A stretch of 64,000 bases of DNA from an uncultured Pseudoflavonifractor sp. GTDB taxonomy: Bacteria > Bacillota > Clostridia > Oscillospirales > Oscillospiraceae. The notes beneath the pieces are model-generated. The model saw nothing but the letters and a program-made list of their open reading frames with translations. It was not told where the DNA came from and ran no database searches. Both the position numbers and the translations under genes were made by a program. The stretch is taken from positions 1-64,000 of the forward strand of contig NZ_CALXGI010000003.1 of the NCBI RefSeq assembly GCF_944387805.1, written 5' to 3'. Positions 1 to 64,000 of the stretch are shown one piece after another. Position 1 is the first letter of the stretch. Every line of letters begins with the position of its first letter.

Positions 1-110
1 CTTGATTTTGTGTTGCCTTTTTCGCTGCCTCCAAAACCTGAAATTTCTACTTGACTTTTGTTAGCAGGTCTTTCCATTTGGAAAAAGGGTACCACGCCCC
101 GCGGGAGAAG

Positions 111-653
111 TCAACCGGTCTTTGCGGGAGCAGAGGCGGGCTTGTCCTGGATATACGCCAGCCTGGGGGCGGGGAGCCGGCCGCCTCTGGTGAGAAGAGG
201 CACCAGGCCCATCAGCTCAGCCAGGGCGCATAGCTTGTCCATGCAGCTGACCACAAGAGACTCCCAACAGCGGTAAAACCGGTTGAGAGGCAGGGGCCAC
301 ATATGGGTGGCGATGATGTCCCGCTCGGTGTCGTTGAGGGCAAAGCGGTTCTGCGCGTTTTCCAGGGCGTAGAGAGGATGGTTGAAGGCGTGATCCCAGG
401 CGGTGCGCAGGCTCCGGTCCTGCCAGTTGTAGAGAAACAGGTCGTGAAGCAGGCCGCCCCGGGCGGCCGAGCGGGCGTCCAGCCCCAGCGCCGCGCAGAT
501 GCGGAAGCTGGAATAGGCCACCAGGCAGCAGTGGTCATAAGTGCTTACCCCCTTGACGTGCTGGGGCAGGAAACGCATGGACTGTACGTCGGGGTGGCGT
601 TCCAGATCGGCTACACAGGCCAGGTATTGGGCGGTATATTTGAAATTCCACAT
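111..653 (-). CDS. HD-domain phosphohydrolase, substrate unknown
   Basis: A 180-residue protein with the ordered metal-ligand pattern of HD hydrolases: H41 in YDHCC, the H70-D71 pair in LLHDLF, H92 in FNHPLY, H117 in ATHMW and a late D139 in SCMDKL. Such enzymes hydrolyse phosphate esters or nucleotides, but nothing here fixes the substrate. It has no signal peptide or membrane segment, so it should be cytosolic. The ATG is preceded by AAAGGAG at a good distance on the minus strand. It stands alone, divergent from pyrG, and no clear terminator is visible between its stop and the window edge. Confidence 0.8.
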   Translation of the reverse strand: MWNFKYTAQYLACVADLERHPDVQSMRFLPQHVKGVSTYDHCCLVAYSSFRICAALGLDARSAARGGLLHDLFLYNWQDRSLRTAWDHAFNHPLYALENAQNRFALNDTERDIIATHMWPLPLNRFYRCWESLVVSCMDKLCALAELMGLVPLLTRGGRLPAPRLAYIQDKPASAPAKTG

Positions 654-875
654 AGCGAGAGACTCCTTTTTTCTGTCTGTTTCAGTATATCCTCAGTATA
701 GACCGGAAAGCGAAAGAGAGGCTTTGCTTCCCTTTACGATTTCCTTAAGACTTGCGCAAGAAGACATAAACAAAGCAGAGCCGGGTCCGTTGTGCCACGT
801 CCGGCGCGGCACTGCCGTCAGGACGGCGTATGGTCCGGACAGAGGGCAAAGAAGAGAAAAATTCTGCCTGCCATC

Positions 876-905
876 TTGACGGAGACAGGGGAGAGCGAGT
901 AAAAT
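876..905 (+). promoter_or_regulatory. putative sigma-A promoter of pyrG
   Basis: TTGACG at 876-881 and TAAAAT at 900-905 are separated by 18 bases. A start near 912 would put the hairpin at 926 almost at the 5' end of the transcript. Support is sequence match and position only. Confidence 0.5.
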
Positions 906-925
906 AACATGTACCGGACGGGAGC

Positions 926-968
926 GAACAGCCTGGGTACAGTGTACCAAGGCTGTTCTTGCTTTTTG
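926..968 (+). terminator. terminator-like hairpin in the pyrG leader (possible attenuator)
   Basis: A nine-base outer stem (GAACAGCCT/AGGCTGTTC) and a five-base inner stem (GGTAC/GTACC) close on AGT. The hairpin is followed by TTGCTTTTTG. It lies after the putative pyrG promoter and about 150 bases before the start codon. pyrG of Gram-positive bacteria is known to be controlled by CTP-sensitive attenuation. The G-run start typical of the Bacillus mechanism is not evident at the predicted start, so the control mode is uncertain. Confidence 0.6.
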
Positions 969-1118
969 TGCAAGTACAGGGGTTTGGGGCCTGAGGGGCC
1001 GGAAACCCTGAATGTTTTCCGGCTGCGGGAATAAAAGGCGGAAAATGAGAGGAAAAATGACAGAGGCAAGGGAGCCTTGGGACAATGGGGTCTCATCAAT
1101 ACGATGGGAGGAATAAAC

Positions 1119-2729
1119 ATGGCAGTAAAGTACATCTTTGTCACCGGCGGCGTGGTCTCCGGACTGGGCAAGGGCATCGCGGCAGCGTCTCTGGGGCGCC
1201 TGCTCAAGCAGCGGGGGCTGCGGGTGGCCCTTCAAAAGTTCGATCCCTATCTGAACGTGGACCCGGGCACCATGAACCCTTACCAGCACGGCGAGGTATT
1301 TGTTACCGACGATGGCGCTGAGACCGACCTGGATCTGGGGCACTACGAGCGATTTACCGATGAAAACCTTACCGTCAACTCCTCGGTCACCTCGGGCAAG
1401 GTGTACTGGACCGTGCTGAACCGGGAGCGGAGCGGAGACTACCTGGGCGGCACCATCCAGGTCATCCCCCATATCACCGATGAGATCAAGAACCGGATCT
1501 ACCGGGTGGGCCGGTCCGGCGCAGTGGACGTGGTCATCACCGAAATTGGCGGCACTGTGGGCGACATTGAGTCCCAGCCCTTCCTGGAGGCTATCCGTCA
1601 GGTGGGCCAGGAGGTGGGCCGTCAGGATGTGATGTACCTCCATGTGTCCCTGATTGTTGCCATTCCGGGCACCGGGGAGCTCAAGAGCAAGCCCACCCAG
1701 CACTCGGTGAAGGAACTGCTGGGCCTGGGTATCCAGCCCGACGTGATCCTGGCCCGGAGCGACAGCCCGGTGCCCCGTGATCTGCAGGAGAAGATCGCCC
1801 TCTTCTGCAATATTGCCCCGGAGAATGTAATTCCCAACCTGACTGCCCCTATCCTCTATGAGGTGCCCCTTATGCTGGAGGCAGAGGGACTGGCCCGGGC
1901 TGTGTGCCGCCGGCTGGGCCTGACTGACATCACCCCCGACCTGGATGAGTGGCAGGCCATGGTGGAGCGGGCCAAGCACCCGGCGGGCACGGTGCGCATC
2001 GCGCTGGTGGGAAAGTATGTGGCCCTCCACGATGCGTACCTGTCGGTGGCCGAGGCCCTCACGCACGGCGGCATTGAAAACGATGTGAAGGTAGACATTA
2101 AGTGGGTGGACGCCGAGCTGGTTACCGATGAGAACGCGGCCAGCCTGCTGGAGGACTGCGACGGCATTCTGGTACCCGGCGGCTTCGGCAGCCGCGGCGT
2201 AGAGGGCAAGATCTCCGCCATCCGGTATGCCCGGGAGAACAATGTGCCCTTCCTGGGTATCTGCCTGGGCATGCAGATGGCAGTGGTTGAGTTTGCCCGC
2301 CATGTGGCCGGCCTTACGGGAGCCCACTCCGCCGAGCTGGACCCGGCCACCCCTTATCCGGTCATCGCCCTGATGGACGAACAGCGGAACGTGACCGAAA
2401 AGGGCGGCACCATGCGCCTGGGGGCATATCCCTGCCGCCTGACCCCGGAGGACACCAAAATCCGCAGGGCCTACGGCCAGGAGATGATTTCCGAGCGGCA
2501 TCGCCACCGCTATGAGTTCAATAACGAGTACCGGGAGACGCTGACTGCCAAGGGACTGGTGCTCTCCGGAGTGTCTCCTGACGGCCGACTGGTGGAGACG
2601 GTGGAACTGACCGGCCACCCCTGGTTTGTGGGCGTGCAGTACCATCCTGAGTTCAAAAGCCGTCCCAACAAGGCGCACCCTCTGTTCCGGGACTTTGTGG
2701 CCGCGGCGAAAGAACGGAGAGAAGGCTGA
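1119..2729 (+). CDS. pyrG: CTP synthase
   Basis: A 536-residue CTP synthase that makes CTP from UTP, ATP and glutamine. The N-terminal synthetase domain opens with [16 protein letters not shown], the nucleotide-binding loop, and contains the family stretch [20 protein letters not shown]. The C-terminal class I glutamine amidotransferase domain has the nucleophile C382 in GICLGMQ and the His/Glu pair in QYHPEF. The ATG at 1119 is chosen over the in-frame ATG at 1077 because GGGAGGA sits just upstream and families start [11 protein letters not shown]. Length is normal. A promoter and hairpin leader precede it, and its last ~55 coding bases recur downstream at 2821. Confidence 0.98.
2660..2714 (+). 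repeat. direct repeat copy 1 (inside the pyrG 3' end)
   Basis: This 55-base stretch of the pyrG coding end (peptide [18 protein letters not shown]) is repeated at 2821-2875 with 51 of 55 bases identical by eye. This copy is part of the intact gene. Confidence 0.85.
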
Positions 2730-2820
2730 GGTTCCGGCGCGGGACGGCTTATGTCAACCCCGAGCGGTTCCGGCAGAGCCGGGAGCGAGCGGGGACAAAC
2801 AGGAGGCGGCGGGCCGCCTC

Positions 2821-2875
2821 CCGTCCCAACAGGGCGCACCCTCTGTTCCGGGACGTTGTAGCCGCGGCGAAAGAG
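2821..2875 (+). pseudogene. direct repeat copy 2: remnant of a pyrG 3' end
   Basis: This copy repeats 2660-2714 with four substitutions. It still reads RPNRAHPLFRDVVAAAKE in one frame but has no start or stop of its own. The 106 bases between the copies show no clear gene. A tandem partial duplication, or the scar of an inserted element that carried a replacement gene end, would both produce this. The call rests on direct comparison of the two copies. Confidence 0.8.
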
Positions 2876-2930
2876 AGCGCCATAATAAAATTATGTGACA
2901 TGGATATACCCGAGAGAGAGGAGAACGCCT

Positions 2931-3614
2931 GTGTTCCAGGGCTTCAGCGACAAGACGATAGATTTTATGTGGGGCATCCGCTTCAACAACGAAAAGGCTT
3001 GGTTTGAGGCCCATAAGGAGGAGTACCTCACCTATTTTTACAATCCCATGCGGGAGCTGGGGCGGCAGGTATTTGAAAGCATGACACAGCGGCACGGGGA
3101 CCTGGGCCTGGTGCTCAAGGTATCCCGCATCTACCGGGACGCCCGGCGGCTCTATGGCCGCGGACCCTACAAGGACCACCTGTGGCTGTCCATGGAACGC
3201 CCCGGCGGCGAGGCGTGGACGGGACGGCCCACATTCTGGTTTGAGCTGGCGCCGGAGTCCTGGAGCTACGGCCTGGGCTACTGGTGCGCCGGCGCGCTGA
3301 CCATGGCCAAGTTCCGGGCCCGGCTGGACCGGGACCCCAAGCCCTTTGAAAAGCTGGCCCGGGCTTTCAGCAAGCAGAACACATTTGTACTGGAGGGCGA
3401 GGAGTACAAGCGGCCCAAGGGGCAGACCACCCCGCTGCTCGCGCCCTGGTACAACCGGAAGGGGCTGGTGCTCTCCCGGGAGTGTTCCAACGGCGGCGTA
3501 CTCTTCACGCCGGAGCTGCCTGACGTACTGGTGGAGGGCTTTGACTGGCTGCTGCCCTACTACCGGTATTTCCTCACCCTGGAGGGGGACCCGGACCCCA
3601 GAGACGGGCAGTAA
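2931..3614 (+). CDS. DUF2461-family protein
   Basis: A conserved uncharacterised protein of 227 residues, similar to the DUF2461/TIGR02453 family. The recognisable features are an N-terminal FxxKTIDFMWGIRFNNEKAWF stretch, then RIYRDARR and GRGPYKDHLW, and a late LLPYYRYFL. Its biochemical role is unknown; the family is widespread in bacteria and cytosolic. I start at the GTG at 2931, preceded by GAGAGGAGA. The upstream in-frame ATG at 2895 lacks a ribosome site. It follows the pyrG repeat remnant and precedes the deacetylase by 79 bases, possibly in one transcript. Confidence 0.75.
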   Translation: MFQGFSDKTIDFMWGIRFNNEKAWFEAHKEEYLTYFYNPMRELGRQVFESMTQRHGDLGLVLKVSRIYRDARRLYGRGPYKDHLWLSMERPGGEAWTGRPTFWFELAPESWSYGLGYWCAGALTMAKFRARLDRDPKPFEKLARAFSKQNTFVLEGEEYKRPKGQTTPLLAPWYNRKGLVLSRECSNGGVLFTPELPDVLVEGFDWLLPYYRYFLTLEGDPDPRDGQ

Positions 3615-3693
3615 ACAAGAAAAAATTGTATTACAAAAAAAGCCTGCCGCCGCACATACTGTCTCTGAACAGGACAGAGAGGCGGTGGACGGC

Positions 3694-4455
3694 ATGGAAA
3701 ACAGGCGGTATAGAAGGAAAATTGCTCTTTTAAGCGGCGCGGCGGTCCTGGCGCTGGCCCTTCTGGCGGGGGCGGCGCTGAGGGCCGCTTTGCCTGCCGC
3801 CGTTACGGCGGAGGGCGGCGCTGAGGTGCCGCTGCTGCCGGAGGATGGGGAAGAGAAGCTCATTGCCCTTACCTTTGACGACGGCCCCCGGCGCTCCACC
3901 ACCACCGCCCTGCTGGACGGGCTGGCGGAGCGGGGAGTCCACGCCACTTTTTTTCTCATTGGGGCCCAGGTGGAGGGCAGCGAGGATGTGGTCCGCCGCA
4001 TGGAGGCGGAGGGACACCAGGTAGGCATCCACACCTACGACCATGTAGCGCTCACCGGACTGAACCGGGCGGACTTTGACGCCCAGGTTGGCCGCACCCG
4101 GAACCTGCTGGAGGACGTGCTGGGCCATCGAGACTTCCTTCTCCGGCCACCCTATGGCATGACGGACGCCTCGGTGAAGGCGTGGGCGGAGTGTCCTATC
4201 ATTATCTGGTCCATCGACCCGGAGGACTGGAGGGACCAGAACACTCCCCGCGAGGTGGAGGAGGTGGTGTCCCAGGCCAGGGATGGGGCCATTGTTCTGA
4301 TGCACGATATTTTTCCCGCCTCGGTGGATGCAGCCCTCCAGATTGTAGACCGGCTCCACGGCCAGGGCTACCTCTTTGTCACAGTGGAGGAGCTGTTTGC
4401 CGCCCGACACATCCAGCTGGAGGCGGGGAAGAGTTACTCCAATGCCTATCCGTAA
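3694..4455 (+). CDS. polysaccharide deacetylase (NodB domain), membrane-anchored
   Basis: A 253-residue NodB-type deacetylase, expected to remove N-acetyl groups from peptidoglycan or another extracellular glycan. One N-terminal membrane segment (about residues 9-32) places the catalytic domain outside. All family motifs are present in order: TFDDGP, the GIHTYDH metal histidines, RPPYG, WSIDPEDW and a late VLMHD. The ATG at 3694 is preceded by AGAGAGG 11 bases away. Length fits a minimal PdaA/PgdA-like enzyme with no extra binding domain. The exact substrate cannot be told from sequence. Confidence 0.88.
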   Translation: MENRRYRRKIALLSGAAVLALALLAGAALRAALPAAVTAEGGAEVPLLPEDGEEKLIALTFDDGPRRSTTTALLDGLAERGVHATFFLIGAQVEGSEDVVRRMEAEGHQVGIHTYDHVALTGLNRADFDAQVGRTRNLLEDVLGHRDFLLRPPYGMTDASVKAWAECPIIIWSIDPEDWRDQNTPREVEEVVSQARDGAIVLMHDIFPASVDAALQIVDRLHGQGYLFVTVEELFAARHIQLEAGKSYSNAYP

Positions 4456-4663
4456 GCAAATTTTAACCTTTTCAGGCCTGACGCTGCCCTTTCAGGCGGC
4501 GCCGGGCCTGTTTCTGCATGAAAAATGGCGGATGTCCCGGGCAGAGCGGGAGGTGTCTGCAAATCCCTTGCTTTTTTTACCGGCCAGGGGTACAATATGG
4601 ATACTTTAGCTGTAAAATGCGGCATAGTAAACCATGCCCAAAGCTGCGGAGGGAGGAACCGCA

Positions 4664-5305
4664 ATGACGCGGGAAGAGGCTTTTGAATTTTTGGATCGGA
4701 CGGCCCGGGGCATTGCCGAGATGTTCGGCAGCTCCTGTGAGACTCTGGTCCACGACATGGGGGACCCCACCCACCCCATTCTGTCCATCTACAACGGCCA
4801 TATCTCCGGGCGGACCGTGGGGTCCACCATGGATATTCTGGGCACAGACCTGGCCCTGGACGAGACGGCTCTGGTGACCGACTTTGTCAATCTGTACGCC
4901 ACCACTCCCAGCGGCCAGCAAATCAAGAGCAGCACCTTCCACCTTATCGGGGACGGATACAACCTGGCGCTGGGCATTAACTTCGACTACACCTCCCTGG
5001 TGTACGCCAACCGGATTCTGGTGGACCTGATGAGCGCCGAGGCAGACCTCCAGAGCGCCATGTGGCGGGGCGGAGACAGCCAGCTCTCCGCTATTTTCGA
5101 CGAGTGCCTCAGCGTTGTGGGCAAGCCGGTATCCGCGCTGACCAAAAAGGACCGGATGAAGATTATCGCCCTGCTGGACCAGAAAAACGCCTTCTCCTTC
5201 CGCAAGTCCGTGCCCTTTGTGGCCCGGCGGCTCCAGGTGTCCCGGTATACGGTGTACAAATACCTGGGAGAGCTGACCGGCAGCGGAGAGGACGAGGAAA
5301 AATAG
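4664..5305 (+). CDS. YheO/DauR-type PAS-HTH transcriptional regulator
   Basis: A predicted DNA-binding regulator of 213 residues with the YheO-like PAS domain at about residues 10-120 (start SCETLVHDMGDPTHPILSI, later GYNLALGINFDYT). A C-terminal winged helix-turn-helix follows at about 155-205 (FVARRLQVSRYTVYKYLGEL). Members such as DauR control amino-acid catabolism. Here the next gene is a dipeptidase 40 bases downstream, which suggests, without proof, control of peptide or amino-acid use. The ATG at 4664 has GGAGGGAGG upstream and is preferred over 4634. Confidence 0.85.
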   Translation: MTREEAFEFLDRTARGIAEMFGSSCETLVHDMGDPTHPILSIYNGHISGRTVGSTMDILGTDLALDETALVTDFVNLYATTPSGQQIKSSTFHLIGDGYNLALGINFDYTSLVYANRILVDLMSAEADLQSAMWRGGDSQLSAIFDECLSVVGKPVSALTKKDRMKIIALLDQKNAFSFRKSVPFVARRLQVSRYTVYKYLGELTGSGEDEEK

Positions 5306-5345
5306 AAGCCATATCCGGCCCGGCCGGGAAGAAGGAGGAAAATTC

Positions 5346-6764
5346 ATGATGAAATATGAGGACCAGATCCGTACCTATTTTGACGACCCTGCAAAACAGC
5401 GGGAACTGGTAGCGGCGGTGTGCCGGCTGGTGTCCGTCCGCAGCGTGAAGGGGGAGGCTCAGCCGGGCATGCCCTTTGGCGAGGGACCTGCCCGGGCGCT
5501 GGACGAGGCGTTAAAGCTGTGCGATGAGCTGGGCTTTGCCACCCGGAACCACGACGGCTATGTGGGCACCGCTGAGCTCAACGATAAAGACACCATTCTC
5601 CACATCCTGGCCCACATGGACGTGGTGGGCGAGGGCAAGGGCTGGGACACCGACCCCTATGGCCCTGTGGAGAAGGACGGCGTGCTCTACGGCCGGGGCG
5701 TGGCCGATGACAAGGGCCCTGCCGTGGCGGCGCTCTTTGCCATGAAGTGCGTGAAGGATCTGGGCCTGCCCCTGAGCCACTCCGCCCGCATGATTCTGGG
5801 CACAGACGAGGAATCCGGCTCCGAGGACATCGCCCACTACTACGCCACCGAGCCCTATGCCAAGTACACCTTCTCTCCCGACGCGGATTTCCCCGTCATC
5901 AACATTGAGAAGGGGCACTACCATCCTGATTTCGGCAGCACCTGGGCCAAGTCCGAGGCTCTGCCCCGGGTGACCGAGCTGAAGGGCGGCTTCCGCACCA
6001 ACGTGGTGCCGCCGGAGGCCCAGGCCTTTGTGGCGGGCATGCTGGTGACCGATATCGGCCCCCACGTGGAGCATGTGAGCCGCGAAACGGAGGCGACCTT
6101 CACGCTGGAGGCGGAGGAGGGAGGCACCCGTGTCCTCTGTGCGGGCAAGAACGCTCACGCAGCCAGCCCGGACGGCGGCAACAACGCCATCACCGCCCTG
6201 CTGACCCTGCTCTCCCACCTCCAGCTGGCAGACTGCGGCAGCACCGCCGCCATCAAATCCATGCACCAGCTCTTCCCCCACGGGGACACCAGAGGCAAGG
6301 CCCTGGGCATCGCCCAGGCCGATGACCTGTCCGGCCCTCTGACCCTGAACCTAGCCCTTATGACCCTGGATGAGACCGGCTTCAGCGCCAAGTTTGACGT
6401 GCGCTTCCCCATCTGCGCCAACGAGGACAACTGCAGAAAGGCCTGCGAGGCATCCTTTGCCGCCCACGGCATTGCCGTCACCGGCGACGGAGATATGACC
6501 AGCGTCCACCACACCGACGCAAACTCCCCTTTCGTCCGCACCCTGCTTGCCTGCTATGAGAACTACACCGGCGTAAAGGACGCCAGGCCCCTGGCCATCG
6601 GCGGCGGCACCTATGTCCACGATATTCCCGGCGGTGTTGCCTTCGGCTGTGAACTGCCCGGCTCCGATCCCCGGATGCACGGCCCCAACGAGCGCATCCC
6701 TGTGGCCGACCTGGTGCTCTCAGCTCAGATCTTTGCCCAGGCCATCGCGGAGCTGTGCGGCTGA
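5346..6764 (+). CDS. pepV: M20 family dipeptidase (PepV-like)
   Basis: A 472-residue zinc dipeptidase of the PepV/Sapep branch of M20 peptidases, hydrolysing dipeptides in the cytosol. Metal and catalytic motifs are visible: HILAHMDVVGEG, GRGVADDKGP, GTDEESGSED, SPDADFPV, a dimerisation/lid domain in the middle with NAHAASPDGG, and the late GGGTYVHDIPGGVAFG with MHGPNERIPV. Length is typical. The start is the first ATG of an ATGATG pair behind GAAGGAGGA. It probably shares a transcript with the YheO-type regulator just upstream. Confidence 0.92.
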   Translation: MMKYEDQIRTYFDDPAKQRELVAAVCRLVSVRSVKGEAQPGMPFGEGPARALDEALKLCDELGFATRNHDGYVGTAELNDKDTILHILAHMDVVGEGKGWDTDPYGPVEKDGVLYGRGVADDKGPAVAALFAMKCVKDLGLPLSHSARMILGTDEESGSEDIAHYYATEPYAKYTFSPDADFPVINIEKGHYHPDFGSTWAKSEALPRVTELKGGFRTNVVPPEAQAFVAGMLVTDIGPHVEHVSRETEATFTLEAEEGGTRVLCAGKNAHAASPDGGNNAITALLTLLSHLQLADCGSTAAIKSMHQLFPHGDTRGKALGIAQADDLSGPLTLNLALMTLDETGFSAKFDVRFPICANEDNCRKACEASFAAHGIAVTGDGDMTSVHHTDANSPFVRTLLACYENYTGVKDARPLAIGGGTYVHDIPGGVAFGCELPGSDPRMHGPNERIPVADLVLSAQIFAQAIAELCG

Positions 6765-6891
6765 GCGGCCATCTCAACAGTGAAGAACCAATTTCCATGT
6801 CCCTAAGCATGGACAGAACGGGGGATCCGGCCTGACGAAAGCGCCGGAGTATCCCACGGGATTGCCCTATACAGAGAATGGAGGAACTAAA
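6765..6891 (+). other. intergenic stretch with stem-loops
   Basis: This holds a TGTCC/GGACA hairpin at about 6798-6815. A longer interrupted stem follows at about 6821-6860 (GGGAT/ATCCC with CCGGC/GCCGG). No T-run follows either, so they are not simple terminators. I do not recognise a known riboswitch. Confidence 0.35.
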
Positions 6892-7605
6892 ATGAAGAAA
6901 CTGCGCAAACTCACACTGCTCACCCTGTCCCTGGCCATGGTCCTGTGCCTGGCCGCCTGCAATCTTTTCGGCGTCGGAGGTGTTACCAAGCAGGATGCGG
7001 TGGACTACGTCAAAGCCCAGATGGACGTAATCTACAAGGGAGAGAATCAGGGCTATCTGGACCTGGTGGCCGACGCCAGCGAGGAGGAGTGTGAGCAGGC
7101 CCACGAGGACAAGATGACCACCGAGGCACAGTATCTGATGAGCCTTCTGGGCATCGAGTATCCCAGCGACGAGCTGACCGCCCGCTTTGCCGACCTCTAC
7201 CGGCAGATCTTTGCCAAGGCGGACTACACTGTCCAGGAGGCCAGCAAGCTGGACGACGGCAGCTACTCCGTCAAGGTAGTGGTGCGGCCCATCGACATCA
7301 TCGACCAGCTCAATAGTGCCTGGTATGACTTCAGCGAGGAGTTTGAGGCCAAGTATGCCGACGTGGATCCCAATGCCATGACCGACGCCGAGTGGGAGGA
7401 CTGGTATGTGAATACCTATGACGCCGACTATGGCCAGAGCCTGGCCGCCCTGCTGGAGTCCCTGATTCCCTCCCTGGGCTACATGGAGGAGACCTCTATT
7501 CTGGTGCAGGTTCAGCCCGACGAGGACGGCTATTACTACCTAAGCGAGGATGACTTCGCCAATCTGGACTGGCTGGTAGTCGACTACAACAGCCTGGGAA
7601 CCTAA
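6892..7605 (+). CDS. putative lipoprotein, unknown function
   Basis: A 237-residue secreted lipoprotein. The N-terminus MKKLRKLTLLTLSLAMVLCLAAC is a lipoprotein signal peptide with cleavage before the Cys of LAAC, so the protein should be anchored outside the membrane. The mature part is acidic and rich in Tyr, Asp and Glu (EEDEDGYYYL-like), with no domain I can name. The ATG at 6892 follows GGAGGAACTAAA; an earlier in-frame ATG at 6862 would hide the signal. It is a single gene ended by the strong hairpin at 7612. Confidence 0.75.
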   Translation: MKKLRKLTLLTLSLAMVLCLAACNLFGVGGVTKQDAVDYVKAQMDVIYKGENQGYLDLVADASEEECEQAHEDKMTTEAQYLMSLLGIEYPSDELTARFADLYRQIFAKADYTVQEASKLDDGSYSVKVVVRPIDIIDQLNSAWYDFSEEFEAKYADVDPNAMTDAEWEDWYVNTYDADYGQSLAALLESLIPSLGYMEETSILVQVQPDEDGYYYLSEDDFANLDWLVVDYNSLGT

Positions 7606-7611
7606 AAGAGA

Positions 7612-7655
7612 AAAAAACGCCGCGCTGTTTCTGAAGAAACAGCGCGGCGTTTTTG
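7612..7655. terminator. bidirectional intrinsic terminator
   Basis: ACGCCGCGCTGTTTC pairs perfectly with GAAACAGCGCGGCGT across TGAA, with an A-run before and a T-run after. It ends the lipoprotein gene on the plus strand and the surface acylation operon on the minus strand. Confidence 0.95.
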
Positions 7656-7709
7656 CATGCTCAGATGGCACGGCGCCGAATTTGTTCCGGCAGCTATACG
7701 AAGAGGATA

Positions 7710-8729
7710 TTATTGCGCCAGATAGTCCTTCCACCACTGGGCCGATTCCTGCCAGTGAGCGGTGTTGTCGGCGGCCTGTTCTCTGGGGACCAGGCCTACC
7801 TCTTCGCTCAGGAATTCCCCCAGCCAGGCGGAAAAGACGGCCGCGCCGTCCTGGTTCAGGTGACCGCCGTCATAGAGATGAGCGGTGGGCACCAGCCCAA
7901 TCTCCTCAAACATCTCGCTCCAGTTGCAGAAGATCACGTTTTCGTCCAGGGCCAGAATCTCCTGCCCGATGCGCTCATAGGTCTCCTGAGTACAGCGGGT
8001 GTAGGTAGGGTTAAAGGTGATGATAGGAGTGGCCCCGTGCTCCTCGCACAGGTCCAGAATTTTTCTCAGCCAGGACAGATTGGCTGCGTAGTCCTCGTCG
8101 GACACTTCCCGGTCGGCCACGTAGGGCTCAACGCCCACGCCCTCCTTCACCTCGTCAATGGCGGTGAAGCCCTTCAGGTAGTCCCGCTGGATGGGAAACA
8201 GAGCCCGCTTGATGTCGGCCGGACGGATCTCCGGCCAGCGGCCGTGGTAGAACCACAGGTCAAAGAGGAGCCCGGTGCGCAGGTCCGGCTCGGCGGCGGT
8301 GAAAATGGCCCCCAGCTTGTTGGGGGAGAAGGGCATCAGATCGATATTGAGCTGGGTGTAGTTCTGGTACTGGGCGAAAAAAAGGGAGGTGGCCTCCAGC
8401 ACCACGGCGGAGGGGGATTGGGTCTGAAAGGCCTCCTTCAGGTACCAGTAGGTGATGGACAGCGTCTGTTCCGAACCCGCCATCACATATCCTGTCAGGC
8501 CGGAGCTGTCATAGACGATGGACGGGTTGAAGTCGCAGTAGGCGTAGGAACTGCCCAAGTAGATGACGTCCAGGCTGTCCTCCGGCTCGGCCCGGAAGGC
8601 GCTCCAGGTGGAGCCGTAGTCCGTGTGGGCGGGGCGGAGCACGTCGGAGACAAAGTTGAGCAGCAGGGCGGTGATGAGCAGGAAAACCGCGGCCAGCGGC
8701 AGTTCCCTGCGGAGAAAACGAGATTTCAA
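7710..8729 (-). CDS. SGNH-hydrolase-fold protein, partner of the MBOAT acyltransferase
   Basis: A 339-residue protein with one N-terminal membrane segment (about residues 10-30) and an extracytoplasmic domain of the SGNH/AlgX-DltD type. The GSSYAY motif near residue 60 supplies the Ser and the late YDGGHLNQDGA supplies the Asp/His pair. With the MBOAT gene 18 bases upstream, it should complete transfer of an acyl group to a surface polymer. The start is TTG at 8729, preceded by GGAAGGAGG; no better ATG exists near. It is the last gene of the minus-strand operon. The acceptor is unknown. Confidence 0.8.
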   Translation of the reverse strand: MKSRFLRRELPLAAVFLLITALLLNFVSDVLRPAHTDYGSTWSAFRAEPEDSLDVIYLGSSYAYCDFNPSIVYDSSGLTGYVMAGSEQTLSITYWYLKEAFQTQSPSAVVLEATSLFFAQYQNYTQLNIDLMPFSPNKLGAIFTAAEPDLRTGLLFDLWFYHGRWPEIRPADIKRALFPIQRDYLKGFTAIDEVKEGVGVEPYVADREVSDEDYAANLSWLRKILDLCEEHGATPIITFNPTYTRCTQETYERIGQEILALDENVIFCNWSEMFEEIGLVPTAHLYDGGHLNQDGAAVFSAWLGEFLSEEVGLVPREQAADNTAHWQESAQWWKDYLAQ

Positions 8730-8747
8730 GCCGGGTCCTCCTTCCGG

Positions 8748-10190
8748 TCAGAAGCTGAAGCCATAGATAAAGGACTGGGCGTCATACCCGGCGCCGTAGC
8801 TGCCCAGCACCACGCAGGAGAAGAGCAGGAACCACAGCACCAGCCACCGCACCAGCCGGGGGGCGGAGAGGTAGTCGGCGGTGATGTCATGGTTCACCGA
8901 CCGCAGGTCCACGGCCAGCAGCACCACAAGGCCGAAGAGGGCCGCCAGCAGCTCCCAGCGGTCCAGACCCATGCTGGTAAAGACCCACAGAGGACCGTGG
9001 AGCATGCCGGAGAGCATATCCAGTCCGGTGGATACCGACCCGGCCTTGAAGAACACGAAGGCCGCCGTGGCCAGCAGGAAGGTGCAGAAAATCTGCCACA
9101 GCCGCAGGGGCCAGCCGTCCTCCTTCAGACGGAGGACGCTGTGGAGGCGTCCCCGAAGGGGGGCGGTGACGCCTCCAATGACCTGGTACAGGCCGTTGAG
9201 CAATCCCCATACCACAAAGGTCATGGCCGCGCCGTGCCAAAGTCCGCTGACGGCAAAGACGATGAGCACGTTCAGGTACTTCCGCACCGTGCCCTTCCGG
9301 GAGCCGCCCAGAGGGATGTAGAGGTAATCCCGGAACCAGAAGGACAGGGACATGTGCCACCGCCGCCAGAATTCCGCGATGGAACGGGAAAAGAAGGGGA
9401 TGCGGAAGTTCTCCATCAGGGTGAAGCCCATGGCCCGGGCGGTGCCAAGGGCCATGTCGGAGTAGGAGGAGAAGTCGCAGTAGAGCTGAAGGGAGAAGGC
9501 CACGGCGGCCCCCGCCAGCTGAAGGGCGCCGAAATCCTGGGGGGCGGAAAAGACGGTGTTCACCAGCACAGCCAGCCGGTCGGCCAGCACCAGCTTCTTG
9601 AACGCGCCCCACAGAAACCGGAACAGCCCGGCCCGGAACTCGTCCCAGTCAAACCGGTGCTCCACCTTGAACTGGGGCAGCAGCTGGTCCGCCCGGTCAA
9701 TGGGGCCGGAGACGATGTGGGGGAAGAAGGAGAGAAACAGGGCGTAGAGCAGCAGATTGCGCTCTGCCGGCACCTTGTCCCGGTACACGTCGATGACATA
9801 CCCCATGGCCTGAAACAGGTAGAAGGAGATGCCCACGGGCAGCAGAATGTCCAGCACCGGCGTGGAGAAGGAGAAGCCCAGAAGGTTCAATCCCCTGCCA
9901 ACCAGGGACAGGGCAAAGTTCAGGTATTTGAACACAAAGAGCAGCAGGCCCAGTATCACCAGGCAGGACGCCAGCGCTCCCTTGCGTCTGCTTCGCTCCA
10001 GCAGCCGCCCGGTCAGGTAGGAGGCCGCAATGGTGAAGAGCAGAAAGGTGAGGTAGATGGGCTTGGCGCACAGGTAGAAGAACCAGCTGGCCAGCAGCAA
10101 CCAAGGGTTGCGGGCCCGCTGGGGCAGCAGGAAAAAGACCAGCGCCGTCACGGGGAAGAAGCAGAAGAACTGCGGCGTGAGGAAGGTCAC
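8748..10190 (-). CDS. MBOAT family O-acyltransferase (AlgI-like)
   Basis: A 480-residue multi-pass membrane enzyme that moves an acyl group, usually acetyl, across the membrane to a surface polymer. Family marks are FWRRWHMSLSFWFRDYLYIP, LGGSRKG and the catalytic His in SGLWHG, plus DRADQLLPQF in the middle. About ten hydrophobic segments are visible. The start is GTG at 10190 with AAGGCGG upstream. It works with the SGNH protein that follows immediately. AlgI, PatA and DltB share this architecture; no DltA/DltC carrier genes are here, so D-alanylation is unlikely. Confidence 0.9.
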   Translation of the reverse strand: MTFLTPQFFCFFPVTALVFFLLPQRARNPWLLLASWFFYLCAKPIYLTFLLFTIAASYLTGRLLERSRRKGALASCLVILGLLLFVFKYLNFALSLVGRGLNLLGFSFSTPVLDILLPVGISFYLFQAMGYVIDVYRDKVPAERNLLLYALFLSFFPHIVSGPIDRADQLLPQFKVEHRFDWDEFRAGLFRFLWGAFKKLVLADRLAVLVNTVFSAPQDFGALQLAGAAVAFSLQLYCDFSSYSDMALGTARAMGFTLMENFRIPFFSRSIAEFWRRWHMSLSFWFRDYLYIPLGGSRKGTVRKYLNVLIVFAVSGLWHGAAMTFVVWGLLNGLYQVIGGVTAPLRGRLHSVLRLKEDGWPLRLWQIFCTFLLATAAFVFFKAGSVSTGLDMLSGMLHGPLWVFTSMGLDRWELLAALFGLVVLLAVDLRSVNHDITADYLSAPRLVRWLVLWFLLFSCVVLGSYGAGYDAQSFIYGFSF

Positions 10191-10225
10191 GGAGTCACCG
10201 CCTTTTCAGAAAGCATATGAGAGCA

Positions 10226-10264
10226 AATGGCTGCCGGTGCGTCAATAGCATGCCGGCAGCCATT
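10226..10264. other. 12-bp inverted repeat between acyltransferase genes
   Basis: AATGGCTGCCGG pairs with CCGGCAGCCATT across a 15-base loop. On the plus strand it is followed by ATTTTA. On the minus strand, the direction of the flanking genes, the T-run is weak. It may be an mRNA processing or partial termination point inside the operon. Confidence 0.5.
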
Positions 10265-10289
10265 ATTTTAGCCGATACGGCGGGGAAAG

Positions 10290-11363
10290 TCAATTTACCG
10301 GCGCGCCTCTGCCTGCCCTGAGGCGGCCGATGACACGCCCGCCGGCCCGGAAGAGCAGGCTGCGCACATAGTCCGCGCCGATGCCCACGGCGAAGATGGC
10401 CAGGCCGACGGTCAGAGCGCCTGCCAGGCACAGGGGCGTGGAGAACTGGGCCAGAAAGGCTGCCCGGCCCGAGAGCAGGTGGGACCACACCAGCGGATGG
10501 GCGTGGAGCAGGTACACGCCGAAGGACAAGGGAGCGCAGAAAGACATAACCCGGGCCGCCGGAGCGGGCAGAGAGGGCAGGCGGAACAGGGCCAGAAACA
10601 GGCACAGTGCGGCCAGAAGAACGAGGGGGGAGGTATAGGACAGGAGGGTTCCCCACTTGAAGAAGGCGCCGGGCTGGGACACGCCGAAGGTCTTGCCCGC
10701 CAGGGCCAGCAGGGAGAAGCCGGCGTACCCGGCCAGCAGCAGCCAGGGCCGGGGCAGCCGGGCAGGGGGATGGAGCCGCAGACAGCCGCCCAGCAGGTAG
10801 AGCACCGCCAGCCAGGCTACGCTGTACCCGCCGCGGGTGGAGAAAATCTCCTCCGGGGAGATGAAATCGGCCAGGGAAAAGACGGCGATCAGCGCCAGAA
10901 CCAGCCGTTTGGCGGCGGCGGGGGACAGGGCGGCGAGGGCGCTGTCCAGGAAGGGCATCAGCAGGAAGAGGGCGAAGTAGGCGCTGAAATACCAGTAGGT
11001 GCCGTTGAGCACCGGGAAGAGGGGCGCGATCATGTCCCGCACCCGGAGGGAGCCGGGGTCCAGAAGGCCGAACAGCACCGTGAGCGCGGCGGAGTAGAAG
11101 GCGGCCTGGAGCCAGAGGGAGCCCAGCCGGGAGAGAGGGTGCTTCCGCCCCACGCCCAGGTAGCCGCTGAGCAGGCCGTAGCAGTTCACCGCGCAGGAGC
11201 ACAGGGCCTCCAGCCCCCAGAGGGCCCACCAGCGAAGGGAGCCGGCGGGCAGGGCGGCGAGCAGGCCGCCTGCACCGCAGACGTGGAGCAGGACCACCAT
11301 CAGCATGGAGCCGTTGCGCAGAACGTCCAGGCCGGAGAGCCGGGGGTATGCAGATTGAGACAA
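10290..11363 (-). CDS. acyltransferase-3 family membrane protein
   Basis: A 357-residue integral membrane acyltransferase (OafA/WecH-like) predicted to O-acetylate a sugar or surface glycan. It begins with the family pattern RLSGLDVLRNGSMLMVVLLHV, including the catalytic-type His, and has about ten hydrophobic segments. The start is TTG at 11363 behind AAGGGAGG with eight bases of spacing. It heads the minus-strand run with MBOAT and SGNH genes 100 bases later, so all three probably decorate the same or related surface polymers. Confidence 0.82.
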   Translation of the reverse strand: MSQSAYPRLSGLDVLRNGSMLMVVLLHVCGAGGLLAALPAGSLRWWALWGLEALCSCAVNCYGLLSGYLGVGRKHPLSRLGSLWLQAAFYSAALTVLFGLLDPGSLRVRDMIAPLFPVLNGTYWYFSAYFALFLLMPFLDSALAALSPAAAKRLVLALIAVFSLADFISPEEIFSTRGGYSVAWLAVLYLLGGCLRLHPPARLPRPWLLLAGYAGFSLLALAGKTFGVSQPGAFFKWGTLLSYTSPLVLLAALCLFLALFRLPSLPAPAARVMSFCAPLSFGVYLLHAHPLVWSHLLSGRAAFLAQFSTPLCLAGALTVGLAIFAVGIGADYVRSLLFRAGGRVIGRLRAGRGAPVN

Positions 11364-11567
11364 GGATATCGCCTCCCTTGGATATGTCTGACAGATTCTC
11401 TGAGAGCTGTTGTATTCAGCATAAGGAGGGCGGGGAAGAATGTCAAGTCCCAGCTCCTTTTGGGCGTCCGAACACCAAAGATTTATCTTATTTTAATAAA
11501 ATCTCCATGGAAGAAATAAGGATGCTCTGATATGCTTTGACTGCACAATGGCAAAGGAGGACATTCC

Positions 11568-12107
11568 ATGGAACTGCTGCTCAATATCCTGTTTGTGATT
11601 CTCTCCCTGCTGGCCGCGGCGGCGGTGGGCATAATGATTTTCTTTAAGCTGACCATCAGCCTTCGGGACAGCCGCCGCCAATGGGCGGAAAAACAGCTGG
11701 GACAGGGAAACCGAAAGGCCCTGCTCCTGTATCAGCCCTCCAATGCCAAGCGCAATGTGCCCCAGGCGGAGGCCCTGGCCGCCCGGCTGGCAGAGATGGG
11801 CTATGCCGTAACGGTAAACTGCCCTTCCGAGGATTTGCCCTATTCCCCGGGAGACTACGACCTGCTGGTGTTCGGCAGCCCGGTCTACCTGGGGGAGGTT
11901 GCCCGGCCTCTGCGGCGGTATCTGGAGACCCACCCCTTTACCGGAAAGCAGGTGCTGCTGTATGTAGACGGGCTGGATCTGGAGCACGCCCCGGAACTGG
12001 AGACGCTGAAAGGGCTGGTACCCGCCGGCAATGAGCTCCATGCCATAAAGGTACCCCCCCGGGATCAGGAGAAGCTGCTGGCCTTTGCTTCGGAGCATGG
12101 GGGCTGA
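11568..12107 (+). CDS. membrane-tethered flavodoxin-like protein
   Basis: A 179-residue protein with one N-terminal membrane segment (about residues 4-28) and a cytosolic flavodoxin-like domain. The order ALLLYQPSNAKRNVP, DYDLLVFGSPVYLGEVARPL and VLLYVDGLD matches the FMN-binding loops of flavodoxins, though the first loop lacks the usual SxTGNT. It may carry electrons at the membrane or have lost FMN binding. The ATG has AAAGGAGG upstream. It stands between divergent acyltransferase genes and the SSB-like gene, with no clear functional link. Confidence 0.65.
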   Translation: MELLLNILFVILSLLAAAAVGIMIFFKLTISLRDSRRQWAEKQLGQGNRKALLLYQPSNAKRNVPQAEALAARLAEMGYAVTVNCPSEDLPYSPGDYDLLVFGSPVYLGEVARPLRRYLETHPFTGKQVLLYVDGLDLEHAPELETLKGLVPAGNELHAIKVPPRDQEKLLAFASEHGG

Positions 12108-12184
12108 AGGCGTGGTCATAGTGGGGGACAAACCTGCATATATATCTCACATCCTGAGAAAATGACACGGGAGTGTGGATTGGT

Positions 12185-12817
12185 ATGCAGACAGACTGGA
12201 ACGAAAACCATGCCCTTCTGCGGGGTGAGGCGGCGGCGGCGCCTGTGGTCTCCCATGAAAACCGGGGGGTTACTTACTGGACCTTTCCCCTGCGGGTGGA
12301 GCGGCTGTCCGGAGCGGAGGACCAGCTCAATGTGGTGCTCTCCGCCGGACAGCTGGAGCGCTGCCCGGTAGCGCCGGGCGCGGAGGTGGAGATTGAGGGG
12401 GAGGTTCGATCCTTCAACAACAAGAGCGGCCGGGGCAGCCGGCTGGTCATCACGCTCTTTGCCCGCAGCGTGCGCCCGGCGGAGGGAGAACACGCCAACG
12501 ACCTGTTCCTGGCCGGAGTGCTGTGCAAGCCTCCGGTGCTCCGCCGCACCCCATTGGGCCGGGATATCTGCGACCTGATGCTGGCGGTAAACCGCCGGTA
12601 CGGCCGGGCGGACTATCTGCCCTGTATTGTGTGGGGGTCCCTGGCTCAGCGCTGCGCCTCCCTCGGCGTGGGGGACGGCGTGCGGCTGGAGGGCCGGCTC
12701 CAGAGCCGGCAGTACATCAAGGTGGAAAACGGACAGAACCTGACCCGCACCGCCTTTGAGGTGTCGGTGATGAAGCTGGAGCCGGTAGGGGCGGACATTA
12801 TGCCGGAGCAGGCCTGA
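12185..12817 (+). CDS. single-stranded DNA-binding-like protein with two OB folds
   Basis: A 210-residue protein with two OB-fold halves. Residues ~10-95 hold an RGVTYWTFPLRVERL strand pattern, and residues ~100-200 hold LAGVLCKPPVLRRTPLG, DLMLAVNRRYG and YLPCIVWGSLAQ, the latter closely SSB-like. Clostridial genomes often carry such a divergent SSB besides the canonical one; its role is unproven. It lacks the acidic C-terminal DDDIPF tip of replication SSB. ATG 12185 follows GGGAG; GTG 12173 is an alternative in-frame start. Confidence 0.72.
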   Translation: MQTDWNENHALLRGEAAAAPVVSHENRGVTYWTFPLRVERLSGAEDQLNVVLSAGQLERCPVAPGAEVEIEGEVRSFNNKSGRGSRLVITLFARSVRPAEGEHANDLFLAGVLCKPPVLRRTPLGRDICDLMLAVNRRYGRADYLPCIVWGSLAQRCASLGVGDGVRLEGRLQSRQYIKVENGQNLTRTAFEVSVMKLEPVGADIMPEQA

Positions 12818-13100
12818 CGGAGACGGACGGAACCCCGGCCGCCATGGCGCCCGGCCACCGCGAAGGCTGCAAAGGGCTGCCCGAGCCGCAGGCACTCCGC
12901 CGCCCCGGACTAGGCCGGGAAAAGCGCCGTGCGGGTGTCTTTTCCGTAATTGCAGCAGTGCACATGGAAACGGGAACTTTTATGACATTTTGACTGCAAA
13001 AATTTGGCGCGGACGGCGGCGAATATAAAAATCGCACGGGGCAAAGCTATGTTCGGATTCTCAATCCAACAAAATTAAAACACAAGGAGATGCACAAGCT

Positions 13101-13295
13101 ATGACCAGTTCCAATAAGGCTGTTGTCCCCAGCGCCCGCGAGGCTCTCAACAAGTTCAAGATGGAAGCCGCCTCCGAGGTGGGCGTCAACCTGAAGCAGG
13201 GCTATAACGGCGACCTGACCTCCCGTGAGGCCGGCTCCGTGGGCGGCCAGATGGTCAAGAAGATGATTCAGGCCTACGAGAACGGCATGCAGTAA
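13101..13295 (+). CDS. alpha/beta-type small acid-soluble spore protein
   Basis: A 64-residue DNA-binding spore protein that coats and protects DNA in the forespore. The family core is clear: EALNKFKMEAASEVGVN, the protease (GPR) cleavage region around the Glu-Val of that stretch, GYNGDLTSREAGSVGGQM and VKKMI. The ATG is preceded by AAGGAG and a strong hairpin follows. Expression by sigma-G in the forespore is expected from the family, but I could not assign a convincing sigma-G promoter in the AT-richer 13030-13080 stretch. It shows the organism forms spores. Confidence 0.95.
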   Translation: MTSSNKAVVPSAREALNKFKMEAASEVGVNLKQGYNGDLTSREAGSVGGQMVKKMIQAYENGMQ

Positions 13296-13336
13296 CTCCA
13301 CTCTCTTTGGAGCGGAAGCGCTTGCGAGAGGCTCTG

Positions 13337-13383
13337 AAACAGGCGGGGCGCGCGGTGTATACCGTGCGCCCCGCCTGTTTTTC
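13337..13383 (+). terminator. intrinsic terminator of the spore protein gene
   Basis: AAACAGGCGGGGCGC pairs with GCGCCCCGCCTGTTT across about 13 bases and is followed by TTC. The stem is strong and lies 42 bases after the stop. Confidence 0.9.
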
Positions 13384-13636
13384 GGGTTTGCTGCACTGGT
13401 GCGGAGGCCAGGCTCGGGTTCTCGTCATCATATCGGGATTTCGGCCGAAGAGGGAGGAAAAGGACATTGATATCTTGCGTAAAAAAGTGGAAAACACGCC
13501 TTGCTTTGACGAAAGTGACAAAGAAAGTTGACGGAATATAGGCTTTAGTATATTATAATATCTAATATGAACGGATTCTGAGGCGGCTTTGCTATGAGGC
13601 GGCCTCTCCGACACAAGGCATATTGGGGGGCTCCCT
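13384..13636 (+). other. regulatory spacer before the two-component genes
   Basis: No convincing gene is seen in these 253 bases. The last 130 bases are AT-rich and hold a promoter with GAAAGT repeated 12 bases apart at 13511 and 13523, just upstream of and touching the -35 box. Confidence 0.4.
13528..13556 (+). promoter_or_regulatory. putative promoter of the LytTR/GHKL operon
   Basis: TTGACG (13528-13533) and TATTAT (13551-13556) lie 17 bases apart. A TATAAT is also possible at 13554 with a longer spacer. The -35 box abuts the GAAAGT repeats, which could be a LytTR target. Confidence 0.55.
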
Positions 13637-14398
13637 GTGGTAAGAATTGGGATTGTGGATGATGAAAAGGAGTCCAGAGAACAGCTGCTGTCTGAGATTA
13701 GACGGTTTGAAGCGGAATACCGGATGGAGTTCGCGGTGCAGGAGTATGACAGCGCCCGCGCCTATCTGTCCGACCCGCACAGCGGCTGCGACATTCTATA
13801 TCTGGATATCGATATGCCTGAAATGACAGGGATGGAGCTGGCAGAGCGCATCCGGGAGACCGACGGGGAGATCATTCTGATTTTCTGCACCAACCTGCAG
13901 CAGTTTGCGCTGAATGGGTACAGTGTCTCCGCGCTGGGCTTTCTGGTAAAGCCGGTGCAATGGTACTCCCACCGGCTGTACCTGGAGCGGGCGCTGAAGG
14001 TGCTCGAGAAACGGGCCCAGCGGGCCAATACGCCGGAGAAGCGGCGAATCGTAATCAGAGATGGAGCGGTCTCGAAGGTGGTGGACGCAGCATCCATCCG
14101 GTATGTGGAGGTCCAGCAGCACTATCTTTTTTACCACATACAGGAGGAGCAGGATGGGCGGGATACTGTGGTCAAGACCCGTGGAACCATGCAGGAAGCT
14201 ACCGATTTGCTGGTTCCCCGGGGATTTGTACGGTGCAGCTCCAGCTTTCTGGTGAATTTGGAGCATATCACGGCGGTAAGCCGCATGAATGTCTACCTGG
14301 GAGAGGAAGCCCTGCCCCTGGGGAGGACGTATAAAGATGCATTTACCAGGGATTTTTCCCGATTTTTGGCCCAAAAGGGGTGGGGTGATCCGTGCTGA
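13637..14398 (+). CDS. LytTR family response regulator
   Basis: A 253-residue response regulator of the AgrA/LytR type. The receiver domain (1-120) has the acidic pair DDE near the start, the phospho-acceptor D57 in LYLDIDMPEM and the conserved Lys in FLVKPV. The LytTR DNA-binding domain (about 140-240) includes IRYVEVQQHYLFYH and GFVRCSSSFLVNLEHI. The GTG start at 13637 lies behind GGGGGG. Its stop overlaps the start of the partner kinase by seven bases, so the two are translationally coupled. No autoinducing-peptide genes (agrB/agrD) are adjacent. Confidence 0.92.
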   Translation: MVRIGIVDDEKESREQLLSEIRRFEAEYRMEFAVQEYDSARAYLSDPHSGCDILYLDIDMPEMTGMELAERIRETDGEIILIFCTNLQQFALNGYSVSALGFLVKPVQWYSHRLYLERALKVLEKRAQRANTPEKRRIVIRDGAVSKVVDAASIRYVEVQQHYLFYHIQEEQDGRDTVVKTRGTMQEATDLLVPRGFVRCSSSFLVNLEHITAVSRMNVYLGEEALPLGRTYKDAFTRDFSRFLAQKGWGDPC

Positions 14399-15714
14399 TT
14401 CTGAATTTCATCTTACGCTGGCAGATTGAAGTGGGCATGCTGGGGGCAGCCTGCCTGTTTGTGCCCTGGAACCGGCGCAGGCCCTGTTTTCTTCTCCGCA
14501 TTGCGCTGGGCGTGGTCCTTATGTTCGCAATTTCCTGCCTGGAGTCTGCCGTTACGGATGGGACATGGACGAGCACGCTGCCCGCCTATGTCATATCCCT
14601 GCTGCTGGATACGGCTCTTCTGGTCCTTCTAATCTGGCAGAGCTTTGAGTGCAGCCCCATCCACGCCGTGTTCTCCGCCACCTGCGCCTATGCGGTGCAG
14701 CACATCGCCAGCAAGCTGGCCTATATGGGGGCGATGCCGCTGATCTGCCGGGGCATGCTGAAGTCGTGGCACATCCTCCTTTTCCTGCTGCTGGCCAACG
14801 CTCTGGTGTGCGTGCCCATCTTCCTGGGGTTTACCCGCCGTTTTTTCAAAGAGGGGCAGCTCATGTTTGACCGGCGCAAGACGGTGATCTACTCCGGGCT
14901 GTTTCTCTTTGTGGCAGTCTATCTCAGCTCTCTGCTGGAGAATAACCTGGACGCGGCCGCCCCTACCTATCTCACCAGTTACCTGGCGCTCAATGCCTTC
15001 TGCGTCCTCTTTGGCGTGGCTGTACTGTCCATGGAGTTTTCAAATTGCAGCATAAAGCGGCTGGAGAGCGAGAATATGATACTGGAACAGATGCTGGAGA
15101 ACGACAGGCAGCAGTATGAGCTGGCCAAGCAGGAGATGGAGAAGATCAACATCCGCTATCACGACCTCAAGCAGCAGTATTCCCGGGCCCCGGACGAGGA
15201 GCGGGCCAGGCTGGAGCAGGAGATGGAGGCCATCCGGCTGCGCTATTATACGGGGAACAAGGCCCTGGACATTGTCCTCACCCAGAAATCCGGCCTGTGT
15301 GAGCAGGCGGGCATTCAGCTGGTGTGCTCGGTAGACGGCAGCTGCCTGTCCGGCATGACCCACTATCACATCTACTCCATGCTGGGCAACGCCATTGACA
15401 ACGCCATGGAGTGCCTGGCCAAGGTAGAGGACCGGGAGAAGAAGGTAATCAACCTCTCCATCTGCCGCCGGGCGGACATGGCGGTTATCTGCGTAGAGAA
15501 CTACACGCCCGCTCCTCCGGTGGTGCGGGACGGCGCGCTGGTCACCACCAAACAGGATGCGGGCTCTCACGGCTATGGCACAAAGAGCATTAAAAATATT
15601 GCGGAGCTGTATGGCGGGACTGCCGATTACTTCGTGGAGGATGAAGTTTTTTGCTTACTTATTACAATCCCGTGCGCGGGAACGGCCGCCCGATCTGACC
15701 GTGCAGCAGGCTAA
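14392..15714 (+). CDS. GHKL sensor histidine kinase, AgrC-like
   Basis: A 440-residue membrane kinase. The N-terminal half has about six hydrophobic segments (to about residue 215) for signal sensing. The cytosolic part has a coiled-coil dimerisation stretch, H257 in RYHDLKQQ as likely phospho-site, the N-box in MLGNAIDNAMEC and a G-box in SHGYGTKSIKNIAE. It pairs with the overlapping LytTR regulator. The signal is unknown: agr peptide genes are absent, and the nearest downstream target candidate is the GH3 glycosidase operon. GTG start, ribosome site AAGGGG. Confidence 0.9.
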   Translation: MLILNFILRWQIEVGMLGAACLFVPWNRRRPCFLLRIALGVVLMFAISCLESAVTDGTWTSTLPAYVISLLLDTALLVLLIWQSFECSPIHAVFSATCAYAVQHIASKLAYMGAMPLICRGMLKSWHILLFLLLANALVCVPIFLGFTRRFFKEGQLMFDRRKTVIYSGLFLFVAVYLSSLLENNLDAAAPTYLTSYLALNAFCVLFGVAVLSMEFSNCSIKRLESENMILEQMLENDRQQYELAKQEMEKINIRYHDLKQQYSRAPDEERARLEQEMEAIRLRYYTGNKALDIVLTQKSGLCEQAGIQLVCSVDGSCLSGMTHYHIYSMLGNAIDNAMECLAKVEDREKKVINLSICRRADMAVICVENYTPAPPVVRDGALVTTKQDAGSHGYGTKSIKNIAELYGGTADYFVEDEVFCLLITIPCAGTAARSDRAAG

Positions 15715-15732
15715 ATTCTCATTTTAAGATGG

Positions 15733-15767
15733 ATATCCCCTCATGAAAATGGGGGGATATTTTTTTT
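15733..15767 (+). terminator. intrinsic terminator after the kinase gene
   Basis: ATATCCCC pairs with GGGGATAT across 12 bases and is followed by eight T residues. Confidence 0.92.
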
Positions 15768-15912
15768 AGCGTGGTAGATTGCGACGCATTTTTTGACAAT
15801 GGTGCCAGAGCAATTGACGCTCCCGAAATATCTCAATATCATGAGCTTATCAAGGCAAAGAGAGGAAGCGTTTCCGACCCGGCCGCGCCCCGCAAGAGGC
15901 ACGGCCGCCCTG

Positions 15913-15968
15913 GACCGGAACCCTCCGAAAACGGGCGGTGCACAGCCCGCTTTCAGAGGGGTTCGGTC
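15913..15968. repeat. long imperfect palindrome in the GH3 leader
   Basis: About 24 bases on each side pair with four mismatches or G-U pairs around a short TGCAC-type loop. The element ends 17 bases before the ribosome site of the GH3 gene. No T-run follows, so it is not a standard terminator. It may control translation, or be a dispersed palindromic repeat. Confidence 0.6.
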
Positions 15969-15999
15969 GTGTTCCAAACGTGTTAAGGAGGTCAAATTG

Positions 16000-18975
16000 A
16001 TGGCACGAAAGGCAACCACAAAAAAGTCCCAGCGCTGGCTCGGACTGGCTGGTGCAGCAGTCCTGATCGCAAACCTTACTTTGACCGGGACTGCCGTCGC
16101 GTTTCAGCAGGAGGGCGAGATTAACCACGCGCTGGGCATCGAGGGCTCCGGCGCCACCTATGGCGGCACAGAGTTCACTGCCGACGGAAGCCTGTCGGAC
16201 GAGGGCTATGCAAAGTATATTGAAGCGGCCTACGATTTCTGCGAGCAGGAGGAGGCAGAGGGCAGCGTCCTGCTCTATAACAAGGACAACGCTCTGCCCC
16301 TGTCGGAGGATGAGCGGAACGTAACCGCCTTTGGCCGGGGCAGTGTGGACCCCGTGTTCCGGAGCACCGCCGGCGGATCCTCCACCAACAAGGAGTATCA
16401 GCAGACTCCGGTGGACGCCCTGAAGGGCGCCGGCTTCAACGTCAACCAGACGGTGCTGGACGCCTACGCCTCTGCCGCCGACCCCGGCGCCCGCAGCGTT
16501 TCCCACGTGGGCGAGTACGACCCCGCCGTCTACACGGACAGCGTTCAGGCTTCCTTTGATGATTACAGCGATGTGGCCTTTGTCACCCTCTCCCGCTTCG
16601 CCACCGAGGGCAACGACCTGGCCATGGTCAACGACAAGGGCGCCCGGATGCTGGAGCTGGACGAGGACGAGCGGGCCATCTTCCAGATGATCAAGGACTC
16701 CGGCAAGTTTGACAAGGTCGTGGTGCTCCTCAACTCCGTGTTTGCCATGGAGCTGGACTGGCTGGAGGAGTATGACGTGGACGCGGTGCTGTGGGTGGGC
16801 AACCCCGGCTTCTACGGCATGCCCGGCGCCATCCGGGTCGTCACCGGTGAGGTCAACCCCTCCGGCCACACGGTGGACACCTTTGCCGCCAACTCCCTGT
16901 CCGCCCCCTCCGCCGAGAACTTCGGTCTGCATGCCTACGACTATGGCAGCAGGACGCCCCGGGCGGCCGGCGACAGCTTCGTGACCTACAACGAGGGCAT
17001 TTACGTGGGCTACAAGTACTACGAGACCCGGTATGAGGACACCATTCTGGGCCAGGGCAACGCCGGGTCCCCGGTGGGCGCCAAGGCGTCCACCGACGGC
17101 TGGGACTACGCCGAGGAGGTCTGCTTCCCCTTCGGCTTCGGCCTAAGCTACACCACCTACGAGTACACCATGGACAGCCTGGAGTATGACGCCGCCGCCG
17201 ACACCTTCACCGCCACCGTCACCGTGGCCAACACCGGCGGCATGGACGGCAAGGCCAGCGTCCAGCTCTACTTCCAGAGCCCCTACACCGACTACGATAA
17301 GGAAAACGGCGTGGAGAAGGCCTCCATCCAGCTCCTGGCCTACGACAAAGTGGACGTGGCGGCTGGCGCCTCCGAGACCGTCACCCTGGAGGTGCCCGGC
17401 TACTTCCTGGCCGCCTATGACGCCAACAACGCCAAGGGCTATATCCTGGACGCCGGCGACTACTACTTCGCCGTGGGCAACGGCGCCCATGAGGCCCTGA
17501 ACAATGTTCTGGCCCTCAAGTGCGGCGACGCGGTCAGCGGCAAGCTGGTGGACCACGACGGCAACGTGGTGACCGGCAACACCGCCGCGGCTGCCAAGTG
17601 GACCTCCACCAACTCCACCGTGGACACGGAGAAGTACCGCCAGTCCCGCTATGACAGCAGCGTTACTGTCACCAACACCTTTGACGACGCCGACATCAAC
17701 TACTGGGTCAACGACGATGAGAAGGTCACCTACCTCTCCCGCAGCGCCTGGGACACCACCTATCCCCAGACCGTGGAGACCATCACGGTGAACGACAAGC
17801 TCTACGACGGGCTCAACATGCAGTTCTATACCAAGGCCGCCGACGCCAAGAGCGTTTCTGACTTCCGGCTGGGCGTGACACTGGATGAGAAGATTGACTT
17901 CATCGACATGAAGGGCGTGGACTTTGACGACCCCAAGTGGGACGACTTCCTCTCCCAGCTGACCCTCAGCGACCTGCTTATCAACATGGGCGACTCCAAG
18001 GGCATCAAGGCCGTGAAGGCGGTCAACAAGCCCGGCTGCACCATCGTGGACGGCCCCGAGGGCATGAACGGCCAGTTCAAGTACGGCGACCGCCGCAACT
18101 GCACCGGCTGGGCCACCCTGCCCATCGTAGCGGCCTCCTGGGACCACGACCTGCAGTACCGCTTCGGCCAGATGTACGGCGAGGACGCTCTGTACGCCTC
18201 CATCCCCATTGCCTACGCCCCCGGCTGCGACATCCACCGCTCCCCCTACTCCGGCCGCAGCTCCGAGTACTTCTCCGAGGACGGGATGCTCACCTACTAC
18301 GCCGCCGCCAATGTCTCTGAGGGCATGCGCAGCAAGGGCCTGATCGGCACCATCAAGCACTTCTTCCTCAACGAGCAGGAGGCCGGCCGGCAGGGTATCT
18401 CCACCTTCGCCAACGAGCAGTCCATCCGCGAGATCTATATGCGGGCTTTTGAAGGCTCCCTGTCCAGCAGCGGCGGGCAGGACGGCAGCAAATCTCTGGG
18501 TGTGATGACCGCCTACAACCGCATCGGCGTGATGTATGCCGCGGCCAGCAAGGGCATTGAGCACATCCTGCGGGACGAGTGGAACTACGGCGGCTACATC
18601 ATCGACGACGCCCTGACCGCCTCGGAGTACTCCTCCGCCCCTGAGATGCTCATGGCGGGCAACAACATCTTCTGCCTGGACACTGCCCGTCCCACTCAGA
18701 TTGAGGAGCTGATTACCTCCACAGACGACGGCGACCTGCTGGAGAAGGTGCTGGAATCCAACCACTATCTCTACTATATCATGCTCCAGTCCTCCATGGG
18801 CAACGCCTCTGCCGAGGACCTGGTGGTGAGCGACGCGATGCCCTGGTGGCAGATGACGCTGATTGCGGTGGACGTGGTGTTCTGCGTGCTGGCCGCCGCC
18901 GCCATCGTCATGTATGTGCTGCATACCTATACCGATGTATTTTCCAACCGGAAAAAATCGGCCGGGCGTAATTGA
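16000..18975 (+). CDS. glycoside hydrolase family 3, permuted domains, membrane-anchored
   Basis: A 991-residue beta-glycosidase. The GH3 C-type alpha/beta domain comes first (about 75-350, from SVLLYNKDNALPL). An Fn3-like domain follows (about 370-480, from FGFGLSYTTYEYT), then the catalytic barrel (about 640-930) with TIVDGPEGMN, TIKHFFLNEQE and the likely nucleophile D870 in GYIIDDALTASE. This order reverses the common one and is known from some Ruminococcus and Butyrivibrio enzymes. An N-terminal signal/anchor (about 12-34) and a C-terminal membrane segment (about 953-976) put it outside. ATG 16000 has AAGGAGG. Substrate unknown. Confidence 0.88.
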   Translation: MARKATTKKSQRWLGLAGAAVLIANLTLTGTAVAFQQEGEINHALGIEGSGATYGGTEFTADGSLSDEGYAKYIEAAYDFCEQEEAEGSVLLYNKDNALPLSEDERNVTAFGRGSVDPVFRSTAGGSSTNKEYQQTPVDALKGAGFNVNQTVLDAYASAADPGARSVSHVGEYDPAVYTDSVQASFDDYSDVAFVTLSRFATEGNDLAMVNDKGARMLELDEDERAIFQMIKDSGKFDKVVVLLNSVFAMELDWLEEYDVDAVLWVGNPGFYGMPGAIRVVTGEVNPSGHTVDTFAANSLSAPSAENFGLHAYDYGSRTPRAAGDSFVTYNEGIYVGYKYYETRYEDTILGQGNAGSPVGAKASTDGWDYAEEVCFPFGFGLSYTTYEYTMDSLEYDAAADTFTATVTVANTGGMDGKASVQLYFQSPYTDYDKENGVEKASIQLLAYDKVDVAAGASETVTLEVPGYFLAAYDANNAKGYILDAGDYYFAVGNGAHEALNNVLALKCGDAVSGKLVDHDGNVVTGNTAAAAKWTSTNSTVDTEKYRQSRYDSSVTVTNTFDDADINYWVNDDEKVTYLSRSAWDTTYPQTVETITVNDKLYDGLNMQFYTKAADAKSVSDFRLGVTLDEKIDFIDMKGVDFDDPKWDDFLSQLTLSDLLINMGDSKGIKAVKAVNKPGCTIVDGPEGMNGQFKYGDRRNCTGWATLPIVAASWDHDLQYRFGQMYGEDALYASIPIAYAPGCDIHRSPYSGRSSEYFSEDGMLTYYAAANVSEGMRSKGLIGTIKHFFLNEQEAGRQGISTFANEQSIREIYMRAFEGSLSSSGGQDGSKSLGVMTAYNRIGVMYAAASKGIEHILRDEWNYGGYIIDDALTASEYSSAPEMLMAGNNIFCLDTARPTQIEELITSTDDGDLLEKVLESNHYLYYIMLQSSMGNASAEDLVVSDAMPWWQMTLIAVDVVFCVLAAAAIVMYVLHTYTDVFSNRKKSAGRN

Positions 18976-18990
18976 CGGAGGTGGAAACTG

Positions 18991-20622
18991 ATGCTGAAAA
19001 TGGGCATAAAGAACAAGGCGGCCGGCAGCTATCTCTCTCTGGCCGCGGCTGTGGTGGCGCTGGTCACGGCAATCGTGTTTCTGGCGACCCAGGCGACAGC
19101 AGCCCCTCTGGGGCATGACGGAAACGCACCCGGCGTGGTGCTCCTGGCGGGCGTGGCCGCCGCGATAGTACTCTTCATTTTCCCTGTCCGCTTCGGGGCG
19201 CTGATTCAGGCCATTATCTACAATATTGCGCTCTATCTGGTGGTCGTTCAGCTGTACTTTGTGTTTGCCGACGTAATCAATCACGTGACCTTCGCCGGCG
19301 GCAACGCGGGCCTGTGCGTGCTCTATATGGCGGGCACTCTGGTCAGCTGCCTGCTGAGCGTGGCGGCCTGCTTCTTCCGGCAGACCCGGGACGAGGCCGT
19401 GGAGGCGCCTGAAGAGGTCCGCAAGACCAGCCCTGTGGGCGCTGTGGCGCCCGCCGTGCTGCTGTGCGTTATCGCCGTGTGCACGGGTGTGTACCTCAAT
19501 ATGGACGGCGTCACCGCCTCCCCTGCGCCGGGCAGTGACGGCGGCGCTACCGCAGAGGGAACCGGGCTCGTCAACATGAACTATAACGACAACACATTTA
19601 AAGATATGACCATTGAGGAGCTGGGCGCCATCCCCCGGGAGACCTGGCTGGCCAAGGAGGCCGACGGTCAGGTGGCCTACTTCTTCGAGGGACAGTACAC
19701 CGAGGGCTTTGGTACCATCGTAGACCCCGGCTGCCTGGATATGTACCTGTGCACCGACGGCTCCATGTACGGCACCTTCAGCGGCCCCGCCACTTCGGTG
19801 GCCGGCGGCACAGTGTCCTATGTGTACGGCTACTGGTACAATTATGATGAGAACGGCGAGTACAACTTTGTCATCCATATCACCGGAAACCAGAATCTGG
19901 ACGGCTCCACCGTGGCCACCAACGTGGAGGGCGGCGCCGACGCGGACGTGTACATCTTCGACACCGACCACGGCGCTTACAGCTGGGAAGCCAGCCTGAG
20001 CTACGGCCTGTACGGCGGCATGATGACCCGCAACATCAATATCTACGGCCAGGAGTACGCCAAGGCCCAGAGCCTGACCATCGACGCGTCCAGCCTGCCT
20101 GTGTTCTACACCGGCGACAGCTTTGACTCCACCGCTCTGGCGGCCACTGCGGTCCGGGCCAACGGCTCCGAGGAGTCCATCTGGAACGGCCGCATCAACT
20201 ACACCGGCTTTGACTCCTCCACGCCCGGCACCAAGACCGTGACGGCCAGCTTCCTGGGCGCTACCGCCACTTTTGACGTGACGGTGGAGGAGCTGGTGGC
20301 TGAGACCTATACCGGCAGCTATGAGCTGGTGGCCGACGGCACGCCCACCGCCACTGAGGCCCAGCTGGTGGTGGACTACTCCCACAAGACCTGCAAGGTG
20401 ACCAGCATGGACGGGACCCTCTCTATCAGCGGCACGCTGGTGGAGTCCGGGGACGGAAGCGTGACCATCACGCTCAACGGCAGCGAGCCCCTGACCGCCG
20501 TCATCACCGAGGGCGGCGCCGGCACGCAGATCACCATCCCCGCCCACCAGGAGGTGGTGGCCGGCTGGGGCACCAGCGACACCTACGAGATCGGGGAGAG
20601 CACCATGACCCTGGCCTCCTGA
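18991..20622 (+). CDS. membrane protein with extracellular Ig-like domain, GH3 partner
   Basis: A 543-residue protein of unknown function. Four or so N-terminal membrane segments span to about residue 175. A Tyr-, Gly- and Asp-rich extracellular region follows. A bacterial Ig-like (Big) domain sits at about 365-435, with LPVFYTGDSFDSTAL and the closing TATFDVTVEE. It starts 15 bases after the GH3 gene behind GGAGGTGG, so the two are surely co-transcribed. Its job may be to hold or present the glycosidase or bind glycan; that is inference from position and layout. Confidence 0.7.
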   Translation: MLKMGIKNKAAGSYLSLAAAVVALVTAIVFLATQATAAPLGHDGNAPGVVLLAGVAAAIVLFIFPVRFGALIQAIIYNIALYLVVVQLYFVFADVINHVTFAGGNAGLCVLYMAGTLVSCLLSVAACFFRQTRDEAVEAPEEVRKTSPVGAVAPAVLLCVIAVCTGVYLNMDGVTASPAPGSDGGATAEGTGLVNMNYNDNTFKDMTIEELGAIPRETWLAKEADGQVAYFFEGQYTEGFGTIVDPGCLDMYLCTDGSMYGTFSGPATSVAGGTVSYVYGYWYNYDENGEYNFVIHITGNQNLDGSTVATNVEGGADADVYIFDTDHGAYSWEASLSYGLYGGMMTRNINIYGQEYAKAQSLTIDASSLPVFYTGDSFDSTALAATAVRANGSEESIWNGRINYTGFDSSTPGTKTVTASFLGATATFDVTVEELVAETYTGSYELVADGTPTATEAQLVVDYSHKTCKVTSMDGTLSISGTLVESGDGSVTITLNGSEPLTAVITEGGAGTQITIPAHQEVVAGWGTSDTYEIGESTMTLAS

Positions 20623-20675
20623 GCAGGAAAACGGATATAAGCAAATAAACCGATCGGCAAAGCCGGACGGTGACG

Positions 20676-20724
20676 CTGAAAAAAACGGGGCGCGCGGCCT
20701 GGACCGCGCGCCCCGTTTTTTCAG
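20676..20724. terminator. bidirectional intrinsic terminator
   Basis: ACGGGGCGCGCGG pairs with CCGCGCGCCCCGT across CCTGGA, flanked by an A-run and a T-run. It lies between the convergent GH3 operon and the HAD phosphatase gene. Confidence 0.95.
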
Positions 20725-20742
20725 CTGGACAAGCCGGACAAA

Positions 20743-21402
20743 TTAGGTCAGCAGCTCTCCAAGAGAGCGGACATACCGTCCGGACACGGACGCCATCTCC
20801 TGGGCAACGTCATCCCACATGCTGTCATACACGCCCACGGTAAAGATGCCGCACTGGTTGGCGCTTCTGACGCCGTGAATTCCGTCCTCAAACATAACGG
20901 CATCCTCCGGCCGGGCGTTGAGCTGCTTGAGTACATACTGGAAGGGGACGGGAGAGGATTTGGGACCGCCCGCCTCCCGGCAGGAGCATGTGAGATCAAA
21001 ATATTTGAAAAAGTCCAGCCGGCGGAGTACCAGGTCGATGAGAGGCCGTTCGGTGCCGGTGAGCAGCGCCACTGTCATTCCCTGAGCGCGGTAGGCTTCC
21101 AGCAGCTCCCGGGCAAAGGGCTTGGGGGAGATGGAATTGGCATAATAGGAGACAATCCCCTGGTTGATGGCCTGGAATACCTCTTCCGTGGTGCCCTTGA
21201 CGTGGTAGTGTTCCACCATATGCTGGGCCACCTCAGGGGAGATAAGCAGCTTGTACAGGTCATAAAAATCCGGCGGCAGCTCCACGCCGAAGCGGAGAGC
21301 AACCTGATACAGATTGTCTTTCCAGGCAGGCATGGAATCCAGCAGCGTGCCGTCCATATCAAAGATCATAACTGTGCGGCCAAAGGTTTCCGCATGCGGC
21401 AT
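20743..21402 (-). CDS. HAD-superfamily hydrolase, phosphatase-like
   Basis: A 219-residue HAD phosphatase. Motif I is IFDMDGTLLDS at residues ~13-23 with the nucleophilic Asp, motif II is the Thr in VALLTGTERP, motif III the Lys in GGPKSSPVPF, and motif IV the acidic pair in VMFEDGIHG. The helical cap sits between motifs I and II, as in phosphoglycolate phosphatase and beta-phosphoglucomutase. The exact substrate cannot be told. The ATG follows GGGAGGAA. It is downstream of the YajC-like gene on the same strand, separated by 27 bases, and probably co-transcribed. Confidence 0.85.
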   Translation of the reverse strand: MPHAETFGRTVMIFDMDGTLLDSMPAWKDNLYQVALRFGVELPPDFYDLYKLLISPEVAQHMVEHYHVKGTTEEVFQAINQGIVSYYANSISPKPFARELLEAYRAQGMTVALLTGTERPLIDLVLRRLDFFKYFDLTCSCREAGGPKSSPVPFQYVLKQLNARPEDAVMFEDGIHGVRSANQCGIFTVGVYDSMWDDVAQEMASVSGRYVRSLGELLT

Positions 21403-21429
21403 AGTAAATTTCCTCCCAGATTGCGTTGC

Positions 21430-21825
21430 TTACAGGTGGGGGCCCTTGGGCGTGCGCAGGCCATAGGGATCGGGGCGCTGCTCCGTACCGGAGGACTGGT
21501 CCTTCTGCCGCTGGAACCGCGCCTTCCTCAGGTCCTTCTGGCGCTTGCGCTCACTGCGGACATCAAAACCATCCAGGCCTTCCAGCGCCTGAATATCGAA
21601 TTCCAGCTTGGTTTTTCCGGGGGCAGAGGAGAGCAGGAAGCTGTCCTTGTGGACTTCCAGCACTGTGCCGTAAATACCGCCGCCTGCATAGGCCTTGCAT
21701 CCGGGCTTGAGGGCGGCTACCATCAGGGCGTAGCGATCCTCCCGCTTCCGCTGGGGACGGGCCAGGGCAAAATAGATAATCAGAGCCAGAACCAGCATGG
21801 AAATCAAGGGAATAAAAAACTCCAT
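21430..21825 (-). CDS. YajC-like membrane protein
   Basis: A 131-residue protein with one N-terminal membrane helix (about 3-22) followed by RPQRKREDRY, a short beta domain with PGCKAYAGGGIYGTVLEV, and a charged tail. This is the layout of YajC, the small accessory subunit of the SecDF-YajC translocase, but the sequence is divergent and the tail is longer than usual. A more canonical YajC lies at 43342. ATG 21825 follows AGGAG with eight bases of spacing; a GTG nine bases earlier is in frame. Confidence 0.7.
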   Translation of the reverse strand: MEFFIPLISMLVLALIIYFALARPQRKREDRYALMVAALKPGCKAYAGGGIYGTVLEVHKDSFLLSSAPGKTKLEFDIQALEGLDGFDVRSERKRQKDLRKARFQRQKDQSSGTEQRPDPYGLRTPKGPHL

Positions 21826-21908
21826 CAGTACCACTCCTGTTCCGTTTGACGTGGAAGAAAGAAATCGTTATACTGCTGTTATCGGCAGTGAAACGTCTGT
21901 TGTAATTT

Positions 21909-21937
21909 ATTATAGCGGAAGCCAAAAAGGAAAGCAA
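21909..21937 (-). promoter_or_regulatory. putative sigma-A promoter for the YajC-like/HAD operon
   Basis: Read on the minus strand, TTGCTT and TATAAT are 17 bases apart. The box ends about 84 bases before the YajC-like start codon. Confidence 0.6.
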
Positions 21938-22022
21938 TCCGAATTGGAAAGAGGAGAGGGAAGAGAAAAATAATATTCCAAAAAATATACATTTCTTATA
22001 AAAAGAGAGGAGCGCGGGAGAG

Positions 22023-22826
22023 ATGTTCCGTCCTTATGACATGCATATGCACACAGATTTTTCCACTGATTCAGAGACGCCTATGGAAGACATGGCGGAG
22101 GCGGCAGTCCGCAAGGGGCTGCGGGGCATCGCCATTACAGACCACTACCATCCGGACTATCCCAACCCGGTCCACCGCACCGGCCAGCCTACTCCGGCCT
22201 ACCACAGAGCCATGGAACGCCTGGCAGAGGCCTATGAGGGGCGGCTGGAGGTGTTTAAGGGCATCGAGATGGGTGTCCTCCCCGGAGAGACAATGGCCCG
22301 GTGCGAGGCGGCTGCCAGGGATTATCACTACGATTTTATTCTGGCTTCCTTCCACTCCACCCGGGAGCGGACCTTTGACGATCTGGCCCGGGACAAGCGG
22401 GTGACCACTGAGCAGGCCTTCCGGATGTACTACGAGCACGTACTGATGTGTATCACGCTGTTCAAGGACTATGACGTGCTGGCCCACCTGAACCTGCTGG
22501 ACCGCTATGCACCCTATGTGCCTGCGGACAGTCTGTATACCGACGTGGTGGACGAGATCCTGAAAACTGCCGTGGCCGACGGGAAGGGACTGGAGCTCAA
22601 CACCTCCAGCTGGCGGTACGGAATGGGGGATCGGACCACGCCCACGGCCGCCATTCTGCGCCGCTATCGGGAACTGGGGGGAGAATTTGTCACCGTAGGT
22701 TCGGACGCCCACAGCGCCAAATGGGTGGGCGATCACCTGAATGAGGGATACCAGTTTCTGAGGGAGCAGGGGTGGGACTATTGTGTGGTCTACCGCCAGA
22801 GGAAGCCCTGTTTTGTAAAATTGTAA
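22023..22826 (+). CDS. PHP-domain histidinol-phosphatase-like protein (HisJ family)
   Basis: A 267-residue PHP phosphoesterase, probably histidinol-phosphate phosphatase or a close relative. The metal-binding pattern is complete: HMHTDFSTDS near residue 8, TDHYH near 39, the Glu in KGIEMG near 83, FHSTRERTF near 110, VLAHLNLL near 156 and GSDAHS near 234. No other his genes are nearby, so its role in histidine synthesis rests on the family. The ATG follows GGGAGAG. It is a single gene with a strong terminator right after it. Confidence 0.82.
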   Translation: MFRPYDMHMHTDFSTDSETPMEDMAEAAVRKGLRGIAITDHYHPDYPNPVHRTGQPTPAYHRAMERLAEAYEGRLEVFKGIEMGVLPGETMARCEAAARDYHYDFILASFHSTRERTFDDLARDKRVTTEQAFRMYYEHVLMCITLFKDYDVLAHLNLLDRYAPYVPADSLYTDVVDEILKTAVADGKGLELNTSSWRYGMGDRTTPTAAILRRYRELGGEFVTVGSDAHSAKWVGDHLNEGYQFLREQGWDYCVVYRQRKPCFVKL

Positions 22827-22850
22827 GGTGAGAATACACAAACACAAAAG

Positions 22851-22882
22851 AGGCCTCCGCCGGATGCCGGCGGAGGCCTTTA
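22851..22882 (+). terminator. intrinsic terminator after the PHP gene
   Basis: A perfect 13-base stem (AGGCCTCCGCCGG/CCGGCGGAGGCCT) closes on ATG and is followed by TTAT. Confidence 0.88.
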
Positions 22883-22886
22883 TCCA

Positions 22887-22897
22887 TTGATATACAA
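22887..22897. promoter_or_regulatory. candidate GntR/UTRA operator, site 1
   Basis: TTGATATACAA is a near-palindrome resembling the TreR-type operator. Similar ATATACA elements occur before the GntR gene and before ptsI in this locus. Evidence is sequence resemblance only. Confidence 0.3.
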
Positions 22898-22952
22898 GGA
22901 AAAATCAAAACGCACAAAAGAAAAAGACGCTGCGCAAAAATATTTATTCAGT

Positions 22953-22981
22953 TTGACAACTGATGATAAAAATTCTAAAAA
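22953..22981 (+). promoter_or_regulatory. putative promoter of the catabolic/PTS block
   Basis: TTGACA (22953-22958) is followed 17 bases later by TAAAAA (22976-22981). A second possible -10, TATAAT, lies at 22996. It precedes the first gene of the BMC-linked block by about 95 bases. Confidence 0.55.
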
Positions 22982-23077
22982 CCACATGATTTTTCTATAA
23001 TACGGAGGGGTGAAACCGTAGAATTTTTTGTAGAGAATGACAAGCTCCACGAGAGCGGAATTAAGGAGTGGTACGTG

Positions 23078-24121
23078 ATGAAAGTTCTGCTGTTAGGCGA
23101 CCGGTTTATTACCAACGAGATTTGGAAAGAGGCGTTTGAAAAGCGCTTCGCGGACAGCGGCATGACCTTCGAATACGCCGCCCATCAGCTGCAGTGGCCC
23201 GTAGTTCCCATGGAGTCTAACGACGAGGTCGCTGAGTACTCAGGCACCGACGACGAGCTGCTGGACCTGGTGAAGGACGCCGAGATCATCCTGACCCACA
23301 CCGGCTGCATCACCAAGAAGGTGATTGACAACGCACCCAACCTGAAGGTCATCGCCCTGGGGCGCGGCGGTCCGGTGAACGTGAACACCGCCGCCTGCAC
23401 CGAGCGGAAAATCCCCGTCATCTACGCTCCTGGCCGCAACTCCGGCGCCGTGGCTGAGTTTGCCGTGGGACTCATCATGTCGGTCAGCCGCAACATCGCA
23501 TACAGCCACTACTGCCTGCGCTATCAGAACCAGTGGCGGGGCGATTTGTACGCCAACGAGCACGTAGGCAGCGAGTGCTCTTACAGCACGCTGGGCCTGG
23601 TGGGCTTCGGCGCCATCGGCAGCAAGGTGGCCAAGATTATGCACAACGGCTTTGGCAGCAAGGTGCTTATCTACGACCCCTATATCCCCGAGACGGTCCG
23701 GGCCCAGTATCCCGACTACGTATTCACCGATCTGGACACCGTTCTCTCCCAGAGCGACTATGTCTCCCTCCACACCAAGGTCACCAAGGAGACCACCGGC
23801 ATGATCAGCGCCGAGAAGATCGCCCTGATGAAGCCCGGCGCCATCCTCATCAATACCGCCCGTCCCCAGCTGGTGGACTATGACGCCCTGTATGCCGCGC
23901 TGAAGGAAGGCCGTCTGGGCGGCGCCGGCCTGGATGTGTTCGAAGATGAGCCTCCCAAGGCCACCTCCAAGCTCTACGAGCTGGAAAACGTCACTGCTAC
24001 GCCGCACCTGGGCGGCGCCTCCAAGCAGGCCGCTATCATCGGCGCCACCATCGCCTGCGATGAGGTGTACGGCTATATCAAGGAAGGCCGGATGCCCAAG
24101 TTCTGGTTCAACAAGTTCTGA
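23078..24121 (+). CDS. D-2-hydroxyacid dehydrogenase family protein
   Basis: A 347-residue NAD(P)-dependent dehydrogenase that interconverts a 2-hydroxyacid and a 2-oxoacid. The Rossmann signature GFGAIGSKVAK lies near residue 176. Catalytic residues fit the family: Arg in NTARPQLVD, Glu in FEDEPP and His in PHLGG. The substrate is unknown; its place at the head of a sugar-PTS/BMC block suggests a sugar-derived acid or a 3-phosphoglycerate-like compound. ATG 23078 is behind AAGGAG; GTG 23075 is also possible. The next gene follows after 49 bases. Confidence 0.85.
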   Translation: MKVLLLGDRFITNEIWKEAFEKRFADSGMTFEYAAHQLQWPVVPMESNDEVAEYSGTDDELLDLVKDAEIILTHTGCITKKVIDNAPNLKVIALGRGGPVNVNTAACTERKIPVIYAPGRNSGAVAEFAVGLIMSVSRNIAYSHYCLRYQNQWRGDLYANEHVGSECSYSTLGLVGFGAIGSKVAKIMHNGFGSKVLIYDPYIPETVRAQYPDYVFTDLDTVLSQSDYVSLHTKVTKETTGMISAEKIALMKPGAILINTARPQLVDYDALYAALKEGRLGGAGLDVFEDEPPKATSKLYELENVTATPHLGGASKQAAIIGATIACDEVYGYIKEGRMPKFWFNKF

Positions 24122-24170
24122 ATCGCTCAGGAAGTATCAGTACCGGACATATGTAAGGAGGAACTATATC

Positions 24171-24854
24171 ATGAGTCAGCTTACCGCCGCCCAGATCGCC
24201 GGGATGATGGACATCTCGCTGCTCCAGCCTCAGTTTACCCGGGACGATATTGACAAACTCATTGACCAGGCCATCAAGTACAAGATGGCGTCCGTCTGTG
24301 CCAAGGGCTACGACGTGGCCTACTGCGCCAAGCGCCTCCAGGGCACCGGCGTGAAGGTGGGCGGTTCCGCCGCATTCCCCCACGGCAACAGCACCACCAA
24401 GATGAAGGTGGCCGAGGCCCTGGCCAACATCGACGACGGCGCAGAAGAGCTGGATACCGTGCTCCCCATCGGCCTGGTCCGCTCGGGCATGTATGACTAC
24501 GCCAAGGCTGAGCTGGACGCCATTGTGGAGGCCTGCCATAAGCGCAACGTCATCGTGAAGGTCATCTTTGAGAACTATTACCTGACTCCGGAAGAGATCA
24601 TCAAGTGCTGCGAGATCTCCAACGCCGCCGGCGTGGACTTTGTCAAGACCTCCACCGGCTACGCGCCCAGCGGCGCCAAGCTGGAGGACGTGAAGCTGAT
24701 GCGGGCCCACACCGACCCCAAGATCCAGGTCAAGGCTGCCGGCGGCATCCGCACCCTGGAGGACTTCATGGCCTACTATGAGGCCGGCGTCACCCGTCAG
24801 GGCACCCGCGCCGCCGCCGAGATTGTGGACGAGGCGGTCCGCCGGGGCTGGTAA
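24171..24854 (+). CDS. DeoC-type aldolase, copy 1 (no targeting helix)
   Basis: A 227-residue class I aldolase related to deoxyribose-5-phosphate aldolase, which splits 2-deoxyribose 5-phosphate into glyceraldehyde 3-phosphate and acetaldehyde. The catalytic set is present: D95 in EELDTV, Schiff-base K159 in DFVKTSTGY and K188 in QVKAAGGIRT. The N-terminal motif is altered: DISLLQPQ replaces the usual DHTLLKP, so substrate preference may differ. Unlike the other two DeoC proteins here it starts directly with the barrel and should be cytosolic. AAGGAGG precedes the ATG. Confidence 0.82.
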   Translation: MSQLTAAQIAGMMDISLLQPQFTRDDIDKLIDQAIKYKMASVCAKGYDVAYCAKRLQGTGVKVGGSAAFPHGNSTTKMKVAEALANIDDGAEELDTVLPIGLVRSGMYDYAKAELDAIVEACHKRNVIVKVIFENYYLTPEEIIKCCEISNAAGVDFVKTSTGYAPSGAKLEDVKLMRAHTDPKIQVKAAGGIRTLEDFMAYYEAGVTRQGTRAAAEIVDEAVRRGW

Positions 24855-24929
24855 TCCGCCGGATGCCGGGCAGAAAAAACTGGATTTGATTCTGGATTAA
24901 AAATTTTACATAATAGGAGGAATACCACT

Positions 24930-25976
24930 ATGAAGGCTCTTTATCTCACTGGCAAGGCTCAGGTGGAGATGCGCGATATCCCGGTGCCCGAGTGCCCGGA
25001 CGACGGTCTGCTCATCAAGATCGACTCTGTCGGCCTGTGCGGATCTGACGTGCGCACCTATTCTGTCGGTTCGGCCAAGATCAACTACCCTGTTATCCTG
25101 GGCCATGAGAACGCCGGCTATGTGGAGAAGGTGGGCAAGAATGTCACCGGCTGGAAGGTGGGCGACAAGGTGGTTGCCAACCCCGCCATCCCCTGCGGCA
25201 AGTGCTACTACTGCGTCAACAAGATGCCCGGCCTGTGCGACAACATCCAGGTGGCCGGCACCAGCTTCCCCGGCGGATTTGCCCAGTACATGGTGTTCCC
25301 CGGCGATATGCTCTCCCGCGGCCAGATCATCAAGGTGCCTGACGATGCCGACCTGGAGCCCATGATTCTGGCCGAACTGCTGGCCTCCGTGGTAAAAGCC
25401 CAGGACGACCTGAAGGTGGGCATGGGTGAGACCGTGGTCATCGTGGGCTCCGGCCCCATCGGCTGCCTCCACGCTCAGATTGCCAGGCTCCACGGCGCCA
25501 CCAAGATCATCATGGCCGAGCTGAACAAGGAGCGCCTGGACAAGTGCCATGAGTTCGGCGGCACCCACTTTATCGTCTCCTCCCAGGAGGATCTGGTACA
25601 GCGGGTCATGGAGATCACCGACGGCCGCGGCGCCGACGTGTGCATCGTCGCCTGCCCCTCCGCCAAGCCCCACCAGCAGGGCGTGGAGCTGCTGCGCAAG
25701 GAAGGCCGTCTGTGCCTGTTCGGCGGCCTGCCCAAGGATAACCCCTGGACCACTATGGACGGCAACCTCATCCACTATAAGCGCCTGCGCATCTTCGGCG
25801 CTTACTCCTACTCCGCCGCTGACTTTGCCAAGGGCTATGAGCTGCTGGCTGCCGGCCGTATCGATACCCGTATCATCACACACACGCTGCCTCTGGAGAA
25901 GATGCCCGAGGGCGTGCGCATGATCCAGCAGGGCGAAGCCATCAAGGTGGTTTTGAAGCCCTGGATGGAAGAATAA
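24930..25976 (+). CDS. zinc-dependent medium-chain alcohol/polyol dehydrogenase
   Basis: A 348-residue MDR dehydrogenase. The catalytic zinc set is visible in GLCGSD and GHENAG, the structural zinc set in CGKCYYCVNKMPGLC, and the cofactor loop in VVIVGSGPIGC. Similarity is to sorbitol and galactitol-1-phosphate dehydrogenases (GatD-like). With the galactitol-type PTS five genes on, oxidation of an imported alditol phosphate to a keto or aldehyde sugar phosphate is a fair guess. Start behind TAGGAGG. It lies in the operon between DeoC copy 1 and the UroD-like gene. Confidence 0.85.
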   Translation: MKALYLTGKAQVEMRDIPVPECPDDGLLIKIDSVGLCGSDVRTYSVGSAKINYPVILGHENAGYVEKVGKNVTGWKVGDKVVANPAIPCGKCYYCVNKMPGLCDNIQVAGTSFPGGFAQYMVFPGDMLSRGQIIKVPDDADLEPMILAELLASVVKAQDDLKVGMGETVVIVGSGPIGCLHAQIARLHGATKIIMAELNKERLDKCHEFGGTHFIVSSQEDLVQRVMEITDGRGADVCIVACPSAKPHQQGVELLRKEGRLCLFGGLPKDNPWTTMDGNLIHYKRLRIFGAYSYSAADFAKGYELLAAGRIDTRIITHTLPLEKMPEGVRMIQQGEAIKVVLKPWMEE

Positions 25977-25991
25977 AGGAGGGACATCAGC

Positions 25992-27065
25992 GTGAGAAAG
26001 CCTGAAATGACCGGCCATGAGCGTATTGAGGCACTTTACAACAAGCAGCCTCAGGATCGCGTCCCCGTTGTACATAAGGGCTATGCCTTCTGCGCCAAGC
26101 ATGTGGGCATCCCCGTGGCCTCGGTCTACCGCGACCCCAAAGCCAGCTTTGAGTGCCAGAAAAAGACCTATGAGGACTTCGGCTTTGACGGCGGTCCCTT
26201 CTACACCTTCGTGGCCTACGGCGCCGGGGAGTTCGGCGGCAAAATCGAGTATAAGAAGGATGAGAACGCCTTTGGCCCCGAAGTCTCTGAGCGGCCCATC
26301 AAGGACTGGGAGGACTTTGATATCGACTCCCTCCAGCTGCCCGACGTAAAGACCGCCGGCTGCATTCCCCACGAGATGGAGTTCGCCAAGATGCAGGAGG
26401 CGGAGGGCAGCGAGATCGCCTTCATCTGCGGCACGCCCTTCACCCATGCCGCCAACCTGTTCGGCGTGCCCAGCTTCCTGGAGTGCGTGCTCATCGACCC
26501 CGACATGGCCCATGCCGCCCTGCGGAAGATGACCGACCACATTCTGCAGGTGGCCGAGTACTTCATCGGCACCTTCGGCCCCGGCCGGGTGCTGGCCCGC
26601 GCCGTGTCTCCCACTGAGTCCAACGCCCTCATCTCTCCCAAGATTCTGGAGGAGTTCTCCATGCCCTATGTAAAGGAGCTCAACTCCAAGGTGCTGGCGA
26701 TGGGTGCCAAGGCTGTGTATATGCACATGTGCGGCGACCACAACCTGAACCTGCCCTACTGGGCTGAGGTTCCCTTCCATCAGCCCGGCAAGCGGGGCAT
26801 GATCTCCATCGGTAAGGAGACCTCCCTGGAGGACGCGGCCAAGTACTTCCCCGAGTGTGCCATCTGCGGCAACCTGGACCCCGCCATCATCATGAACGGC
26901 ACCCCCGAAGAGGTCTACAAGACCAGCTGCGAGATTATCGAAAAGGGCAAGGCCCTGATGCCCGGCCGCTTCGAGTTCATGGCCGGCTGCGAGGTGGGTC
27001 CCGGCTCCCCGGAGGAGAACGTGGCCATGATGGTCAAAGCGGTCAACGACGTGGGCTGGTATTAA
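25992..27065 (+). CDS. uroporphyrinogen-decarboxylase/MtaA-like family protein
   Basis: A 357-residue UroD-fold barrel protein. It resembles the MtaA/CmuA methyltransferase branch rather than HemE. It has the zinc-type HMCGDH motif near residue 251 and a late GCEVGPGSPEEN near residue 337, the positions of the zinc ligands in corrinoid methyltransferases. No corrinoid-binding protein gene lies nearby, so its partner and reaction are unknown. It starts at GTG 25992 behind AAGGAGGG, 15 bases after the dehydrogenase, and precedes the PTS EIIA gene by 16 bases. A sugar-operon setting is unusual for this family. Confidence 0.8.
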   Translation: MRKPEMTGHERIEALYNKQPQDRVPVVHKGYAFCAKHVGIPVASVYRDPKASFECQKKTYEDFGFDGGPFYTFVAYGAGEFGGKIEYKKDENAFGPEVSERPIKDWEDFDIDSLQLPDVKTAGCIPHEMEFAKMQEAEGSEIAFICGTPFTHAANLFGVPSFLECVLIDPDMAHAALRKMTDHILQVAEYFIGTFGPGRVLARAVSPTESNALISPKILEEFSMPYVKELNSKVLAMGAKAVYMHMCGDHNLNLPYWAEVPFHQPGKRGMISIGKETSLEDAAKYFPECAICGNLDPAIIMNGTPEEVYKTSCEIIEKGKALMPGRFEFMAGCEVGPGSPEENVAMMVKAVNDVGWY

Positions 27066-27081
27066 GCGAAGGAGTGGCATC

Positions 27082-27561
27082 ATGAGCGAGCTGAAAATGA
27101 GAACCAATGAGGACCTGATCCTCCTGCACCAGACCTTTGAAGATTCTGCTCAGGCTATCGATGCCCTGGCCAACCTGGCCAAGGCCCAGGGGCTGGTCAC
27201 CGACCTCTACATCGAGAAGATTCAGGAACGGGAGAAGGAGTTCCCCACCGGCCTGGAGATGCCCATTCCTCTAGCTATCCCTCATATTGCCGACGGCTGC
27301 AACGAGCCCTTTGTCTCCATTGCCACCATGGAGAAGCCTGTGATCTTCAAATCCATGGATCGCTCCGGAGATGACGTTTCGGTGCAGATCGTATTCCTCT
27401 TCGGCATCATTGACCCCAAGAGCCAGTTGGCAGTGCTGCGGAAGTTCGCCGCGGCGTTCTCTGACAAGGCTGCTGTCGAGAGCCTGCTGAAGGCAGAATC
27501 CAAGGCGGACCTGCTCAAAAAGCTGGACGGCATTCTGGAAGGCCTGCTGAACATTGGCTGA
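27082..27561 (+). CDS. PTS EIIA component (fructose/galactitol type)
   Basis: A 159-residue soluble phosphocarrier that passes phosphate from HPr to EIIB. The phospho-histidine is H68 in LAIPHIAD, in the standard PTS_EIIA type 2 surroundings (AIPLAIPH-like, then the FLFGI strand). Length is normal for a free-standing galactitol-type IIA. The ATG follows GAAGGAG. It is 74 bases upstream of EIIB and belongs to the same operon as the DeoC and dehydrogenase genes. Confidence 0.92.
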   Translation: MSELKMRTNEDLILLHQTFEDSAQAIDALANLAKAQGLVTDLYIEKIQEREKEFPTGLEMPIPLAIPHIADGCNEPFVSIATMEKPVIFKSMDRSGDDVSVQIVFLFGIIDPKSQLAVLRKFAAAFSDKAAVESLLKAESKADLLKKLDGILEGLLNIG

Positions 27562-27635
27562 CAGACGGGACTTCCGTTTCACAGCGCAAGAAAAAACAAA
27601 ACTGATCCCAATATGAAAAAAGGAGCGTGTATGGT

Positions 27636-27935
27636 ATGGCACGGACAGTTACAATCTGCGTTTGCTGCGGCGGCGGCATCTTCACCACTTCGGTGGTAAC
27701 GGAGGAGATCGAGAAACTGCTCAAGTCCAAGAAGATCTCCTACAAAATCGAGCCCCACAAGATCACAGAGATCCCCAACCTGGAGACCGACATCATCGTC
27801 GCCACCGGCAAGACGCAGGCGACCAACAAGAGCGGAGCTCCGGTCCTGATCGGCCTGCCCATGTTCACCGGCGTAGGCAAGGAGGAGTTCTCTCAGCTGC
27901 TGCTCAAGACCATTGCCGAGGTAGTGGGAGAGTAG
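27636..27935 (+). CDS. PTS EIIB component (galactitol type)
   Basis: A 99-residue cytosolic domain that phosphorylates the incoming sugar. The phospho-cysteine is C11 in ICVCCGGGIFTTS, which matches the loop of galactitol EIIB proteins, with an extra Cys just before it. The start is ATG 27636 behind AAAGGAG; the in-frame GTG at 27627 is too close to that site. EIIC follows after 72 bases. Confidence 0.9.
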   Translation: MARTVTICVCCGGGIFTTSVVTEEIEKLLKSKKISYKIEPHKITEIPNLETDIIVATGKTQATNKSGAPVLIGLPMFTGVGKEEFSQLLLKTIAEVVGE

Positions 27936-28007
27936 CCTGGAAGGTGCGCCCGCCGGAGGGGAGAGAGCGTTCCGGCGGGCGCCATTAAACCAAAAGGGAG
28001 GCAAAAT

Positions 28008-29471
28008 ATGGAATTCTTAGCGGTAATCGGACAAGCGGTAAAAAGCTTTATCGACATCTTCGGCGTTACCATCCTGGTCCCTATTGTAATCTTCATCCTT
28101 AGCCTTGCCCTGCGCGTGCCGGTGAAGAAAGCGTTTCGCGCCGCTATCTTCATGGCCATCGGCCTGACGGCCTTCAACCTGATTCTGAACACCCTCTGGG
28201 GACAGATGAATACCGTGATGGTGCTCATCTCCAACAACGTGGGCCGGACCTTCGACGTGGTGGATATCGGCTGGCCTGCCGCCGCTGCCATCGTGTACAG
28301 CAATGACCTGGGCATTTCCTACTTCATTGTGGGCCTGGTGTGGAACCTGATTCTGTTCTTCACCAAGGTCACGGATACCTTCCAGCCCACCGATATCTGG
28401 AACTACTACTACTTCGTCGTTTGGGGCATCATGGTCCAGTTCGTCACCGGCAGCTTCGTCATCGGTCTGCTGGCCTGCATGTTCATGAACCTGATTGTGC
28501 TCTTTATCGCCGACTTCCTGGCCCCCGCTCTCCAGGAGTACTACGGCTATGAGGGCCTGACCTGCACCTGCGTATGCGTTACCAACATTGCAATCCTGGC
28601 CGGTCTGATCCGCTGGCTCATCAATAAGCTGCACATTAAGGAAGTGCAGCTCAATCCTGAGAAGATTCAGGAGAAGCTGGGCTTCCTGGGCGAGCCCGCC
28701 ATGATCGGCATCATCATGGGCCTGATTATGGGCGTTGTAGCCTACTTCCCCGACCTGACCAACCCCTCCCTCATCGCCGAAACGCTGGGCCTGAAGATCT
28801 TCCCCTTCGCCCTGATGCTGGCCGCCATGCTGGTTATCTACCCCACCGTCTCCGGCATGTTCGTTAAGGGACTTATCCCTGTCAGCCAGAGCCTGAACGC
28901 CCGGGTGCGCAGCGGCAAGATTAACCGGAAGGCCTTCAACATCGGCATCGACCCCGCCGTCTACTTCGGCGAGACCGCTACCCTGACCACCGGCCTGCTG
29001 CTTATCCCCATTCTGATCATCACCGCCATTATCCTTCCCGGCAACCGTATCATCCCTGTGGCTGATATCCCTGCCATGCCCTTTATGGCCATCGGCGCCA
29101 TCGCCGTGTTTAAGGGCAACATTCTCAACGCCACCATCACCGGCACCATCTGGTACTCCATTGTCCACTACATCGCCACGGATACGGCTGCCCTCTTCAC
29201 CCAGATGGCAGAGAACGCCGGTCAGGCATTGCCCGAGGGTGCAACCTACATCACCTCCTGGTGTGTGTCCGCCATTCCTCCCTGCTATGTGGTCATGAAG
29301 GCCTTCTCTGCCCCCGGGGCCCTGAAGTTCATCCTGATGGCTGTCTGCGTGGTAGTTTACGTGCTGGCCCTGTGGCACTTCAAGACCCACCGCAAGGGCT
29401 GGTTCATGTTCTTCGGCGCCTCCGAGGAGTACACCGATCAGTACATGAACGTGGCGGCCCAGAACGCCTGA
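28008..29471 (+). CDS. PTS EIIC component, galactitol type
   Basis: A 487-residue sugar permease of the EIIC-Gat family, with about eleven or twelve hydrophobic segments. Marks of the family include WPAAAAIVYSNDLG near residue 90 and a central loop IKEVQLNPEKIQEKLG. It imports the substrate for phosphorylation by EIIB. The substrate cannot be read from sequence: galactitol, an arabinitol-like polyol or a deoxy-polyol are all possible. RBS GGGAGG. It is the last gene before the hairpin at 29600. Confidence 0.92.
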   Translation: MEFLAVIGQAVKSFIDIFGVTILVPIVIFILSLALRVPVKKAFRAAIFMAIGLTAFNLILNTLWGQMNTVMVLISNNVGRTFDVVDIGWPAAAAIVYSNDLGISYFIVGLVWNLILFFTKVTDTFQPTDIWNYYYFVVWGIMVQFVTGSFVIGLLACMFMNLIVLFIADFLAPALQEYYGYEGLTCTCVCVTNIAILAGLIRWLINKLHIKEVQLNPEKIQEKLGFLGEPAMIGIIMGLIMGVVAYFPDLTNPSLIAETLGLKIFPFALMLAAMLVIYPTVSGMFVKGLIPVSQSLNARVRSGKINRKAFNIGIDPAVYFGETATLTTGLLLIPILIITAIILPGNRIIPVADIPAMPFMAIGAIAVFKGNILNATITGTIWYSIVHYIATDTAALFTQMAENAGQALPEGATYITSWCVSAIPPCYVVMKAFSAPGALKFILMAVCVVVYVLALWHFKTHRKGWFMFFGASEEYTDQYMNVAAQNA

Positions 29472-29599
29472 GGCCGGCGCCTCATTATGTGTGAGCCATG
29501 CTCCAGAACCGGCGAAGCAGCCTGAACCCGGATGCTGGAGTTGGCAATGTGCCATTCATACACACCTCTGACCGGACCGGAGTTTAGGCTCCGGAAGGG

Positions 29600-29646
29600 C
29601 AACCTTCAGGGGACGAGGTCTCGGCCCCGTCCCCTGAAGGTTGTTT
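29600..29646 (+). terminator. hairpin ending the catabolic/PTS block
   Basis: CAACCTTCAGGGGACG pairs with CGTCCCCTGAAGGTTG across about 12 bases and is followed by TTT. The strong stem lies 128 bases after the EIIC stop. The remaining 29472-29724 spacer holds no gene. Confidence 0.85.
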
Positions 29647-29687
29647 CAGGGGGGAATTAAGGCTGAACGTCGGTAGAGGATACCGGG

Positions 29688-29698
29688 CAATATACATT
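29688..29698. promoter_or_regulatory. candidate GntR/UTRA operator, site 2
   Basis: CAATATACATT lies 27 bases before the GntR gene and shares ATATACA with sites 1 and 3. It would fit autoregulation. Sequence resemblance only. Confidence 0.25.
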
Positions 29699-29724
29699 AT
29701 CAAATAGTAAAGGGGAACTGTCAT

Positions 29725-30417
29725 ATGAACGCACTTGCTGTTAAGATGTACGACGCCATCCGCAAGGGGGAGTATAAGGAGAACGAGGTTATGCCCGACG
29801 TGGCCGCTCTGGTGGCGAAGTTCGGCGGCGACGAAAAGACTGTCCGGGAAGGCATTGGCGACCTGGTCTATGAGGGCGCCCTGGAGCGGGTCCCCGGCCA
29901 CGGCGACCAGGTCCGGGTCCGCAAGCCCTATCTGTGGGGGCTGGTGACCGGCAACCACAGCTTTACCGGCGAGGCCAAGAAGCGGGGCCAGAAGCCCGGC
30001 AACCGCATCCTCACCTTTGAGAAGCGTCCCGCATGGCCCCAGGTGGCCAAGCGCCTCCAGCTGGAGGAGGGGGAAGAGGTCAACGTGATGGAGCGTCTCC
30101 TCTTCGCTGATGACAAGGTGGTGGGCCTGGAGTTCTCCTACATGCCCTCCAAGTTCTATCCCGGCGTGGAGCGTGAGATGTTCGAGGGCGGCAAGTCCAC
30201 CTTCGCCGTCATGGAGAAGTTCGGCCACATCTCCGCCAAGGGCGTGGACGAGCTGGCCGTGGCCACCCTGGAGCCCCGTGAGGCCGAGCTGTTCGGCATG
30301 GATCCCGGTGTTCCCGTGCTCATCCGCTTCCGCGTCACCCTGAATCCCGAGGGCGTGCCCATCAAGGGCTCCCGCGCCATCTATCTCTTCAATCCCGGCT
30401 ACACGCTGGACATCTGA
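29725..30417 (+). CDS. GntR family regulator with UTRA ligand domain
   Basis: A 230-residue regulator. The N-terminal winged helix (about 5-68) reads AVKMYDAIRKGEY then VAALVAKFGGDEKTVREGIGDLVYEG. The C-terminal UTRA domain (about 85-228) includes VNVMERLLFADDKVVGLEFSY and the closing GSRAIYLFNPGYTLDI. UTRA domains bind sugar phosphates or similar small ligands, so this is the natural sensor for the product of the PTS. It has its own ribosome site (AAAGGGG) and stands between the PTS block and ptsI. Candidate ATATACA operators flank it. Confidence 0.9.
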   Translation: MNALAVKMYDAIRKGEYKENEVMPDVAALVAKFGGDEKTVREGIGDLVYEGALERVPGHGDQVRVRKPYLWGLVTGNHSFTGEAKKRGQKPGNRILTFEKRPAWPQVAKRLQLEEGEEVNVMERLLFADDKVVGLEFSYMPSKFYPGVEREMFEGGKSTFAVMEKFGHISAKGVDELAVATLEPREAELFGMDPGVPVLIRFRVTLNPEGVPIKGSRAIYLFNPGYTLDI

Positions 30418-30429
30418 GCAGCAATAGGG

Positions 30430-30441
30430 TAGTATATACAA
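30430..30441. promoter_or_regulatory. candidate GntR/UTRA operator, site 3
   Basis: TAGTATATACAA is close to the TTGTATATACAA operator of TreR, a GntR/UTRA regulator. It lies about 145 bases upstream of ptsI. Sequence resemblance only. Confidence 0.35.
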
Positions 30442-30584
30442 CGGCTCTTCGTAACGGTACGGAGTAATTTGTAACCCGCTGCTTCTGAAGGGCATCTGGT
30501 AAGTCCGCGCACAACCGGCTTGCCAGATGTCCCTTTCATAGAACCAGAGATCGGACAGTTGGCTGCGGCCCGGAGGTATTTAAC

Positions 30585-32300
30585 ATGAGACTGGTAGGGA
30601 AACCCGTATCCAAAGGTGTTGTGATCGGAGAGGTCCTGCTCTATGAGCCCTTCAAAGCCACTCCGGTTGTGACTTACATCGAGAAAAGCAATGTGGAACA
30701 GGCGGTCCGGGCCTATGAGGAGACCCGGGCGCGGGCCAAGGCCGAGCTGGATGAGCTGGAAGCCCGCATGCTGGAGCGAGATCCGGACAAGGCGGCAATC
30801 ATCTATGCCCACCGGGAGATCCTGCTGGATCCGGCCATGGATGAGGAGATCCGCAACCTGATCCAGAATGACCTGATGAGCCCTGATGCGGCCATCGACC
30901 AGACATACAGCACCTACATTATGGTGCTGGGCAAGAGCAAGAACGAGATGATGCGTGAGCGGGCCTCCGACCTGCGGGACGTGAAGACCCGTCTGCTGCG
31001 CTGCTGGGCGGGGGAGAAGGAGCAGAACCTCTCCTCCCTGGAGAAGCCGGTCATCGTGGTGGCCGACGACCTCTATCCCTCGGACACCGTGTCCCTGGAC
31101 CGGGAGAACGTGCTGGGTATCGTCACCCAGGTGGGCGGCGCTACCTCCCACACCGCCATCATCGCCCGCAGCTATGAGATCCCCGCCGTGCTGGGCATCC
31201 CCAACGCCATGACCAAGCTGACCGCCGGTGAGCAGGTGGTGCTGGACGCGGTGACGGGCGAGGTGATCACCGGCTCCGGCGAAGAGGAGCTGGCGGCCTA
31301 CCGGGCCAAGGCGGAGAAGGTAAAAGCCGAACTGCTGGAGACCAAGACCTATTTGGCCACCGAGCCGGTCACCACCGACGGCCGCCACATCAGCGTCCGT
31401 CTGAACGTGGCTGCCGCCAATGACCATGAGCTCTCCGGCGCCGAGTACGCCGACGGCTGCGGCCTGTTCCGCACCGAGTTCCTCTATCTCAACGGCGACC
31501 ATCTTCCCACTGAGGATGAGCAGTACGAGACCTATAAGAAGGTGCTGGAGGCCTTCGGCGACAAGCCGGTGATTCTCCGCACCATGGATATCGGCGGCGA
31601 CAAGCAGCTGGACCGTCTGGAGCTGCCCAAGGAGGACAATCCCTTCCTGGGCATCCGCGGCCTGCGGCTGTCCCTGGTCCGGCCGGAGCTCTTCCGGGCC
31701 CAGATCCGGGCGGCTCTGCGCGCCTCCGTCCACGGCAACCTGCGCATCATGATGCCCATGGTGGGCGCCCTGGATGAAATCCGCAAGGCCAAGGCCTTCA
31801 TCGCCGAGCAGGGCGCCGCCCTGGACGCCGAGGGTATCCCCTGGAACCACGAGGTGCCGGTAGGCATTATGATTGAGGTGCCCTCCGTGGCCCTCATCGC
31901 CGACCTGGTGGCCGATGAGGTGGACTTTGTCAGCGTGGGCACCAACGACCTGACCCAGTACCTCTGCGCTGCCGACCGGATGAACCCGGCGGTAAAGCCC
32001 TACTATCAGGACTACCATCCCGGCGTGTTCCGCATGCTGGGCCACATCGCCAAGACCTTCGGCGCGGCCGGCAAGCCGGTGAGCGTCTGCGGCGAGCTGG
32101 GCGGCGATACGCTGGCCATCCCCGTACTGGTGGGTCTGGGCATTGACAAGCTCTCCATGGGTCTTGCCTCCATGGCGGCGGCCAAGCGGGTCATCCGCGG
32201 GCTGAACATGGATGAGGCCAGAGCCCTGGCGGAAGAGGTCAAGAACATGAAGACGGAGACGGAGATCCGCGCCCGTCTGGAGGCCTTCGCGGCCCGATAA
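30585..32300 (+). CDS. ptsI: PTS enzyme I (phosphoenolpyruvate-protein phosphotransferase)
   Basis: A 571-residue enzyme I that takes phosphate from PEP and hands it to HPr. The phospho-histidine is H189 in GGATSHTAII, the same number as in E. coli. The PEP-binding part has GCGLFRTEFLY, MDIGGDKQLDR, VGIMIEVPS and SVGTNDLTQY, and the catalytic Cys is in SVCGELGGD. The protein is complete. The gene sits with its own HPr gene inside a BMC/PTS locus, so it may be a second, dedicated copy; whether the genome has another ptsHI is not visible here. Confidence 0.96.
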   Translation: MRLVGKPVSKGVVIGEVLLYEPFKATPVVTYIEKSNVEQAVRAYEETRARAKAELDELEARMLERDPDKAAIIYAHREILLDPAMDEEIRNLIQNDLMSPDAAIDQTYSTYIMVLGKSKNEMMRERASDLRDVKTRLLRCWAGEKEQNLSSLEKPVIVVADDLYPSDTVSLDRENVLGIVTQVGGATSHTAIIARSYEIPAVLGIPNAMTKLTAGEQVVLDAVTGEVITGSGEEELAAYRAKAEKVKAELLETKTYLATEPVTTDGRHISVRLNVAAANDHELSGAEYADGCGLFRTEFLYLNGDHLPTEDEQYETYKKVLEAFGDKPVILRTMDIGGDKQLDRLELPKEDNPFLGIRGLRLSLVRPELFRAQIRAALRASVHGNLRIMMPMVGALDEIRKAKAFIAEQGAALDAEGIPWNHEVPVGIMIEVPSVALIADLVADEVDFVSVGTNDLTQYLCAADRMNPAVKPYYQDYHPGVFRMLGHIAKTFGAAGKPVSVCGELGGDTLAIPVLVGLGIDKLSMGLASMAAAKRVIRGLNMDEARALAEEVKNMKTETEIRARLEAFAAR

Positions 32301-32317
32301 GAAAGGGGACAGTTGCT

Positions 32318-32584
32318 ATGTATTCCAAGCAGATTAAGATCCAGAACAAGACCGGTCTTCACGCCCGCCCTGCCTCCGAGTTTGTCAGCCAGGCGGGTAA
32401 GTTCAAGTCCAAGATCGAGCTCCAGCGCGTAGGCGAGGAGGACAAGTACAACGCCAAGTCCATCATCATGCTGCTCTCTCTGGGCCTGGCCCAGGGCGAA
32501 GAGGCCGTGCTCTACGCCGACGGCGAGGATGAGAAGGAGGCCGTCGAGACTCTGGCCGATCTCATCGCCAGCTTCAAGGAGTAA
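32318..32584 (+). CDS. ptsH: HPr phosphocarrier protein
   Basis: An 88-residue HPr. H15 in TGLHARPAS is the PEP-dependent phospho-site. The regulatory serine region NAKSIIMLLSLG is present, but Ser is residue 48 instead of 46 because of a short insertion around GEEDKYN. If HPr kinase recognises it, it could also take part in CcpA signalling. It starts 17 bases after ptsI and is co-transcribed. Confidence 0.95.
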   Translation: MYSKQIKIQNKTGLHARPASEFVSQAGKFKSKIELQRVGEEDKYNAKSIIMLLSLGLAQGEEAVLYADGEDEKEAVETLADLIASFKE

Positions 32585-32596
32585 TTTGTATCAATT

Positions 32597-32683
32597 GGAC
32601 TGCTGGTCTTGCAACAGCGGTGGGCTGTATGGTATCTTTATATAAAAGAGCGGTACGGCTGCGCTGGTCCTGACCAGCAGTCC
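32597..32683 (+). promoter_or_regulatory. inverted-repeat control region before the shell operon
   Basis: GGACTGCTGGTC (32597-32608) and GACCAGCAGTCC (32672-32683) are perfect 12-base inverted repeats 63 bases apart. Between them lie TTGCAA (32609-32614) and TATCTT (32633-32638) 18 bases apart, a plausible weak promoter, then the AT-rich TTTATATAAA. The arrangement could be a paired operator around a promoter or a closed RNA stem. Confidence 0.45.
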
Positions 32684-32709
32684 AGCTGCTGAGAAAGCGA
32701 GGGTTGCCT

Positions 32710-33345
32710 ATGACCCGGGAAGAGATTAAGCGGCAGGTCACCAAGGACACCCTGCTCTCCGCCCGGAAGAACACGGGCCGGGGATTTGTCCCCGTGGGGA
32801 TCTCCAACCGGCATGTCCACCTGACCCAGGCGGCAGTGGAGGCCCTCTTTGGTCCCGGCCACCAGCTCACCCCCATGAAGGCCCTGTCCCAGCCGGGACA
32901 GTTCGCCTGCGAGGAGAAGGTGATGGTGGAGGGCCCCAAGGGAAAGCTGAGCGGTCTCCGGGTCCTGGGCCCTGTCCGGAAGGACACCCAGGTGGAGCTG
33001 TCGGTGACCGACGCCTTCGCGGCGGGCATCAAGCCGGTGGTGCGCATGTCAGGAGACATCGCGGGCACACCGGGCTGCCGCCTGACGGGCCCCTGCGGGA
33101 GCCTGGAGCTGAAGGAGGGCGTCATCGTGGCCGCAAGGCACCTCCACATCTCCCCCGAACAGGCCGCGGTCTACGGCCTCAAGAGCGGCGACCAGGTCCG
33201 GCTGAGAAGCGAGGGACCCAGGGCCGTGGTGTTTGAGCATGTGGCGGTCCGGTCCGGGACAGGACACGACCTGGAGGTCCACATCGATTTTGACGAGGCC
33301 AACTGCGCCCAGATGAGAAACGGCGATCTGCTGGAGATCATCTGA
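32710..33345 (+). CDS. pduL: BMC phosphotransacylase PduL
   Basis: A 211-residue acyl-CoA:phosphate acyltransferase of the PduL type, which in BMCs makes acyl phosphate and recycles CoA. Both halves of the family are seen: VGISNRHVHLTQ near residue 28 and ARHLHISPEQAAVYGL near 140, which carry the zinc-binding histidines. The N-terminus TREEIKRQVTKDTLL forms an amphipathic helix, a typical encapsulation peptide. ATG 32710 follows GAGGG; the TTG at 32704 is less likely. It opens the shell and cargo operon. Confidence 0.92.
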   Translation: MTREEIKRQVTKDTLLSARKNTGRGFVPVGISNRHVHLTQAAVEALFGPGHQLTPMKALSQPGQFACEEKVMVEGPKGKLSGLRVLGPVRKDTQVELSVTDAFAAGIKPVVRMSGDIAGTPGCRLTGPCGSLELKEGVIVAARHLHISPEQAAVYGLKSGDQVRLRSEGPRAVVFEHVAVRSGTGHDLEVHIDFDEANCAQMRNGDLLEII

Positions 33346-33377
33346 GCGAGGCGGCTGTGCCGAAAGGGGGCGATGGA

Positions 33378-34061
33378 TTGGACAGTCTGGAACGGCAGGC
33401 ACTGATTGCGCGGATTACGGCGGAGGTGTGCAGAGCGGTGGACGCCGCTCAGGCGGCGAAGCCCGAGGCGCCGGACACACTGGCCATCATATCCGCGCCG
33501 CTGGCCCTGCCGGACAGAATTTTCAAGCAGGTGCGGGAGACCTTCGGCGGCAATGTACGCTATCTCCTCTTTGGAGACCATCTCCACTACGAGCAGGTCC
33601 CTGCGGTGCAGGGGACGCCCGAGGGAGAGCAGGACTACATTGAGGAGGCCGCCGGTGTGGAGACCGTGCTGCTCCTCTCGCCCCGCACCTCCACCCTCAG
33701 CCGTCTGGCAAAAGGGGAGGATGAGGGGCTGCTGGAGGACCTGGTGCTCCGCACCCTCCTGTGGGGGAAGGACGTACACATCTGGCTGGATTTCCAGCCT
33801 ATGCGGTTCAAACGAAACACATTTTTCGAAAAGGTGCTGGACGCCATCGAGGCGCTGGAGGATATGGGCGTCACCGTCACAGCCTTTGACTGGACGGCGG
33901 AGCTGGGAAGCAAACCCCTCCTGACGCTGGTCACCGAGCGGGACATGATGGACGCCGGACAGGCGGGCGCGCAGGAGCTGCGCTGTGCCTCCAACGCCAT
34001 TATCACCCCCTCGGCCCTGGACAAGGCCGCGGAGCTGAATATCCGAATCGTCCGTGTTTAG
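33378..34061 (+). CDS. BMC-locus protein of unknown function with a targeting-like helix
   Basis: A 227-residue protein I cannot assign. The N-terminus MDSLERQALIARITAEVCRA would form an amphipathic helix like BMC encapsulation peptides. It then continues in a Rossmann-like alternating pattern (LAIISAPLAL, VRYLLFGDHL, VETVLLLSPRTS, KDVHIWLDFQPM). The C-terminus has CASNAIITPSALDKA. A flavoprotein-like fold is possible but unproven. TTG 33378 is preferred because AAAGGGGG lies seven bases upstream; GTG 33357 is the alternative. It sits between pduL and the first BMC-P gene, so a role inside the shell is likely. Confidence 0.6.
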   Translation: MDSLERQALIARITAEVCRAVDAAQAAKPEAPDTLAIISAPLALPDRIFKQVRETFGGNVRYLLFGDHLHYEQVPAVQGTPEGEQDYIEEAAGVETVLLLSPRTSTLSRLAKGEDEGLLEDLVLRTLLWGKDVHIWLDFQPMRFKRNTFFEKVLDAIEALEDMGVTVTAFDWTAELGSKPLLTLVTERDMMDAGQAGAQELRCASNAIITPSALDKAAELNIRIVRV

Positions 34062-34078
34062 CAGATGGGAGGATTGAC

Positions 34079-34375
34079 ATGCAGATCGCGAGAGTCAAGG
34101 GAACAGTGGTCAGCACCAACAAAGCGGAAAAGCTGATGGGACTGAAGCTCCTGGTGGTCAAGCCCATTGACCTGGAGACCATGGAGGAGAAGGGAAGCCC
34201 CATCGTGGTGGTGGACGCAGTGGGCGCCGGTGAAGGCGAAGTGGTCATGCTGGTGGGAGGCAGCTCCTCCCGTCAGACCGCAGCCACGGAGAACAAGCCG
34301 GTGGATCAGTCCATTGTGGCCATCATCGACCACATCGATATCGACAACAAGCGGGTATTCCAGAAGTTTCAGTAA
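34079..34375 (+). CDS. BMC-P shell vertex protein (EutN/CcmL family), copy 1
   Basis: A 98-residue pentamer-forming shell protein that caps BMC vertices. The family start MQIARVKGTVVSTNKAEKL, the middle PIVVVDAVGAGEGEVVMLVGGSSS and the closing SIVAIIDHIDI match EutN/CcmL. RBS GGGAGGA. It lies 17 bases after the unknown cargo-like gene and 52 bases before the aldehyde dehydrogenase gene. Confidence 0.93.
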   Translation: MQIARVKGTVVSTNKAEKLMGLKLLVVKPIDLETMEEKGSPIVVVDAVGAGEGEVVMLVGGSSSRQTAATENKPVDQSIVAIIDHIDIDNKRVFQKFQ

Positions 34376-34427
34376 GCAGCAGTTCAGTCCCAACTAAAAC
34401 TGCCGACAGCAGAGAGGTAGTGAGAAC

Positions 34428-35831
34428 GTGCTCAACAGAAGCGAGATCGAGCGAATTGCCCGGGAGACTGCGGCGGAGCTGGCAGGGGGCGGCGGATGTA
34501 CGCCTGCTTCCGGCTGCTGGATGTGCGATACTGCCGAGGAGGCCATCGCCAACGCGAAAGCGTCCCAGCAGAGGCTCCATGCCATGGGTCTGGAAGAGCG
34601 GGGACGGTTTATCGCCGCCATGCGCGCCGCGGCCCTGAAAAACGCTGAGTACCTGGCTGAGCTGGCCCACAGCGAGACCAAGTACGGCAGCGTGGCCCAC
34701 AAGATCCTGAAAAACCAGCTGGCCGCCAACAAGACCCCCGGCATTGAGGACCTGGTGACCCAGGCCTTCAGCGGGGACGACGGCCTGACCATCGTGGAGG
34801 GCGCCCCCTGGGGGGTCATCGGCTCCATCACCCCCTCCACCAACCCCACGGCGACCATCATCAACAACTCCATCAGCATGATCGCCGCCGGCAATGCCGT
34901 GGTGTTCAACCCCCACCCGGCAGCCAAGCACGCCTCCCAGGAGGCTATGCGTATCCTCAATGAGGCCATTGTGGAGGCAGGCGGCCCGCCCGCCCTCATC
35001 GCTACCGTGAAGGTGCCCACCCTGCAGACCGGCGAGGCCATCATGGCCTCCAAGGACATCCGGCTGCTCTCCATCACCGGCGGCGAGGCGGTTGTGGCCG
35101 CGGCCATGAAGTACCCCAAGCGGGTGGTGGCCGCCGGACCTGGCAACCCGCCCGTCATTGTGGATGACACCGTGGACATCCCCTATGCGGCCAAGACCAT
35201 TGTGGACGGCGCCAGCTTTGACAACAACGTCCTCTGCGTGGCGGAAAAAGAGGTGTTCGCCTTTGAGAACATCGCCGACGCGCTGATGAACGAGATGGTC
35301 CAGCGCTGCGGCGCCTGGCGGATCTCCGGCGCCGACATCGACAAGGTGGTGCGCACCGTGCTGCTGGAGAAGGACGGCAAGCACGTCATCAACCGGAAGT
35401 TCGTGGGCCGGGACGCCACCTACATCCTTCAGGAGAGCGGCGTGTCCTACCAGGGCAATCCCCGGCTGGTCATCGCCGAGGTGGACAAGTACCATCCCTT
35501 TGTCATGGTGGAGATGCTGATGCCCGTCCTGGGCATTGTCCGGGTGAAGGACATCGACGAGGCTGTGGCCGAGGCGGTGCGGGCTGAGCGGGGCTGCCAC
35601 CATTCCGCCATGATTCACTCCACCAACATCAAGCACATGACCCAGGCGGCAGCCGCCCTGGACACCACTATTTTCGTCAAGAACGCCCCGTCCTACTCCG
35701 GCCTGGGCTTCGGCGGCCAGGGCTTCGCCACCCTGACCATCGCTACCCCCACCGGTGAAGGACTCACCAGCGCCCGCACCTTTACCCGTGCCCGCCGCTG
35801 CGTGCTCAAGGGCGATCTCCGGATTATCTGA
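34428..35831 (+). CDS. CoA-acylating aldehyde dehydrogenase (PduP/EutE-like)
   Basis: A 467-residue enzyme converting acetaldehyde or a similar aldehyde plus CoA and NAD+ into acyl-CoA. The catalytic cysteine is C270 in FDNNVLCVAEKEV. Other family marks are GSITPSTNP, GNAVVFNPHPAAK and RVVAAGPGNPP. The N-terminal helix SEIERIARETAAELAG followed by a Gly/Cys-rich linker is an encapsulation peptide. GTG start behind AGAGAGG. It should be the core enzyme that uses the acetaldehyde released by the DeoC aldolases. Confidence 0.95.
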   Translation: MLNRSEIERIARETAAELAGGGGCTPASGCWMCDTAEEAIANAKASQQRLHAMGLEERGRFIAAMRAAALKNAEYLAELAHSETKYGSVAHKILKNQLAANKTPGIEDLVTQAFSGDDGLTIVEGAPWGVIGSITPSTNPTATIINNSISMIAAGNAVVFNPHPAAKHASQEAMRILNEAIVEAGGPPALIATVKVPTLQTGEAIMASKDIRLLSITGGEAVVAAAMKYPKRVVAAGPGNPPVIVDDTVDIPYAAKTIVDGASFDNNVLCVAEKEVFAFENIADALMNEMVQRCGAWRISGADIDKVVRTVLLEKDGKHVINRKFVGRDATYILQESGVSYQGNPRLVIAEVDKYHPFVMVEMLMPVLGIVRVKDIDEAVAEAVRAERGCHHSAMIHSTNIKHMTQAAAALDTTIFVKNAPSYSGLGFGGQGFATLTIATPTGEGLTSARTFTRARRCVLKGDLRII

Positions 35832-35835
35832 GCCT

Positions 35836-37143
35836 ATGGATAAGTTAGCAATGATTAGAGACGCAGGCGTGGTAGGCGCCGGCGGCGCCGGATTTCCCAC
35901 CCATGTGAAGCTGGACTGCCAGGCGGAGTTCGTCATCGCCAACGGCGCGGAGTGCGAGCCGCTGCTGCGGGTGGACCAGCAGGTCATGGAGTTTGAAGCC
36001 CGGGATGTGGTAGAGGGACTGCGGATTGAGATGGAGCTGGTGGGCGCCAAGGAGGGGATTATCTTCCTCAAGGAGCACTATACCGGCGCCATCCGGGCCC
36101 TGCGGGACGTGCTCAGGCACGAGAAGAAGATCCGGCTCCACATTGTGGACAGCTTCTATCCCGCCGGCGACGAGCAGCAGATCATCTATGAGGTCACCCA
36201 CCGGGTGGTTCCGCCGGGCGGACTGCCCAAGGACGTGGGCTGTGTGGTCAACAATGTGAGCACCCTGGTCAACGTGGCCAAGGCGGTCCGGGGTGAGCCG
36301 GTGACCGACAAGTACGTCACCGTGGGCGGGGCGGTCAAGGCCCCCTGCACCATCCGGGTGCCCATCGGCACCCCCCTCTCTGCGCTGGTGGAGTACGCCG
36401 GCGGCCCTCTGGAGGAGGACAGCGTGCTCATCGTGGGCGGACCCTGCATGGGCGCCGTAACAGAGAACTGGGAGCAGAGCGTTACCAAGACCACCGGCGG
36501 CGTACTGGTGATTCCCCGCAATCATCCTCTTCTGGAGCGGAAAAACCCGGAAATCAATCTGAAGGTGATGCAGTCGGTGTGCTGCCAGTGCACCATGTGC
36601 ACCCAGATGTGCCCCCGGCACGCCCTGGGGCTGGGGACCAGTCCCCACAAGGCCATGCGGGCGGTGGCCTGCGGCGCCGATCTGGTGGGCGACGTGGCCG
36701 GCATCCTCTCCTGCTGCGACTGCGGACTTTGTACTTACTACGCCTGCAACTTCGGCCTGAAGCCCTCTCACATCATGAAGATGCTCAAGGGTAGCCTGAT
36801 GCAGAAGGGCCTGCGGGCCAACCGGGACCGGATGGGCGAGCCGGACCGGTATATTGCAGATAAACGCCTTCCCACCGGGCGGCTTATTGCCCGGCTGGGC
36901 ATCGAGGAATACGATGTGCCCGCCCCCATGGAGACAGGGCTGCTGCCCTGTTCTCTGGTGCGGATTCCTACTAAGATGCATACAGGAGCTCCGGGGCGGC
37001 CGGTGGTCAAGCCGGGCGATCGGGTCATCCGGGGCCAGCTGATTCTGGATCTGCCGGAAAAGGGCTTGGGCGCAAAAATCCACGCCAGTATTGACGGTAC
37101 CGTGACCGAGGTCACTCAGGCCTATGTGGAGGTGAGAGCATGA
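35836..37143 (+). CDS. PduS-like RnfC-type iron-sulfur flavoprotein
   Basis: A 435-residue electron-transfer protein of the PduS/RnfC family, which oxidises NADH. An N-terminal GVVGAGGAGFPTH loop, a central SLBB-like part (YVTVGGAVKAPCTIRV) and two 4Fe-4S sites are visible: C-x2-C-x2-C-x3-CP in CCQCTMCTQMCP and a second set in CCDCGLCTYYAC. In the Pdu system it supports cobalamin reduction and contacts PduT. No B12 enzyme is seen in this locus, so cofactor or electron recycling is more likely. The gene ends in ATGA overlap with the BMC-T gene. Confidence 0.9.
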   Translation: MDKLAMIRDAGVVGAGGAGFPTHVKLDCQAEFVIANGAECEPLLRVDQQVMEFEARDVVEGLRIEMELVGAKEGIIFLKEHYTGAIRALRDVLRHEKKIRLHIVDSFYPAGDEQQIIYEVTHRVVPPGGLPKDVGCVVNNVSTLVNVAKAVRGEPVTDKYVTVGGAVKAPCTIRVPIGTPLSALVEYAGGPLEEDSVLIVGGPCMGAVTENWEQSVTKTTGGVLVIPRNHPLLERKNPEINLKVMQSVCCQCTMCTQMCPRHALGLGTSPHKAMRAVACGADLVGDVAGILSCCDCGLCTYYACNFGLKPSHIMKMLKGSLMQKGLRANRDRMGEPDRYIADKRLPTGRLIARLGIEEYDVPAPMETGLLPCSLVRIPTKMHTGAPGRPVVKPGDRVIRGQLILDLPEKGLGAKIHASIDGTVTEVTQAYVEVRA

Positions 37144-37688
37144 GGACAGCGTTAGGAGCCATTGAAGTACAGAGCATCCCCAAGGGCATTGAGGCGGGGG
37201 ACGCCATGCTCAAGGCGGCCCATGTGGAGCTCATCTCCGCCGGTACGGTCTGCGCCGGAAAGTACGTGGTGGTGGTGGCCGGCGAGGTGGACGCAGTCAA
37301 CGCCAGCGTTCAGGCCGGAACCGCCACGGCGGGCGGCAAGCTCATCGACAGCCTGCTCATCCCCCGCATCCATCCCCAGGTTCCCAAGGCCATCAACGCC
37401 TGCACCGATGTGGGCAGCGTCCAGGCCGTGGGTACCATGGAGCTCTTCTCTGTCTGCGCTGCCATCCAGGCGGCCGACACAGCTGTCAAGGCGGCCACCG
37501 TGGACCTGATTGAGGTCCGGCTGGGCCGGGGCCTGGGCGGAAAATCCTTTGTGGTACTCACCGGCGACGTGGCTTCGGTCCGCTCTGCCGTGGAGGCCGG
37601 GCGTACTGCCGCCCGGGAGAAGGGCCTGGTGTCCGACTGCACCGTGGTTCCCTCTCCCCACCCCGATCTGGTCAAAGCGCTGCTGTAA
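37140..37688 (+). CDS. BMC-T shell protein, PduT-like
   Basis: A 182-residue protein with two tandem BMC domains (about 3-85 and 95-180) forming a pseudohexameric trimer. It is PduT-like: the start LGAIEVQSIPKGIEAGDAML and a cysteine at position 38 in GTVCAGKY, the residue that holds a 4Fe-4S cluster in the PduT pore. A redox pore next to the PduS-like protein encoded by the overlapping gene is therefore plausible. Start at the ATGA overlap. Confidence 0.93.
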   Translation: MRTALGAIEVQSIPKGIEAGDAMLKAAHVELISAGTVCAGKYVVVVAGEVDAVNASVQAGTATAGGKLIDSLLIPRIHPQVPKAINACTDVGSVQAVGTMELFSVCAAIQAADTAVKAATVDLIEVRLGRGLGGKSFVVLTGDVASVRSAVEAGRTAAREKGLVSDCTVVPSPHPDLVKALL

Positions 37689-37736
37689 TACGGATTGCCC
37701 ATAAAAACCAAGGACACTGACAGGAGGCACATAATT

Positions 37737-38048
37737 ATGAAGCTTGCGTTAGGTATGGTAGAGACCCGGGGCCTGGTTGGCTCCATCGAGGCGGCCGACG
37801 CCATGGTGAAGGCTGCCGACGTGCATCTCATTGGCAAGGAGCGCATCGGGTCCGGCCTGGTGACCGTCATGGTCCGCGGCGATGTGGGCGCGGTGAAGGC
37901 CGCCGTCGAGGCGGGCGCTGCCGCTGCCAAGCGGGTGGGCGACCTGTACGGCACCCATGTCATTCCCAGCCCTCACGACGATGTGGAGACGATTCTTCCC
38001 GGCTATGAGAAGCCCGCCGCCAAGAAGGCCCCCGCGGCCAAGGCGTAA
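37737..38048 (+). CDS. BMC-H shell protein, PduA-like, copy 1
   Basis: A 103-residue hexameric shell protein. [10 protein letters not shown], the pore loop GSG in [11 protein letters not shown] and [11 protein letters not shown] are typical of PduA/EutM. It has a Lys/Ala-rich tail ([12 protein letters not shown]) that the second BMC-H lacks. ATG 37737 follows CAGGAGG. Nine differences separate it from copy 2 over about 85 aligned residues. Confidence 0.95.
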
Positions 38049-38053
38049 GACCG

Positions 38054-38320
38054 ATGTATACCGGCGAGGTGATCGGCTCGGTGGTGGCCACTGTGAAGGA
38101 GGAGCACCTGGAGGGAATTCCCCTGCTGGTGGTTCAGGTCATCGAGAACGGAAAGCGAACCAAAAAGGTGATCGCGGCGGACGCCACCCGCCAGGCGGGC
38201 CACGGGGACTTTGTCTACCTCATCGGCTCCAAGGAGGCCGCCCGGATGTTCCGCAAAAAGCTCACCCCGGCGGACGCGGCCATTGTGGGCTTTATTGACT
38301 CCTATCGGGAAGAGCTGTAG
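38054..38320 (+). CDS. BMC-P shell vertex protein (EutN/CcmL family), copy 2
   Basis: An 88-residue vertex protein. It starts MYTGEVIGSVVATVKEEHL, with GIPLLVVQVIENG and the closing AAIVGFIDSY of the family. It begins five bases after the BMC-H stop, with the upstream gene's end probably supplying the ribosome site by coupling. It is more basic than copies 1 and 3. Confidence 0.92.
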   Translation: MYTGEVIGSVVATVKEEHLEGIPLLVVQVIENGKRTKKVIAADATRQAGHGDFVYLIGSKEAARMFRKKLTPADAAIVGFIDSYREEL

Positions 38321-38404
38321 CACAATTCCATTCCCCGGCGGCAGGGCCGCCGGCACAAAAAGACTACCATCGAAAAATTAATGATAAAATGGAGGAATTA
38401 AGTT

Positions 38405-38680
38405 ATGGAGAGACAGGCTTTGGGTATGGTTGAGACCAGAGGTTTGATCGGCGCGATTGAGGCTGCGGATTCCATGGTGAAGGCCGCCAACGTCCACCTG
38501 GTGGGCAAGGAGCAGATTGGGTCCGGCTTGGTGACCGTTATGGTCCGCGGCGACGTGGGCGCCGTGAAGGCCGCCGTCGAGGCCGGCGCCGCCGCTGCCA
38601 AGCGGGTGGGCGACCTGTACGGCGTGCATGTCATCCCCTCTCCCCACGGCGATGTGGAGGCCATTCTGCCCCAGGCGTAA
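38405..38680 (+). CDS. BMC-H shell protein, PduA-like, copy 2
   Basis: A 91-residue hexameric shell protein nearly matching PduA in length and sequence, with pore loop GSG in [11 protein letters not shown]. It is a recent-looking paralogue of copy 1, without the Lys/Ala tail. RBS GGAGG. Two versions allow mixed hexamers or different facets. Confidence 0.95.
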
Positions 38681-38796
38681 CCAATCTGCGGGTCGTCTCC
38701 CTGCGTGCCGTCCGGACGCGCGGGGAGACGCCTGCCCTGTTGGGGCGGCATTCCGTCCCTGTGCCGTGAATACTCCAGGAAAGGGAGGTGCCTGCC

Positions 38797-39111
38797 ATGA
38801 GATTGGCGCGGGTCGTGGGGAATGTGGTCTCCACCATCAAGGACGAGGGCTATAAGGGCCAGAAGCTGATGATTGTGGAGTATCTCAACGAGCATGGCCA
38901 GCCTGAGGGCGCGCGGCAGATTGCCTTTGACTGCGCCGACGCCGGTGTGGGTGACATTGTCATTGTGAATACCGACGGCGGTGCGGCGAACATGTTCCTT
39001 GGCAAGCAGTGCATCGCCGACATTACCATCTGCGGCGTGGTGGACTACTGCACTTTCAATGGGGAGAATATCATGGGACACACAGTGCCGGCCCCTTCAA
39101 GAAAGGACTAA
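38797..39111 (+). CDS. BMC-P shell vertex protein (EutN/CcmL family), copy 3
   Basis: A 104-residue vertex protein. It starts MRLARVVGNVVSTIKDEGY, with QKLMIVEYLNEHG and CGVVDYCTFNGE. It has several cysteines, unlike copies 1 and 2. RBS AGGGAGGTG; ATG 38797 is preferred over the TTG/GTG-type starts upstream. It ends three bases before the DeoC copy 2 gene. Confidence 0.9.
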   Translation: MRLARVVGNVVSTIKDEGYKGQKLMIVEYLNEHGQPEGARQIAFDCADAGVGDIVIVNTDGGAANMFLGKQCIADITICGVVDYCTFNGENIMGHTVPAPSRKD

Positions 39112-39114
39112 GCC

Positions 39115-39897
39115 ATGGTTGACATCAAGAAAATTTCGGAAGAGGTCCTGCGGGAGCTGGAGGCCCAGGAAAAGGGAGCCGCCCGCCCCTGCCCCATCCA
39201 GGGCCAGGGCGCCCGCATGCGGGATGTGACCTGTGCCGATGTGCCCCGCAGACTGGAGCACTCCCTTCTTGTGGCGGACATGACCCGGGAAAAGCTGCTG
39301 GCCGAATGCCAGGTGGCCAAGCAGTGGGGAGTGGGCGCGGTGTGCGTGGCTCCTTACTATGTGGAAGAGGCGGCCCAGGCCCTTGCGGGAACCAACGTGG
39401 CGGTGTGTGCCGCCATCGGCTTTCCCAGCGCATTTATGAGCACCGAGGCCAAGGTGGCAGACGTGCGGGCCTGCACCAATGCCGGCGCGTCTGAGCTGGA
39501 TATTGCCGTAGACATTGCGGCGGTAAAGTCCGGGAACTGGAACAAGGTGACCCGGGACTTTGGCGCAGCAGTGGACGCAGCCCGTGGCAGAGCGCTGGTA
39601 AAGGCTGTTTTTGAGCACGGCTCTTACAATGAATCTGAGAAAGAACAGGTCCTTCTTCTGGCCAAGCGCTGCGGCGTGGATTTTGTGAAAATCCAGAATA
39701 TGACCAGCGGTGTGGGCGCCCGTGTGGAAGAGATCTTTCTGGTGCGGCAGATCCTGGGCCGCAATGTAAAGATTAAGATCGACGGCGGCGTCAAGACGCT
39801 GGACAAGGCGCTGGAGCTCTTTACCGCCGGCGCTGACCGGATTGGCCTCACTGCCACTGCAAAAGTGGCCGCTGAGGCGCTGGAGCGGGCCCGGTGA
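39115..39897 (+). CDS. divergent DeoC-type aldolase, copy 2, with encapsulation helix
   Basis: A 260-residue DeoC-fold protein. The N-terminus VDIKKISEEVLRELEAQ is an amphipathic helix followed by a loose linker, typical of BMC cargo. The barrel keeps D129 in SELDIAVD, Schiff-base K192 in DFVKIQNM and K221 in KIKIDGG. The opening motif is LEHSLLVA instead of DHTLLKP and the STGY after the Lys is lost, so the substrate or activity may differ from true deoxyribose-5-phosphate aldolase. It is close behind BMC-P copy 3 and 54 bases before DeoC copy 3. Confidence 0.78.
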   Translation: MVDIKKISEEVLRELEAQEKGAARPCPIQGQGARMRDVTCADVPRRLEHSLLVADMTREKLLAECQVAKQWGVGAVCVAPYYVEEAAQALAGTNVAVCAAIGFPSAFMSTEAKVADVRACTNAGASELDIAVDIAAVKSGNWNKVTRDFGAAVDAARGRALVKAVFEHGSYNESEKEQVLLLAKRCGVDFVKIQNMTSGVGARVEEIFLVRQILGRNVKIKIDGGVKTLDKALELFTAGADRIGLTATAKVAAEALERAR

Positions 39898-39951
39898 AGC
39901 ACTTGACGCTCACCGCGGCGGAGGCCCCGCCGCACCAGGAAAGGAATGAAT

Positions 39952-40812
39952 ATGGCATTGGAAATGAATGAACTCAACGAGATTATCCGAAAAGTGACAG
40001 AAGAGGTGTGCAGCCGGTACGGCGTCTGCGATACGCCCGCCGCCTCTGCGGCCGGCGGCTCCATGGACCCCGCCTCTCTGGCAAAGTATATTGACCACAC
40101 CCTGCTCAAGCCCGAGGCCTCTGTGGAGGATATCAAGAAGGTCTGTGACGAGGCCAAGAAGTATCACTTCGCCAGCGTCTGTGTCAACCCCTCCTATATC
40201 CGCTATGTGGCCGAGCAGCTCTCCGGCAGCGATGTGACCCCCTGCTGTGTCATCGGCTTCCCCTTCGGCACCCAGACACCCGAGGCCAAGCGCTTTGAGG
40301 CGCAGGACGCCGTGACCAACGGCGCCCGCGAGGTAGATATGGTGATCAACGTGGGCGCCATCAAGTCCAGAGATTGGCATCTGGTCAAGCGGGACATCGA
40401 GGGCGTGGTGGAGGCCACCCGCGGCCGGGCTGCGGTGAAGGTTATCCTGGAGACCTGCCTGCTCACCGACGAGGAGAAGGTCAAGGCCTGCACCGTCAGC
40501 AAGCTGGCCGGCGCAGCCTTTGTCAAGACCTCCACCGGCTACTCCAAGGGCGGCGCCACCGTGGAGGACGTGCAGCTCATGCGGGCCACCGTTGGCCCTG
40601 AGATGGGCGTGAAGGCCTCCGGCGGCATCCGTACCTATGAGGACGCTGTGGCTATGATCAAGGCTGGCGCCAATCGCCTGGGCGCCAGCGCCGGCATTAA
40701 GATTATTGCCGGCCCCTCCGGCTCCTCCGGCGACCACCAGTGTATCAACTGCGGCACCTGCAAGACACAGTGTCCCACCGGCGCCTGCACGATTGTCAAA
40801 AACAGCTACTAA
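39952..40812 (+). CDS. deoC: deoxyribose-phosphate aldolase with encapsulation helix and 4Fe-4S tail
   Basis: A 286-residue DeoC. The N-terminal helix [17 protein letters not shown] is an encapsulation peptide with a Gly/Ala linker. The canonical barrel follows with IDHTLLKP, D129 in EVDMVIN, Schiff-base K192 in FVKTSTGY and K221 in VKASGGIRT. It splits 2-deoxyribose 5-phosphate into acetaldehyde and glyceraldehyde 3-phosphate. After the barrel, residues 264-279 add C-x2-C-x2-C-x3-CP plus a further Cys, a ferredoxin-like 4Fe-4S motif I do not know in this family. ATG 39952 fits AGGAAAGG better than 39946. Confidence 0.9.
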
Positions 40813-40847
40813 TCCTTATCGAGCTGGAACATTCGATTCTATATCGA

Positions 40848-40890
40848 GCAGGAGATCTGCGCCCTGCGCAGATCTCCTGCTTGTGACTTT
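40848..40890 (+). terminator. hairpin ending the shell/cargo operon
   Basis: A perfect 15-base stem (GCAGGAGATCTGCGC/GCGCAGATCTCCTGC) closes on CCT. A short TTGTGACTTT follows rather than a clean T-run. It may terminate partly or act as a leader structure for the regulator that starts at 40912. Confidence 0.7.
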
Positions 40891-40911
40891 ATCGGAAAGG
40901 AGAAGGTCTGG

Positions 40912-42120
40912 GTGGACGAGAGCCTGCTTAAGCGCGTAAAAAAATACGCCAACCATTTTGAAGAAATCAGCGGTGTGGATACCTGTGTGCTCAATCTCCG
41001 GGAGCGGAAATTTTACGAGGACCCACCCTCCTTCTGCCAGGACAGCTGTCCCTGCCGGGGCGGTGACTGCGACTGCCTTCAGGTTCATCTGCGCAACTGT
41101 CTGGAGGCGGAACGCTGGGATGGGCGGTATACCTACTACTGCCCCCTCAATCTAATCTTTGTCGCCGCATATTGTACCACCCGTATGGGGATCCCCACCG
41201 GCGTGGTAGCCGGGCCTTTCCTGCTGGATGAATTTGACCGGGATTCCTTCCCGGGCCTGGATGAAAAGGCACTCTCCGCCCTGGTTTGTATTCCGGTGAT
41301 GAGCACCAGCAAGGGGTATCACTTCGGCGAGACACTGGGCGCGCTGCTCACCTGCTGCGGCACCAGAGACAGGGGTTTTTCACCAACGGAAAACCGCTGG
41401 GAGCTTATCAACAAGATGTTCAAGTTCGCCACCAACGGGGCGGACGGCACCACGACGGGGTACTCCATTGAGATGGAGCGCCGTCTGGTCCATCTAATCT
41501 CAGACGGCGATAACGAGGGAGCGCGCCAGCAGATCAACCAGGTTCTCAGCTATATCTCCTTCTCAGCAAACGGAAATTTGGACGCGGCAAGGGCCAGGTG
41601 CATGGAGCTGCTGGTGGTGATGAGCCGGGCCGCCATCGACGCGGGCGCGGAGGTGGATACCATCTTTTTGCTCAACGAGACCTATTTCCATGAGCTGGCT
41701 GCCTGCTCCGCGGTGGCGGATATGGGCGTCTGGCTGTCCACAGCGGCCAGCGGCTACGCATCCTACGTACAGGATGCCGCCGCCACAAAGCACTCCTATG
41801 CCGTGTCCAAGGCCATTAACTATATCCGGCAGAACTATGCCTCCAAAATTACCCTGGAAGGCACCGCCAAGATGGTGTATCTGAGCCGTTCCTACTTCTC
41901 TAAGCTCTTTGCCGAGGAGACGGGCACCACCTTCTCCAACTATGTCATCCAGGTGCGGATTGAGAAGAGCAAGCAGCTTCTGTTGGACAGCAGCGTGAAA
42001 CTGGCTGATGTGGCCTATCTGGTGGGCTTTGTGGATCAGAGCTACTTTACCAAGTGCTTTCGGAAAATTGTAGGGATATCACCCGGAAAATATCGAAACT
42101 GTCAGGGAAAATTGGAGTAA
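40912..42120 (+). CDS. AraC-type regulator with PocR ligand domain
   Basis: A 402-residue activator-like protein. The N-terminal PocR domain (about 8-165) has the Cys-rich stretch SFCQDSCPCRGGDCDCLQ and CPLNLIFVAAY, seen in PocR-type sensors of BMC substrates. A middle helical part follows. The C-terminal AraC pair of helix-turn-helices (about 295-398) includes LSRSYFSKLFAEETGTTF and VGFVDQSYFTKCFRK. Its place right after the shell operon suggests it switches the BMC on. The GTG at 40912 has AAAGGAGAAGG upstream. The ligand is unknown. Confidence 0.9.
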   Translation: MDESLLKRVKKYANHFEEISGVDTCVLNLRERKFYEDPPSFCQDSCPCRGGDCDCLQVHLRNCLEAERWDGRYTYYCPLNLIFVAAYCTTRMGIPTGVVAGPFLLDEFDRDSFPGLDEKALSALVCIPVMSTSKGYHFGETLGALLTCCGTRDRGFSPTENRWELINKMFKFATNGADGTTTGYSIEMERRLVHLISDGDNEGARQQINQVLSYISFSANGNLDAARARCMELLVVMSRAAIDAGAEVDTIFLLNETYFHELAACSAVADMGVWLSTAASGYASYVQDAAATKHSYAVSKAINYIRQNYASKITLEGTAKMVYLSRSYFSKLFAEETGTTFSNYVIQVRIEKSKQLLLDSSVKLADVAYLVGFVDQSYFTKCFRKIVGISPGKYRNCQGKLE

Positions 42121-42134
42121 TAGGGGGATAAAAT

Positions 42135-43319
42135 ATGGAATTGCTGGAACAGTACCTGAACCGCCCCTTTGAATGCAGCTGCGGGCGCACGCATTTTGTA
42201 CCCATGCGCAGAATTTGTACCGATATGTGGAGCACCAACCTGTCCGCTGAGTTTGAGACCCTGCTGGGTGGAAAGCGGGCCGTTATGCTCTGTGATATCC
42301 ACACCAAAGAGGCCATCAACGACCGCCTGGCCGCCTATCTGAAGGAGCAGGGCTGGGAACTGACCATCCGGGAATACAGCAGCGAGGGCCCGCTCTTCAA
42401 CGACGAGACAGTGGTGGGCACTGCGGTCTTTGCGGTGACGCCCAAGACCGACGGCATCATCGCCGTGGGCGGCGGTACCATCACGGATCTGGGGCGATTT
42501 GTGGGCAGCCGGCTGGGCAAACCCTTTGTGCTGGTGATGACCTGCCCCTCCATGGACGGCTACGGATCTGATGTGGCCGGCATGCTTATCGGCGGAAAGA
42601 AGAAGGTGCTCAAGGACTGCACCTTCCCCCAGGGCCTCTTTGCAGACCTGGAGGTGCTGCGTACCGCTCCATGGGACCTGATCAAGTCCGGATTCGGCGA
42701 TATGCTGGGCAAGCGCACAGCCCTGCCCGACTGGATTCTGGCCCGGCATGTGGACGGCGCTTACTACTGCCCGCTGATTGCTGACATTGTGGACAAGACC
42801 TCCCGGGCCTGCCTGGACTGCCTGGACGGCATTGTGGCCCGGGATCAGGAGGCTATCCGCACCCTGATTGACGCCCTGTGCCTCACCGGCGTGAACATGG
42901 CCCTGTGCTCGGATACCCGCCCTGCCTCGGGCAGTGAGCACATCTTCTCTCACTACCTGGTGGAGTCGGCCATCGACCAGGGCCGCCCCGCTCCCTCCCA
43001 CGGCACCACCGTGGCCTTCGGCACGCTGGTCTCCGCCCTGTTGTACGAGTATCTGCTGGGCCCGGCCATGCCCGAGGAGCTCGCTCCCATTCGGGAGGAG
43101 CTAAAGCAGTATCTGCCCGCGTCTGACGACGTGCGGAAGATGCTGGAGAAAACCGGAATCGGCGCTGCCGTCACGGATCACCTGCCGGATAAAGAGGCGC
43201 TGGCCCACATGATTCGGGTTTCCTGCGCGCCGGAAAAGCGGTATACCATCTTGCGTTATCTGTCCGATTGTGGTATGCTGGAACAAAGCATTCAGTACGT
43301 CCTGGAGCACATGGACTGA
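42135..43319 (+). CDS. glycerol-1-phosphate dehydrogenase-like enzyme (EgsA/AraM family)
   Basis: A 394-residue metal-dependent NAD(P)H enzyme of the iron-ADH superfamily. Marks are IIAVGGGTITDLGRF near residue 110, PSMDGYGSDVAGML, the metal histidine in GSEHIFSH and a second in PSHGTTVAFGT. Family members reduce dihydroxyacetone phosphate to glycerol 1-phosphate. In many BMC loci an iron-ADH (PduQ/EutG) recycles NAD+; this gene takes that position here and might recycle NADH with a triose phosphate. It has no clear encapsulation helix. It starts 14 bases after the regulator gene. Confidence 0.85.
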   Translation: MELLEQYLNRPFECSCGRTHFVPMRRICTDMWSTNLSAEFETLLGGKRAVMLCDIHTKEAINDRLAAYLKEQGWELTIREYSSEGPLFNDETVVGTAVFAVTPKTDGIIAVGGGTITDLGRFVGSRLGKPFVLVMTCPSMDGYGSDVAGMLIGGKKKVLKDCTFPQGLFADLEVLRTAPWDLIKSGFGDMLGKRTALPDWILARHVDGAYYCPLIADIVDKTSRACLDCLDGIVARDQEAIRTLIDALCLTGVNMALCSDTRPASGSEHIFSHYLVESAIDQGRPAPSHGTTVAFGTLVSALLYEYLLGPAMPEELAPIREELKQYLPASDDVRKMLEKTGIGAAVTDHLPDKEALAHMIRVSCAPEKRYTILRYLSDCGMLEQSIQYVLEHMD

Positions 43320-43341
43320 CCAGAGAAAGGCGGGGGAGCAA

Positions 43342-43668
43342 ATGCCTGAACAGAGCCAGACAACAATTATGTACGCCATTCTCCTGGTTGTGCTTGTGGC
43401 AGTCTTGATTATTTTCTTCATTCTCCCGGACCGTAAGGCGAGAAAGGAGAAGGAGCGCGTTCAGCGCGGGCTGAAAGTGGGCGACAAGGTGTACACCAAA
43501 GCCGGAATCCACGGCACCGTGACAGCGGTGGACGGAGATCACGTCTTGCTTGAGGTGGGGAAGAACCGTACCCAGCTGGAGGTAGCCCGGTGGGCTATTC
43601 TGAGCGAGGAGGACGGAAAGGCCAAGAGCCGGCGTATCCGTACTATTCCCCTGGAGCACGACGACTAA
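43342..43668 (+). CDS. yajC: preprotein translocase subunit YajC
   Basis: A 108-residue YajC. One membrane helix (about 8-29) is followed by LPDRKARKEKERVQRGLKVGDKVYTKAGIHGTV, the family core, and a short charged tail. It assists SecDF. It is a housekeeping gene and probably not part of BMC function even though it lies 22 bases after the dehydrogenase gene. The ribosome site is GGGGGAG. A divergent second YajC is at 21430. Confidence 0.9.
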   Translation: MPEQSQTTIMYAILLVVLVAVLIIFFILPDRKARKEKERVQRGLKVGDKVYTKAGIHGTVTAVDGDHVLLEVGKNRTQLEVARWAILSEEDGKAKSRRIRTIPLEHDD

Positions 43669-43680
43669 AACATGCTGGAG

Positions 43681-43717
43681 AGTGGGGGACCCGCAGACAG
43701 CGGGCCCCCACTTTTTT
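43681..43717 (+). terminator. intrinsic terminator after yajC
   Basis: AGTGGGGG pairs with CCCCCACT, with inner CCCG/CGGG pairing, followed by a six-T run. Confidence 0.93.
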
Positions 43718-43743
43718 GATATGAGACAGAGCAAGTTTATATT

Positions 43744-43764
43744 ATTTTTCTATAATAGAAAAAT
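43744..43764. promoter_or_regulatory. perfect 21-bp AT-rich palindrome
   Basis: ATTTTTCTAT-A-ATAGAAAAAT is a perfect inverted repeat. It lies 12 bases upstream of the -35 box of the predicted cbi promoter and itself contains a TATAAT-like hexamer. It could be a regulator operator. Confidence 0.5.
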
Positions 43765-43775
43765 AGCGGAACGGC

Positions 43776-43804
43776 TTGCCTTAACAGGACAGTTGTGCTA
43801 TGCT
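43776..43804 (+). promoter_or_regulatory. putative promoter of the cobalamin operon
   Basis: TTGCCT (43776-43781) and TATGCT (43799-43804) are 17 bases apart. A start near 43811 gives a leader that carries the cobalamin riboswitch. Confidence 0.55.
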
Positions 43805-43957
43805 GAAAAATATACCAGGAAACAGATAATGTGCACAAAATATGCAATGCGATTCTGTGAGGAATCTCTCATATGAGAGCGAAATAACATAAAATGTCCG
43901 CGATAACCGGACATGGTGCAGTTTGGCTGAGCTGAATAGACAAAAGTTCGGACGCGG

Positions 43958-44107
43958 TGCGGCATAAAGCCGCCTAACAGGGAAGACCGGTGAAAATCCG
44001 GCGCAGTCTTACCTCTACTGTAAGCGCAGACGAGAGCGTCAGTCCATTGGCGAGAGAGCCGAGAAGGGACGCTGGAGGATGAAGCGTGAGCCAGGAGACC
44101 TGCCGCA
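43958..44107 (+). promoter_or_regulatory. cobalamin riboswitch
   Basis: The aptamer core is clear: GGGAAGACCGGTGAAAATCC near 43980, GCGCAGTC, a TACTGTAAGC segment and the B12 box GAGCCAGGAGACCTGCC at about 44088-44104. The closing P1 stem is TGCGGCA (43958-43964) with TGCCGCA (44101-44107). It should turn the operon off when adenosylcobalamin or a related cobamide is plentiful. Confidence 0.93.
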
Positions 44108-44150
44108 GTTCGGTACGTACTCTGAGGTGGAGGGTACTGGCATGCGTAAA

Positions 44151-44186
44151 AACGGGCCCTTTCCATTGGGAGGGGTCCGTTTTTTG
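44151..44186 (+). terminator. riboswitch expression-platform terminator
   Basis: ACGGGCCC pairs with GGGTCCGT (one G-U) across about 14 bases and is followed by TTTTTT. It lies between the riboswitch and cbiD, so the switch most likely works by transcription termination. Confidence 0.88.
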
Positions 44187-44210
44187 CATATTGGGCCGGG
44201 AGGTGGCAGT

Positions 44211-45359
44211 ATGGCAAAGCTGGAACACTATATTGACGTGGGCGACAGGAAGCTGCGCTGCGGCTACACCACCGGCACCTGCGCTGCGGCGGCAGTCCGG
44301 GGCGCTGCGGAGCTGCTGCTTCTGGGGCGGCGGCTGAGCGCTGTTCGGCTGGACACCCCGGCAGGAATCCCGGTGGAAGCTGAGCTGCTGGAGCTCTCTG
44401 CCGGGCAGGGCTGGGCGTCCTGCGCCGTGCGCAAGGATGGGGGCGATGACCCGGACATCACCGACGGCGCCCTGATTTCCGCCCGTGTGGAGCGGATGGA
44501 CGCCCCGGGCGTGGAGATCGACGGCGGAGAGGGTGTGGGCAGGGTGACCAGGCCCGGCCTGGACCAGCCCGTGGGCGCGGCGGCCATCAACGCCACCCCG
44601 AGGCGGATGATCCGGGAGCAGGCCGAGGCCGTGCTGAAGAAGTCGGGAGCGCCCGGCGGCCTGCGGGCCGTCATCTCCGTGCCCGAGGGTCGGCGGCTGG
44701 CAGGGGGGACCTTCAACCCCCGGCTGGGCATTGAGGGGGGCATCTCCATCCTGGGCACCAGCGGTATCGTCCGGCCCATGAGCGAGGAGGCCCTCATCCG
44801 CTCGGTCCGCCTGGAGCTGGACCTGGTACGGGCCAGCGGGGCGGAGGACGTGCTGGTCACCCCCGGCAACTACGGCGAGGACTTCGCCCGGGACGTACTG
44901 GGCCTGCGGCTGGACCGCTGGGCCCTGTGCAGCAACTACGTGGGGGAGGCCATTGACCACGCCAGGGGGCTGGGGTTCCGGTCCCTGCTGCTGGTAGGCC
45001 ACCTGGGCAAGCTGGTGAAGGTGGCCGCAGGCATCATGAACACCCACTCCCGCACCGCCGACGGCCGGGGAGAGACCATGGCCGCCCATACCGCCCTGTG
45101 CGGCGGGGACCGGGCGCTGGTGGAGCGGGTCTTCGACGCCCCCACCACTGACGGCGCTGTGGCGCTGCTGGAAGAGGCCGGCCTGAGAGAGAACGTAATG
45201 GTCTCCCTGGCGGCGGCCCTGGACAGGAGGCTCAAGGCCCGGGCGGGAGCGGACATGGAAATTGCGGCCCTCTTCTTCTCCAACCGGTTTGGTATTTTGG
45301 GACAGACCCCCGGCGCGGCGCAGCTGCTGGCGCGCCACCGGGCGAATTATGACGGATAA
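44211..45359 (+). CDS. cbiD: cobalt-precorrin-5B C1-methyltransferase CbiD
   Basis: A 382-residue enzyme that methylates C1 of cobalt-precorrin-5B in the anaerobic corrin pathway. CbiD starts with the CGYTTGTCAAAAVRGA motif near residue 18; GGISILGTSGIVRPMSEEA in the middle and LLVGHLGKLVKVAAG are also typical. The first gene behind the riboswitch. ATG 44211 follows GGGAGG. It precedes cbiF by 21 bases. Confidence 0.96.
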   Translation: MAKLEHYIDVGDRKLRCGYTTGTCAAAAVRGAAELLLLGRRLSAVRLDTPAGIPVEAELLELSAGQGWASCAVRKDGGDDPDITDGALISARVERMDAPGVEIDGGEGVGRVTRPGLDQPVGAAAINATPRRMIREQAEAVLKKSGAPGGLRAVISVPEGRRLAGGTFNPRLGIEGGISILGTSGIVRPMSEEALIRSVRLELDLVRASGAEDVLVTPGNYGEDFARDVLGLRLDRWALCSNYVGEAIDHARGLGFRSLLLVGHLGKLVKVAAGIMNTHSRTADGRGETMAAHTALCGGDRALVERVFDAPTTDGAVALLEEAGLRENVMVSLAAALDRRLKARAGADMEIAALFFSNRFGILGQTPGAAQLLARHRANYDG

Positions 45360-45380
45360 CAAAAACGGAGGCTCACTGAT

Positions 45381-46139
45381 ATGGTACACTTTATCGGCGC
45401 CGGTCCCGGCGCACCTGATCTCATCACCCTGCGGGGCGCCCGGCTGCTGGCTGAGGCCGACGTGATCATCTATGCCGGTTCCCTGGTGAACCCGACTCTG
45501 CTGGAGGGCCGCAAGGCGGACTGCGCCGTGTATGACAGCGCGTCCATGACCCTGGAGGAGGTGCTCGCCGTCATGGAGCAGGCCGAGCGGGCGGGCAAGA
45601 CCACCGTCCGGCTCCACACCGGAGACCCCTCCCTCTACGGCGCCATCCGGGAGCAGATGGACCAGCTGGACAAGATGGGCGTGTCCTACGACGTGACTCC
45701 CGGCGTGTCCTCCTTCTCCGGCGCCGCTGCGGCTCTTAACGCGGAGTATACTCTTCCAAATGTATCACAGTCTGTTATCATTACCCGCATGGCGGGCCGC
45801 ACTCCTGTGCCTGAGGGAGAGGCTCTGGCCAAGATGGCCTCCCACGGCTGCACCATGGTGCTCTTCCTGTCCACCGGACTGCTGGAGGATGTGGAGAAGG
45901 AGCTGATGAAGGGGGGGTATGCCCCCGACACCCCGGCGGCCATTGTGTACAAGGCCACCTGGCCCGACCAGCAGGTGTACCGCTGCACCGTGTCCACCCT
46001 GGCCCGGACCGCCAGGGAGAACCACGTCACCAAGACCGCCCTCATCACCGTGGGCGGCTTCCTGGGCAGCGAGTATGAGCGCTCCAAGCTCTACGACCCC
46101 GCCTTCACCCACGGCTGCCGGAAGGGGACCGAGGGATGA
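45381..46139 (+). CDS. cbiF: cobalt-precorrin-4 C11-methyltransferase CbiF
   Basis: A 252-residue SAM-dependent methyltransferase of the tetrapyrrole family. It opens MVHFIGAGPGAPDLITLRGA and has LHTGDPSLYGAIREQMDQL and VTPGVSSFSGAAAAL, the CobM/CbiF pattern, and NVSQSVIITR. It adds the C11 methyl group. The stop overlaps the cbiG start (ATGA). Confidence 0.96.
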   Translation: MVHFIGAGPGAPDLITLRGARLLAEADVIIYAGSLVNPTLLEGRKADCAVYDSASMTLEEVLAVMEQAERAGKTTVRLHTGDPSLYGAIREQMDQLDKMGVSYDVTPGVSSFSGAAAALNAEYTLPNVSQSVIITRMAGRTPVPEGEALAKMASHGCTMVLFLSTGLLEDVEKELMKGGYAPDTPAAIVYKATWPDQQVYRCTVSTLARTARENHVTKTALITVGGFLGSEYERSKLYDPAFTHGCRKGTEG

Positions 46140-47164
46140 AGCTGGCCATAGCCGCCTTCACCGCCCGGGGGGCGGCGCTGGGGGAGAAGCTGGCGGCGGC
46201 CCTGACGGAGCAGGGGGAGGAATGCGCCCTGTCCGTCCCCGCCCGGCTGGCTCCGGAGCTGGACCTGCCCGCTATGGACAGCCTGGCGGACTGGACGGCC
46301 CGGGAATTTGCACGGGCGGACGGCCTTATCTTTATGGGGGCCTGCGGCATCGCCGTCCGGGCCATCGCCCCTCATGTGAAGGATAAGCTCACCGACCCCG
46401 CCGTGGCGGCGGTGGACGAGGCAGGGCGCTGGGTGGTCCCCCTCCTGTCCGGCCACGTGGGGGGCGCCAACGACCTGGCCCGACGCATCGCCGCCCTCAC
46501 CGGGGGACAGGCGGCGGTGTCCACTGCCACCGACGTCAACGGCCTCTTCGCCGTGGACCAGTGGGCCGCCCGGCAGGGCTTCACCATGGAGGGACGGAGG
46601 GAAGCCAAGGCGGTCTCCGCTGCCCTGCTGGCCGGGGAGGAAGTGGGCTTTACCAGTGATTTTCCGGTGGATGGCCCTCTGCCCCAGGGCGTAACGGCGG
46701 GAGAGGCGAAGATTGGCTTTTCTGTCACCGCAAAAACTGACCCATTGCTCTTTGAGACGGGGCTGCGGCTGGTGCCCCGGGCGCTCTGGCTGGGCATCGG
46801 CTGCCGCCGGGGCACAGCGGAGGAGACCATTGCCGCCGCCGTAGACGCCGCTCTGGCGGAGCACGGGTTTTCCGCAAAGGCAGTGGCCGGGGTGGGCACC
46901 ATTGACCTGAAGAAGGACGAGGCCGGGCTGCTCGCCTTCTGCGCCCACCGGGACTGGCCCCTGAGCTGTTACAGCGCGGAGGAGCTGCTCAGGACGGAGG
47001 GAGACTTTACCCCCTCTGACTTTGTGAAGGGGATCACCGGGGTGGACAACGTGTGCGAGCGCGCCGCCGTGCTGGGCGGCGGGCAGCTGGTCATCCCCAA
47101 GCGGGCAGCGGGCGGCGTCACCGTGGCGGCGGCCCTGCTGCCCCTGCGGCTGACATTTGATTAA
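46136..47164 (+). CDS. cbiG: cobalt-precorrin-5A hydrolase CbiG
   Basis: A 342-residue CbiG that opens the lactone of cobalt-precorrin-5A and releases acetaldehyde. The N-terminal part has LIFMGACGIAVRAIAPHVKDK and PLLSGHVGGANDLARRIA; the C-terminal domain has LGIGCRRGTAEETI and KEDEAGL-like SIDLKKDE. The released acetaldehyde is notable beside a BMC that handles acetaldehyde, but no link is shown. Starts in the overlap with cbiF. Confidence 0.95.
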   Translation: MKLAIAAFTARGAALGEKLAAALTEQGEECALSVPARLAPELDLPAMDSLADWTAREFARADGLIFMGACGIAVRAIAPHVKDKLTDPAVAAVDEAGRWVVPLLSGHVGGANDLARRIAALTGGQAAVSTATDVNGLFAVDQWAARQGFTMEGRREAKAVSAALLAGEEVGFTSDFPVDGPLPQGVTAGEAKIGFSVTAKTDPLLFETGLRLVPRALWLGIGCRRGTAEETIAAAVDAALAEHGFSAKAVAGVGTIDLKKDEAGLLAFCAHRDWPLSCYSAEELLRTEGDFTPSDFVKGITGVDNVCERAAVLGGGQLVIPKRAAGGVTVAAALLPLRLTFD

Positions 47165-47208
47165 TAGAGAAAAATGCCGCGCCCTAGGGCGCGTATGGAG
47201 GTTTTTGG

Positions 47209-47952
47209 ATGAAAGTAACCGTAATCGGCCTGGGCCCCGGCGCGGGCGCCGATCTGACCGGCCGGGCCAGAGCGGCCCTGGCCGCCTGCGACCTGGTGGT
47301 GGGCTACACCGCCTATGTGGCTCTGATTCAGGATGAGTTCCCCGACAAGGAGTACCGTTCCACCGGTATGCGCAAGGAAGTGGACCGGTGCCGGGCGGCG
47401 GTGGAGGCCGCCGTGGAGGGCCACGACGTGGCCATGGTGTGCTCCGGCGACTCCGGCGTGTACGGCATGGCGGGCCTCATCTATGAGGTGGCCCAGGAGT
47501 ACCCGCCGGTGGATATCGAGGTGGTGCCCGGCATTACCGCAGCCTGCGGCGGCGCCGCCGTGCTGGGCGCGCCTCTGACCCATGACTTCGCCGTGGTATC
47601 CCTGTCCGACCTGCTCACCCCCTGGGAGCGCATTGAGAAGCGGCTCACCTGCGCCGCCGAGGCGGACTTTGTCCTGTGCATCTATAATCCCATGAGCCAC
47701 AGCCGCCCCGACCACCTGCGCCGGGCCTGCGACATTCTGCTGAAGGTCAGGGCCCCCGGCACAGTGTGCGGCTGGGTGCGCAATATCGGCCGGGAGGGAG
47801 AGGAGAGCAGGCTTCTCACCCTGGCGGAGCTGAGAGACGAGAGGGTGGACATGTTCACCACCGTGTTTGTGGGCAGCAGCGCCACCATGAACCTGAACGG
47901 CAAGATGGTCACCCCCCGGGGCTACCGGGGCGTGGGCTCCCGGGAGGACTGA
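47209..47952 (+). CDS. cbiH: cobalt-precorrin-3B C17-methyltransferase CbiH
   Basis: A 247-residue ring-contraction methyltransferase. It has VIGLGPGAGADLTGRA at the N-terminus, VCSGDSGVYGMAGLI and VVPGITAACGGAAVLGAPL, the CbiH/CobJ pattern. In the anaerobic route it methylates C17 and contracts the ring. A GCGCCCTAGGGCGC palindrome lies in the 44-base gap from cbiG, just before the ribosome site GGAGG. Confidence 0.95.
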   Translation: MKVTVIGLGPGAGADLTGRARAALAACDLVVGYTAYVALIQDEFPDKEYRSTGMRKEVDRCRAAVEAAVEGHDVAMVCSGDSGVYGMAGLIYEVAQEYPPVDIEVVPGITAACGGAAVLGAPLTHDFAVVSLSDLLTPWERIEKRLTCAAEADFVLCIYNPMSHSRPDHLRRACDILLKVRAPGTVCGWVRNIGREGEESRLLTLAELRDERVDMFTTVFVGSSATMNLNGKMVTPRGYRGVGSRED

Positions 47953-47979
47953 GCATCCCGGGCAGAAGGAGGAAACAGC

Positions 47980-48726
47980 GTGGAAATTCTGCTCTTCGGC
48001 GGCACCACCGAGGGCCGCCAGCTGGCGGAATGGCTGGCAGAGGCGGGACAGAAGGTGACCTACTGCGCGGCTACCGAGTACGGCGGCGCCCTGGTCCCGG
48101 AGGGGGCGGGCGTCACTGTCCGTACCGGACGGCTGGACCAGGGGGGCATGGCCGCGCTGCTGGGGGCCGGCTCCTTTGACTATGCGGTGGATGCCACCCA
48201 CCCCTACGCACCCCAGGTCAGCGCCAATCTGAGGGCGGCGGCCGGGGAGGCGGCGGTGCCCTATCTCCGCCTGGTGCGGGAGGGGCCGCCGGAGGACGAG
48301 GGCTGGCTCCACGCACCCGACGCCACCTCCGCCGCGGAGATGCTGCTGGGCCTGGAGGGCAACGTGCTCCTTACCACCGGCAGCAAGGAGCTGGACTGCT
48401 ATGCAGTACCCGGCCTGCTGGAGCGGGTGTTTCCCCGGGTGCTGCCCACCCCCGACTCCCTGAACCGGTGCCTGGAGCTGGGATTTCCACCGGCCCATAT
48501 CATCTGTATGCAGGGACCTTTTTCCCGGGCCCTCAACGCCGCTATGGCGGAGCAGCTGGACATCAAAGTGATGGTCACAAAGGCCAGCGGCGGGACGGGC
48601 GGATTCTGGGCTAAGGCGGCTGCCGCCCGAGATACCGGAGCGGCCCTGCTGGTCATCGACCGCCCCTGCCGGGAGACCGGATTGAGCCTGGAAGAGATGA
48701 AGGCATTTCTGACCCGGGCATTTTAA
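47980..48726 (+). CDS. cbiJ: cobalt-precorrin-6A reductase CbiJ
   Basis: A 248-residue NAD(P)H-dependent reductase. It opens EILLFGGTTEGRQLAEWL, then AVDATHPYAPQVSANL and LTTGSKELDCYA, all typical of CbiJ/CobK. Late KASGGTGGFWAKA fits the family end. Start is GTG 47980 behind AAGGAGG. Confidence 0.94.
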   Translation: MEILLFGGTTEGRQLAEWLAEAGQKVTYCAATEYGGALVPEGAGVTVRTGRLDQGGMAALLGAGSFDYAVDATHPYAPQVSANLRAAAGEAAVPYLRLVREGPPEDEGWLHAPDATSAAEMLLGLEGNVLLTTGSKELDCYAVPGLLERVFPRVLPTPDSLNRCLELGFPPAHIICMQGPFSRALNAAMAEQLDIKVMVTKASGGTGGFWAKAAAARDTGAALLVIDRPCRETGLSLEEMKAFLTRAF

Positions 48727-48752
48727 TGGAGAGATAAAGGAGAGAGACAACC

Positions 48753-49967
48753 ATGAAAAGCCCGGTTTATCTGATTGGCGTGGGTATGGGGGACAGCGGC
48801 ACCCTGACCGCCGACGCCGCCGACGCCATTGACGCCTGCGACCTGCTCGTCGGCGCGCCCCGTCTGCTGGAGCCCTGGCAGGACAAGGGAAAGGAGACCC
48901 AGGCCATTGTTCCCGCCCAGGAGATTGCCGACTGCATTCTCAGCCAGGACAGCCGCTGCACAGTGGGCGTACTGCTGTCCGGCGACGTGGGGTTTTACAG
49001 CGGCGCCAAGAACCTCTACCCCCTTCTGGAGGAGGAGCGGGAGGTCATCGCCATCCCCGGCATCAGCAGCCTGGTGTACTTCTGCGCCCGCATCCACACC
49101 GCCTGGCAGGACGCCCATCTGGTCAGCGCCCACGGCCGCAGCTGTGACGCCGCCGCCGAGGTGGGCCGCCATGCCAAGACCTTTTTCCTCACCGGCGGGG
49201 ACAACGGCCCGGCGGAGCTGTGCGCCCGCCTGCGGGATCGGGGCCTGGGCCAGGTCAGCGTGTGGGTGGGAGAGCGGCTGTCCTATGAGGACGAGCGCAT
49301 CACCTACGGCACTGCCCAGGAGCTGGCGGAGGATGCGTTCGACCCCCTGGCCGTGATGCTGGCAGTCAACCCCAGCCCCGACCGGGGCAGAGCCTACATT
49401 CCCACCCTCGCCGACGAGGACTTTATCCGGGGTGACGTGCCCATGACCAAGGAGGAGGTCCGGGCCCTGGCCCTGGTGAAGCTCCGTCTGGAGCCGGGCC
49501 AGAAGGTGTGGGACGTGGGCGCGGGCACCGGCTCTGTGTCGGTGGAATGCGCCCGGTCCATCCCTGACGGCGACGTGTTCGCCATTGAGAAAAAGCAGGA
49601 GGCGTTGGAACTCCTGGCCAAGAACAAGGCCAGATTCGGCGTGTCCAATCTCCACCTGGTGGCCGGCGAGGCCCCGGTTGCTCTGGAGGGCCTGCCCGCC
49701 CCCGATCGGGTATTCCTGGGCGGCACCTCGGGCAGCCTGGGGGAGATTCTGGGCATTGTGCTGCGCAGGAACCCCGCCGCCCGTGTGGTGGCCGCCGCCA
49801 TCACCCTGGAGACCCTGGGAGAGGCCATGCGGTGCTTTGAGGGCATGGGCCTGGCCAACGTGGAGATCGCCCAGATTGCCGTCAGCAAGGCCAGAACTGT
49901 GGGCCCCTACCACATGATGAACGCCCAGAACCCGGTGTGGCTCATCTCCGGGGAGGGACAGGGATGA
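48753..49967 (+). CDS. cobL: fused CbiE-CbiT precorrin C5,C15-methyltransferase/decarboxylase
   Basis: A 404-residue fusion. Residues 1 to about 200 are CbiE-like (YLIGVGMGDSGTLTADAADA, LLSGDVGFYSGAKNL, IPGISSLVYFCARI). Residues about 215-404 are CbiT-like (QKVWDVGAGTGSVSVECARS, DRVFLGGTSGSLGEIL). It methylates C5 and C15 and removes the C12 acetate carboxyl. Many clostridia carry this as the CobL-like fusion. The stop overlaps the start of cbiA. Confidence 0.95.
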   Translation: MKSPVYLIGVGMGDSGTLTADAADAIDACDLLVGAPRLLEPWQDKGKETQAIVPAQEIADCILSQDSRCTVGVLLSGDVGFYSGAKNLYPLLEEEREVIAIPGISSLVYFCARIHTAWQDAHLVSAHGRSCDAAAEVGRHAKTFFLTGGDNGPAELCARLRDRGLGQVSVWVGERLSYEDERITYGTAQELAEDAFDPLAVMLAVNPSPDRGRAYIPTLADEDFIRGDVPMTKEEVRALALVKLRLEPGQKVWDVGAGTGSVSVECARSIPDGDVFAIEKKQEALELLAKNKARFGVSNLHLVAGEAPVALEGLPAPDRVFLGGTSGSLGEILGIVLRRNPAARVVAAAITLETLGEAMRCFEGMGLANVEIAQIAVSKARTVGPYHMMNAQNPVWLISGEGQG

Positions 49968-51340
49968 GCGGGGGAGCGCTGCCCCGGCTTCTCCTCTGCG
50001 CCCCCGCCAGCGGCGGCGGCAAGACCACCGTCACCTGCGCCCTTCTCCAGGCACTGGTGAACCGGGGACTGTCCCCGGCCTCCTTCAAGTGCGGCCCGGA
50101 CTACATCGACCCCATGTTTCACAGCGAAATCATCGGGGCCAGGAGCCGCAACCTGGACCTGTTCTTCTGCGAAGAGAACCTGGTCCGCCAGCTCCTGTGG
50201 GAGAACGGCCGGGACTGCGGCGTCTCGGTCATCGAGGGGGTCATGGGGTACTATGACGGCGTGGCCATGGGCACCCGGGCCAGCGCCTACCACCTGTCCC
50301 TGGCCACCGGCACCCCCGCCGTGCTGGTGCTGGACGGCCGGGGCATGGGCCTCTCCGCCGCCGCCGCGGTGAAGGGCATCAGGGACTTCCGGAGCGACAG
50401 TAACATCGCCGGGGTGATACTCAACCGGATCTCCCCCATGCTCTATCCCCGGCTGAGGGACGCCATTGAGGGGGAGACAGACGTAAAGGTATACGGTTTT
50501 CTTCCCGAGCGGAAGGACTGCGCCCTGGAGAGCCGCCACCTGGGGCTGGTCACCGCCGCAGAGGTGGCCAATCTGAAGGAGAAGCTGTCCGCCCTGGCGG
50601 CCCAGGCGGAGGAGACGGTGGACCTGGACGGCCTGCTGGCCCTGGCCCGGTCCGCCCCCGCCCTGGAATTTGAGGCGGAGCCCCTCCCGCCCCCTGTGCC
50701 CGGCAGGCCCCGCATCGCCGTGGCCCGGGACAGGGCCTTCTGCTTTTACTACGCTGACGGCCTGGACGCCCTGGAACAGCTGGGGGCGGAGCTGGTGCCC
50801 TTCTCCCCCCTGGCGGATAAGAAGTTGCCCCCGGGCTGTTCCGGTCTTTACCTTGGAGGCGGATACCCGGAGATTTTTGCCGGGGAACTGGCCCAGAATA
50901 CCGGGATGTTAAAGGCAATCCGATCCGCCGTAGAGGGCGGTATGCCCACCGTGGCCGAGTGCGGAGGATTTTTATATTTACATGAGCATTTGCAGGACAG
51001 CGGGGGTGCGGACCAGCCCCTGGCCGGAGTGTTCCCATGGACGGCCCGCAGCACCGGAAAGCTGGGCCGCTTCGGCTATGTGACCCTGACGGCCCGGAAG
51101 GACGGCCTGCTGTGCCGGGCGGGGGAGGGCTTCCCCGCCCACGAGTTCCACTACTGGGACAGCCAGCAGCCGGGCACGGATTTCCGCGCCCGGAAGCCCG
51201 GCAGCAGCCGGGGCTGGGACTGCGCCTGGCACACCCCCACCCTGTACGCCGGATTTCCCCATTTTCATTTCCGCGCCTGCCCCGAGGCGGCCCGCCGCTT
51301 CGTGCGGGCATGCGCCAGATATCAGGAGGAGCGTGTATGA
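49964..51340 (+). CDS. cbiA: cobyrinic acid a,c-diamide synthase CbiA
   Basis: A 458-residue amidase that uses glutamine and ATP to amidate the a and c side chains. The N-terminal P-loop region is APASGGGKTTVTCALLQAL. The KCGPDYIDPMFH and EGVMGYYDG motifs and the C-terminal GATase part with GLYLGGGYPEIFA and AECGGFLYLHE (catalytic Cys) are present. The start in the ATGA overlap with cobL is at 49964. It ends in another ATGA overlap with cobT. Confidence 0.95.
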   Translation: MSGGALPRLLLCAPASGGGKTTVTCALLQALVNRGLSPASFKCGPDYIDPMFHSEIIGARSRNLDLFFCEENLVRQLLWENGRDCGVSVIEGVMGYYDGVAMGTRASAYHLSLATGTPAVLVLDGRGMGLSAAAAVKGIRDFRSDSNIAGVILNRISPMLYPRLRDAIEGETDVKVYGFLPERKDCALESRHLGLVTAAEVANLKEKLSALAAQAEETVDLDGLLALARSAPALEFEAEPLPPPVPGRPRIAVARDRAFCFYYADGLDALEQLGAELVPFSPLADKKLPPGCSGLYLGGGYPEIFAGELAQNTGMLKAIRSAVEGGMPTVAECGGFLYLHEHLQDSGGADQPLAGVFPWTARSTGKLGRFGYVTLTARKDGLLCRAGEGFPAHEFHYWDSQQPGTDFRARKPGSSRGWDCAWHTPTLYAGFPHFHFRACPEAARRFVRACARYQEERV

Positions 51341-52398
51341 GCATTCTGGAGGAGACACTTGCAGCTATTGTCCCTGCGGACCGGGCGGCCATGGACGCCG
51401 CCTGGCAGCGCTGGGACTCCATCGCCAAGCCCCTGCGCAGCCTGGGCCTGCTGGAGGAGGCGGTGGTCCGCATTGCCGGCATGGCCGGCGCCCCCGCCGT
51501 GAAGCTGGGCAAGCGTGCCGTCATCGCCATGTGCGCCGACAACGGCGTGGTGGCCCAGGGGGTCACCCAGACCGGCCAGGAGGTGACCGCCATTGTCACC
51601 GAGAACATGTCCACCGGCGACACCAGCGTCTGCCGCATGGCCGCCGCCGCCGGGGCGGAGGTCATTCCCGTGGACATCGGCGTGGCCCGGGCGGTGGCGG
51701 GGGAGCGCATCCGGCAGTGCAATGTCCGCCGGGGCACCGCCGACATGACCAAGGGCCCCGCCATGACCCGGGAAGAGGCGGTCAAGGCGGTGGAGACTGG
51801 CATCCTGCTGGTGCGGGAGCTGAAGGACAAGGGCTACGGCCTTATCGGCACCGGCGAGATGGGCATCGGCAACACCACCACCTCCAGCGCGCTGGTTTCC
51901 GTGTTCCTCAACTGCCCTGCTGAACGGGTGACGGGCCGGGGCGCGGGCCTGTCCAGCGCCGGGCTGGAGCGGAAAATCAAGGCCATTGAGACCGCCATCC
52001 GGCTCAACCAGCCCAACCCTGCCGACCCCATTGACACGCTGAGCAAGGTGGGCGGCCTGGACATCGCCGGGCTGTGCGGCGTGTTCCTGGGGGGCGCGGC
52101 CTGCCGCATCCCCGTGCTGGTGGACGGCTTCATCTCCTCCGCCGCGGCCCTCACCGCCGCACGGCTGTGTCCCGCCGCGGTGGACTATATGCTGGGCAGC
52201 CACGCCTCCAACGAGCCCGCCGGGCGCATGGTGCTGGAGGAGCTGGGCCTGAAGCCCTTCCTCTACGCCAACATGTGCCTGGGCGAGGGTACCGGCGCGG
52301 CGGCGGTCATGCCCCTGCTGGACATGGCCCTGGCGGTGTACGACGGCATGACCACCTTTGCCGACGAGCAGATTGAGGCCTATCAGCCTTTGACGTAA
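51337..52398 (+). CDS. cobT: nicotinate-nucleotide:DMB phosphoribosyltransferase CobT
   Basis: A 353-residue enzyme activating the lower ligand base as alpha-ribotide. Family marks are WDSIAKPLRSLGLLEE, MCADNGVVAQGVTQTG, GTGEMGIGNTTTSSAL and the catalytic Glu in LGEGTGAAA. It overlaps cbiA by four bases. The gene ends just before two hairpins. Confidence 0.96.
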   Translation: MSILEETLAAIVPADRAAMDAAWQRWDSIAKPLRSLGLLEEAVVRIAGMAGAPAVKLGKRAVIAMCADNGVVAQGVTQTGQEVTAIVTENMSTGDTSVCRMAAAAGAEVIPVDIGVARAVAGERIRQCNVRRGTADMTKGPAMTREEAVKAVETGILLVRELKDKGYGLIGTGEMGIGNTTTSSALVSVFLNCPAERVTGRGAGLSSAGLERKIKAIETAIRLNQPNPADPIDTLSKVGGLDIAGLCGVFLGGAACRIPVLVDGFISSAAALTAARLCPAAVDYMLGSHASNEPAGRMVLEELGLKPFLYANMCLGEGTGAAAVMPLLDMALAVYDGMTTFADEQIEAYQPLT

Positions 52399-52399
52399 C

Positions 52400-52468
52400 T
52401 CCAGGGGGAAAAATTCCCCCCTGGATACAAAACCGCCGCGCCGTCTTGGGCGGCACAACGGTTTTGAT
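52400..52468 (+). other. paired hairpins between cobT and cobU
   Basis: CCAGGGGG pairs with CCCCCCTGG at about 52400-52425. A second stem AAAACCG/CGGTTTT encloses a CCG/CGG-rich core at about 52428-52468. No clean T-run follows, so they may modulate rather than end transcription within the operon. Confidence 0.55.
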
Positions 52469-52504
52469 TTCACGCCTGCGCCGAGGGGAACGGAGGAGAC
52501 GGCA

Positions 52505-53023
52505 ATGCTGATTCTGGTCTCCGGCGGGAGCGGCAGCGGAAAATCGGCCTTTGCCGAGGACCTGATCGTCTCCTCCGGTCTGGAAACAAAGATATATGTG
52601 GCCACCATGCAGGTGTGGGACGCCGAGGGACAGGCCCGGGTGGACCGGCACCGGGCCATGCGGGCGGGCAAGGGGTTTGCCACCCTGGAGTGTCCGGTGA
52701 ATCTGGCGGAGGCTGACGTGCCCCAGGGCTGCGCCCTGCTGCTGGAGGACCTGACCAATCTGGCGGCCAACGAGTGGTTCGGCACAGGCTGCGCCGGAGC
52801 GGAGCAGCGGGTGCTCTCCGGGCTGAACAGGATAAAGGACCGTGCCGCCCTGACAGTGGTAGTGGCCAACGAGCTGTTCTCCGATGGCATCGCGTACGAT
52901 GAGGAGACGGCGGACTATCTGGCCTGCCTGGCCCGGCTCAACCGGGCGGCGGCTCAGATGGCGGACCGGGTGTACGAGGTTGTGTGCGGCATCCCGGTGC
53001 GCTGGAAGGGGGAAGGGGAATGA
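52505..53023 (+). CDS. cobU: adenosylcobinamide kinase/guanylyltransferase CobU
   Basis: A 172-residue kinase and GMP transferase acting on adenosylcobinamide. P-loop SGGSGSGKSAFAE near residue 6, ATMQVWDAEGQARVDRHR and a late VVVANELFSDGIAYDEETAD match the CobU family, although it looks slightly short. Its last bases overlap cobS by four. Confidence 0.9.
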   Translation: MLILVSGGSGSGKSAFAEDLIVSSGLETKIYVATMQVWDAEGQARVDRHRAMRAGKGFATLECPVNLAEADVPQGCALLLEDLTNLAANEWFGTGCAGAEQRVLSGLNRIKDRAALTVVVANELFSDGIAYDEETADYLACLARLNRAAAQMADRVYEVVCGIPVRWKGEGE

Positions 53024-53790
53024 AGAGCTTTTGGATCGCCCTGGCCATGTACTCCAAGCTGCCCGCACGCCGGGTGGAGTGGGATAAAAAGAGCCTGTCC
53101 TGGGCGCTGTGCTGGTTCCCGGCTGTGGGTGTGGCGGCGGGGGCGCTGCTGTTTGGCTGGCTGTGGCTGGCCGGAGTGCTGGACCTGGGCGCGCCCCTGA
53201 GGGCGGCGGTGGCCCTGCTCATCCCTATCGCCGTCAGCGGCGGCATCCACCTGGACGGCTTCTGCGACACCGCCGACGCCCTGGGCTCCCACCAGACCCG
53301 GGAGAAGAAGCTGGAAATTCTCAAGGACTCCCACACCGGCGCCTTCGCCGTGTTCTGCTGCGGGGTGTATCTGCTTTTCTTCTTTGCCGCATGGTGCCAG
53401 GTGGAGACGGCCTCCCTCCGTTCCGCCGGGGCCCTGGCCCTGACGCCGGTGCTGTCCCGCAGCCTGTCCGGTCTGGCGGCTGTCACCCAGCCCAACGCCC
53501 GGGGCAGCGGCCTGCTGGCCACCTTCACCGCCCCCATGGACTGCGCGAAGGCCCGGGTGGTGCTGGCGGTGTGGATTGGAGTCTGCGCCATTGCCATGGT
53601 GTGCCTCTCCCCCTGGGCCGGGGGCGCTGCGGTGCTGGCAGCGGCGGGCAGCTTTTTCTACTATATTGCCATGTCCCGCCGGCAGTTTGGCGGCGTCACA
53701 GGTGATTTGGCGGGCTATTTCCTCCAGGTGTGCGAGTGCGCCATGGTGCTGCTGGCGGCCCTGGCCCAGCGGGCGGAGGTGCTGCTGTGA
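53020..53790 (+). CDS. cobS: adenosylcobinamide-GDP ribazoletransferase CobS
   Basis: A 256-residue membrane enzyme that joins the nucleotide loop to the corrin ring. The start MKSFWIALAMYSKLP and GGIHLDGFCDTADALGSH with the metal-binding Asp residues identify CobS; RSLSGLAAVTQPNARG is also typical. About six hydrophobic segments are visible. Overlaps cobU and the small kinase-like gene by four bases each. Confidence 0.94.
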   Translation: MKSFWIALAMYSKLPARRVEWDKKSLSWALCWFPAVGVAAGALLFGWLWLAGVLDLGAPLRAAVALLIPIAVSGGIHLDGFCDTADALGSHQTREKKLEILKDSHTGAFAVFCCGVYLLFFFAAWCQVETASLRSAGALALTPVLSRSLSGLAAVTQPNARGSGLLATFTAPMDCAKARVVLAVWIGVCAIAMVCLSPWAGGAAVLAAAGSFFYYIAMSRRQFGGVTGDLAGYFLQVCECAMVLLAALAQRAEVLL

Positions 53791-54167
53791 GACTCATCAT
53801 CGGCGGCGCGGGCCAGGGGAAGCTGGACTACGCGCAGAAAAAGACGGGGGCGGACCCCGCCGCTGTGGCCCTTGACCCGGCCCAGGCGGCGGACAAGCCC
53901 ATCCTATACCACCTGGAGGCCTGGGTGAGGGCCAATCCGGCGGCGGATCATCTGGCTGAGATGGAAAAGCTGCTGGCGGTCAACCCCGGCATCGTGATTC
54001 TCTGCGACGAGGTGGGCTGCGGCGTGGTGCCCATCGCCCGGGAGGAGCGGGCCTGGCGGGAGGCGGTGGGCCGCCTCTGCTGCGCCCTAGCCGGGCGGGC
54101 GGAGACTGTGGAGCGGATATTCTGCGGCATTCCCATGACATTGAGGGGGGACTCGGGATGGAACTGA
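53787..54167 (+). CDS. short CobU-like P-loop protein
   Basis: A 126-residue protein with a Walker-A-like start, LIIGGAGQGKLDYAQKK, and a late VPIAREERAWREAVGRL. It resembles the N- and C-ends of CobU/CobP kinases with the middle missing. Known clostridial cob operons sometimes carry such short proteins; the activity is not established. GTG start in the overlap with cobS; its end overlaps cobC by ten bases. Confidence 0.65.
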   Translation: MRLIIGGAGQGKLDYAQKKTGADPAAVALDPAQAADKPILYHLEAWVRANPAADHLAEMEKLLAVNPGIVILCDEVGCGVVPIAREERAWREAVGRLCCALAGRAETVERIFCGIPMTLRGDSGWN

Positions 54168-54739
54168 TTTTGGTGCGCCACGGCATCACGCCGGGCAACC
54201 TGGAGCGTCGCTTTGTGGGGCGGCTGGACCAGCCCCTGGCGCCGGAGGGGGAGGCACTGGCCCGTGAGGTGGCCCCTACCCTGCCGCCGGTGGAGCACAT
54301 CTACCGCAGCCCCCTGCTCCGCTGCCGCCAGACGGCGGATATCCTGTGGCCCGGAGTGGAGCAGACCGTGGTGGACAACCTGAAGGAGACCGACTTTGGC
54401 CCCTATGAGGGCAAGTGCCACGCCGAGCTGGACGGGGACCCGGTGTACCAGCGGTGGCTCAATGGGGAGCTGGAGATTGGCGAGTCCATTGAGAACTGCA
54501 ACGCCCGTGCGGAGCAGGCGCTCCGGGACATTGCCGCCGATGTGGCCGCCAAAGGGTATGAACGGGCGGGCATTGTGGCCCACGGGGGCATCTTTATGAG
54601 CATGCTCGCCAGGTTCGGCCTGCCGGAGCGGTCCTACTACGACTGGCTGCTGCCCAACTGCAGCGGTTACCGGGCTCAGCTGGAGACCGCCCCCCTGGCC
54701 CTGCGGGTCTTTGCCGCCGTGGGGAGGGCCAAGCTATGA
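54158..54739 (+). CDS. cobC: alpha-ribazole phosphatase CobC (histidine phosphatase family)
   Basis: A 193-residue phosphatase. The catalytic LVRHGITPGNLERRF at the N-terminus, SPLLRCRQTAD and a late VAHGGIFMSML fit the family. It removes the phosphate from alpha-ribazole phosphate or adenosylcobalamin phosphate. The operon position supports the assignment. Overlaps cbiB by four bases. Confidence 0.88.
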   Translation: MELILVRHGITPGNLERRFVGRLDQPLAPEGEALAREVAPTLPPVEHIYRSPLLRCRQTADILWPGVEQTVVDNLKETDFGPYEGKCHAELDGDPVYQRWLNGELEIGESIENCNARAEQALRDIAADVAAKGYERAGIVAHGGIFMSMLARFGLPERSYYDWLLPNCSGYRAQLETAPLALRVFAAVGRAKL

Positions 54740-55710
54740 CCGTGACCCTGCGGCTCTTTGCCCTGCTGCTGGGCTTTCTCCTGGACCTGCTGCTGGGGGA
54801 CCCCCGCTGGCTTCCCCACCCCATCCGAGCCATCGGCGCCCTTATCGCCGGACTGGAAAAGGTCCTCCGCAAGCTCTTTCCCAAGAGTCAGGGCGGCGAG
54901 CTGGCCGGCGGCGCGGCCCTGGTGATTCTGGTGCTGGCCCTGTCCGGCGGATTTACCCTGCTGGTGATGTGGCTGTGCGGAAAGGTGGGACTGTGGCTCC
55001 GGTTCCTGGCGGAGACCATTCTTTGCTTCCAGCTGCTGGCCACCCGCTCCCTCAAGGGGGAGAGCATGAAGGTATACAAAGCGCTGAAGGCCGGAGACCT
55101 GGAGGGGGCCCGCTGTGCGGTATCCATGATTGTGGGCCGGGATACTCAGCGGCTGGACGAGGCGGGCGTGGCCCGGGCGGCGGTGGAGACCGTGGCGGAG
55201 AACGCCTCCGACGGCGTCATTGCGCCCCTGATTTTCCTGGCCATCGGAGGCGCGCCCCTGGGCATGGTCTACAAGGCGGTCAACACCATGGACTCCATGG
55301 TGGGCTACAAGAACGACCAGTACCTCTGGTTCGGCCGCTGCGCCGCAAAGCTGGACGACCTGGTGAACTTTATCCCCGCCCGGCTGGCGGGGCTGCTTAT
55401 GTGCCTGGGGGCGGGCTTCTCCGGCTTTGACGGACCCAACGCACTGCGGATCTTCCGCCGGGACCGGAAGAACCACAAGTCCCCCAACTCCGCCCACACC
55501 GAGGCTGCCGCTGCTGGCGCCCTCCACATCCAGCTGGGCGGGCCCAACTACTACTTCGGCAAGCTGGTAGAGAAGCCTGCCATCGGTGACCCCGACCACC
55601 CGGTGGAGCCCCTGGACATTGTCCGGGTGAACCGGCTCATGTATGCCACCGCCTTTCTCGCGCTGGTGCTGTGCTGCGGCGTGCCGCTGCTGGTGACCCT
55701 GGCGCTGTAA
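54736..55710 (+). CDS. cbiB: adenosylcobinamide-phosphate synthase CbiB
   Basis: A 324-residue multi-pass membrane enzyme that joins cobyric acid to (R)-1-amino-2-propanol phosphate. LLLGFLLDLLLGDPRWLPHP at the start, VGRDTQRLDEAGVARAAVET, ENASDGVIAPL and AVNTMDSMVGYKNDQY are highly typical. Followed after 34 bases by the threonine-phosphate decarboxylase that makes its substrate. Confidence 0.95.
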   Translation: MTVTLRLFALLLGFLLDLLLGDPRWLPHPIRAIGALIAGLEKVLRKLFPKSQGGELAGGAALVILVLALSGGFTLLVMWLCGKVGLWLRFLAETILCFQLLATRSLKGESMKVYKALKAGDLEGARCAVSMIVGRDTQRLDEAGVARAAVETVAENASDGVIAPLIFLAIGGAPLGMVYKAVNTMDSMVGYKNDQYLWFGRCAAKLDDLVNFIPARLAGLLMCLGAGFSGFDGPNALRIFRRDRKNHKSPNSAHTEAAAAGALHIQLGGPNYYFGKLVEKPAIGDPDHPVEPLDIVRVNRLMYATAFLALVLCCGVPLLVTLAL

Positions 55711-55744
55711 GGACGGCGGAACCCCAGAAGAGGAAGTGAACGCC

Positions 55745-56791
55745 ATGCAGTACGCCCACGGCGGCGACATCTGGAGCTGTCCCGCGCCGGTGCTGGACTT
55801 CTCCGCCAATCTCAATCCCCTTGGCATGCCGCCCCAGGTAAGGCAGGCGGCGGAGGCGTCCATCACCGACGCCGTCCACTACCCCGACCCGACCTGCCGC
55901 AGACTCACCGCCGGCATCGCCGCCCGGGACGGCGTGAAGCCGGAGCAGGTGCTCTGCGGCGCGGGGGCCGCCGACCTCATTTTCCGGCTGGTGTGGGCGG
56001 AGCGGCCCCGCCGGGCCATGGTTACCGCCCCCACCTTCTCCGAGTACGCCCAGGCCCTCCTGGCCGCCGGGGCGGAGATCATTTCCCACCGCCTGCGGAA
56101 GGAGGACGGATTTGACCTGAGGGAGGACATCCTTTGCCGCATCGGCCACGATTTGGACATGCTCTTCCTCTGCACCCCCAACAACCCCACCGGACGGACC
56201 ATCCCCACACATCTGCTGGAAACCATTGCCCGGCGGTGCGGGGAGATGAGGATCCGGCTGGTGGTGGACGAGTGCTTCCTGGAGCTGACCGACGGCGCCC
56301 GGGGTCTGGCCGGGCGGCTGGAGGAATTCCCCGCCCTTATCCTCCTGCGGGCCTTCACCAAGAGCTACGCCATCCCCGGCCTGCGGCTGGGGTACTGCCT
56401 CACCGCCGACCGGGCGCTGCTGGAGCGGATGGAGGCCTGCGCTCCGGCCTGGGCAGTGTCGGTACCTGCCCAGGCGGCGGGCCTGGCGGCTCTGGAGCAG
56501 CCGGGCTGGCCGGAGCAGGCCAGAGCGATCATCGGCCCGGCCCGGGAGCGGCTTTTCAAAGCCCTGGGTGAACTGGGACTGGAGGTGTGGCCCGGGCAGG
56601 CCAACTACCTGCTCTTCCGGGCGCCGGGGCAGCGGGACCTGAAGGAGCGTATGGCGGCGCGGGGCATTCTCCTCCGTTCCTGCGCCAATTACGACGGCCT
56701 GGGCCCCGACTACTACCGGGCGGCAGTGCGTCTGCCCGAGGAAAACGAGCGGCTGATTTCCACGCTTCGGGCAGTTCTGGTGGAAAACTGA
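55745..56791 (+). CDS. cobD: threonine-phosphate decarboxylase CobD
   Basis: A 348-residue PLP enzyme of the aminotransferase I fold making aminopropanol phosphate. It begins YAHGGDIW, has DFSANLNPLGMP, LCTPNNPTGR and the PLP lysine in AFTKSYAIPGLRLGY. ATG 55745 is chosen for its AGAGGAAG spacing over GTG 55736. Histidinol-phosphate aminotransferase is the nearest alternative, but the start motif and operon favour CobD. Confidence 0.92.
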   Translation: MQYAHGGDIWSCPAPVLDFSANLNPLGMPPQVRQAAEASITDAVHYPDPTCRRLTAGIAARDGVKPEQVLCGAGAADLIFRLVWAERPRRAMVTAPTFSEYAQALLAAGAEIISHRLRKEDGFDLREDILCRIGHDLDMLFLCTPNNPTGRTIPTHLLETIARRCGEMRIRLVVDECFLELTDGARGLAGRLEEFPALILLRAFTKSYAIPGLRLGYCLTADRALLERMEACAPAWAVSVPAQAAGLAALEQPGWPEQARAIIGPARERLFKALGELGLEVWPGQANYLLFRAPGQRDLKERMAARGILLRSCANYDGLGPDYYRAAVRLPEENERLISTLRAVLVEN

Positions 56792-56815
56792 TGGGACAGG
56801 GAGGATAAGACTGAA

Positions 56816-58318
56816 ATGGCAAAGGCGATTATGATTCAGGGCACTGCCTCCAACGCGGGCAAGAGCCTGCTCTCGGCGGGGCTGTGCCGGGTGTTCCGGC
56901 AGGACGGCTACCGGGTTGCCCCCTTCAAGGCCCAGAACATGGCACTCAACTCCTTCATCACCGAGGAAGGGCTGGAGATGGGGCGGGCCCAGGTGGTCCA
57001 GGCCGAGGCGGCGGGGGTGGCTCCGTCGGTGCGGATGAACCCGGTGCTCCTCAAGCCCACCAACGATACCGGCTCCCAGGTCATTGTCAACGGGATTCCA
57101 CGGGGTACTATGCGGGCTTCGGAATACTATCAGTATAAGAAAAACCTGATTCCGGAGGTCATGGCGGCCTATCAGTCCCTGTCGGACGAGTACGACATCA
57201 TCGTCATCGAGGGGGCGGGCAGCCCGGCGGAGATCAACCTGCGGCAGGATGACTTTGTCAACATGGGCATGGCCAAGCTGGCCGGCGCGCCGGTGCTGCT
57301 GGTGGGGGATATCGACCGGGGTGGCGTGTTCGCCTCTCTGTATGGCACGGTGGCCCTGCTGGAGCCGGATGAGCAGGCGCGGATCAAGGGCTTTATTATC
57401 AACAAATTTCGTGGTGATGTGGAGATTCTCCGGCCCGGCCTGAAGCAGCTGGAGGACCTGGCGGGCAAACCGGTGCTGGGCGTAGTGCCCATGCTGAAGG
57501 TGGACGTGGACGACGAGGACGCCCTCTCTCAGCGGCTGGAGCCGGGGAAAAAGGTGGGCCTTATCGACATCGCGGTGATCCGCCTGCCCCGTCTGTCCAA
57601 CTTCACCGACTTCAACCCCCTGGAGCGGATGGAGGAGGTCACCCTCCGGTATGTGTCCTCTCCCCGTGAGCTGGGCAGTCCGGATTTGATTATCCTCCCC
57701 GGCACCAAGAACACCATGGGGGACCTGCGCTGGATGCGTCAGAGCGGGCTGGAGAGTGCCATCCTGAAGCACGCCGCCGCCGGCGGGTGCGTGGTAGGCA
57801 TCTGCGGCGGCTATCAGATGCTGGGCCGCACCATCTCCGACCCCGACGGGGTGGAGGGCGGCGGCAGTCTGGCCGGCCTGGGCCTGCTGCCCACCGAGAC
57901 CGTGTTCTTCGGCGAAAAGACCCGCACCCGGGTGAGCGGGCAGTTTGACGCCATGGGCGGGGACTTCACCGCCATGGCCGAGACGCCCTTTGAGGGCTAT
58001 GAAATCCACATGGGCCGCACCACCCATCTGGACGGGAGCGCCAACATCCTCTCCTTCCGCACCCTGGACGGAGAGACCCACGCCGACGGCGCGGCGGCGG
58101 GCAATGTGTGGGGCTGCTACATCCACGGCGTGTTTGACCGGGCGGAGTGCGCGGCGGCCCTGGTCAACTGCCTGCGCCGCCGCCGGGGACTGGAGGCCTC
58201 CGCTGCGGCGGTAGACTGGAAGGTATACAAGGAGCAGCAGTATGACGCCCTGGCCGACGGGGTGCGCGCTGCGCTGGATATGGATCGGATTTACCGCATC
58301 CTGAACAGGGAGGAATGA
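56816..58318 (+). CDS. cbiP: cobyric acid synthase CbiP/CobQ
   Basis: A 500-residue amidase of the b, d, e and g side chains. P-loop [44 protein letters not shown] and [12 protein letters not shown], then the GATase domain with [11 protein letters not shown] (catalytic Cys) and a late CYIHGVFD. It starts behind GGGAGGA and is followed after two bases by cbiC. Confidence 0.96.
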
Positions 58319-58320
58319 GC

Positions 58321-58965
58321 ATGAAGGTGGAGCTGCAGCGGGTAGCCCCCGCGGAGATTGAAAAGCGGAGCATGGAGATTATCACCTCTGAGCTGGGGGA
58401 GCGCTCCTTCCCGCCGGAGGTGCTGCCGGTGGTAAAGCGGGTTATCCACACCAGCGCTGACTTTGACTACGCCGACAACCTGGTCTTTTCCCCCGGCGCG
58501 GTGGCCAGGGGGATTGAGGCTGTCAAGAACGGCTGCACCATCGTCACCGACACCCAGATGGCCTGGTCCGGCGTGAACAAGCGGGTGCTGGAGAAGTTCG
58601 GCGGCAAGGCGGTGTGCTTCATGTCCGACCCGGAGGTGGCCGCCGAGGCCAAGGCCCGGGGGGAGACCCGTGCCACCGTGTCCATGGAGCGGGCGGCGGA
58701 GCTGGAAGGCCCCCTCGTGTTCGCCATCGGCAACGCCCCCACCGCGCTGGTACGGCTGTGCCAGCTCATTGACGAGGGCAGGGTGAACCCCGCCCTGGTC
58801 ATCGGCGTGCCCGTGGGCTTTGTGAACGTGGTGGAGTCCAAGGAGCTGATGCTCACCATGGATACGCCCCACATCGTGGCCCGGGGCCGGAAGGGCGGCA
58901 GCAACGTGGCCGCCGCCATCTGCAACGCCATTCTCTATCAGGCCTCCGGCAACGCCCGGGAGTGA
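58321..58965 (+). CDS. cbiC: cobalt-precorrin-8 methylmutase CbiC
   Basis: A 214-residue methylmutase that moves the C11 methyl to C12, giving cobyrinate. The motifs RVIHTSADFDYADNL with the catalytic His and VIGVPVGFVNVVESKELM are diagnostic. ATG 58321 follows GGGAGGA at seven bases; 58315 is the in-frame alternative. Confidence 0.95.
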   Translation: MKVELQRVAPAEIEKRSMEIITSELGERSFPPEVLPVVKRVIHTSADFDYADNLVFSPGAVARGIEAVKNGCTIVTDTQMAWSGVNKRVLEKFGGKAVCFMSDPEVAAEAKARGETRATVSMERAAELEGPLVFAIGNAPTALVRLCQLIDEGRVNPALVIGVPVGFVNVVESKELMLTMDTPHIVARGRKGGSNVAAAICNAILYQASGNARE

Positions 58966-58976
58966 GGAGGGTATCC

Positions 58977-59768
58977 ATGGACAAGAAAGCCATTCTGGCC
59001 GTCTCCTTCGGCACCAGCTATCAGGACACTCTGGAGCGGACCATCGGGGCCATTGAAAAGGAGCTGGCCGCCGTGTTTCCCGACCGGATTCTCCTCCGGG
59101 CCTTTACCAGCGGCATGATCTGCCGTAAACTGAAGCAGCGGGACGGCATCGTCATCCCCAGCCCTGCCCAGGCCCTGGAGCAGATGCTGGGGGAGGGGGT
59201 GACCGACGTGGTCATCCAGCCCACCCACGTTATCAACGGCGCGGAGTACGACAAGCTTATGGCCCAGGCGGAACCCTTTCGGGACAAATTTGCCAGGCTG
59301 ACCGTGGGCGCGCCCCTGCTCACCTCCATAGAGGACTATGAGGCGGCGGCAGACGCCATTCTGGAGCAGCTGCCGGAGCGGAGGGCGGACGCCGCCCAGG
59401 TGTTCATGGGCCACGGCACGGAGCACTATGTAAACCCGTCCTATACCCAGCTGGAATATCTCTTCCATGACATGGGCCGGAAGGACATCATCATCGGCAC
59501 GGTGGAGGGGTATCCCGGGCTGGAGCAGGTGCTGCGGCGGCTCTCCGAGCGGTCTGAGGTGCGCAGGGTCCGGCTGCACCCGCTGATGGTGGTTGCGGGG
59601 GACCACGCCCGCAATGACCTGGCCGGTGAAGAGCCCGGCTCCTGGAAGAGTGCCCTGGAGCGCGCGGGCTACCAGGTGGAGTGCGACCTGCGGGGCCTGG
59701 GGGAGTTCCCCGGTATCCAGCGGTTGTTTGCCCGGCACGCCAGGCAGGCATCAGACAATCGGGTATAA
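58977..59768 (+). CDS. cbiK: anaerobic sirohydrochlorin cobaltochelatase CbiK
   Basis: A 263-residue chelatase inserting Co2+ into sirohydrochlorin. It starts KKAILAVSFGTSYQDT, has IQPTHVINGAEYDKL, the metal His in FMGHGTEHY and the second in VAGDHARNDLAGE. The family is the Salmonella CbiK type. No signal peptide is present. It is followed by a second riboswitch. Confidence 0.95.
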   Translation: MDKKAILAVSFGTSYQDTLERTIGAIEKELAAVFPDRILLRAFTSGMICRKLKQRDGIVIPSPAQALEQMLGEGVTDVVIQPTHVINGAEYDKLMAQAEPFRDKFARLTVGAPLLTSIEDYEAAADAILEQLPERRADAAQVFMGHGTEHYVNPSYTQLEYLFHDMGRKDIIIGTVEGYPGLEQVLRRLSERSEVRRVRLHPLMVVAGDHARNDLAGEEPGSWKSALERAGYQVECDLRGLGEFPGIQRLFARHARQASDNRV

Positions 59769-59792
59769 ACCCGTACATATAGATGAAAGCGC

Positions 59793-59933
59793 GGGCCGGA
59801 AGAGGGAAGTCGGGTGAGAATCCCGCGCAGTCCCGCTGCCGTAAGAGAGGAGCCGCCGGACAACGGCCACTGGGTACGCCTGGGAAGGCGTCCGGAGGCG
59901 GAGAGACTCAAGCCGGAAAACCTGGCCGGTCCC
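59793..59933 (+). promoter_or_regulatory. second cobalamin riboswitch, before cbiMNQO
   Basis: The core GGGAAGTCGGGTGAGAATCC, GCGCAGTCCC, GCTGCCGTAA and B12-box-like AAGCCGGAAAACCTGGCC are present. P1 pairs GGGCCGG (59793) with CCGGTCCC (to 59933), with one bulge. ACCTGG/CCAGGT (59920-59938) could form an alternative hairpin over the B12 box. No T-run terminator follows, so control may be translational. Confidence 0.92.
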
Positions 59934-59964
59934 CAGGTCATCAACCTACGAACGATAGGAAAGG

Positions 59965-60699
59965 ATGAAAAAACATATGAAATCGTGTATAATAGACCGC
60001 TGTATCAGGACGTGTGCCGTCCTGGCTGTGCTGATGGCCGCACTCGCCGTTGGGGCCTCCGCCATGCATATCGCCGAGGGCTACCTGCCGGTGGGCTGGG
60101 CCATCGCCTGGGGCGTGGTGTGCGTGCCCTTTGTAGCCGCCGGACTTATCTCCATCCGAAAAAAGATTGAACAGGCCCCCAGGGCCAAAATCCTGCTGGC
60201 CATGTGCGGGGCTTTTGCCTTTGTGCTCTCGGCTCTGAAGCTGCCCTCCTTCAACGGCTCCTGCTCCCACCCCACCGGCGTGGGCCTGGGCGCGATTCTC
60301 TTCGGGCCTGTGGCCATGAGCGTGCTGGGTCTCATCGTGCTGCTGTTTCAGGCCCTGCTGCTGGCCCACGGCGGACTGACCACCCTGGGCGCCAATACCT
60401 TCTCCATGGCGGTGGCCGGTCCCATTGTGTCCTGGGCGGTGTATAAGCTGCTGCGCAAGGCGGGCGCTCCCGCCGCCGTGGCGGTCTTTGCCGCCGCCGC
60501 TCTGGGCGACCTGCTGACTTATGTGGTCACCTCCGTCCAGCTGGCCCTGGCCACCGGGGACGGCATGCTCAAATTCCTCACCATTTTCGCCGTCACCCAG
60601 ATTCCCCTGGCCATTGCCGAGGGCCTGCTGACCGTGGTGGTGTTCAACGTACTGGAAAAGTACAGCAAGAGCGAGCTTCAGGCGCTCCGCGTGGTATGA
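59965..60699 (+). CDS. cbiM: cobalt ECF transporter substrate-binding subunit CbiM
   Basis: A 244-residue membrane protein. After a signal-like N-terminus (about 15-33) comes MHIAEGYLP, the cobalt-binding N-terminal motif that is used once the signal is removed. [17 protein letters not shown] and [18 protein letters not shown] are diagnostic. RBS AGGAAAGG. It carries Co2+ for the anaerobic pathway and is controlled by the riboswitch just upstream. Confidence 0.95.
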
Positions 60700-60712
60700 A
60701 GGAGGGGACGAG

Positions 60713-61015
60713 ATGAAGGTTTGGCAGAAAAATCTGATTTTGATTGCGCTGGCCGTGCTGCTGGCAGCCCTTCCCCTGTGGCTCCTGCCCAACGCCGAGT
60801 TCGGCGGCGCCGACGGCCAGGCCCAGGAGGCTGTCCAGGAGCTCAACCCCGACTACGAGCCCTGGTTTGAGCCCATCCTGGAGCCTGCCAGCGGGGAGAT
60901 TGAGTCGCTGCTCTTTGCCCTTCAGGCCGCCATCGGCGCCGGCGTGGTGGGCTTTGTGCTGGGCCGGATTACCAAGCGGCCCGGCGACGGGAAAAAGAAC
61001 GAGGAGGCAAACTGA
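60713..61015 (+). CDS. cbiN: cobalt transport protein CbiN
   Basis: A 100-residue two-helix membrane protein (about 5-23 and 66-85). The motif DYEPWFEPILEPASGEIESLL is diagnostic for CbiN. It lies between cbiM and cbiQ and supports loading of CbiM. Confidence 0.94.
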   Translation: MKVWQKNLILIALAVLLAALPLWLLPNAEFGGADGQAQEAVQELNPDYEPWFEPILEPASGEIESLLFALQAAIGAGVVGFVLGRITKRPGDGKKNEEAN

Positions 61016-61017
61016 CC

Positions 61018-61797
61018 ATGGGAACCGACCGTTACGCCTATCAGTCCCGTCTGCGGCGGGTGTCCCCCATGCCCAAGCTGCTGCTGACGGCGGTGAGCCT
61101 GGTGCTCTGCCTGTGCTGTGACAGCATCGCGGTGGGGCTGGCCACACTGGCAGGCATGGGCGCGCTGACATGGCTGCTGGGCGGACTGTCGCCCCGGGTC
61201 TATCTCCGCTTTCTCAAGATCCCCCTGGCCTTCCTGCTCATCGGCAGCATTACCGTGCTGATTCACAGCTACCCGGCTGAGGCCGCCGTTCTGGCGGCTG
61301 TCCCAGTGGGCGGCCGCCTGTGGGGCTTTGACGCCGCTGCCCTCCGCCAGGCGTCCACCCTGTTCTGCAAGGCTATGGGAGCGGTGGCGTGCATGTACTT
61401 TCTCACGCTGAATACCCCGGTTATCGACGTGACCATGGCTCTGGAGAAGCTCCATGTGCCCCGGCTGCTGGTGGAGCTGATGGAGCTCATCTACCGCTTC
61501 ATCTTTGTGCTGTCCGAGACCGCCGCCAACATCCGCATCGCCCAGGAGTCCCGGCTGGGCTACCAGGGCCTGGGCCGGTCCATCTCCTCTCTGGGGACGC
61601 TGGCCTCCATGGTATTTCTGCGGGCCTGGCGGAAGGCGGACCGGGTGTACACTGCCCTGGAATCCCGGGGCTACACCAACCATCTGACCACTCTGTCCAG
61701 CGGTTACCGGGCGGGGCGCTGGCTTTACCCTGCCACGGCGGGGGTGGCTCTGGGGCAGATTTTGGTGCTGTATTTGGAGAGGAGCGTGGGAGGATGA
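61018..61797 (+). CDS. cbiQ: cobalt ECF transporter transmembrane subunit CbiQ
   Basis: A 259-residue permease with about five membrane segments and the cytosolic coupling helices (AQESRLGYQG, LRAWRKADRVYTALESRGY) with the AxxxRG-type motifs of EcfT proteins. Its last bases overlap the cbiO start. Confidence 0.93.
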   Translation: MGTDRYAYQSRLRRVSPMPKLLLTAVSLVLCLCCDSIAVGLATLAGMGALTWLLGGLSPRVYLRFLKIPLAFLLIGSITVLIHSYPAEAAVLAAVPVGGRLWGFDAAALRQASTLFCKAMGAVACMYFLTLNTPVIDVTMALEKLHVPRLLVELMELIYRFIFVLSETAANIRIAQESRLGYQGLGRSISSLGTLASMVFLRAWRKADRVYTALESRGYTNHLTTLSSGYRAGRWLYPATAGVALGQILVLYLERSVGG

Positions 61798-62648
61798 ACG
61801 CCGCCATTGAAGCCAGGGAGCTGTGCTATACCTATGAGGACGGCACCGTGGCTCTGGACCACATCTCTCTCAAAGCCCAGAAAGGGAAAATCACCGGTAT
61901 TTTAGGCGCCAACGGCGCGGGCAAGTCCACCCTGTTCCTCAACCTGAACGGGGTGCTGAACCCATCCTCCGGTCAGGTACTGCTGGATGGAGCGCCGGTC
62001 CGCCGGGACCGGAAGGGCATTGCAGAGCTGCGCCGCCGGGTGGGCATTGTGTTCCAGGACCCGGACGACCAGCTCTTCTCCGCCGACGTGTACCGGGACA
62101 TCTCCTTCGGCGCGGTGAACCTGGGCCTGCCTGAGGATGAGGTGCGCCGCCGGGTGGAGCAGGCCATGGAGCGCACCGGCGTGTCCGCCCTGCGGGACAA
62201 GCCCACCCACGCCCTGTCCTTCGGGCAGAAGAAGCGGGTGGCGATTGCCGGCGTGCTGGTGATGGAGCCGGAGGTGCTTATTCTGGACGAGCCCACCGCC
62301 GGCCTGGACCCCCACGGGGTCAGCGAGCTGATGCGGCTGCTCTCCCAACTGCGGGACAGCCTGAACATGACCATTCTGCTGGCCACCCACGACATGGATG
62401 TGGTGCCCATCTCCTGCGACTACGCCTATCTGCTGGGGCAGGGCAGGGTCCTGCTGGAGGGCACGCCGGGAGAGCTGTTTTCTCAGCCGGAGGTGCTCCG
62501 GGCCAACCAGCTGCGCCTGCCCCGTATGGCCCATCTGATGGAAATCCTGCGGGAGCAGGACGGGCTGGACACCGACGTGTCCGCCGCCACCATCAGCGAG
62601 GTCCGGCGGGAGCTGCTGCGGCTATTGAAACAGGAGGGACCGACATGA
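61794..62648 (+). CDS. cbiO: cobalt ECF transporter ATPase CbiO
   Basis: A 284-residue ABC ATPase. Walker A GANGAGKSTLFLN, Q-loop VFQDPDDQLFS, signature LSFGQKKRVAIAG, Walker B VLILDEPTAGLD and switch His in LATHDMD are present. One ATPase gene for the transporter. ATG 61794 overlaps cbiQ; its end overlaps cbiL (ATGA). Confidence 0.95.
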   Translation: MNAAIEARELCYTYEDGTVALDHISLKAQKGKITGILGANGAGKSTLFLNLNGVLNPSSGQVLLDGAPVRRDRKGIAELRRRVGIVFQDPDDQLFSADVYRDISFGAVNLGLPEDEVRRRVEQAMERTGVSALRDKPTHALSFGQKKRVAIAGVLVMEPEVLILDEPTAGLDPHGVSELMRLLSQLRDSLNMTILLATHDMDVVPISCDYAYLLGQGRVLLEGTPGELFSQPEVLRANQLRLPRMAHLMEILREQDGLDTDVSAATISEVRRELLRLLKQEGPT

Positions 62649-63337
62649 ACCGAGGAAAACTGTACGGCGTGGGGGTGGGCCCCGGAGACCCGGAGCTGCT
62701 CACCCTGAAGGCCAGGCGCATTCTGCGGGAGGCCGACGTGGTGGCTGTGCCCGACAAGGGCGGCGGGGAGAAGACCGCCCTGAACATTGTCAGGGATGTG
62801 GTGGAGGGTAAGACCCTCCTGTCCTGTCCCACTCCCATGGTGCGGGACAAGGCCCTGCTGGACGGCTGCTATGAGGAGATTGCCGGGCGCATCTGTGCCC
62901 TGCTGGACGAGGGGAAAAACGTGGCCTTCATCACCCTGGGAGACCCCACCCTCTACTCCACCTACATCTACGTCCACAAAAAGGTGCTCGCCCGGGGCTA
63001 TGACGCCCAGCTCATCCCCGGCGTGCCCTCCATCTGCGCCGTGGCGGCCAAGCTGGGCACCTCCCTGTGCGAGGGCGCCGAGCGGCTGCTGGTGGTGCCC
63101 GCCTCCTACGAGGGCGTGGACGACTGCCTGGACTTCCCGGCCAACAAGGCCTTCATGAAGGCGGGAAAGAGCCTGCCCGCCCTGCGGGACAAGCTGCGGG
63201 AACGGGGCTTGGACGGAGAGATGGTGGCCAACTGCGGCATGGCGAGCGAGCGGGTGTACCGCAGCCTGGAGGAACTGGAGGAGGGCGAGGGCTATTTCTC
63301 CGTGGTGCTGGTCAAGGAACACCGGAGCGAGACATAA
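62645..63337 (+). CDS. cbiL: cobalt-precorrin-2 C20-methyltransferase CbiL
   Basis: A 230-residue SAM-dependent methyltransferase. It opens LYGVGVGPGDPELLTLKA, has FITLGDPTLYSTYIY and LIPGVPSICAVAA, the CbiL/CobI pattern. It adds the C20 methyl group after cobalt insertion. Its gene is separated from the other cbi methylase genes by the transporter. Confidence 0.95.
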   Translation: MNRGKLYGVGVGPGDPELLTLKARRILREADVVAVPDKGGGEKTALNIVRDVVEGKTLLSCPTPMVRDKALLDGCYEEIAGRICALLDEGKNVAFITLGDPTLYSTYIYVHKKVLARGYDAQLIPGVPSICAVAAKLGTSLCEGAERLLVVPASYEGVDDCLDFPANKAFMKAGKSLPALRDKLRERGLDGEMVANCGMASERVYRSLEELEEGEGYFSVVLVKEHRSET

Positions 63338-63379
63338 GCGGGGCGATACGTCCTGATAAGCGATAAGGAAGTGCGACAT

Positions 63380-64000
63380 ATGAACCTATCCATGTCCGGC
63401 CTGGACTACGGCCTGGCCCCCATCGCCCTGCGGGAGCAGCTCTCCTTTACCCGCAGCCAGGCGGGGGAGCTGTCGGGGGAGATCCGGCGCACCGTGCCCG
63501 GCGTACAGGGCTGCGTCATCATCTCCACCTGCAACCGGACGGAGATCTACCTCTCCTGCCAGCCCGGGGCAAGCCCGGAGCCCGGCGCGGTGCTGTGCGC
63601 CGCCGCAGGGCAGGACTATGCCCCCTTTGCCCATGTCTTTGTCACCCGGCGGGACGAGGATGCGGTGCGGCATCTGGCCCGGGTGGCCGCGGGGCTCCGG
63701 TCCCAGATCTGGGGTGAGGACCAGATTGTCACCCAGGTCAAGACGGCCATCGCCGCCGCCCGGGAGAACGGGGGCGCCGACCCGGTGCTGGAGACCCTGT
63801 TCCGCACCGCCGTCTCCGCTTCCAAGGCGGTCAAGACCAAAGCACGGCTCACCGCCCTGCCCACCTCCGCCGCCTCCCGGGCTGTGGAGGTGCTGGAGCG
63901 GGAGACCGGCGGATTGGCCGGACGGAAGGCCCTGGTCATCGGCAACGGGGAGATGGGCCGCCTGGCCGCCTCCCTGCTGCGGGAGGCGGGCTGCGCCGTC
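63380..64000 (+). CDS. hemA: glutamyl-tRNA reductase HemA (3' end beyond the window)
   Basis: The first 207 residues are present and run off the window without a stop. The catalytic cysteine is in STCNRTEIYLS near residue 53. The substrate-binding LRSQIWGEDQIVTQVK and the beginning of a Rossmann NAD(P)H domain at ALVIGNGEMGRLA are typical. It makes glutamate-1-semialdehyde, the first tetrapyrrole precursor. The weak AAGGAAG lies before ATG 63380, 42 bases after cbiL. Truncation by the window is a display limit, not a gene defect. Confidence 0.95.
   Translation, partial: MNLSMSGLDYGLAPIALREQLSFTRSQAGELSGEIRRTVPGVQGCVIISTCNRTEIYLSCQPGASPEPGAVLCAAAGQDYAPFAHVFVTRRDEDAVRHLARVAAGLRSQIWGEDQIVTQVKTAIAAARENGGADPVLETLFRTAVSASKAVKTKARLTALPTSAASRAVEVLERETGGLAGRKALVIGNGEMGRLAASLLREAGCAV

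Follow-up and report, generated by a model that had tools for sequence, protein, structure and literature searches.

The window analysed here is a 64,000-nucleotide stretch of a contig from an uncultured Pseudoflavonifractor sp., and at 25992-27065 of its plus strand lies an open reading frame of 357 aa with a GTG start codon. A ribosome site of the GGAGG type is found 5' of the frame, and its codon composition is of the coding type (GC at codon positions of 0.59/0.39/0.85). The encoded protein scores 143.1 bits on the Pfam URO-D family (PF01208; gathering cut-off 23.9), and the frame is a genuine gene of the UroD/MtaA superfamily. Zinc enzymes with the UroD fold are chiefly known for corrinoid methyl transfer, and the fold is otherwise that of an enzyme of heme synthesis. 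The nearest NCBIfam model is the MtaA/CmuA methyltransferase (TIGR01463), at 106.4 bits and below its cut-off of 235.4, while the models of MtaA (NF040654) and MtbA (NF041608) give 62.5 and 61.1 bits against equivalog cut-offs of 400 and 600, respectively. A HemE (uroporphyrinogen decarboxylase) function is ruled out by score, with 31 bits on TIGR01464 against a cut-off of 303.

Searching the PDB by sequence, we obtained matches to CdmB, MtaA (4ay7) and a plant UroD, the best phmmer match being CdmB 9rui. In an AlphaFold2 model (mean pLDDT 77.6, pTM 0.81; alignment input of 5 sequences), the top Foldseek match is MtaA 4ay7 (E 2.2e-15, TM 0.77/0.82), whereas VIA-align places MtaA (Z 28) in a tie with UroD entries at Z 27-28; MetE barrels come next, at Z about 15-17. 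The protein aligns with MtaA 4ay7 across residues 7-351, with H245-M-C247 (26724-26732) opposite the HIC motif and C333 (26988-26990) opposite the late Cys, positions which we take to be the zinc-binding residues of MtaA. These predicted zinc ligands, which are the H-x-C and late C residues of the TIGR01463 group (here HMCG and C333), are invariant in the 8 members of the subfamily described below, and among 18 remote relatives H245 is kept in 17 and C247 and C333 in all 18. A preliminary description of this DNA had proposed a UroD/MtaA-like protein that retains the HxC and late Cys positions, and had suggested a structural comparison with MtaA; the Pfam score, the fold match and the alignment agree with it on each point.

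With MtaA, the methylcobamide:CoM methyltransferase of Methanosarcina mazei (4ay7/4ay8), the window protein thus has in common the whole-chain fold, the HxC and the late Cys, but it is only ~21% identical, falls below the MtaA, MtbA and MtaA/CmuA model cut-offs, and is encoded in a phosphotransferase (PTS) operon rather than in a methyl-transfer locus. According to a published account (PMC13222342), the UroD superfamily also includes the methyltransferase I proteins MtvB, OdmB, VdmB, MtoB and CdmB, with known methyl-ether or methyl-halide substrates, which work with a corrinoid protein that was sought at most 5 genes from the homologue. The loci of the window protein and its close relatives are, in contrast, without a corrinoid gene in 8/8 cases, and the zinc-ligand pattern is kept, unlike in CdmB, reported in that account to be without zinc (PMC13222342).

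The UroD-like gene is embedded in a plus-strand cluster with the order 2-hydroxyacid dehydrogenase, DeoC, zinc dehydrogenase, UroD-like gene, EIIA, EIIB, EIIC, GntR-UTRA regulator, enzyme I and HPr, followed by microcompartment genes, and the intergenic gaps between 23075 and 29471 range from 15 to 75 bases. The D-2-hydroxyacid dehydrogenase (23075-24121) is PGDH/GhrB-like (Pfam 2-Hacid_dh_C, 186 bits). DeoC1 (24168-24854), a class I aldolase of the deoxyribose-phosphate-aldolase (DERA) type, scores 210 bits on TIGR00126 (cut-off 117), matches DERA entries of the PDB down to E 2e-49 and has both active-site Lys and the Asp aligned; we take this Lys/Lys/Asp set to be the active-site residues of DERA. 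The zinc-dependent MDR dehydrogenase (24930-25976; ADH_N and ADH_zinc_N) is of the polyol/sugar-phosphate type, with its best NCBIfam scores on Tdh and IolM and a match to the galactitol-1-phosphate dehydrogenase model, all below cut-off. The UroD-like gene starts 15 bases after the end of this dehydrogenase and EIIA begins 16 bases after the UroD-like gene, so the order polyol dehydrogenase, UroD-like gene, EIIA had been read correctly from the outset. The PTS itself comprises EIIA (27082-27561; EIIA-2 family, PF00359, 98 bits), a galactitol-like EIIB (27627-27935; NF007643, 37 bits, below the cut-off of 95) and an EIIC of the GAT family (28008-29471; PF03611, 210 bits, above cut-off). The GntR-UTRA regulator (29725-30417; Pfam) is 74-78% identical to those of the Synergistaceae loci, and the cluster has its own enzyme I (30585-32300; PEP-utilizers domains) and HPr (32318-32584; PF00381), as do the loci L005, L008 and L049.

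We take the PTS of the atlABCD operon of Bacillus methanolicus to be of the GAT family. This operon, which serves D-arabitol, combines PTS polyol uptake with a polyol-phosphate dehydrogenase (PMC6685057), and so does the window operon. The latter differs from such GAT-PTS polyol operons by the addition of DeoC, the UroD-like gene and the 2-hydroxyacid dehydrogenase, and its EIIC reaches 264 of the 542 bits required by the galactitol (GatC) model TIGR00827.

Downstream, the microcompartment genes occupy 32704-40812 of the plus strand (PduL, three EutN, aldehyde dehydrogenase, PduS-like, BMC-T, two BMC-H and two more DeoC-family aldolases), and are followed by a PocR-domain regulator, a glycerol-1-phosphate-dehydrogenase-like protein (42135-43319, plus strand; NF002022, 148 bits, below the cut-off of 413) and a YajC-family protein (43270-43668). 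The latter marks the cluster end, as it does in the Synergistaceae loci L005, L006, L007 and L008. The two aldolases, at 39115-39897 and 39946-40812 (both PF01791), adjoin the shell genes and bring the window to three different DeoC proteins; their N-terminal extensions look like encapsulation peptides. In the published accounts of SPU microcompartments, a DeoC-type aldolase, an aldehyde dehydrogenase and PduL stand beside the shell genes, as they do here, where the DeoC-type aldolase in the BMC locus by which the SPU type is recognised is represented by two PF01791 proteins; however, RpiB (PF02502), one of the two enzymes given there as common to SPU loci, did not show up in a Pfam scan of 27 window proteins (PMC4207490, PMC8217296). 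Further downstream, between 45381 and 63337, models of CbiF, CbiG, CbiE/T, CbiB, CobQ, CbiK, CbiM and CbiL are matched by a cobalamin operon.

We surveyed relatives of the UroD-like protein using one pattern scan of genome contigs together with genome samples of 60, 398, 345, 185 and 4, partly overlapping. Close relatives, at 54-73% identity, are rare: 7 were found, in 5 Synergistaceae genomes and 2 genomes of Pseudoflavonifractor's own phylum, giving a subfamily of at least 8 with the window. The contig scan contributed 4, all in Synergistaceae MAGs (70-73% identity), and the Synergistota sample, where 5/185 genomes have a relative, added a fifth genome to these. The relatives from the own phylum are those of G212 (55% identity) and, within the own order, G664 (54%; 2/345 genomes of the order are positive, including the window genome). 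No close relative of the protein was found in the 59 other genomes of the near-relative sample (1/60, the window genome itself).

The gene order is conserved throughout these loci, two of which lie on short contigs (L029, 8.3 kb; L050, 10.7 kb). EIIA is directly downstream and the MDR dehydrogenase directly upstream of the UroD-like gene in 8/8 loci, DeoC, EIIB and EIIC are likewise in the cluster in 8/8, and the 2-hydroxyacid dehydrogenase is present in 7/8, the contig of the eighth (L050) ending at DeoC. Identities to the window proteins in the 5 Synergistaceae loci are 68-71% for the 2-hydroxyacid dehydrogenase (56% in L029) and 77-79% for the MDR dehydrogenase (62% in L050, 31% in L029); EIIB orthologues, placed between EIIA and EIIC in the other loci, are 47-81% identical. 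The DeoC proteins of the Synergistaceae are closer to DeoC3, the BMC aldolase of the window (46-49%), than to DeoC1, and those of L029 and L050 are of the DeoC1 type (55% and 60%, respectively). In four Synergistaceae loci (L005, L006, L007 and L049), the UroD cluster includes a homologue of the glycerol-1-phosphate-dehydrogenase-like protein (49-57% identity). Behind its UroD cluster, L050 carries a split transketolase, consistent with a ketose phosphate as product.

The preliminary description had proposed such a survey, asking whether the subfamily lies mostly away from PTS or BMC genes, which would make the link accidental. With EIIA directly downstream in 8/8 loci, the subfamily does not lie away from the PTS, and only the PTS link holds: BMC-type genes had no match in the 7 other UroD/PTS loci and are adjacent in the window genome only (1/8). 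Association with the PTS is general, that with the BMC is local, and we dropped the microcompartment as a general feature of the clade. The neighbouring cobalamin operon, because of which a cobamide link had been called possible but unproven, is real, but it was not seen among the genes read in the other annotated loci; this adjacency says little about the UroD-like enzyme, and we made no use of it.

The 8 PTS-linked proteins fall into a single group (94/96) in a tree built from 26 rows of the UroD family. The sister group of these 8 (94/92) consists of five rows from loci without corrinoid genes together with proteins of G378 and G365. Three G365 proteins fall into the sister group, and their two 20-kb stretches encode two corrinoid proteins, an HGD-D protein, Peripla_BP_4 and BPD_transp_2 parts of ABC transporters and a PfkB kinase. 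More broadly, the two G365 loci (L036 and L037) hold, within 40 kb, several UroD-type proteins along with corrinoid proteins, HGD-D dehydratase-like proteins, sugar-type ABC importers and a PfkB kinase. Note that the fragment L042 10136-10870 was left out of the alignment and tree, and that the UroD of contig C36 of the window genome is absent from the 18 remote rows as it lies below the E 1e-6 threshold. Several polar residues are invariant in the 8 PTS-linked proteins and occur in at most 1/18 remote rows (Y16, H28, Y31, C34, C146, H152, N155, H183, R203, Y243, E317, R326 and W356), and position 29 is K or R in all 8. Judging the pocket from sequence alone, we infer that the PTS-linked clade may combine the old zinc site with an altered substrate pocket, one that would suit an anionic substrate, for instance the product of a PTS.

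The EIIC has relatives at 40-47% identity in five other genomes (398 sampled), and the UroD-like gene is absent from their loci. In four of the five (G185, G215, G167 and G241), a RuBisCO-like protein, as read from the translations, is encoded near EIIC; the one in L070 reaches 365 of the 409 bits that the MtnW model requires. These four loci (L069, L070, L071 and L073, from G215, G185, G167 and G241, respectively) are GAT-type PTS operons adjoining the RuBisCO-like gene (MtnW-like in L070); 3/4 have their own enzyme I and HPr, 2/4 have a 2-hydroxyacid dehydrogenase and a class II aldolase, and GlpA-like or FGGY kinase genes are variably present. The PTS family of this EIIC seems to serve several unusual catabolic modules.

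Scanning the window frames of at least 100 aa with a corrinoid-protein HMM (E 1e-8) gave no match, in line with the earlier remark that the locus has no corrinoid-binding gene. By HMM, a corrinoid-protein gene shares the locus with the PTS-linked UroD in 0/8 cases and with remote UroD relatives in 5/13 loci (4/11 genomes). Corrinoid proteins are nevertheless encoded at other sites in each of the 8 carrier genomes. Apart from one of MetH size, the window genome has three such proteins, of which contig C9 carries a pair and contig C7 the third. The C9 pair belongs to a separate corrinoid methyl-transfer cluster (L041 9303-15613), together with an MttB-type methyltransferase, a transporter-like gene and a UroD. 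The C7 protein (L074 9554-10198) is 61% identical to corrinoid proteins of the carrier Synergistaceae, and no UroD- or MttB-type methyltransferase was found in the 20 kb around it; it is a candidate for a partner acting in trans.

Counting by eye from the tables, three or more PF02607 matches are present in 5/297 genomes of the order, the window genome included, and in 20/183 Synergistota genomes, among them 5/5 carriers (Fisher 1e-5, relatedness ignored); G212 has 13. The Synergistota carriers are close relatives, and this enrichment may represent one event; the corrinoid richness of carriers may likewise reflect lifestyle and shared ancestry, 5/8 carriers being close relatives. We also looked for a corrinoid protein shared between the window genome and the Synergistaceae at the level of the operon, whose genes from the 2-hydroxyacid dehydrogenase to HPr are 57-81% identical. 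The best match was the 61% one, and the one locus checked behind such matches, in a carrier Synergistaceae genome, is a methanol locus holding MtaB. The search thus gave no dedicated partner, and it seems that none of the corrinoid proteins travelled with the operon.

Our leading explanation, held tentatively and with somewhat less than even confidence, is that the UroD-like protein works as a zinc methyltransferase, stripping the methyl group from a methylated polyol or sugar phosphate brought in by the PTS, with a corrinoid carrier in trans. In the order of steps that we propose, a polyol or sugar carrying an O- or S-methyl group would first be imported and phosphorylated by the GAT-type PTS; the UroD-like enzyme would hold the anionic product through the clade-specific H28, K/R29, R203 and H152; the methyl group would be taken off at the predicted zinc site of the enzyme and passed to a corrinoid protein whose gene lies elsewhere in the genome; and the freed polyol or sugar phosphate would be oxidised by the adjacent zinc dehydrogenase before cleavage of the product by the DeoC-type aldolase. 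This demethylation is supported by MtaA as the best fold match, by MtaA/CmuA as the nearest model and by the zinc-ligand residues kept in 8/8 proteins, as well as by the operon fixed in 8/8 loci, the partly corrinoid-linked sister clade and the corrinoid-rich carriers. It is weakened by the missed MtaA, MtbA and MtaA/CmuA cut-offs, by the corrinoid gene present in 0/8 PTS-UroD loci against 5/13 remote ones, and by the DERA-type aldolase and 2-hydroxyacid dehydrogenase, which demethylation leaves unexplained. A role on a methylated substrate is compatible with the MtaA-like zinc site, the carriers and the sister clade, and unproven. A literature search of titles and abstract openings revealed no recognised precedent for a methylated-sugar route or a UroD-PTS operon; the one paper with 'uroporphyrinogen decarboxylase' and 'galactitol' together has them in separate Listeria gene lists, with no link. 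As substrate, we weighed arabitol, O-methyl polyols, 2-deoxy sugars and methylthio sugars, none of which is favoured by the evidence.

The main rival, which we consider possible but rather doubtful, dispenses with methyl transfer: the zinc would provide the Lewis acid for a lyase, dehydratase, decarboxylase or isomerase reaction of the PTS product, yielding a 2-deoxy or keto sugar phosphate for cleavage by DeoC. DERA requires a 2-deoxyaldose phosphate as substrate, which argues for such a supply, and so do the linkage to DeoC, dehydrogenase and EIIABC fixed in 8/8 loci, the corrinoid protein found in 0/8 and the clade-specific polar residues missing from remote relatives. The related EIICs (40-47%) that adjoin a RuBisCO-like protein instead point the same way, as this PTS family does seem to recruit enzymes of unusual carbon chemistry. 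However, the protein retains every residue with which MtaA binds zinc for thiol alkylation, the carrier genomes are corrinoid-rich, and we know of no precedent for a zinc-type UroD fold performing lyase, dehydratase, decarboxylase or isomerase chemistry on sugar phosphates.

The absent corrinoid gene would also be accounted for if the methyl of the sugar phosphate went at the zinc site straight to a thiol or folate, as MetE moves a methyl without a carrier (PMC539065). MetE barrels are indeed structural neighbours of the model (Z about 15-17), but MetE works in the reverse direction, from methyl-folate to thiol, and in fold the protein matches MtaA far better, making this route improbable. It is slightly more improbable still that the enzyme runs in the direction of MtaA, from a methylated corrinoid to a thiol, its place in the PTS operon reflecting shared regulation only: MtaA is the closest fold and one carrier Synergistaceae genome has an MtaB methanol locus, yet the linkage is kept across two phyla, Synergistota and Pseudoflavonifractor's own, and the pocket residues are unlike those of remote relatives. 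That the gene is an accidental or vestigial neighbour, unconnected with the PTS pathway, might be suggested by the unconserved adjoining BMC (1/8), but is nearly excluded because the core gene order is the same in 8/8 loci at 54-73% identity and the zinc-ligand residues are all kept.

Taking demethylation and new zinc chemistry on sugar phosphates together, we see about an even chance that the operon encodes either a new anaerobic route for sugar or polyol methyl-ethers or that new chemistry, joining PTS import, a UroD-fold zinc enzyme and DERA-type cleavage, here with an adjacent microcompartment possibly taking the aldehyde. A zinc methyltransferase-like gene fixed in a sugar-PTS operon of distant bacteria suggests an undescribed use of a methylated sugar or sugar alcohol, and this clade, found in Synergistaceae and in another phylum, has a substrate and a reaction still to be assigned. 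The UroD/PTS gene set is a small operon, directly testable under either reading: if demethylation holds, it would reveal an anaerobic use of methylated carbohydrates, and if not, a new chemistry for the UroD fold.

Follow-up and report, generated by a model that had tools for sequence, protein, structure and literature searches.

Gene organization

The window, meaning the whole 64,000-nucleotide stretch of DNA analysed here, lies on a contig of a 2.99 Mb genome (G000) and contains a BMC operon spanning positions 32704-40812 of the plus strand. Its first gene encodes a PduL phosphotransacylase (32704-33345; PF06130, E 7e-74), followed by a BMC-associated protein with a weak match to TIGR02536 (33357-34061; 24.5 bits, below the cut-off), a BMC-P shell protein of the EutN/CcmL type (34079-34375; PF03319) and a CoA-acylating aldehyde dehydrogenase (ALDH) of the EutE/PduP type (34428-35831; PRK15398, 622.8 bits, above the cut-off). 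The next two genes specify a PduS-type flavo-iron-sulfur oxidoreductase (35836-37143) and a PduT-type BMC-T shell protein (37140-37688). Two BMC-H proteins (37737-38048, PF00936, E 1e-29; 38405-38680, PF00936) alternate with two further BMC-P proteins (38054-38320 and 38788-39111; both PF03319), and the operon closes with a second DeoC-like protein of altered active-site context (39115-39897; TIGR00126, 155.8 bits; VKIQN and IKIDGG) and, as its last gene, a tailed DeoC aldolase (DeoC3; 39946-40812; TIGR00126, 297.8 bits). The latter is followed, on the same strand, by a gene for an AraC regulator with a PocR sensory domain (40912-42120; PF10114, PF12833). A second genome bearing the same family label (G015) also has a related locus.

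Upstream of the operon, on the plus strand, is a gene set for Gat-type PTS components IIA/IIB/IIC, a GntR regulator, enzyme I and HPr (27082-32584; profiles PF00359, PF03611, PF07702 and PF02896, with PF02302 below the cut-off), which likely supplies the substrate of the BMC pathway. The enzyme I and HPr genes (30585-32584) are situated between the Gat-type PTS and the compartment genes, and the presence of general PTS components within such a BMC locus is unusual. Beyond this set, again on the plus strand, are genes for a hydroxyacid dehydrogenase, another DeoC, an MDR dehydrogenase and a member of the MtaA/CmuA family (URO-D fold; 25992-27065), the last of these in an upstream sugar operon.

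The locus resembles the sugar-phosphate-utilising (SPU) loci (Axen 2014; Sutter 2021) in its DeoC-type (pfam01791) aldolase, acylating ALDH, PduL and BMC-P shell. Unlike those loci it lacks RpiB (pfam02502), which is common to all seven SPU subtypes, the only RpiB of this genome being found on contig C70; it is further distinguished by the upstream PTS genes, the presence of three DeoC-like genes and the Fe-S-motif tail of DeoC3.

PduS and PduT

The PduS-like protein is 435 amino acids in length and displays, in order, the Pfam domains Complex1_51K (residues 7-148; PF01512), SLBB (160-206; PF10531), Fer4_17 (249-308; PF13534) and RnfC_N (374-431; PF13375), matching the four-domain make-up described for PduS (PMC6325248). 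Two tetracysteine motifs, C249-x2-C252-x2-C255-x3-C259 and C293-x2-C296-x2-C299-x4-C304, have the same spacing as those of Citrobacter freundii PduS (PMC2982820) and agree with the two 4Fe-4S sites that the original prediction had assigned to this protein. All eight ligand cysteines are invariant among the 165 homologues compared; the other cysteines vary, C40 being the only conserved exception, and the glycine-rich GAGGAGFP is kept. On the basis of these domains and motifs the protein is predicted to be of the NADH:flavin/2x[4Fe-4S] type.

The pduT gene overlaps the end of pduS by 4 bp (ATGA). Its product contains two BMC domains (PF00936) and carries Cys38 within CAGKY, in agreement with the published motif C-[PSA]-G-[KRS]-[YF]. 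An AlphaFold monomer model built from 25 sequences (pLDDT 93.6) places Cys38 between strands 30-37 and 41-48, in the presumptive pore loop; Foldseek aligned the model with 3nwg, 3pac ([4Fe-4S] PduT) and 3n79 (PduT C38S) at TM scores of 0.84-0.94. The overlapping PduT-like BMC-T with a cysteine at position 38 was thus correctly anticipated, and the interval given for the two genes (35836-37688) fits them exactly. Since the protein scores 131.2 bits against NCBIfam TIGR02526 (PduT), below the cut-off of 250.3 bits, we refer to it as PduT-like and not as a curated equivalog.

Loss of Cys38 from orthologues had been named beforehand as an observation that would count against an electron path through the shell. 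The residue is present in 75/75 PduS-adjacent BMC-Ts from loci that were picked by their BMC-P family, and not by PduT or Cys38. At the corresponding position the BMC-T paralogues lying away from PduS in the same loci, which align at low identity, mostly show A, V or a gap. A further count of 81/81 is left out as evidence of conservation because the scan pattern itself contained Cys38. Three ethanolamine loci without PduS (L188, L229 and L249) encode divergent PduT-like BMC-Ts that retain the pore cysteine.

The two proteins evolve together: the distance correlation across loci is 0.90 for PduS-PduT, compared with 0.58 for PduS-PduL and 0.62 for PduT-PduL. PduT was found in 80 genome loci, the majority of them ethanolamine loci. 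The PduT proteins of aldolase loci, which are the nearest relatives of the window protein, form their own supported clade (98/82) made up of DeoC loci and of loci with MtnA and class II aldolase genes. In domain order of PduS, both cluster motifs, the Cys38 motif, gene adjacency and BMC-T fold, the window resembles the PDU loci of Citrobacter and Salmonella, and we regard its PduS and PduT as a genuine, canonical pair. The GRM and EUT2 systems likewise use the pair without a diol dehydratase; they differ in signature enzyme and in that the aldolase-locus PduT falls into its own clade.

The MtnA-type BMC loci (L042-L047, L049, L050, L057, L070, L072 and L080; n=12) all encode S-methyl-5-thioribose-1-P isomerase (MtnA) and a class II aldolase (12/12). 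PduL, PduS and PduT are present, ALDH occurs in 10/12, a RuBisCO-like protein in most and MtnK where checked. Possibly these loci specify a methylthioribose or 5-deoxyribose compartment, of which we found no description in the literature searched.

Cobalamin genes

The PDU loci differ from the window in having a B12-dependent diol dehydratase and PduO; neither a B12 enzyme nor PduO is encoded in the BMC locus, and PduS in B12-free SPU loci of Atribacteria was noted in 2014 (PMC4207490). The original prediction that no B12 enzyme is visible therefore holds for the BMC operon. It does not extend to the neighborhood, which is not B12-free because a near-complete cobalamin-biosynthesis cluster of the anaerobic type adjoins the locus directly downstream (44079 to at least 63337), and the MtaA/CmuA-family gene lies at 25992, neither of which the prediction mentions. 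Together with the PocR-domain regulator at 40912, these genes are what might be expected if PduS were a corrin reductase, as in Salmonella, and the locus were tied to B12 metabolism. We consider this improbable. The sole PF01923 adenosyltransferase gene of the genome is located in the EUT locus on contig C45, and in the fetched flanks cobalamin genes accompany none of the 92 non-EUT PduS loci other than the window, as against 4 of the 50 EUT PduS loci. A B12 link as the general role of PduS was rejected on the 0/92 count.

DeoC aldolases

DeoC3 retains D131, K194 and K223, the equivalents of the catalytic Asp102, Lys167 and Lys201 of E. coli DERA, and like that enzyme (Tyr259) it ends in tyrosine. 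It differs from DERA in possessing an N-terminal encapsulation-peptide-like helix and approximately 22-24 extra residues, including the motif CxxCGxCxxxCP, inserted before the terminal Tyr288 (the protein ends in KNSY). An operon ending in an aldolase with a 4Fe-4S-type tail, as had been proposed, is thus what is found. The ferredoxin-type motif CxxCxxCxxxCP is kept in 4/4 tailed DeoC proteins (window, L041, L259 and L243); the DeoC3 tail scores 20.8 bits with Pfam Fer4_9, which is below the cut-off, and a single-sequence AlphaFold model of the tailed DeoC was poor (pLDDT 40.9).

The terminal tyrosine is found in all four tailed proteins and in the untailed compartment relatives from L297 and L300, but in only 14 of the 42 untailed DeoC proteins with complete C-termini. 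(The L243 protein escaped the motif used in this tally, yet ends in DNY.) The corresponding tyrosine of E. coli DERA enters the active site and takes part in catalysis (PMC8403123), and the tail thus lengthens the catalytic arm.

Three Fe-S proteins in one operon had been taken as a single electron path, in which the DeoC tail would give electrons to, or take them from, PduS and PduT. Tail, PduS and PduT do co-occur in the window, L041 and L259. They also occur apart. A tailed DeoC is encoded in L243, a locus that lacks PduS/PduT and whose genome (G212) gave no hit to PduT when the class was searched at E<=1e-30; L300, conversely, has PduS/PduT but a DeoC that carries no tail. Tail and pair can thus be separated, and an aldol reaction entails no net oxidation or reduction, so that a common chain is highly improbable and this part of the original prediction is given up.

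The tail may instead act on the aldolase itself, structurally or by redox, through its putative Fe-S motif, and it more likely tunes or gates the enzyme than relays electrons. In one specific version, which we consider unlikely, the DERA of this BMC would be gated by redox state or oxygen: its mobile C-terminal arm would contain a [4Fe-4S] cluster that positions or withdraws the catalytic tyrosine, and aldehyde production in the lumen would be switched by a redox state to which PduS/PduT are sensitive as well. The tail is the new element at this locus and its most interesting part. The literature searched yielded no description of a class I aldolase with an Fe-S site in its catalytic arm. Should the motif indeed bind a cluster, aldehyde production would be coupled to redox state in an unusual way.

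Relatives of the second DeoC-like protein are present in L048 (6524-7234), L051 (11824-12555) and L056 (9124-9858). Both catalytic lysines are missing in L048 and L051 and one is missing in L056, and the protein appears to be a pseudo-aldolase retained in the compartment operon.

NADH recycling and possible electron export

Sealed metabolosomes have to rebalance NADH, and the window operon includes an NADH-making ALDH. Because no alcohol dehydrogenase is encoded inside this operon, an electron exit via PduS-PduT is plausible here. The idea itself is prior art, to which the pair described here adds one aldolase-compartment case: it has been proposed for PDU compartments (PMC2982820) and hypothesized for GRM (PMC6325248) and EUT compartments, the Listeria EUT compartment having been linked to extracellular electron transfer (PMC8547011). 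PduS of C. freundii oxidizes NADH and binds PduT, and the potentials measured there (PduS -150 mV, PduT +99 mV) render transfer exergonic in the export direction (PMC2982820).

The reading that we prefer, at about even chances, is that of an aldolase metabolosome in which PduS and PduT carry part of the NADH electrons out through the PduT pore, with the DeoC tail serving separately. A sugar or sugar-alcohol phosphate imported by the PTS would give rise to the DeoC substrate, from which encapsulated DeoC would release acetaldehyde; the ALDH would convert this to acetyl-CoA with formation of NADH, and PduL would yield acetyl-phosphate. Anchored by PduT to the inside of the shell, PduS would oxidize part of the NADH via FMN and two [4Fe-4S] clusters and pass electrons to a [4Fe-4S] cluster held by three Cys38 residues in the PduT pore, which would deliver them to a cytosolic acceptor. 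The acceptor would have to be of fairly high potential; a cluster at +99 mV could not feed ferredoxin or NAD, which counts against the export mechanism.

The distribution of alcohol dehydrogenases bears on whether the pair is instead auxiliary, acting for example as a redox sensor, as an electron route into the lumen or for overflow only. The comparison covered 84 loci selected by BMC-P that also encode ALDH and PduL; 51/69 of those with PduS and 8/15 of those without it contain a dehydrogenase of the Fe or MDR type (p=0.13). As most PduS-positive loci also carry a dehydrogenase, the pair is no general substitute for alcohol dehydrogenase, and with no mutual exclusion among the 84 loci a class-wide replacement was rejected. 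In L051 and L259, two DeoC loci closely related to that of the window, an Fe-type alcohol dehydrogenase gene adjoins that for PduL, and the G000 genome has 12 PF00465 matches, that is, about a dozen Fe-ADH-type genes outside the operon that could serve. These observations favor an auxiliary role and likewise weigh against export. None of those genes, however, is in the window BMC operon, and Fe-ADH or MDR dehydrogenase genes are found in 0/12 of the MtnA-type sister loci (fetched flanks), where PduS/PduT occur in 12/12. We hold an auxiliary role to be a possible but distinctly less probable explanation than electron export. Since PduS/PduT are kept without a nearby alcohol dehydrogenase in the window and, more clearly, in the MtnA-type loci, both should be well suited to testing whether electrons flow through the shell pore.

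Counted by itself, Fe-ADH is less frequent in GRE loci that have PduS (1/20) than in those that lack it (3/5; p=0.016, uncorrected), but in the former an MDR dehydrogenase replaces it.

The G000 genome also contains a separate ethanolamine BMC locus (L040; contig C45, 3465-13694), which has Fe-ADH and EutT without PduS/PduT, the reverse of what the window locus shows.
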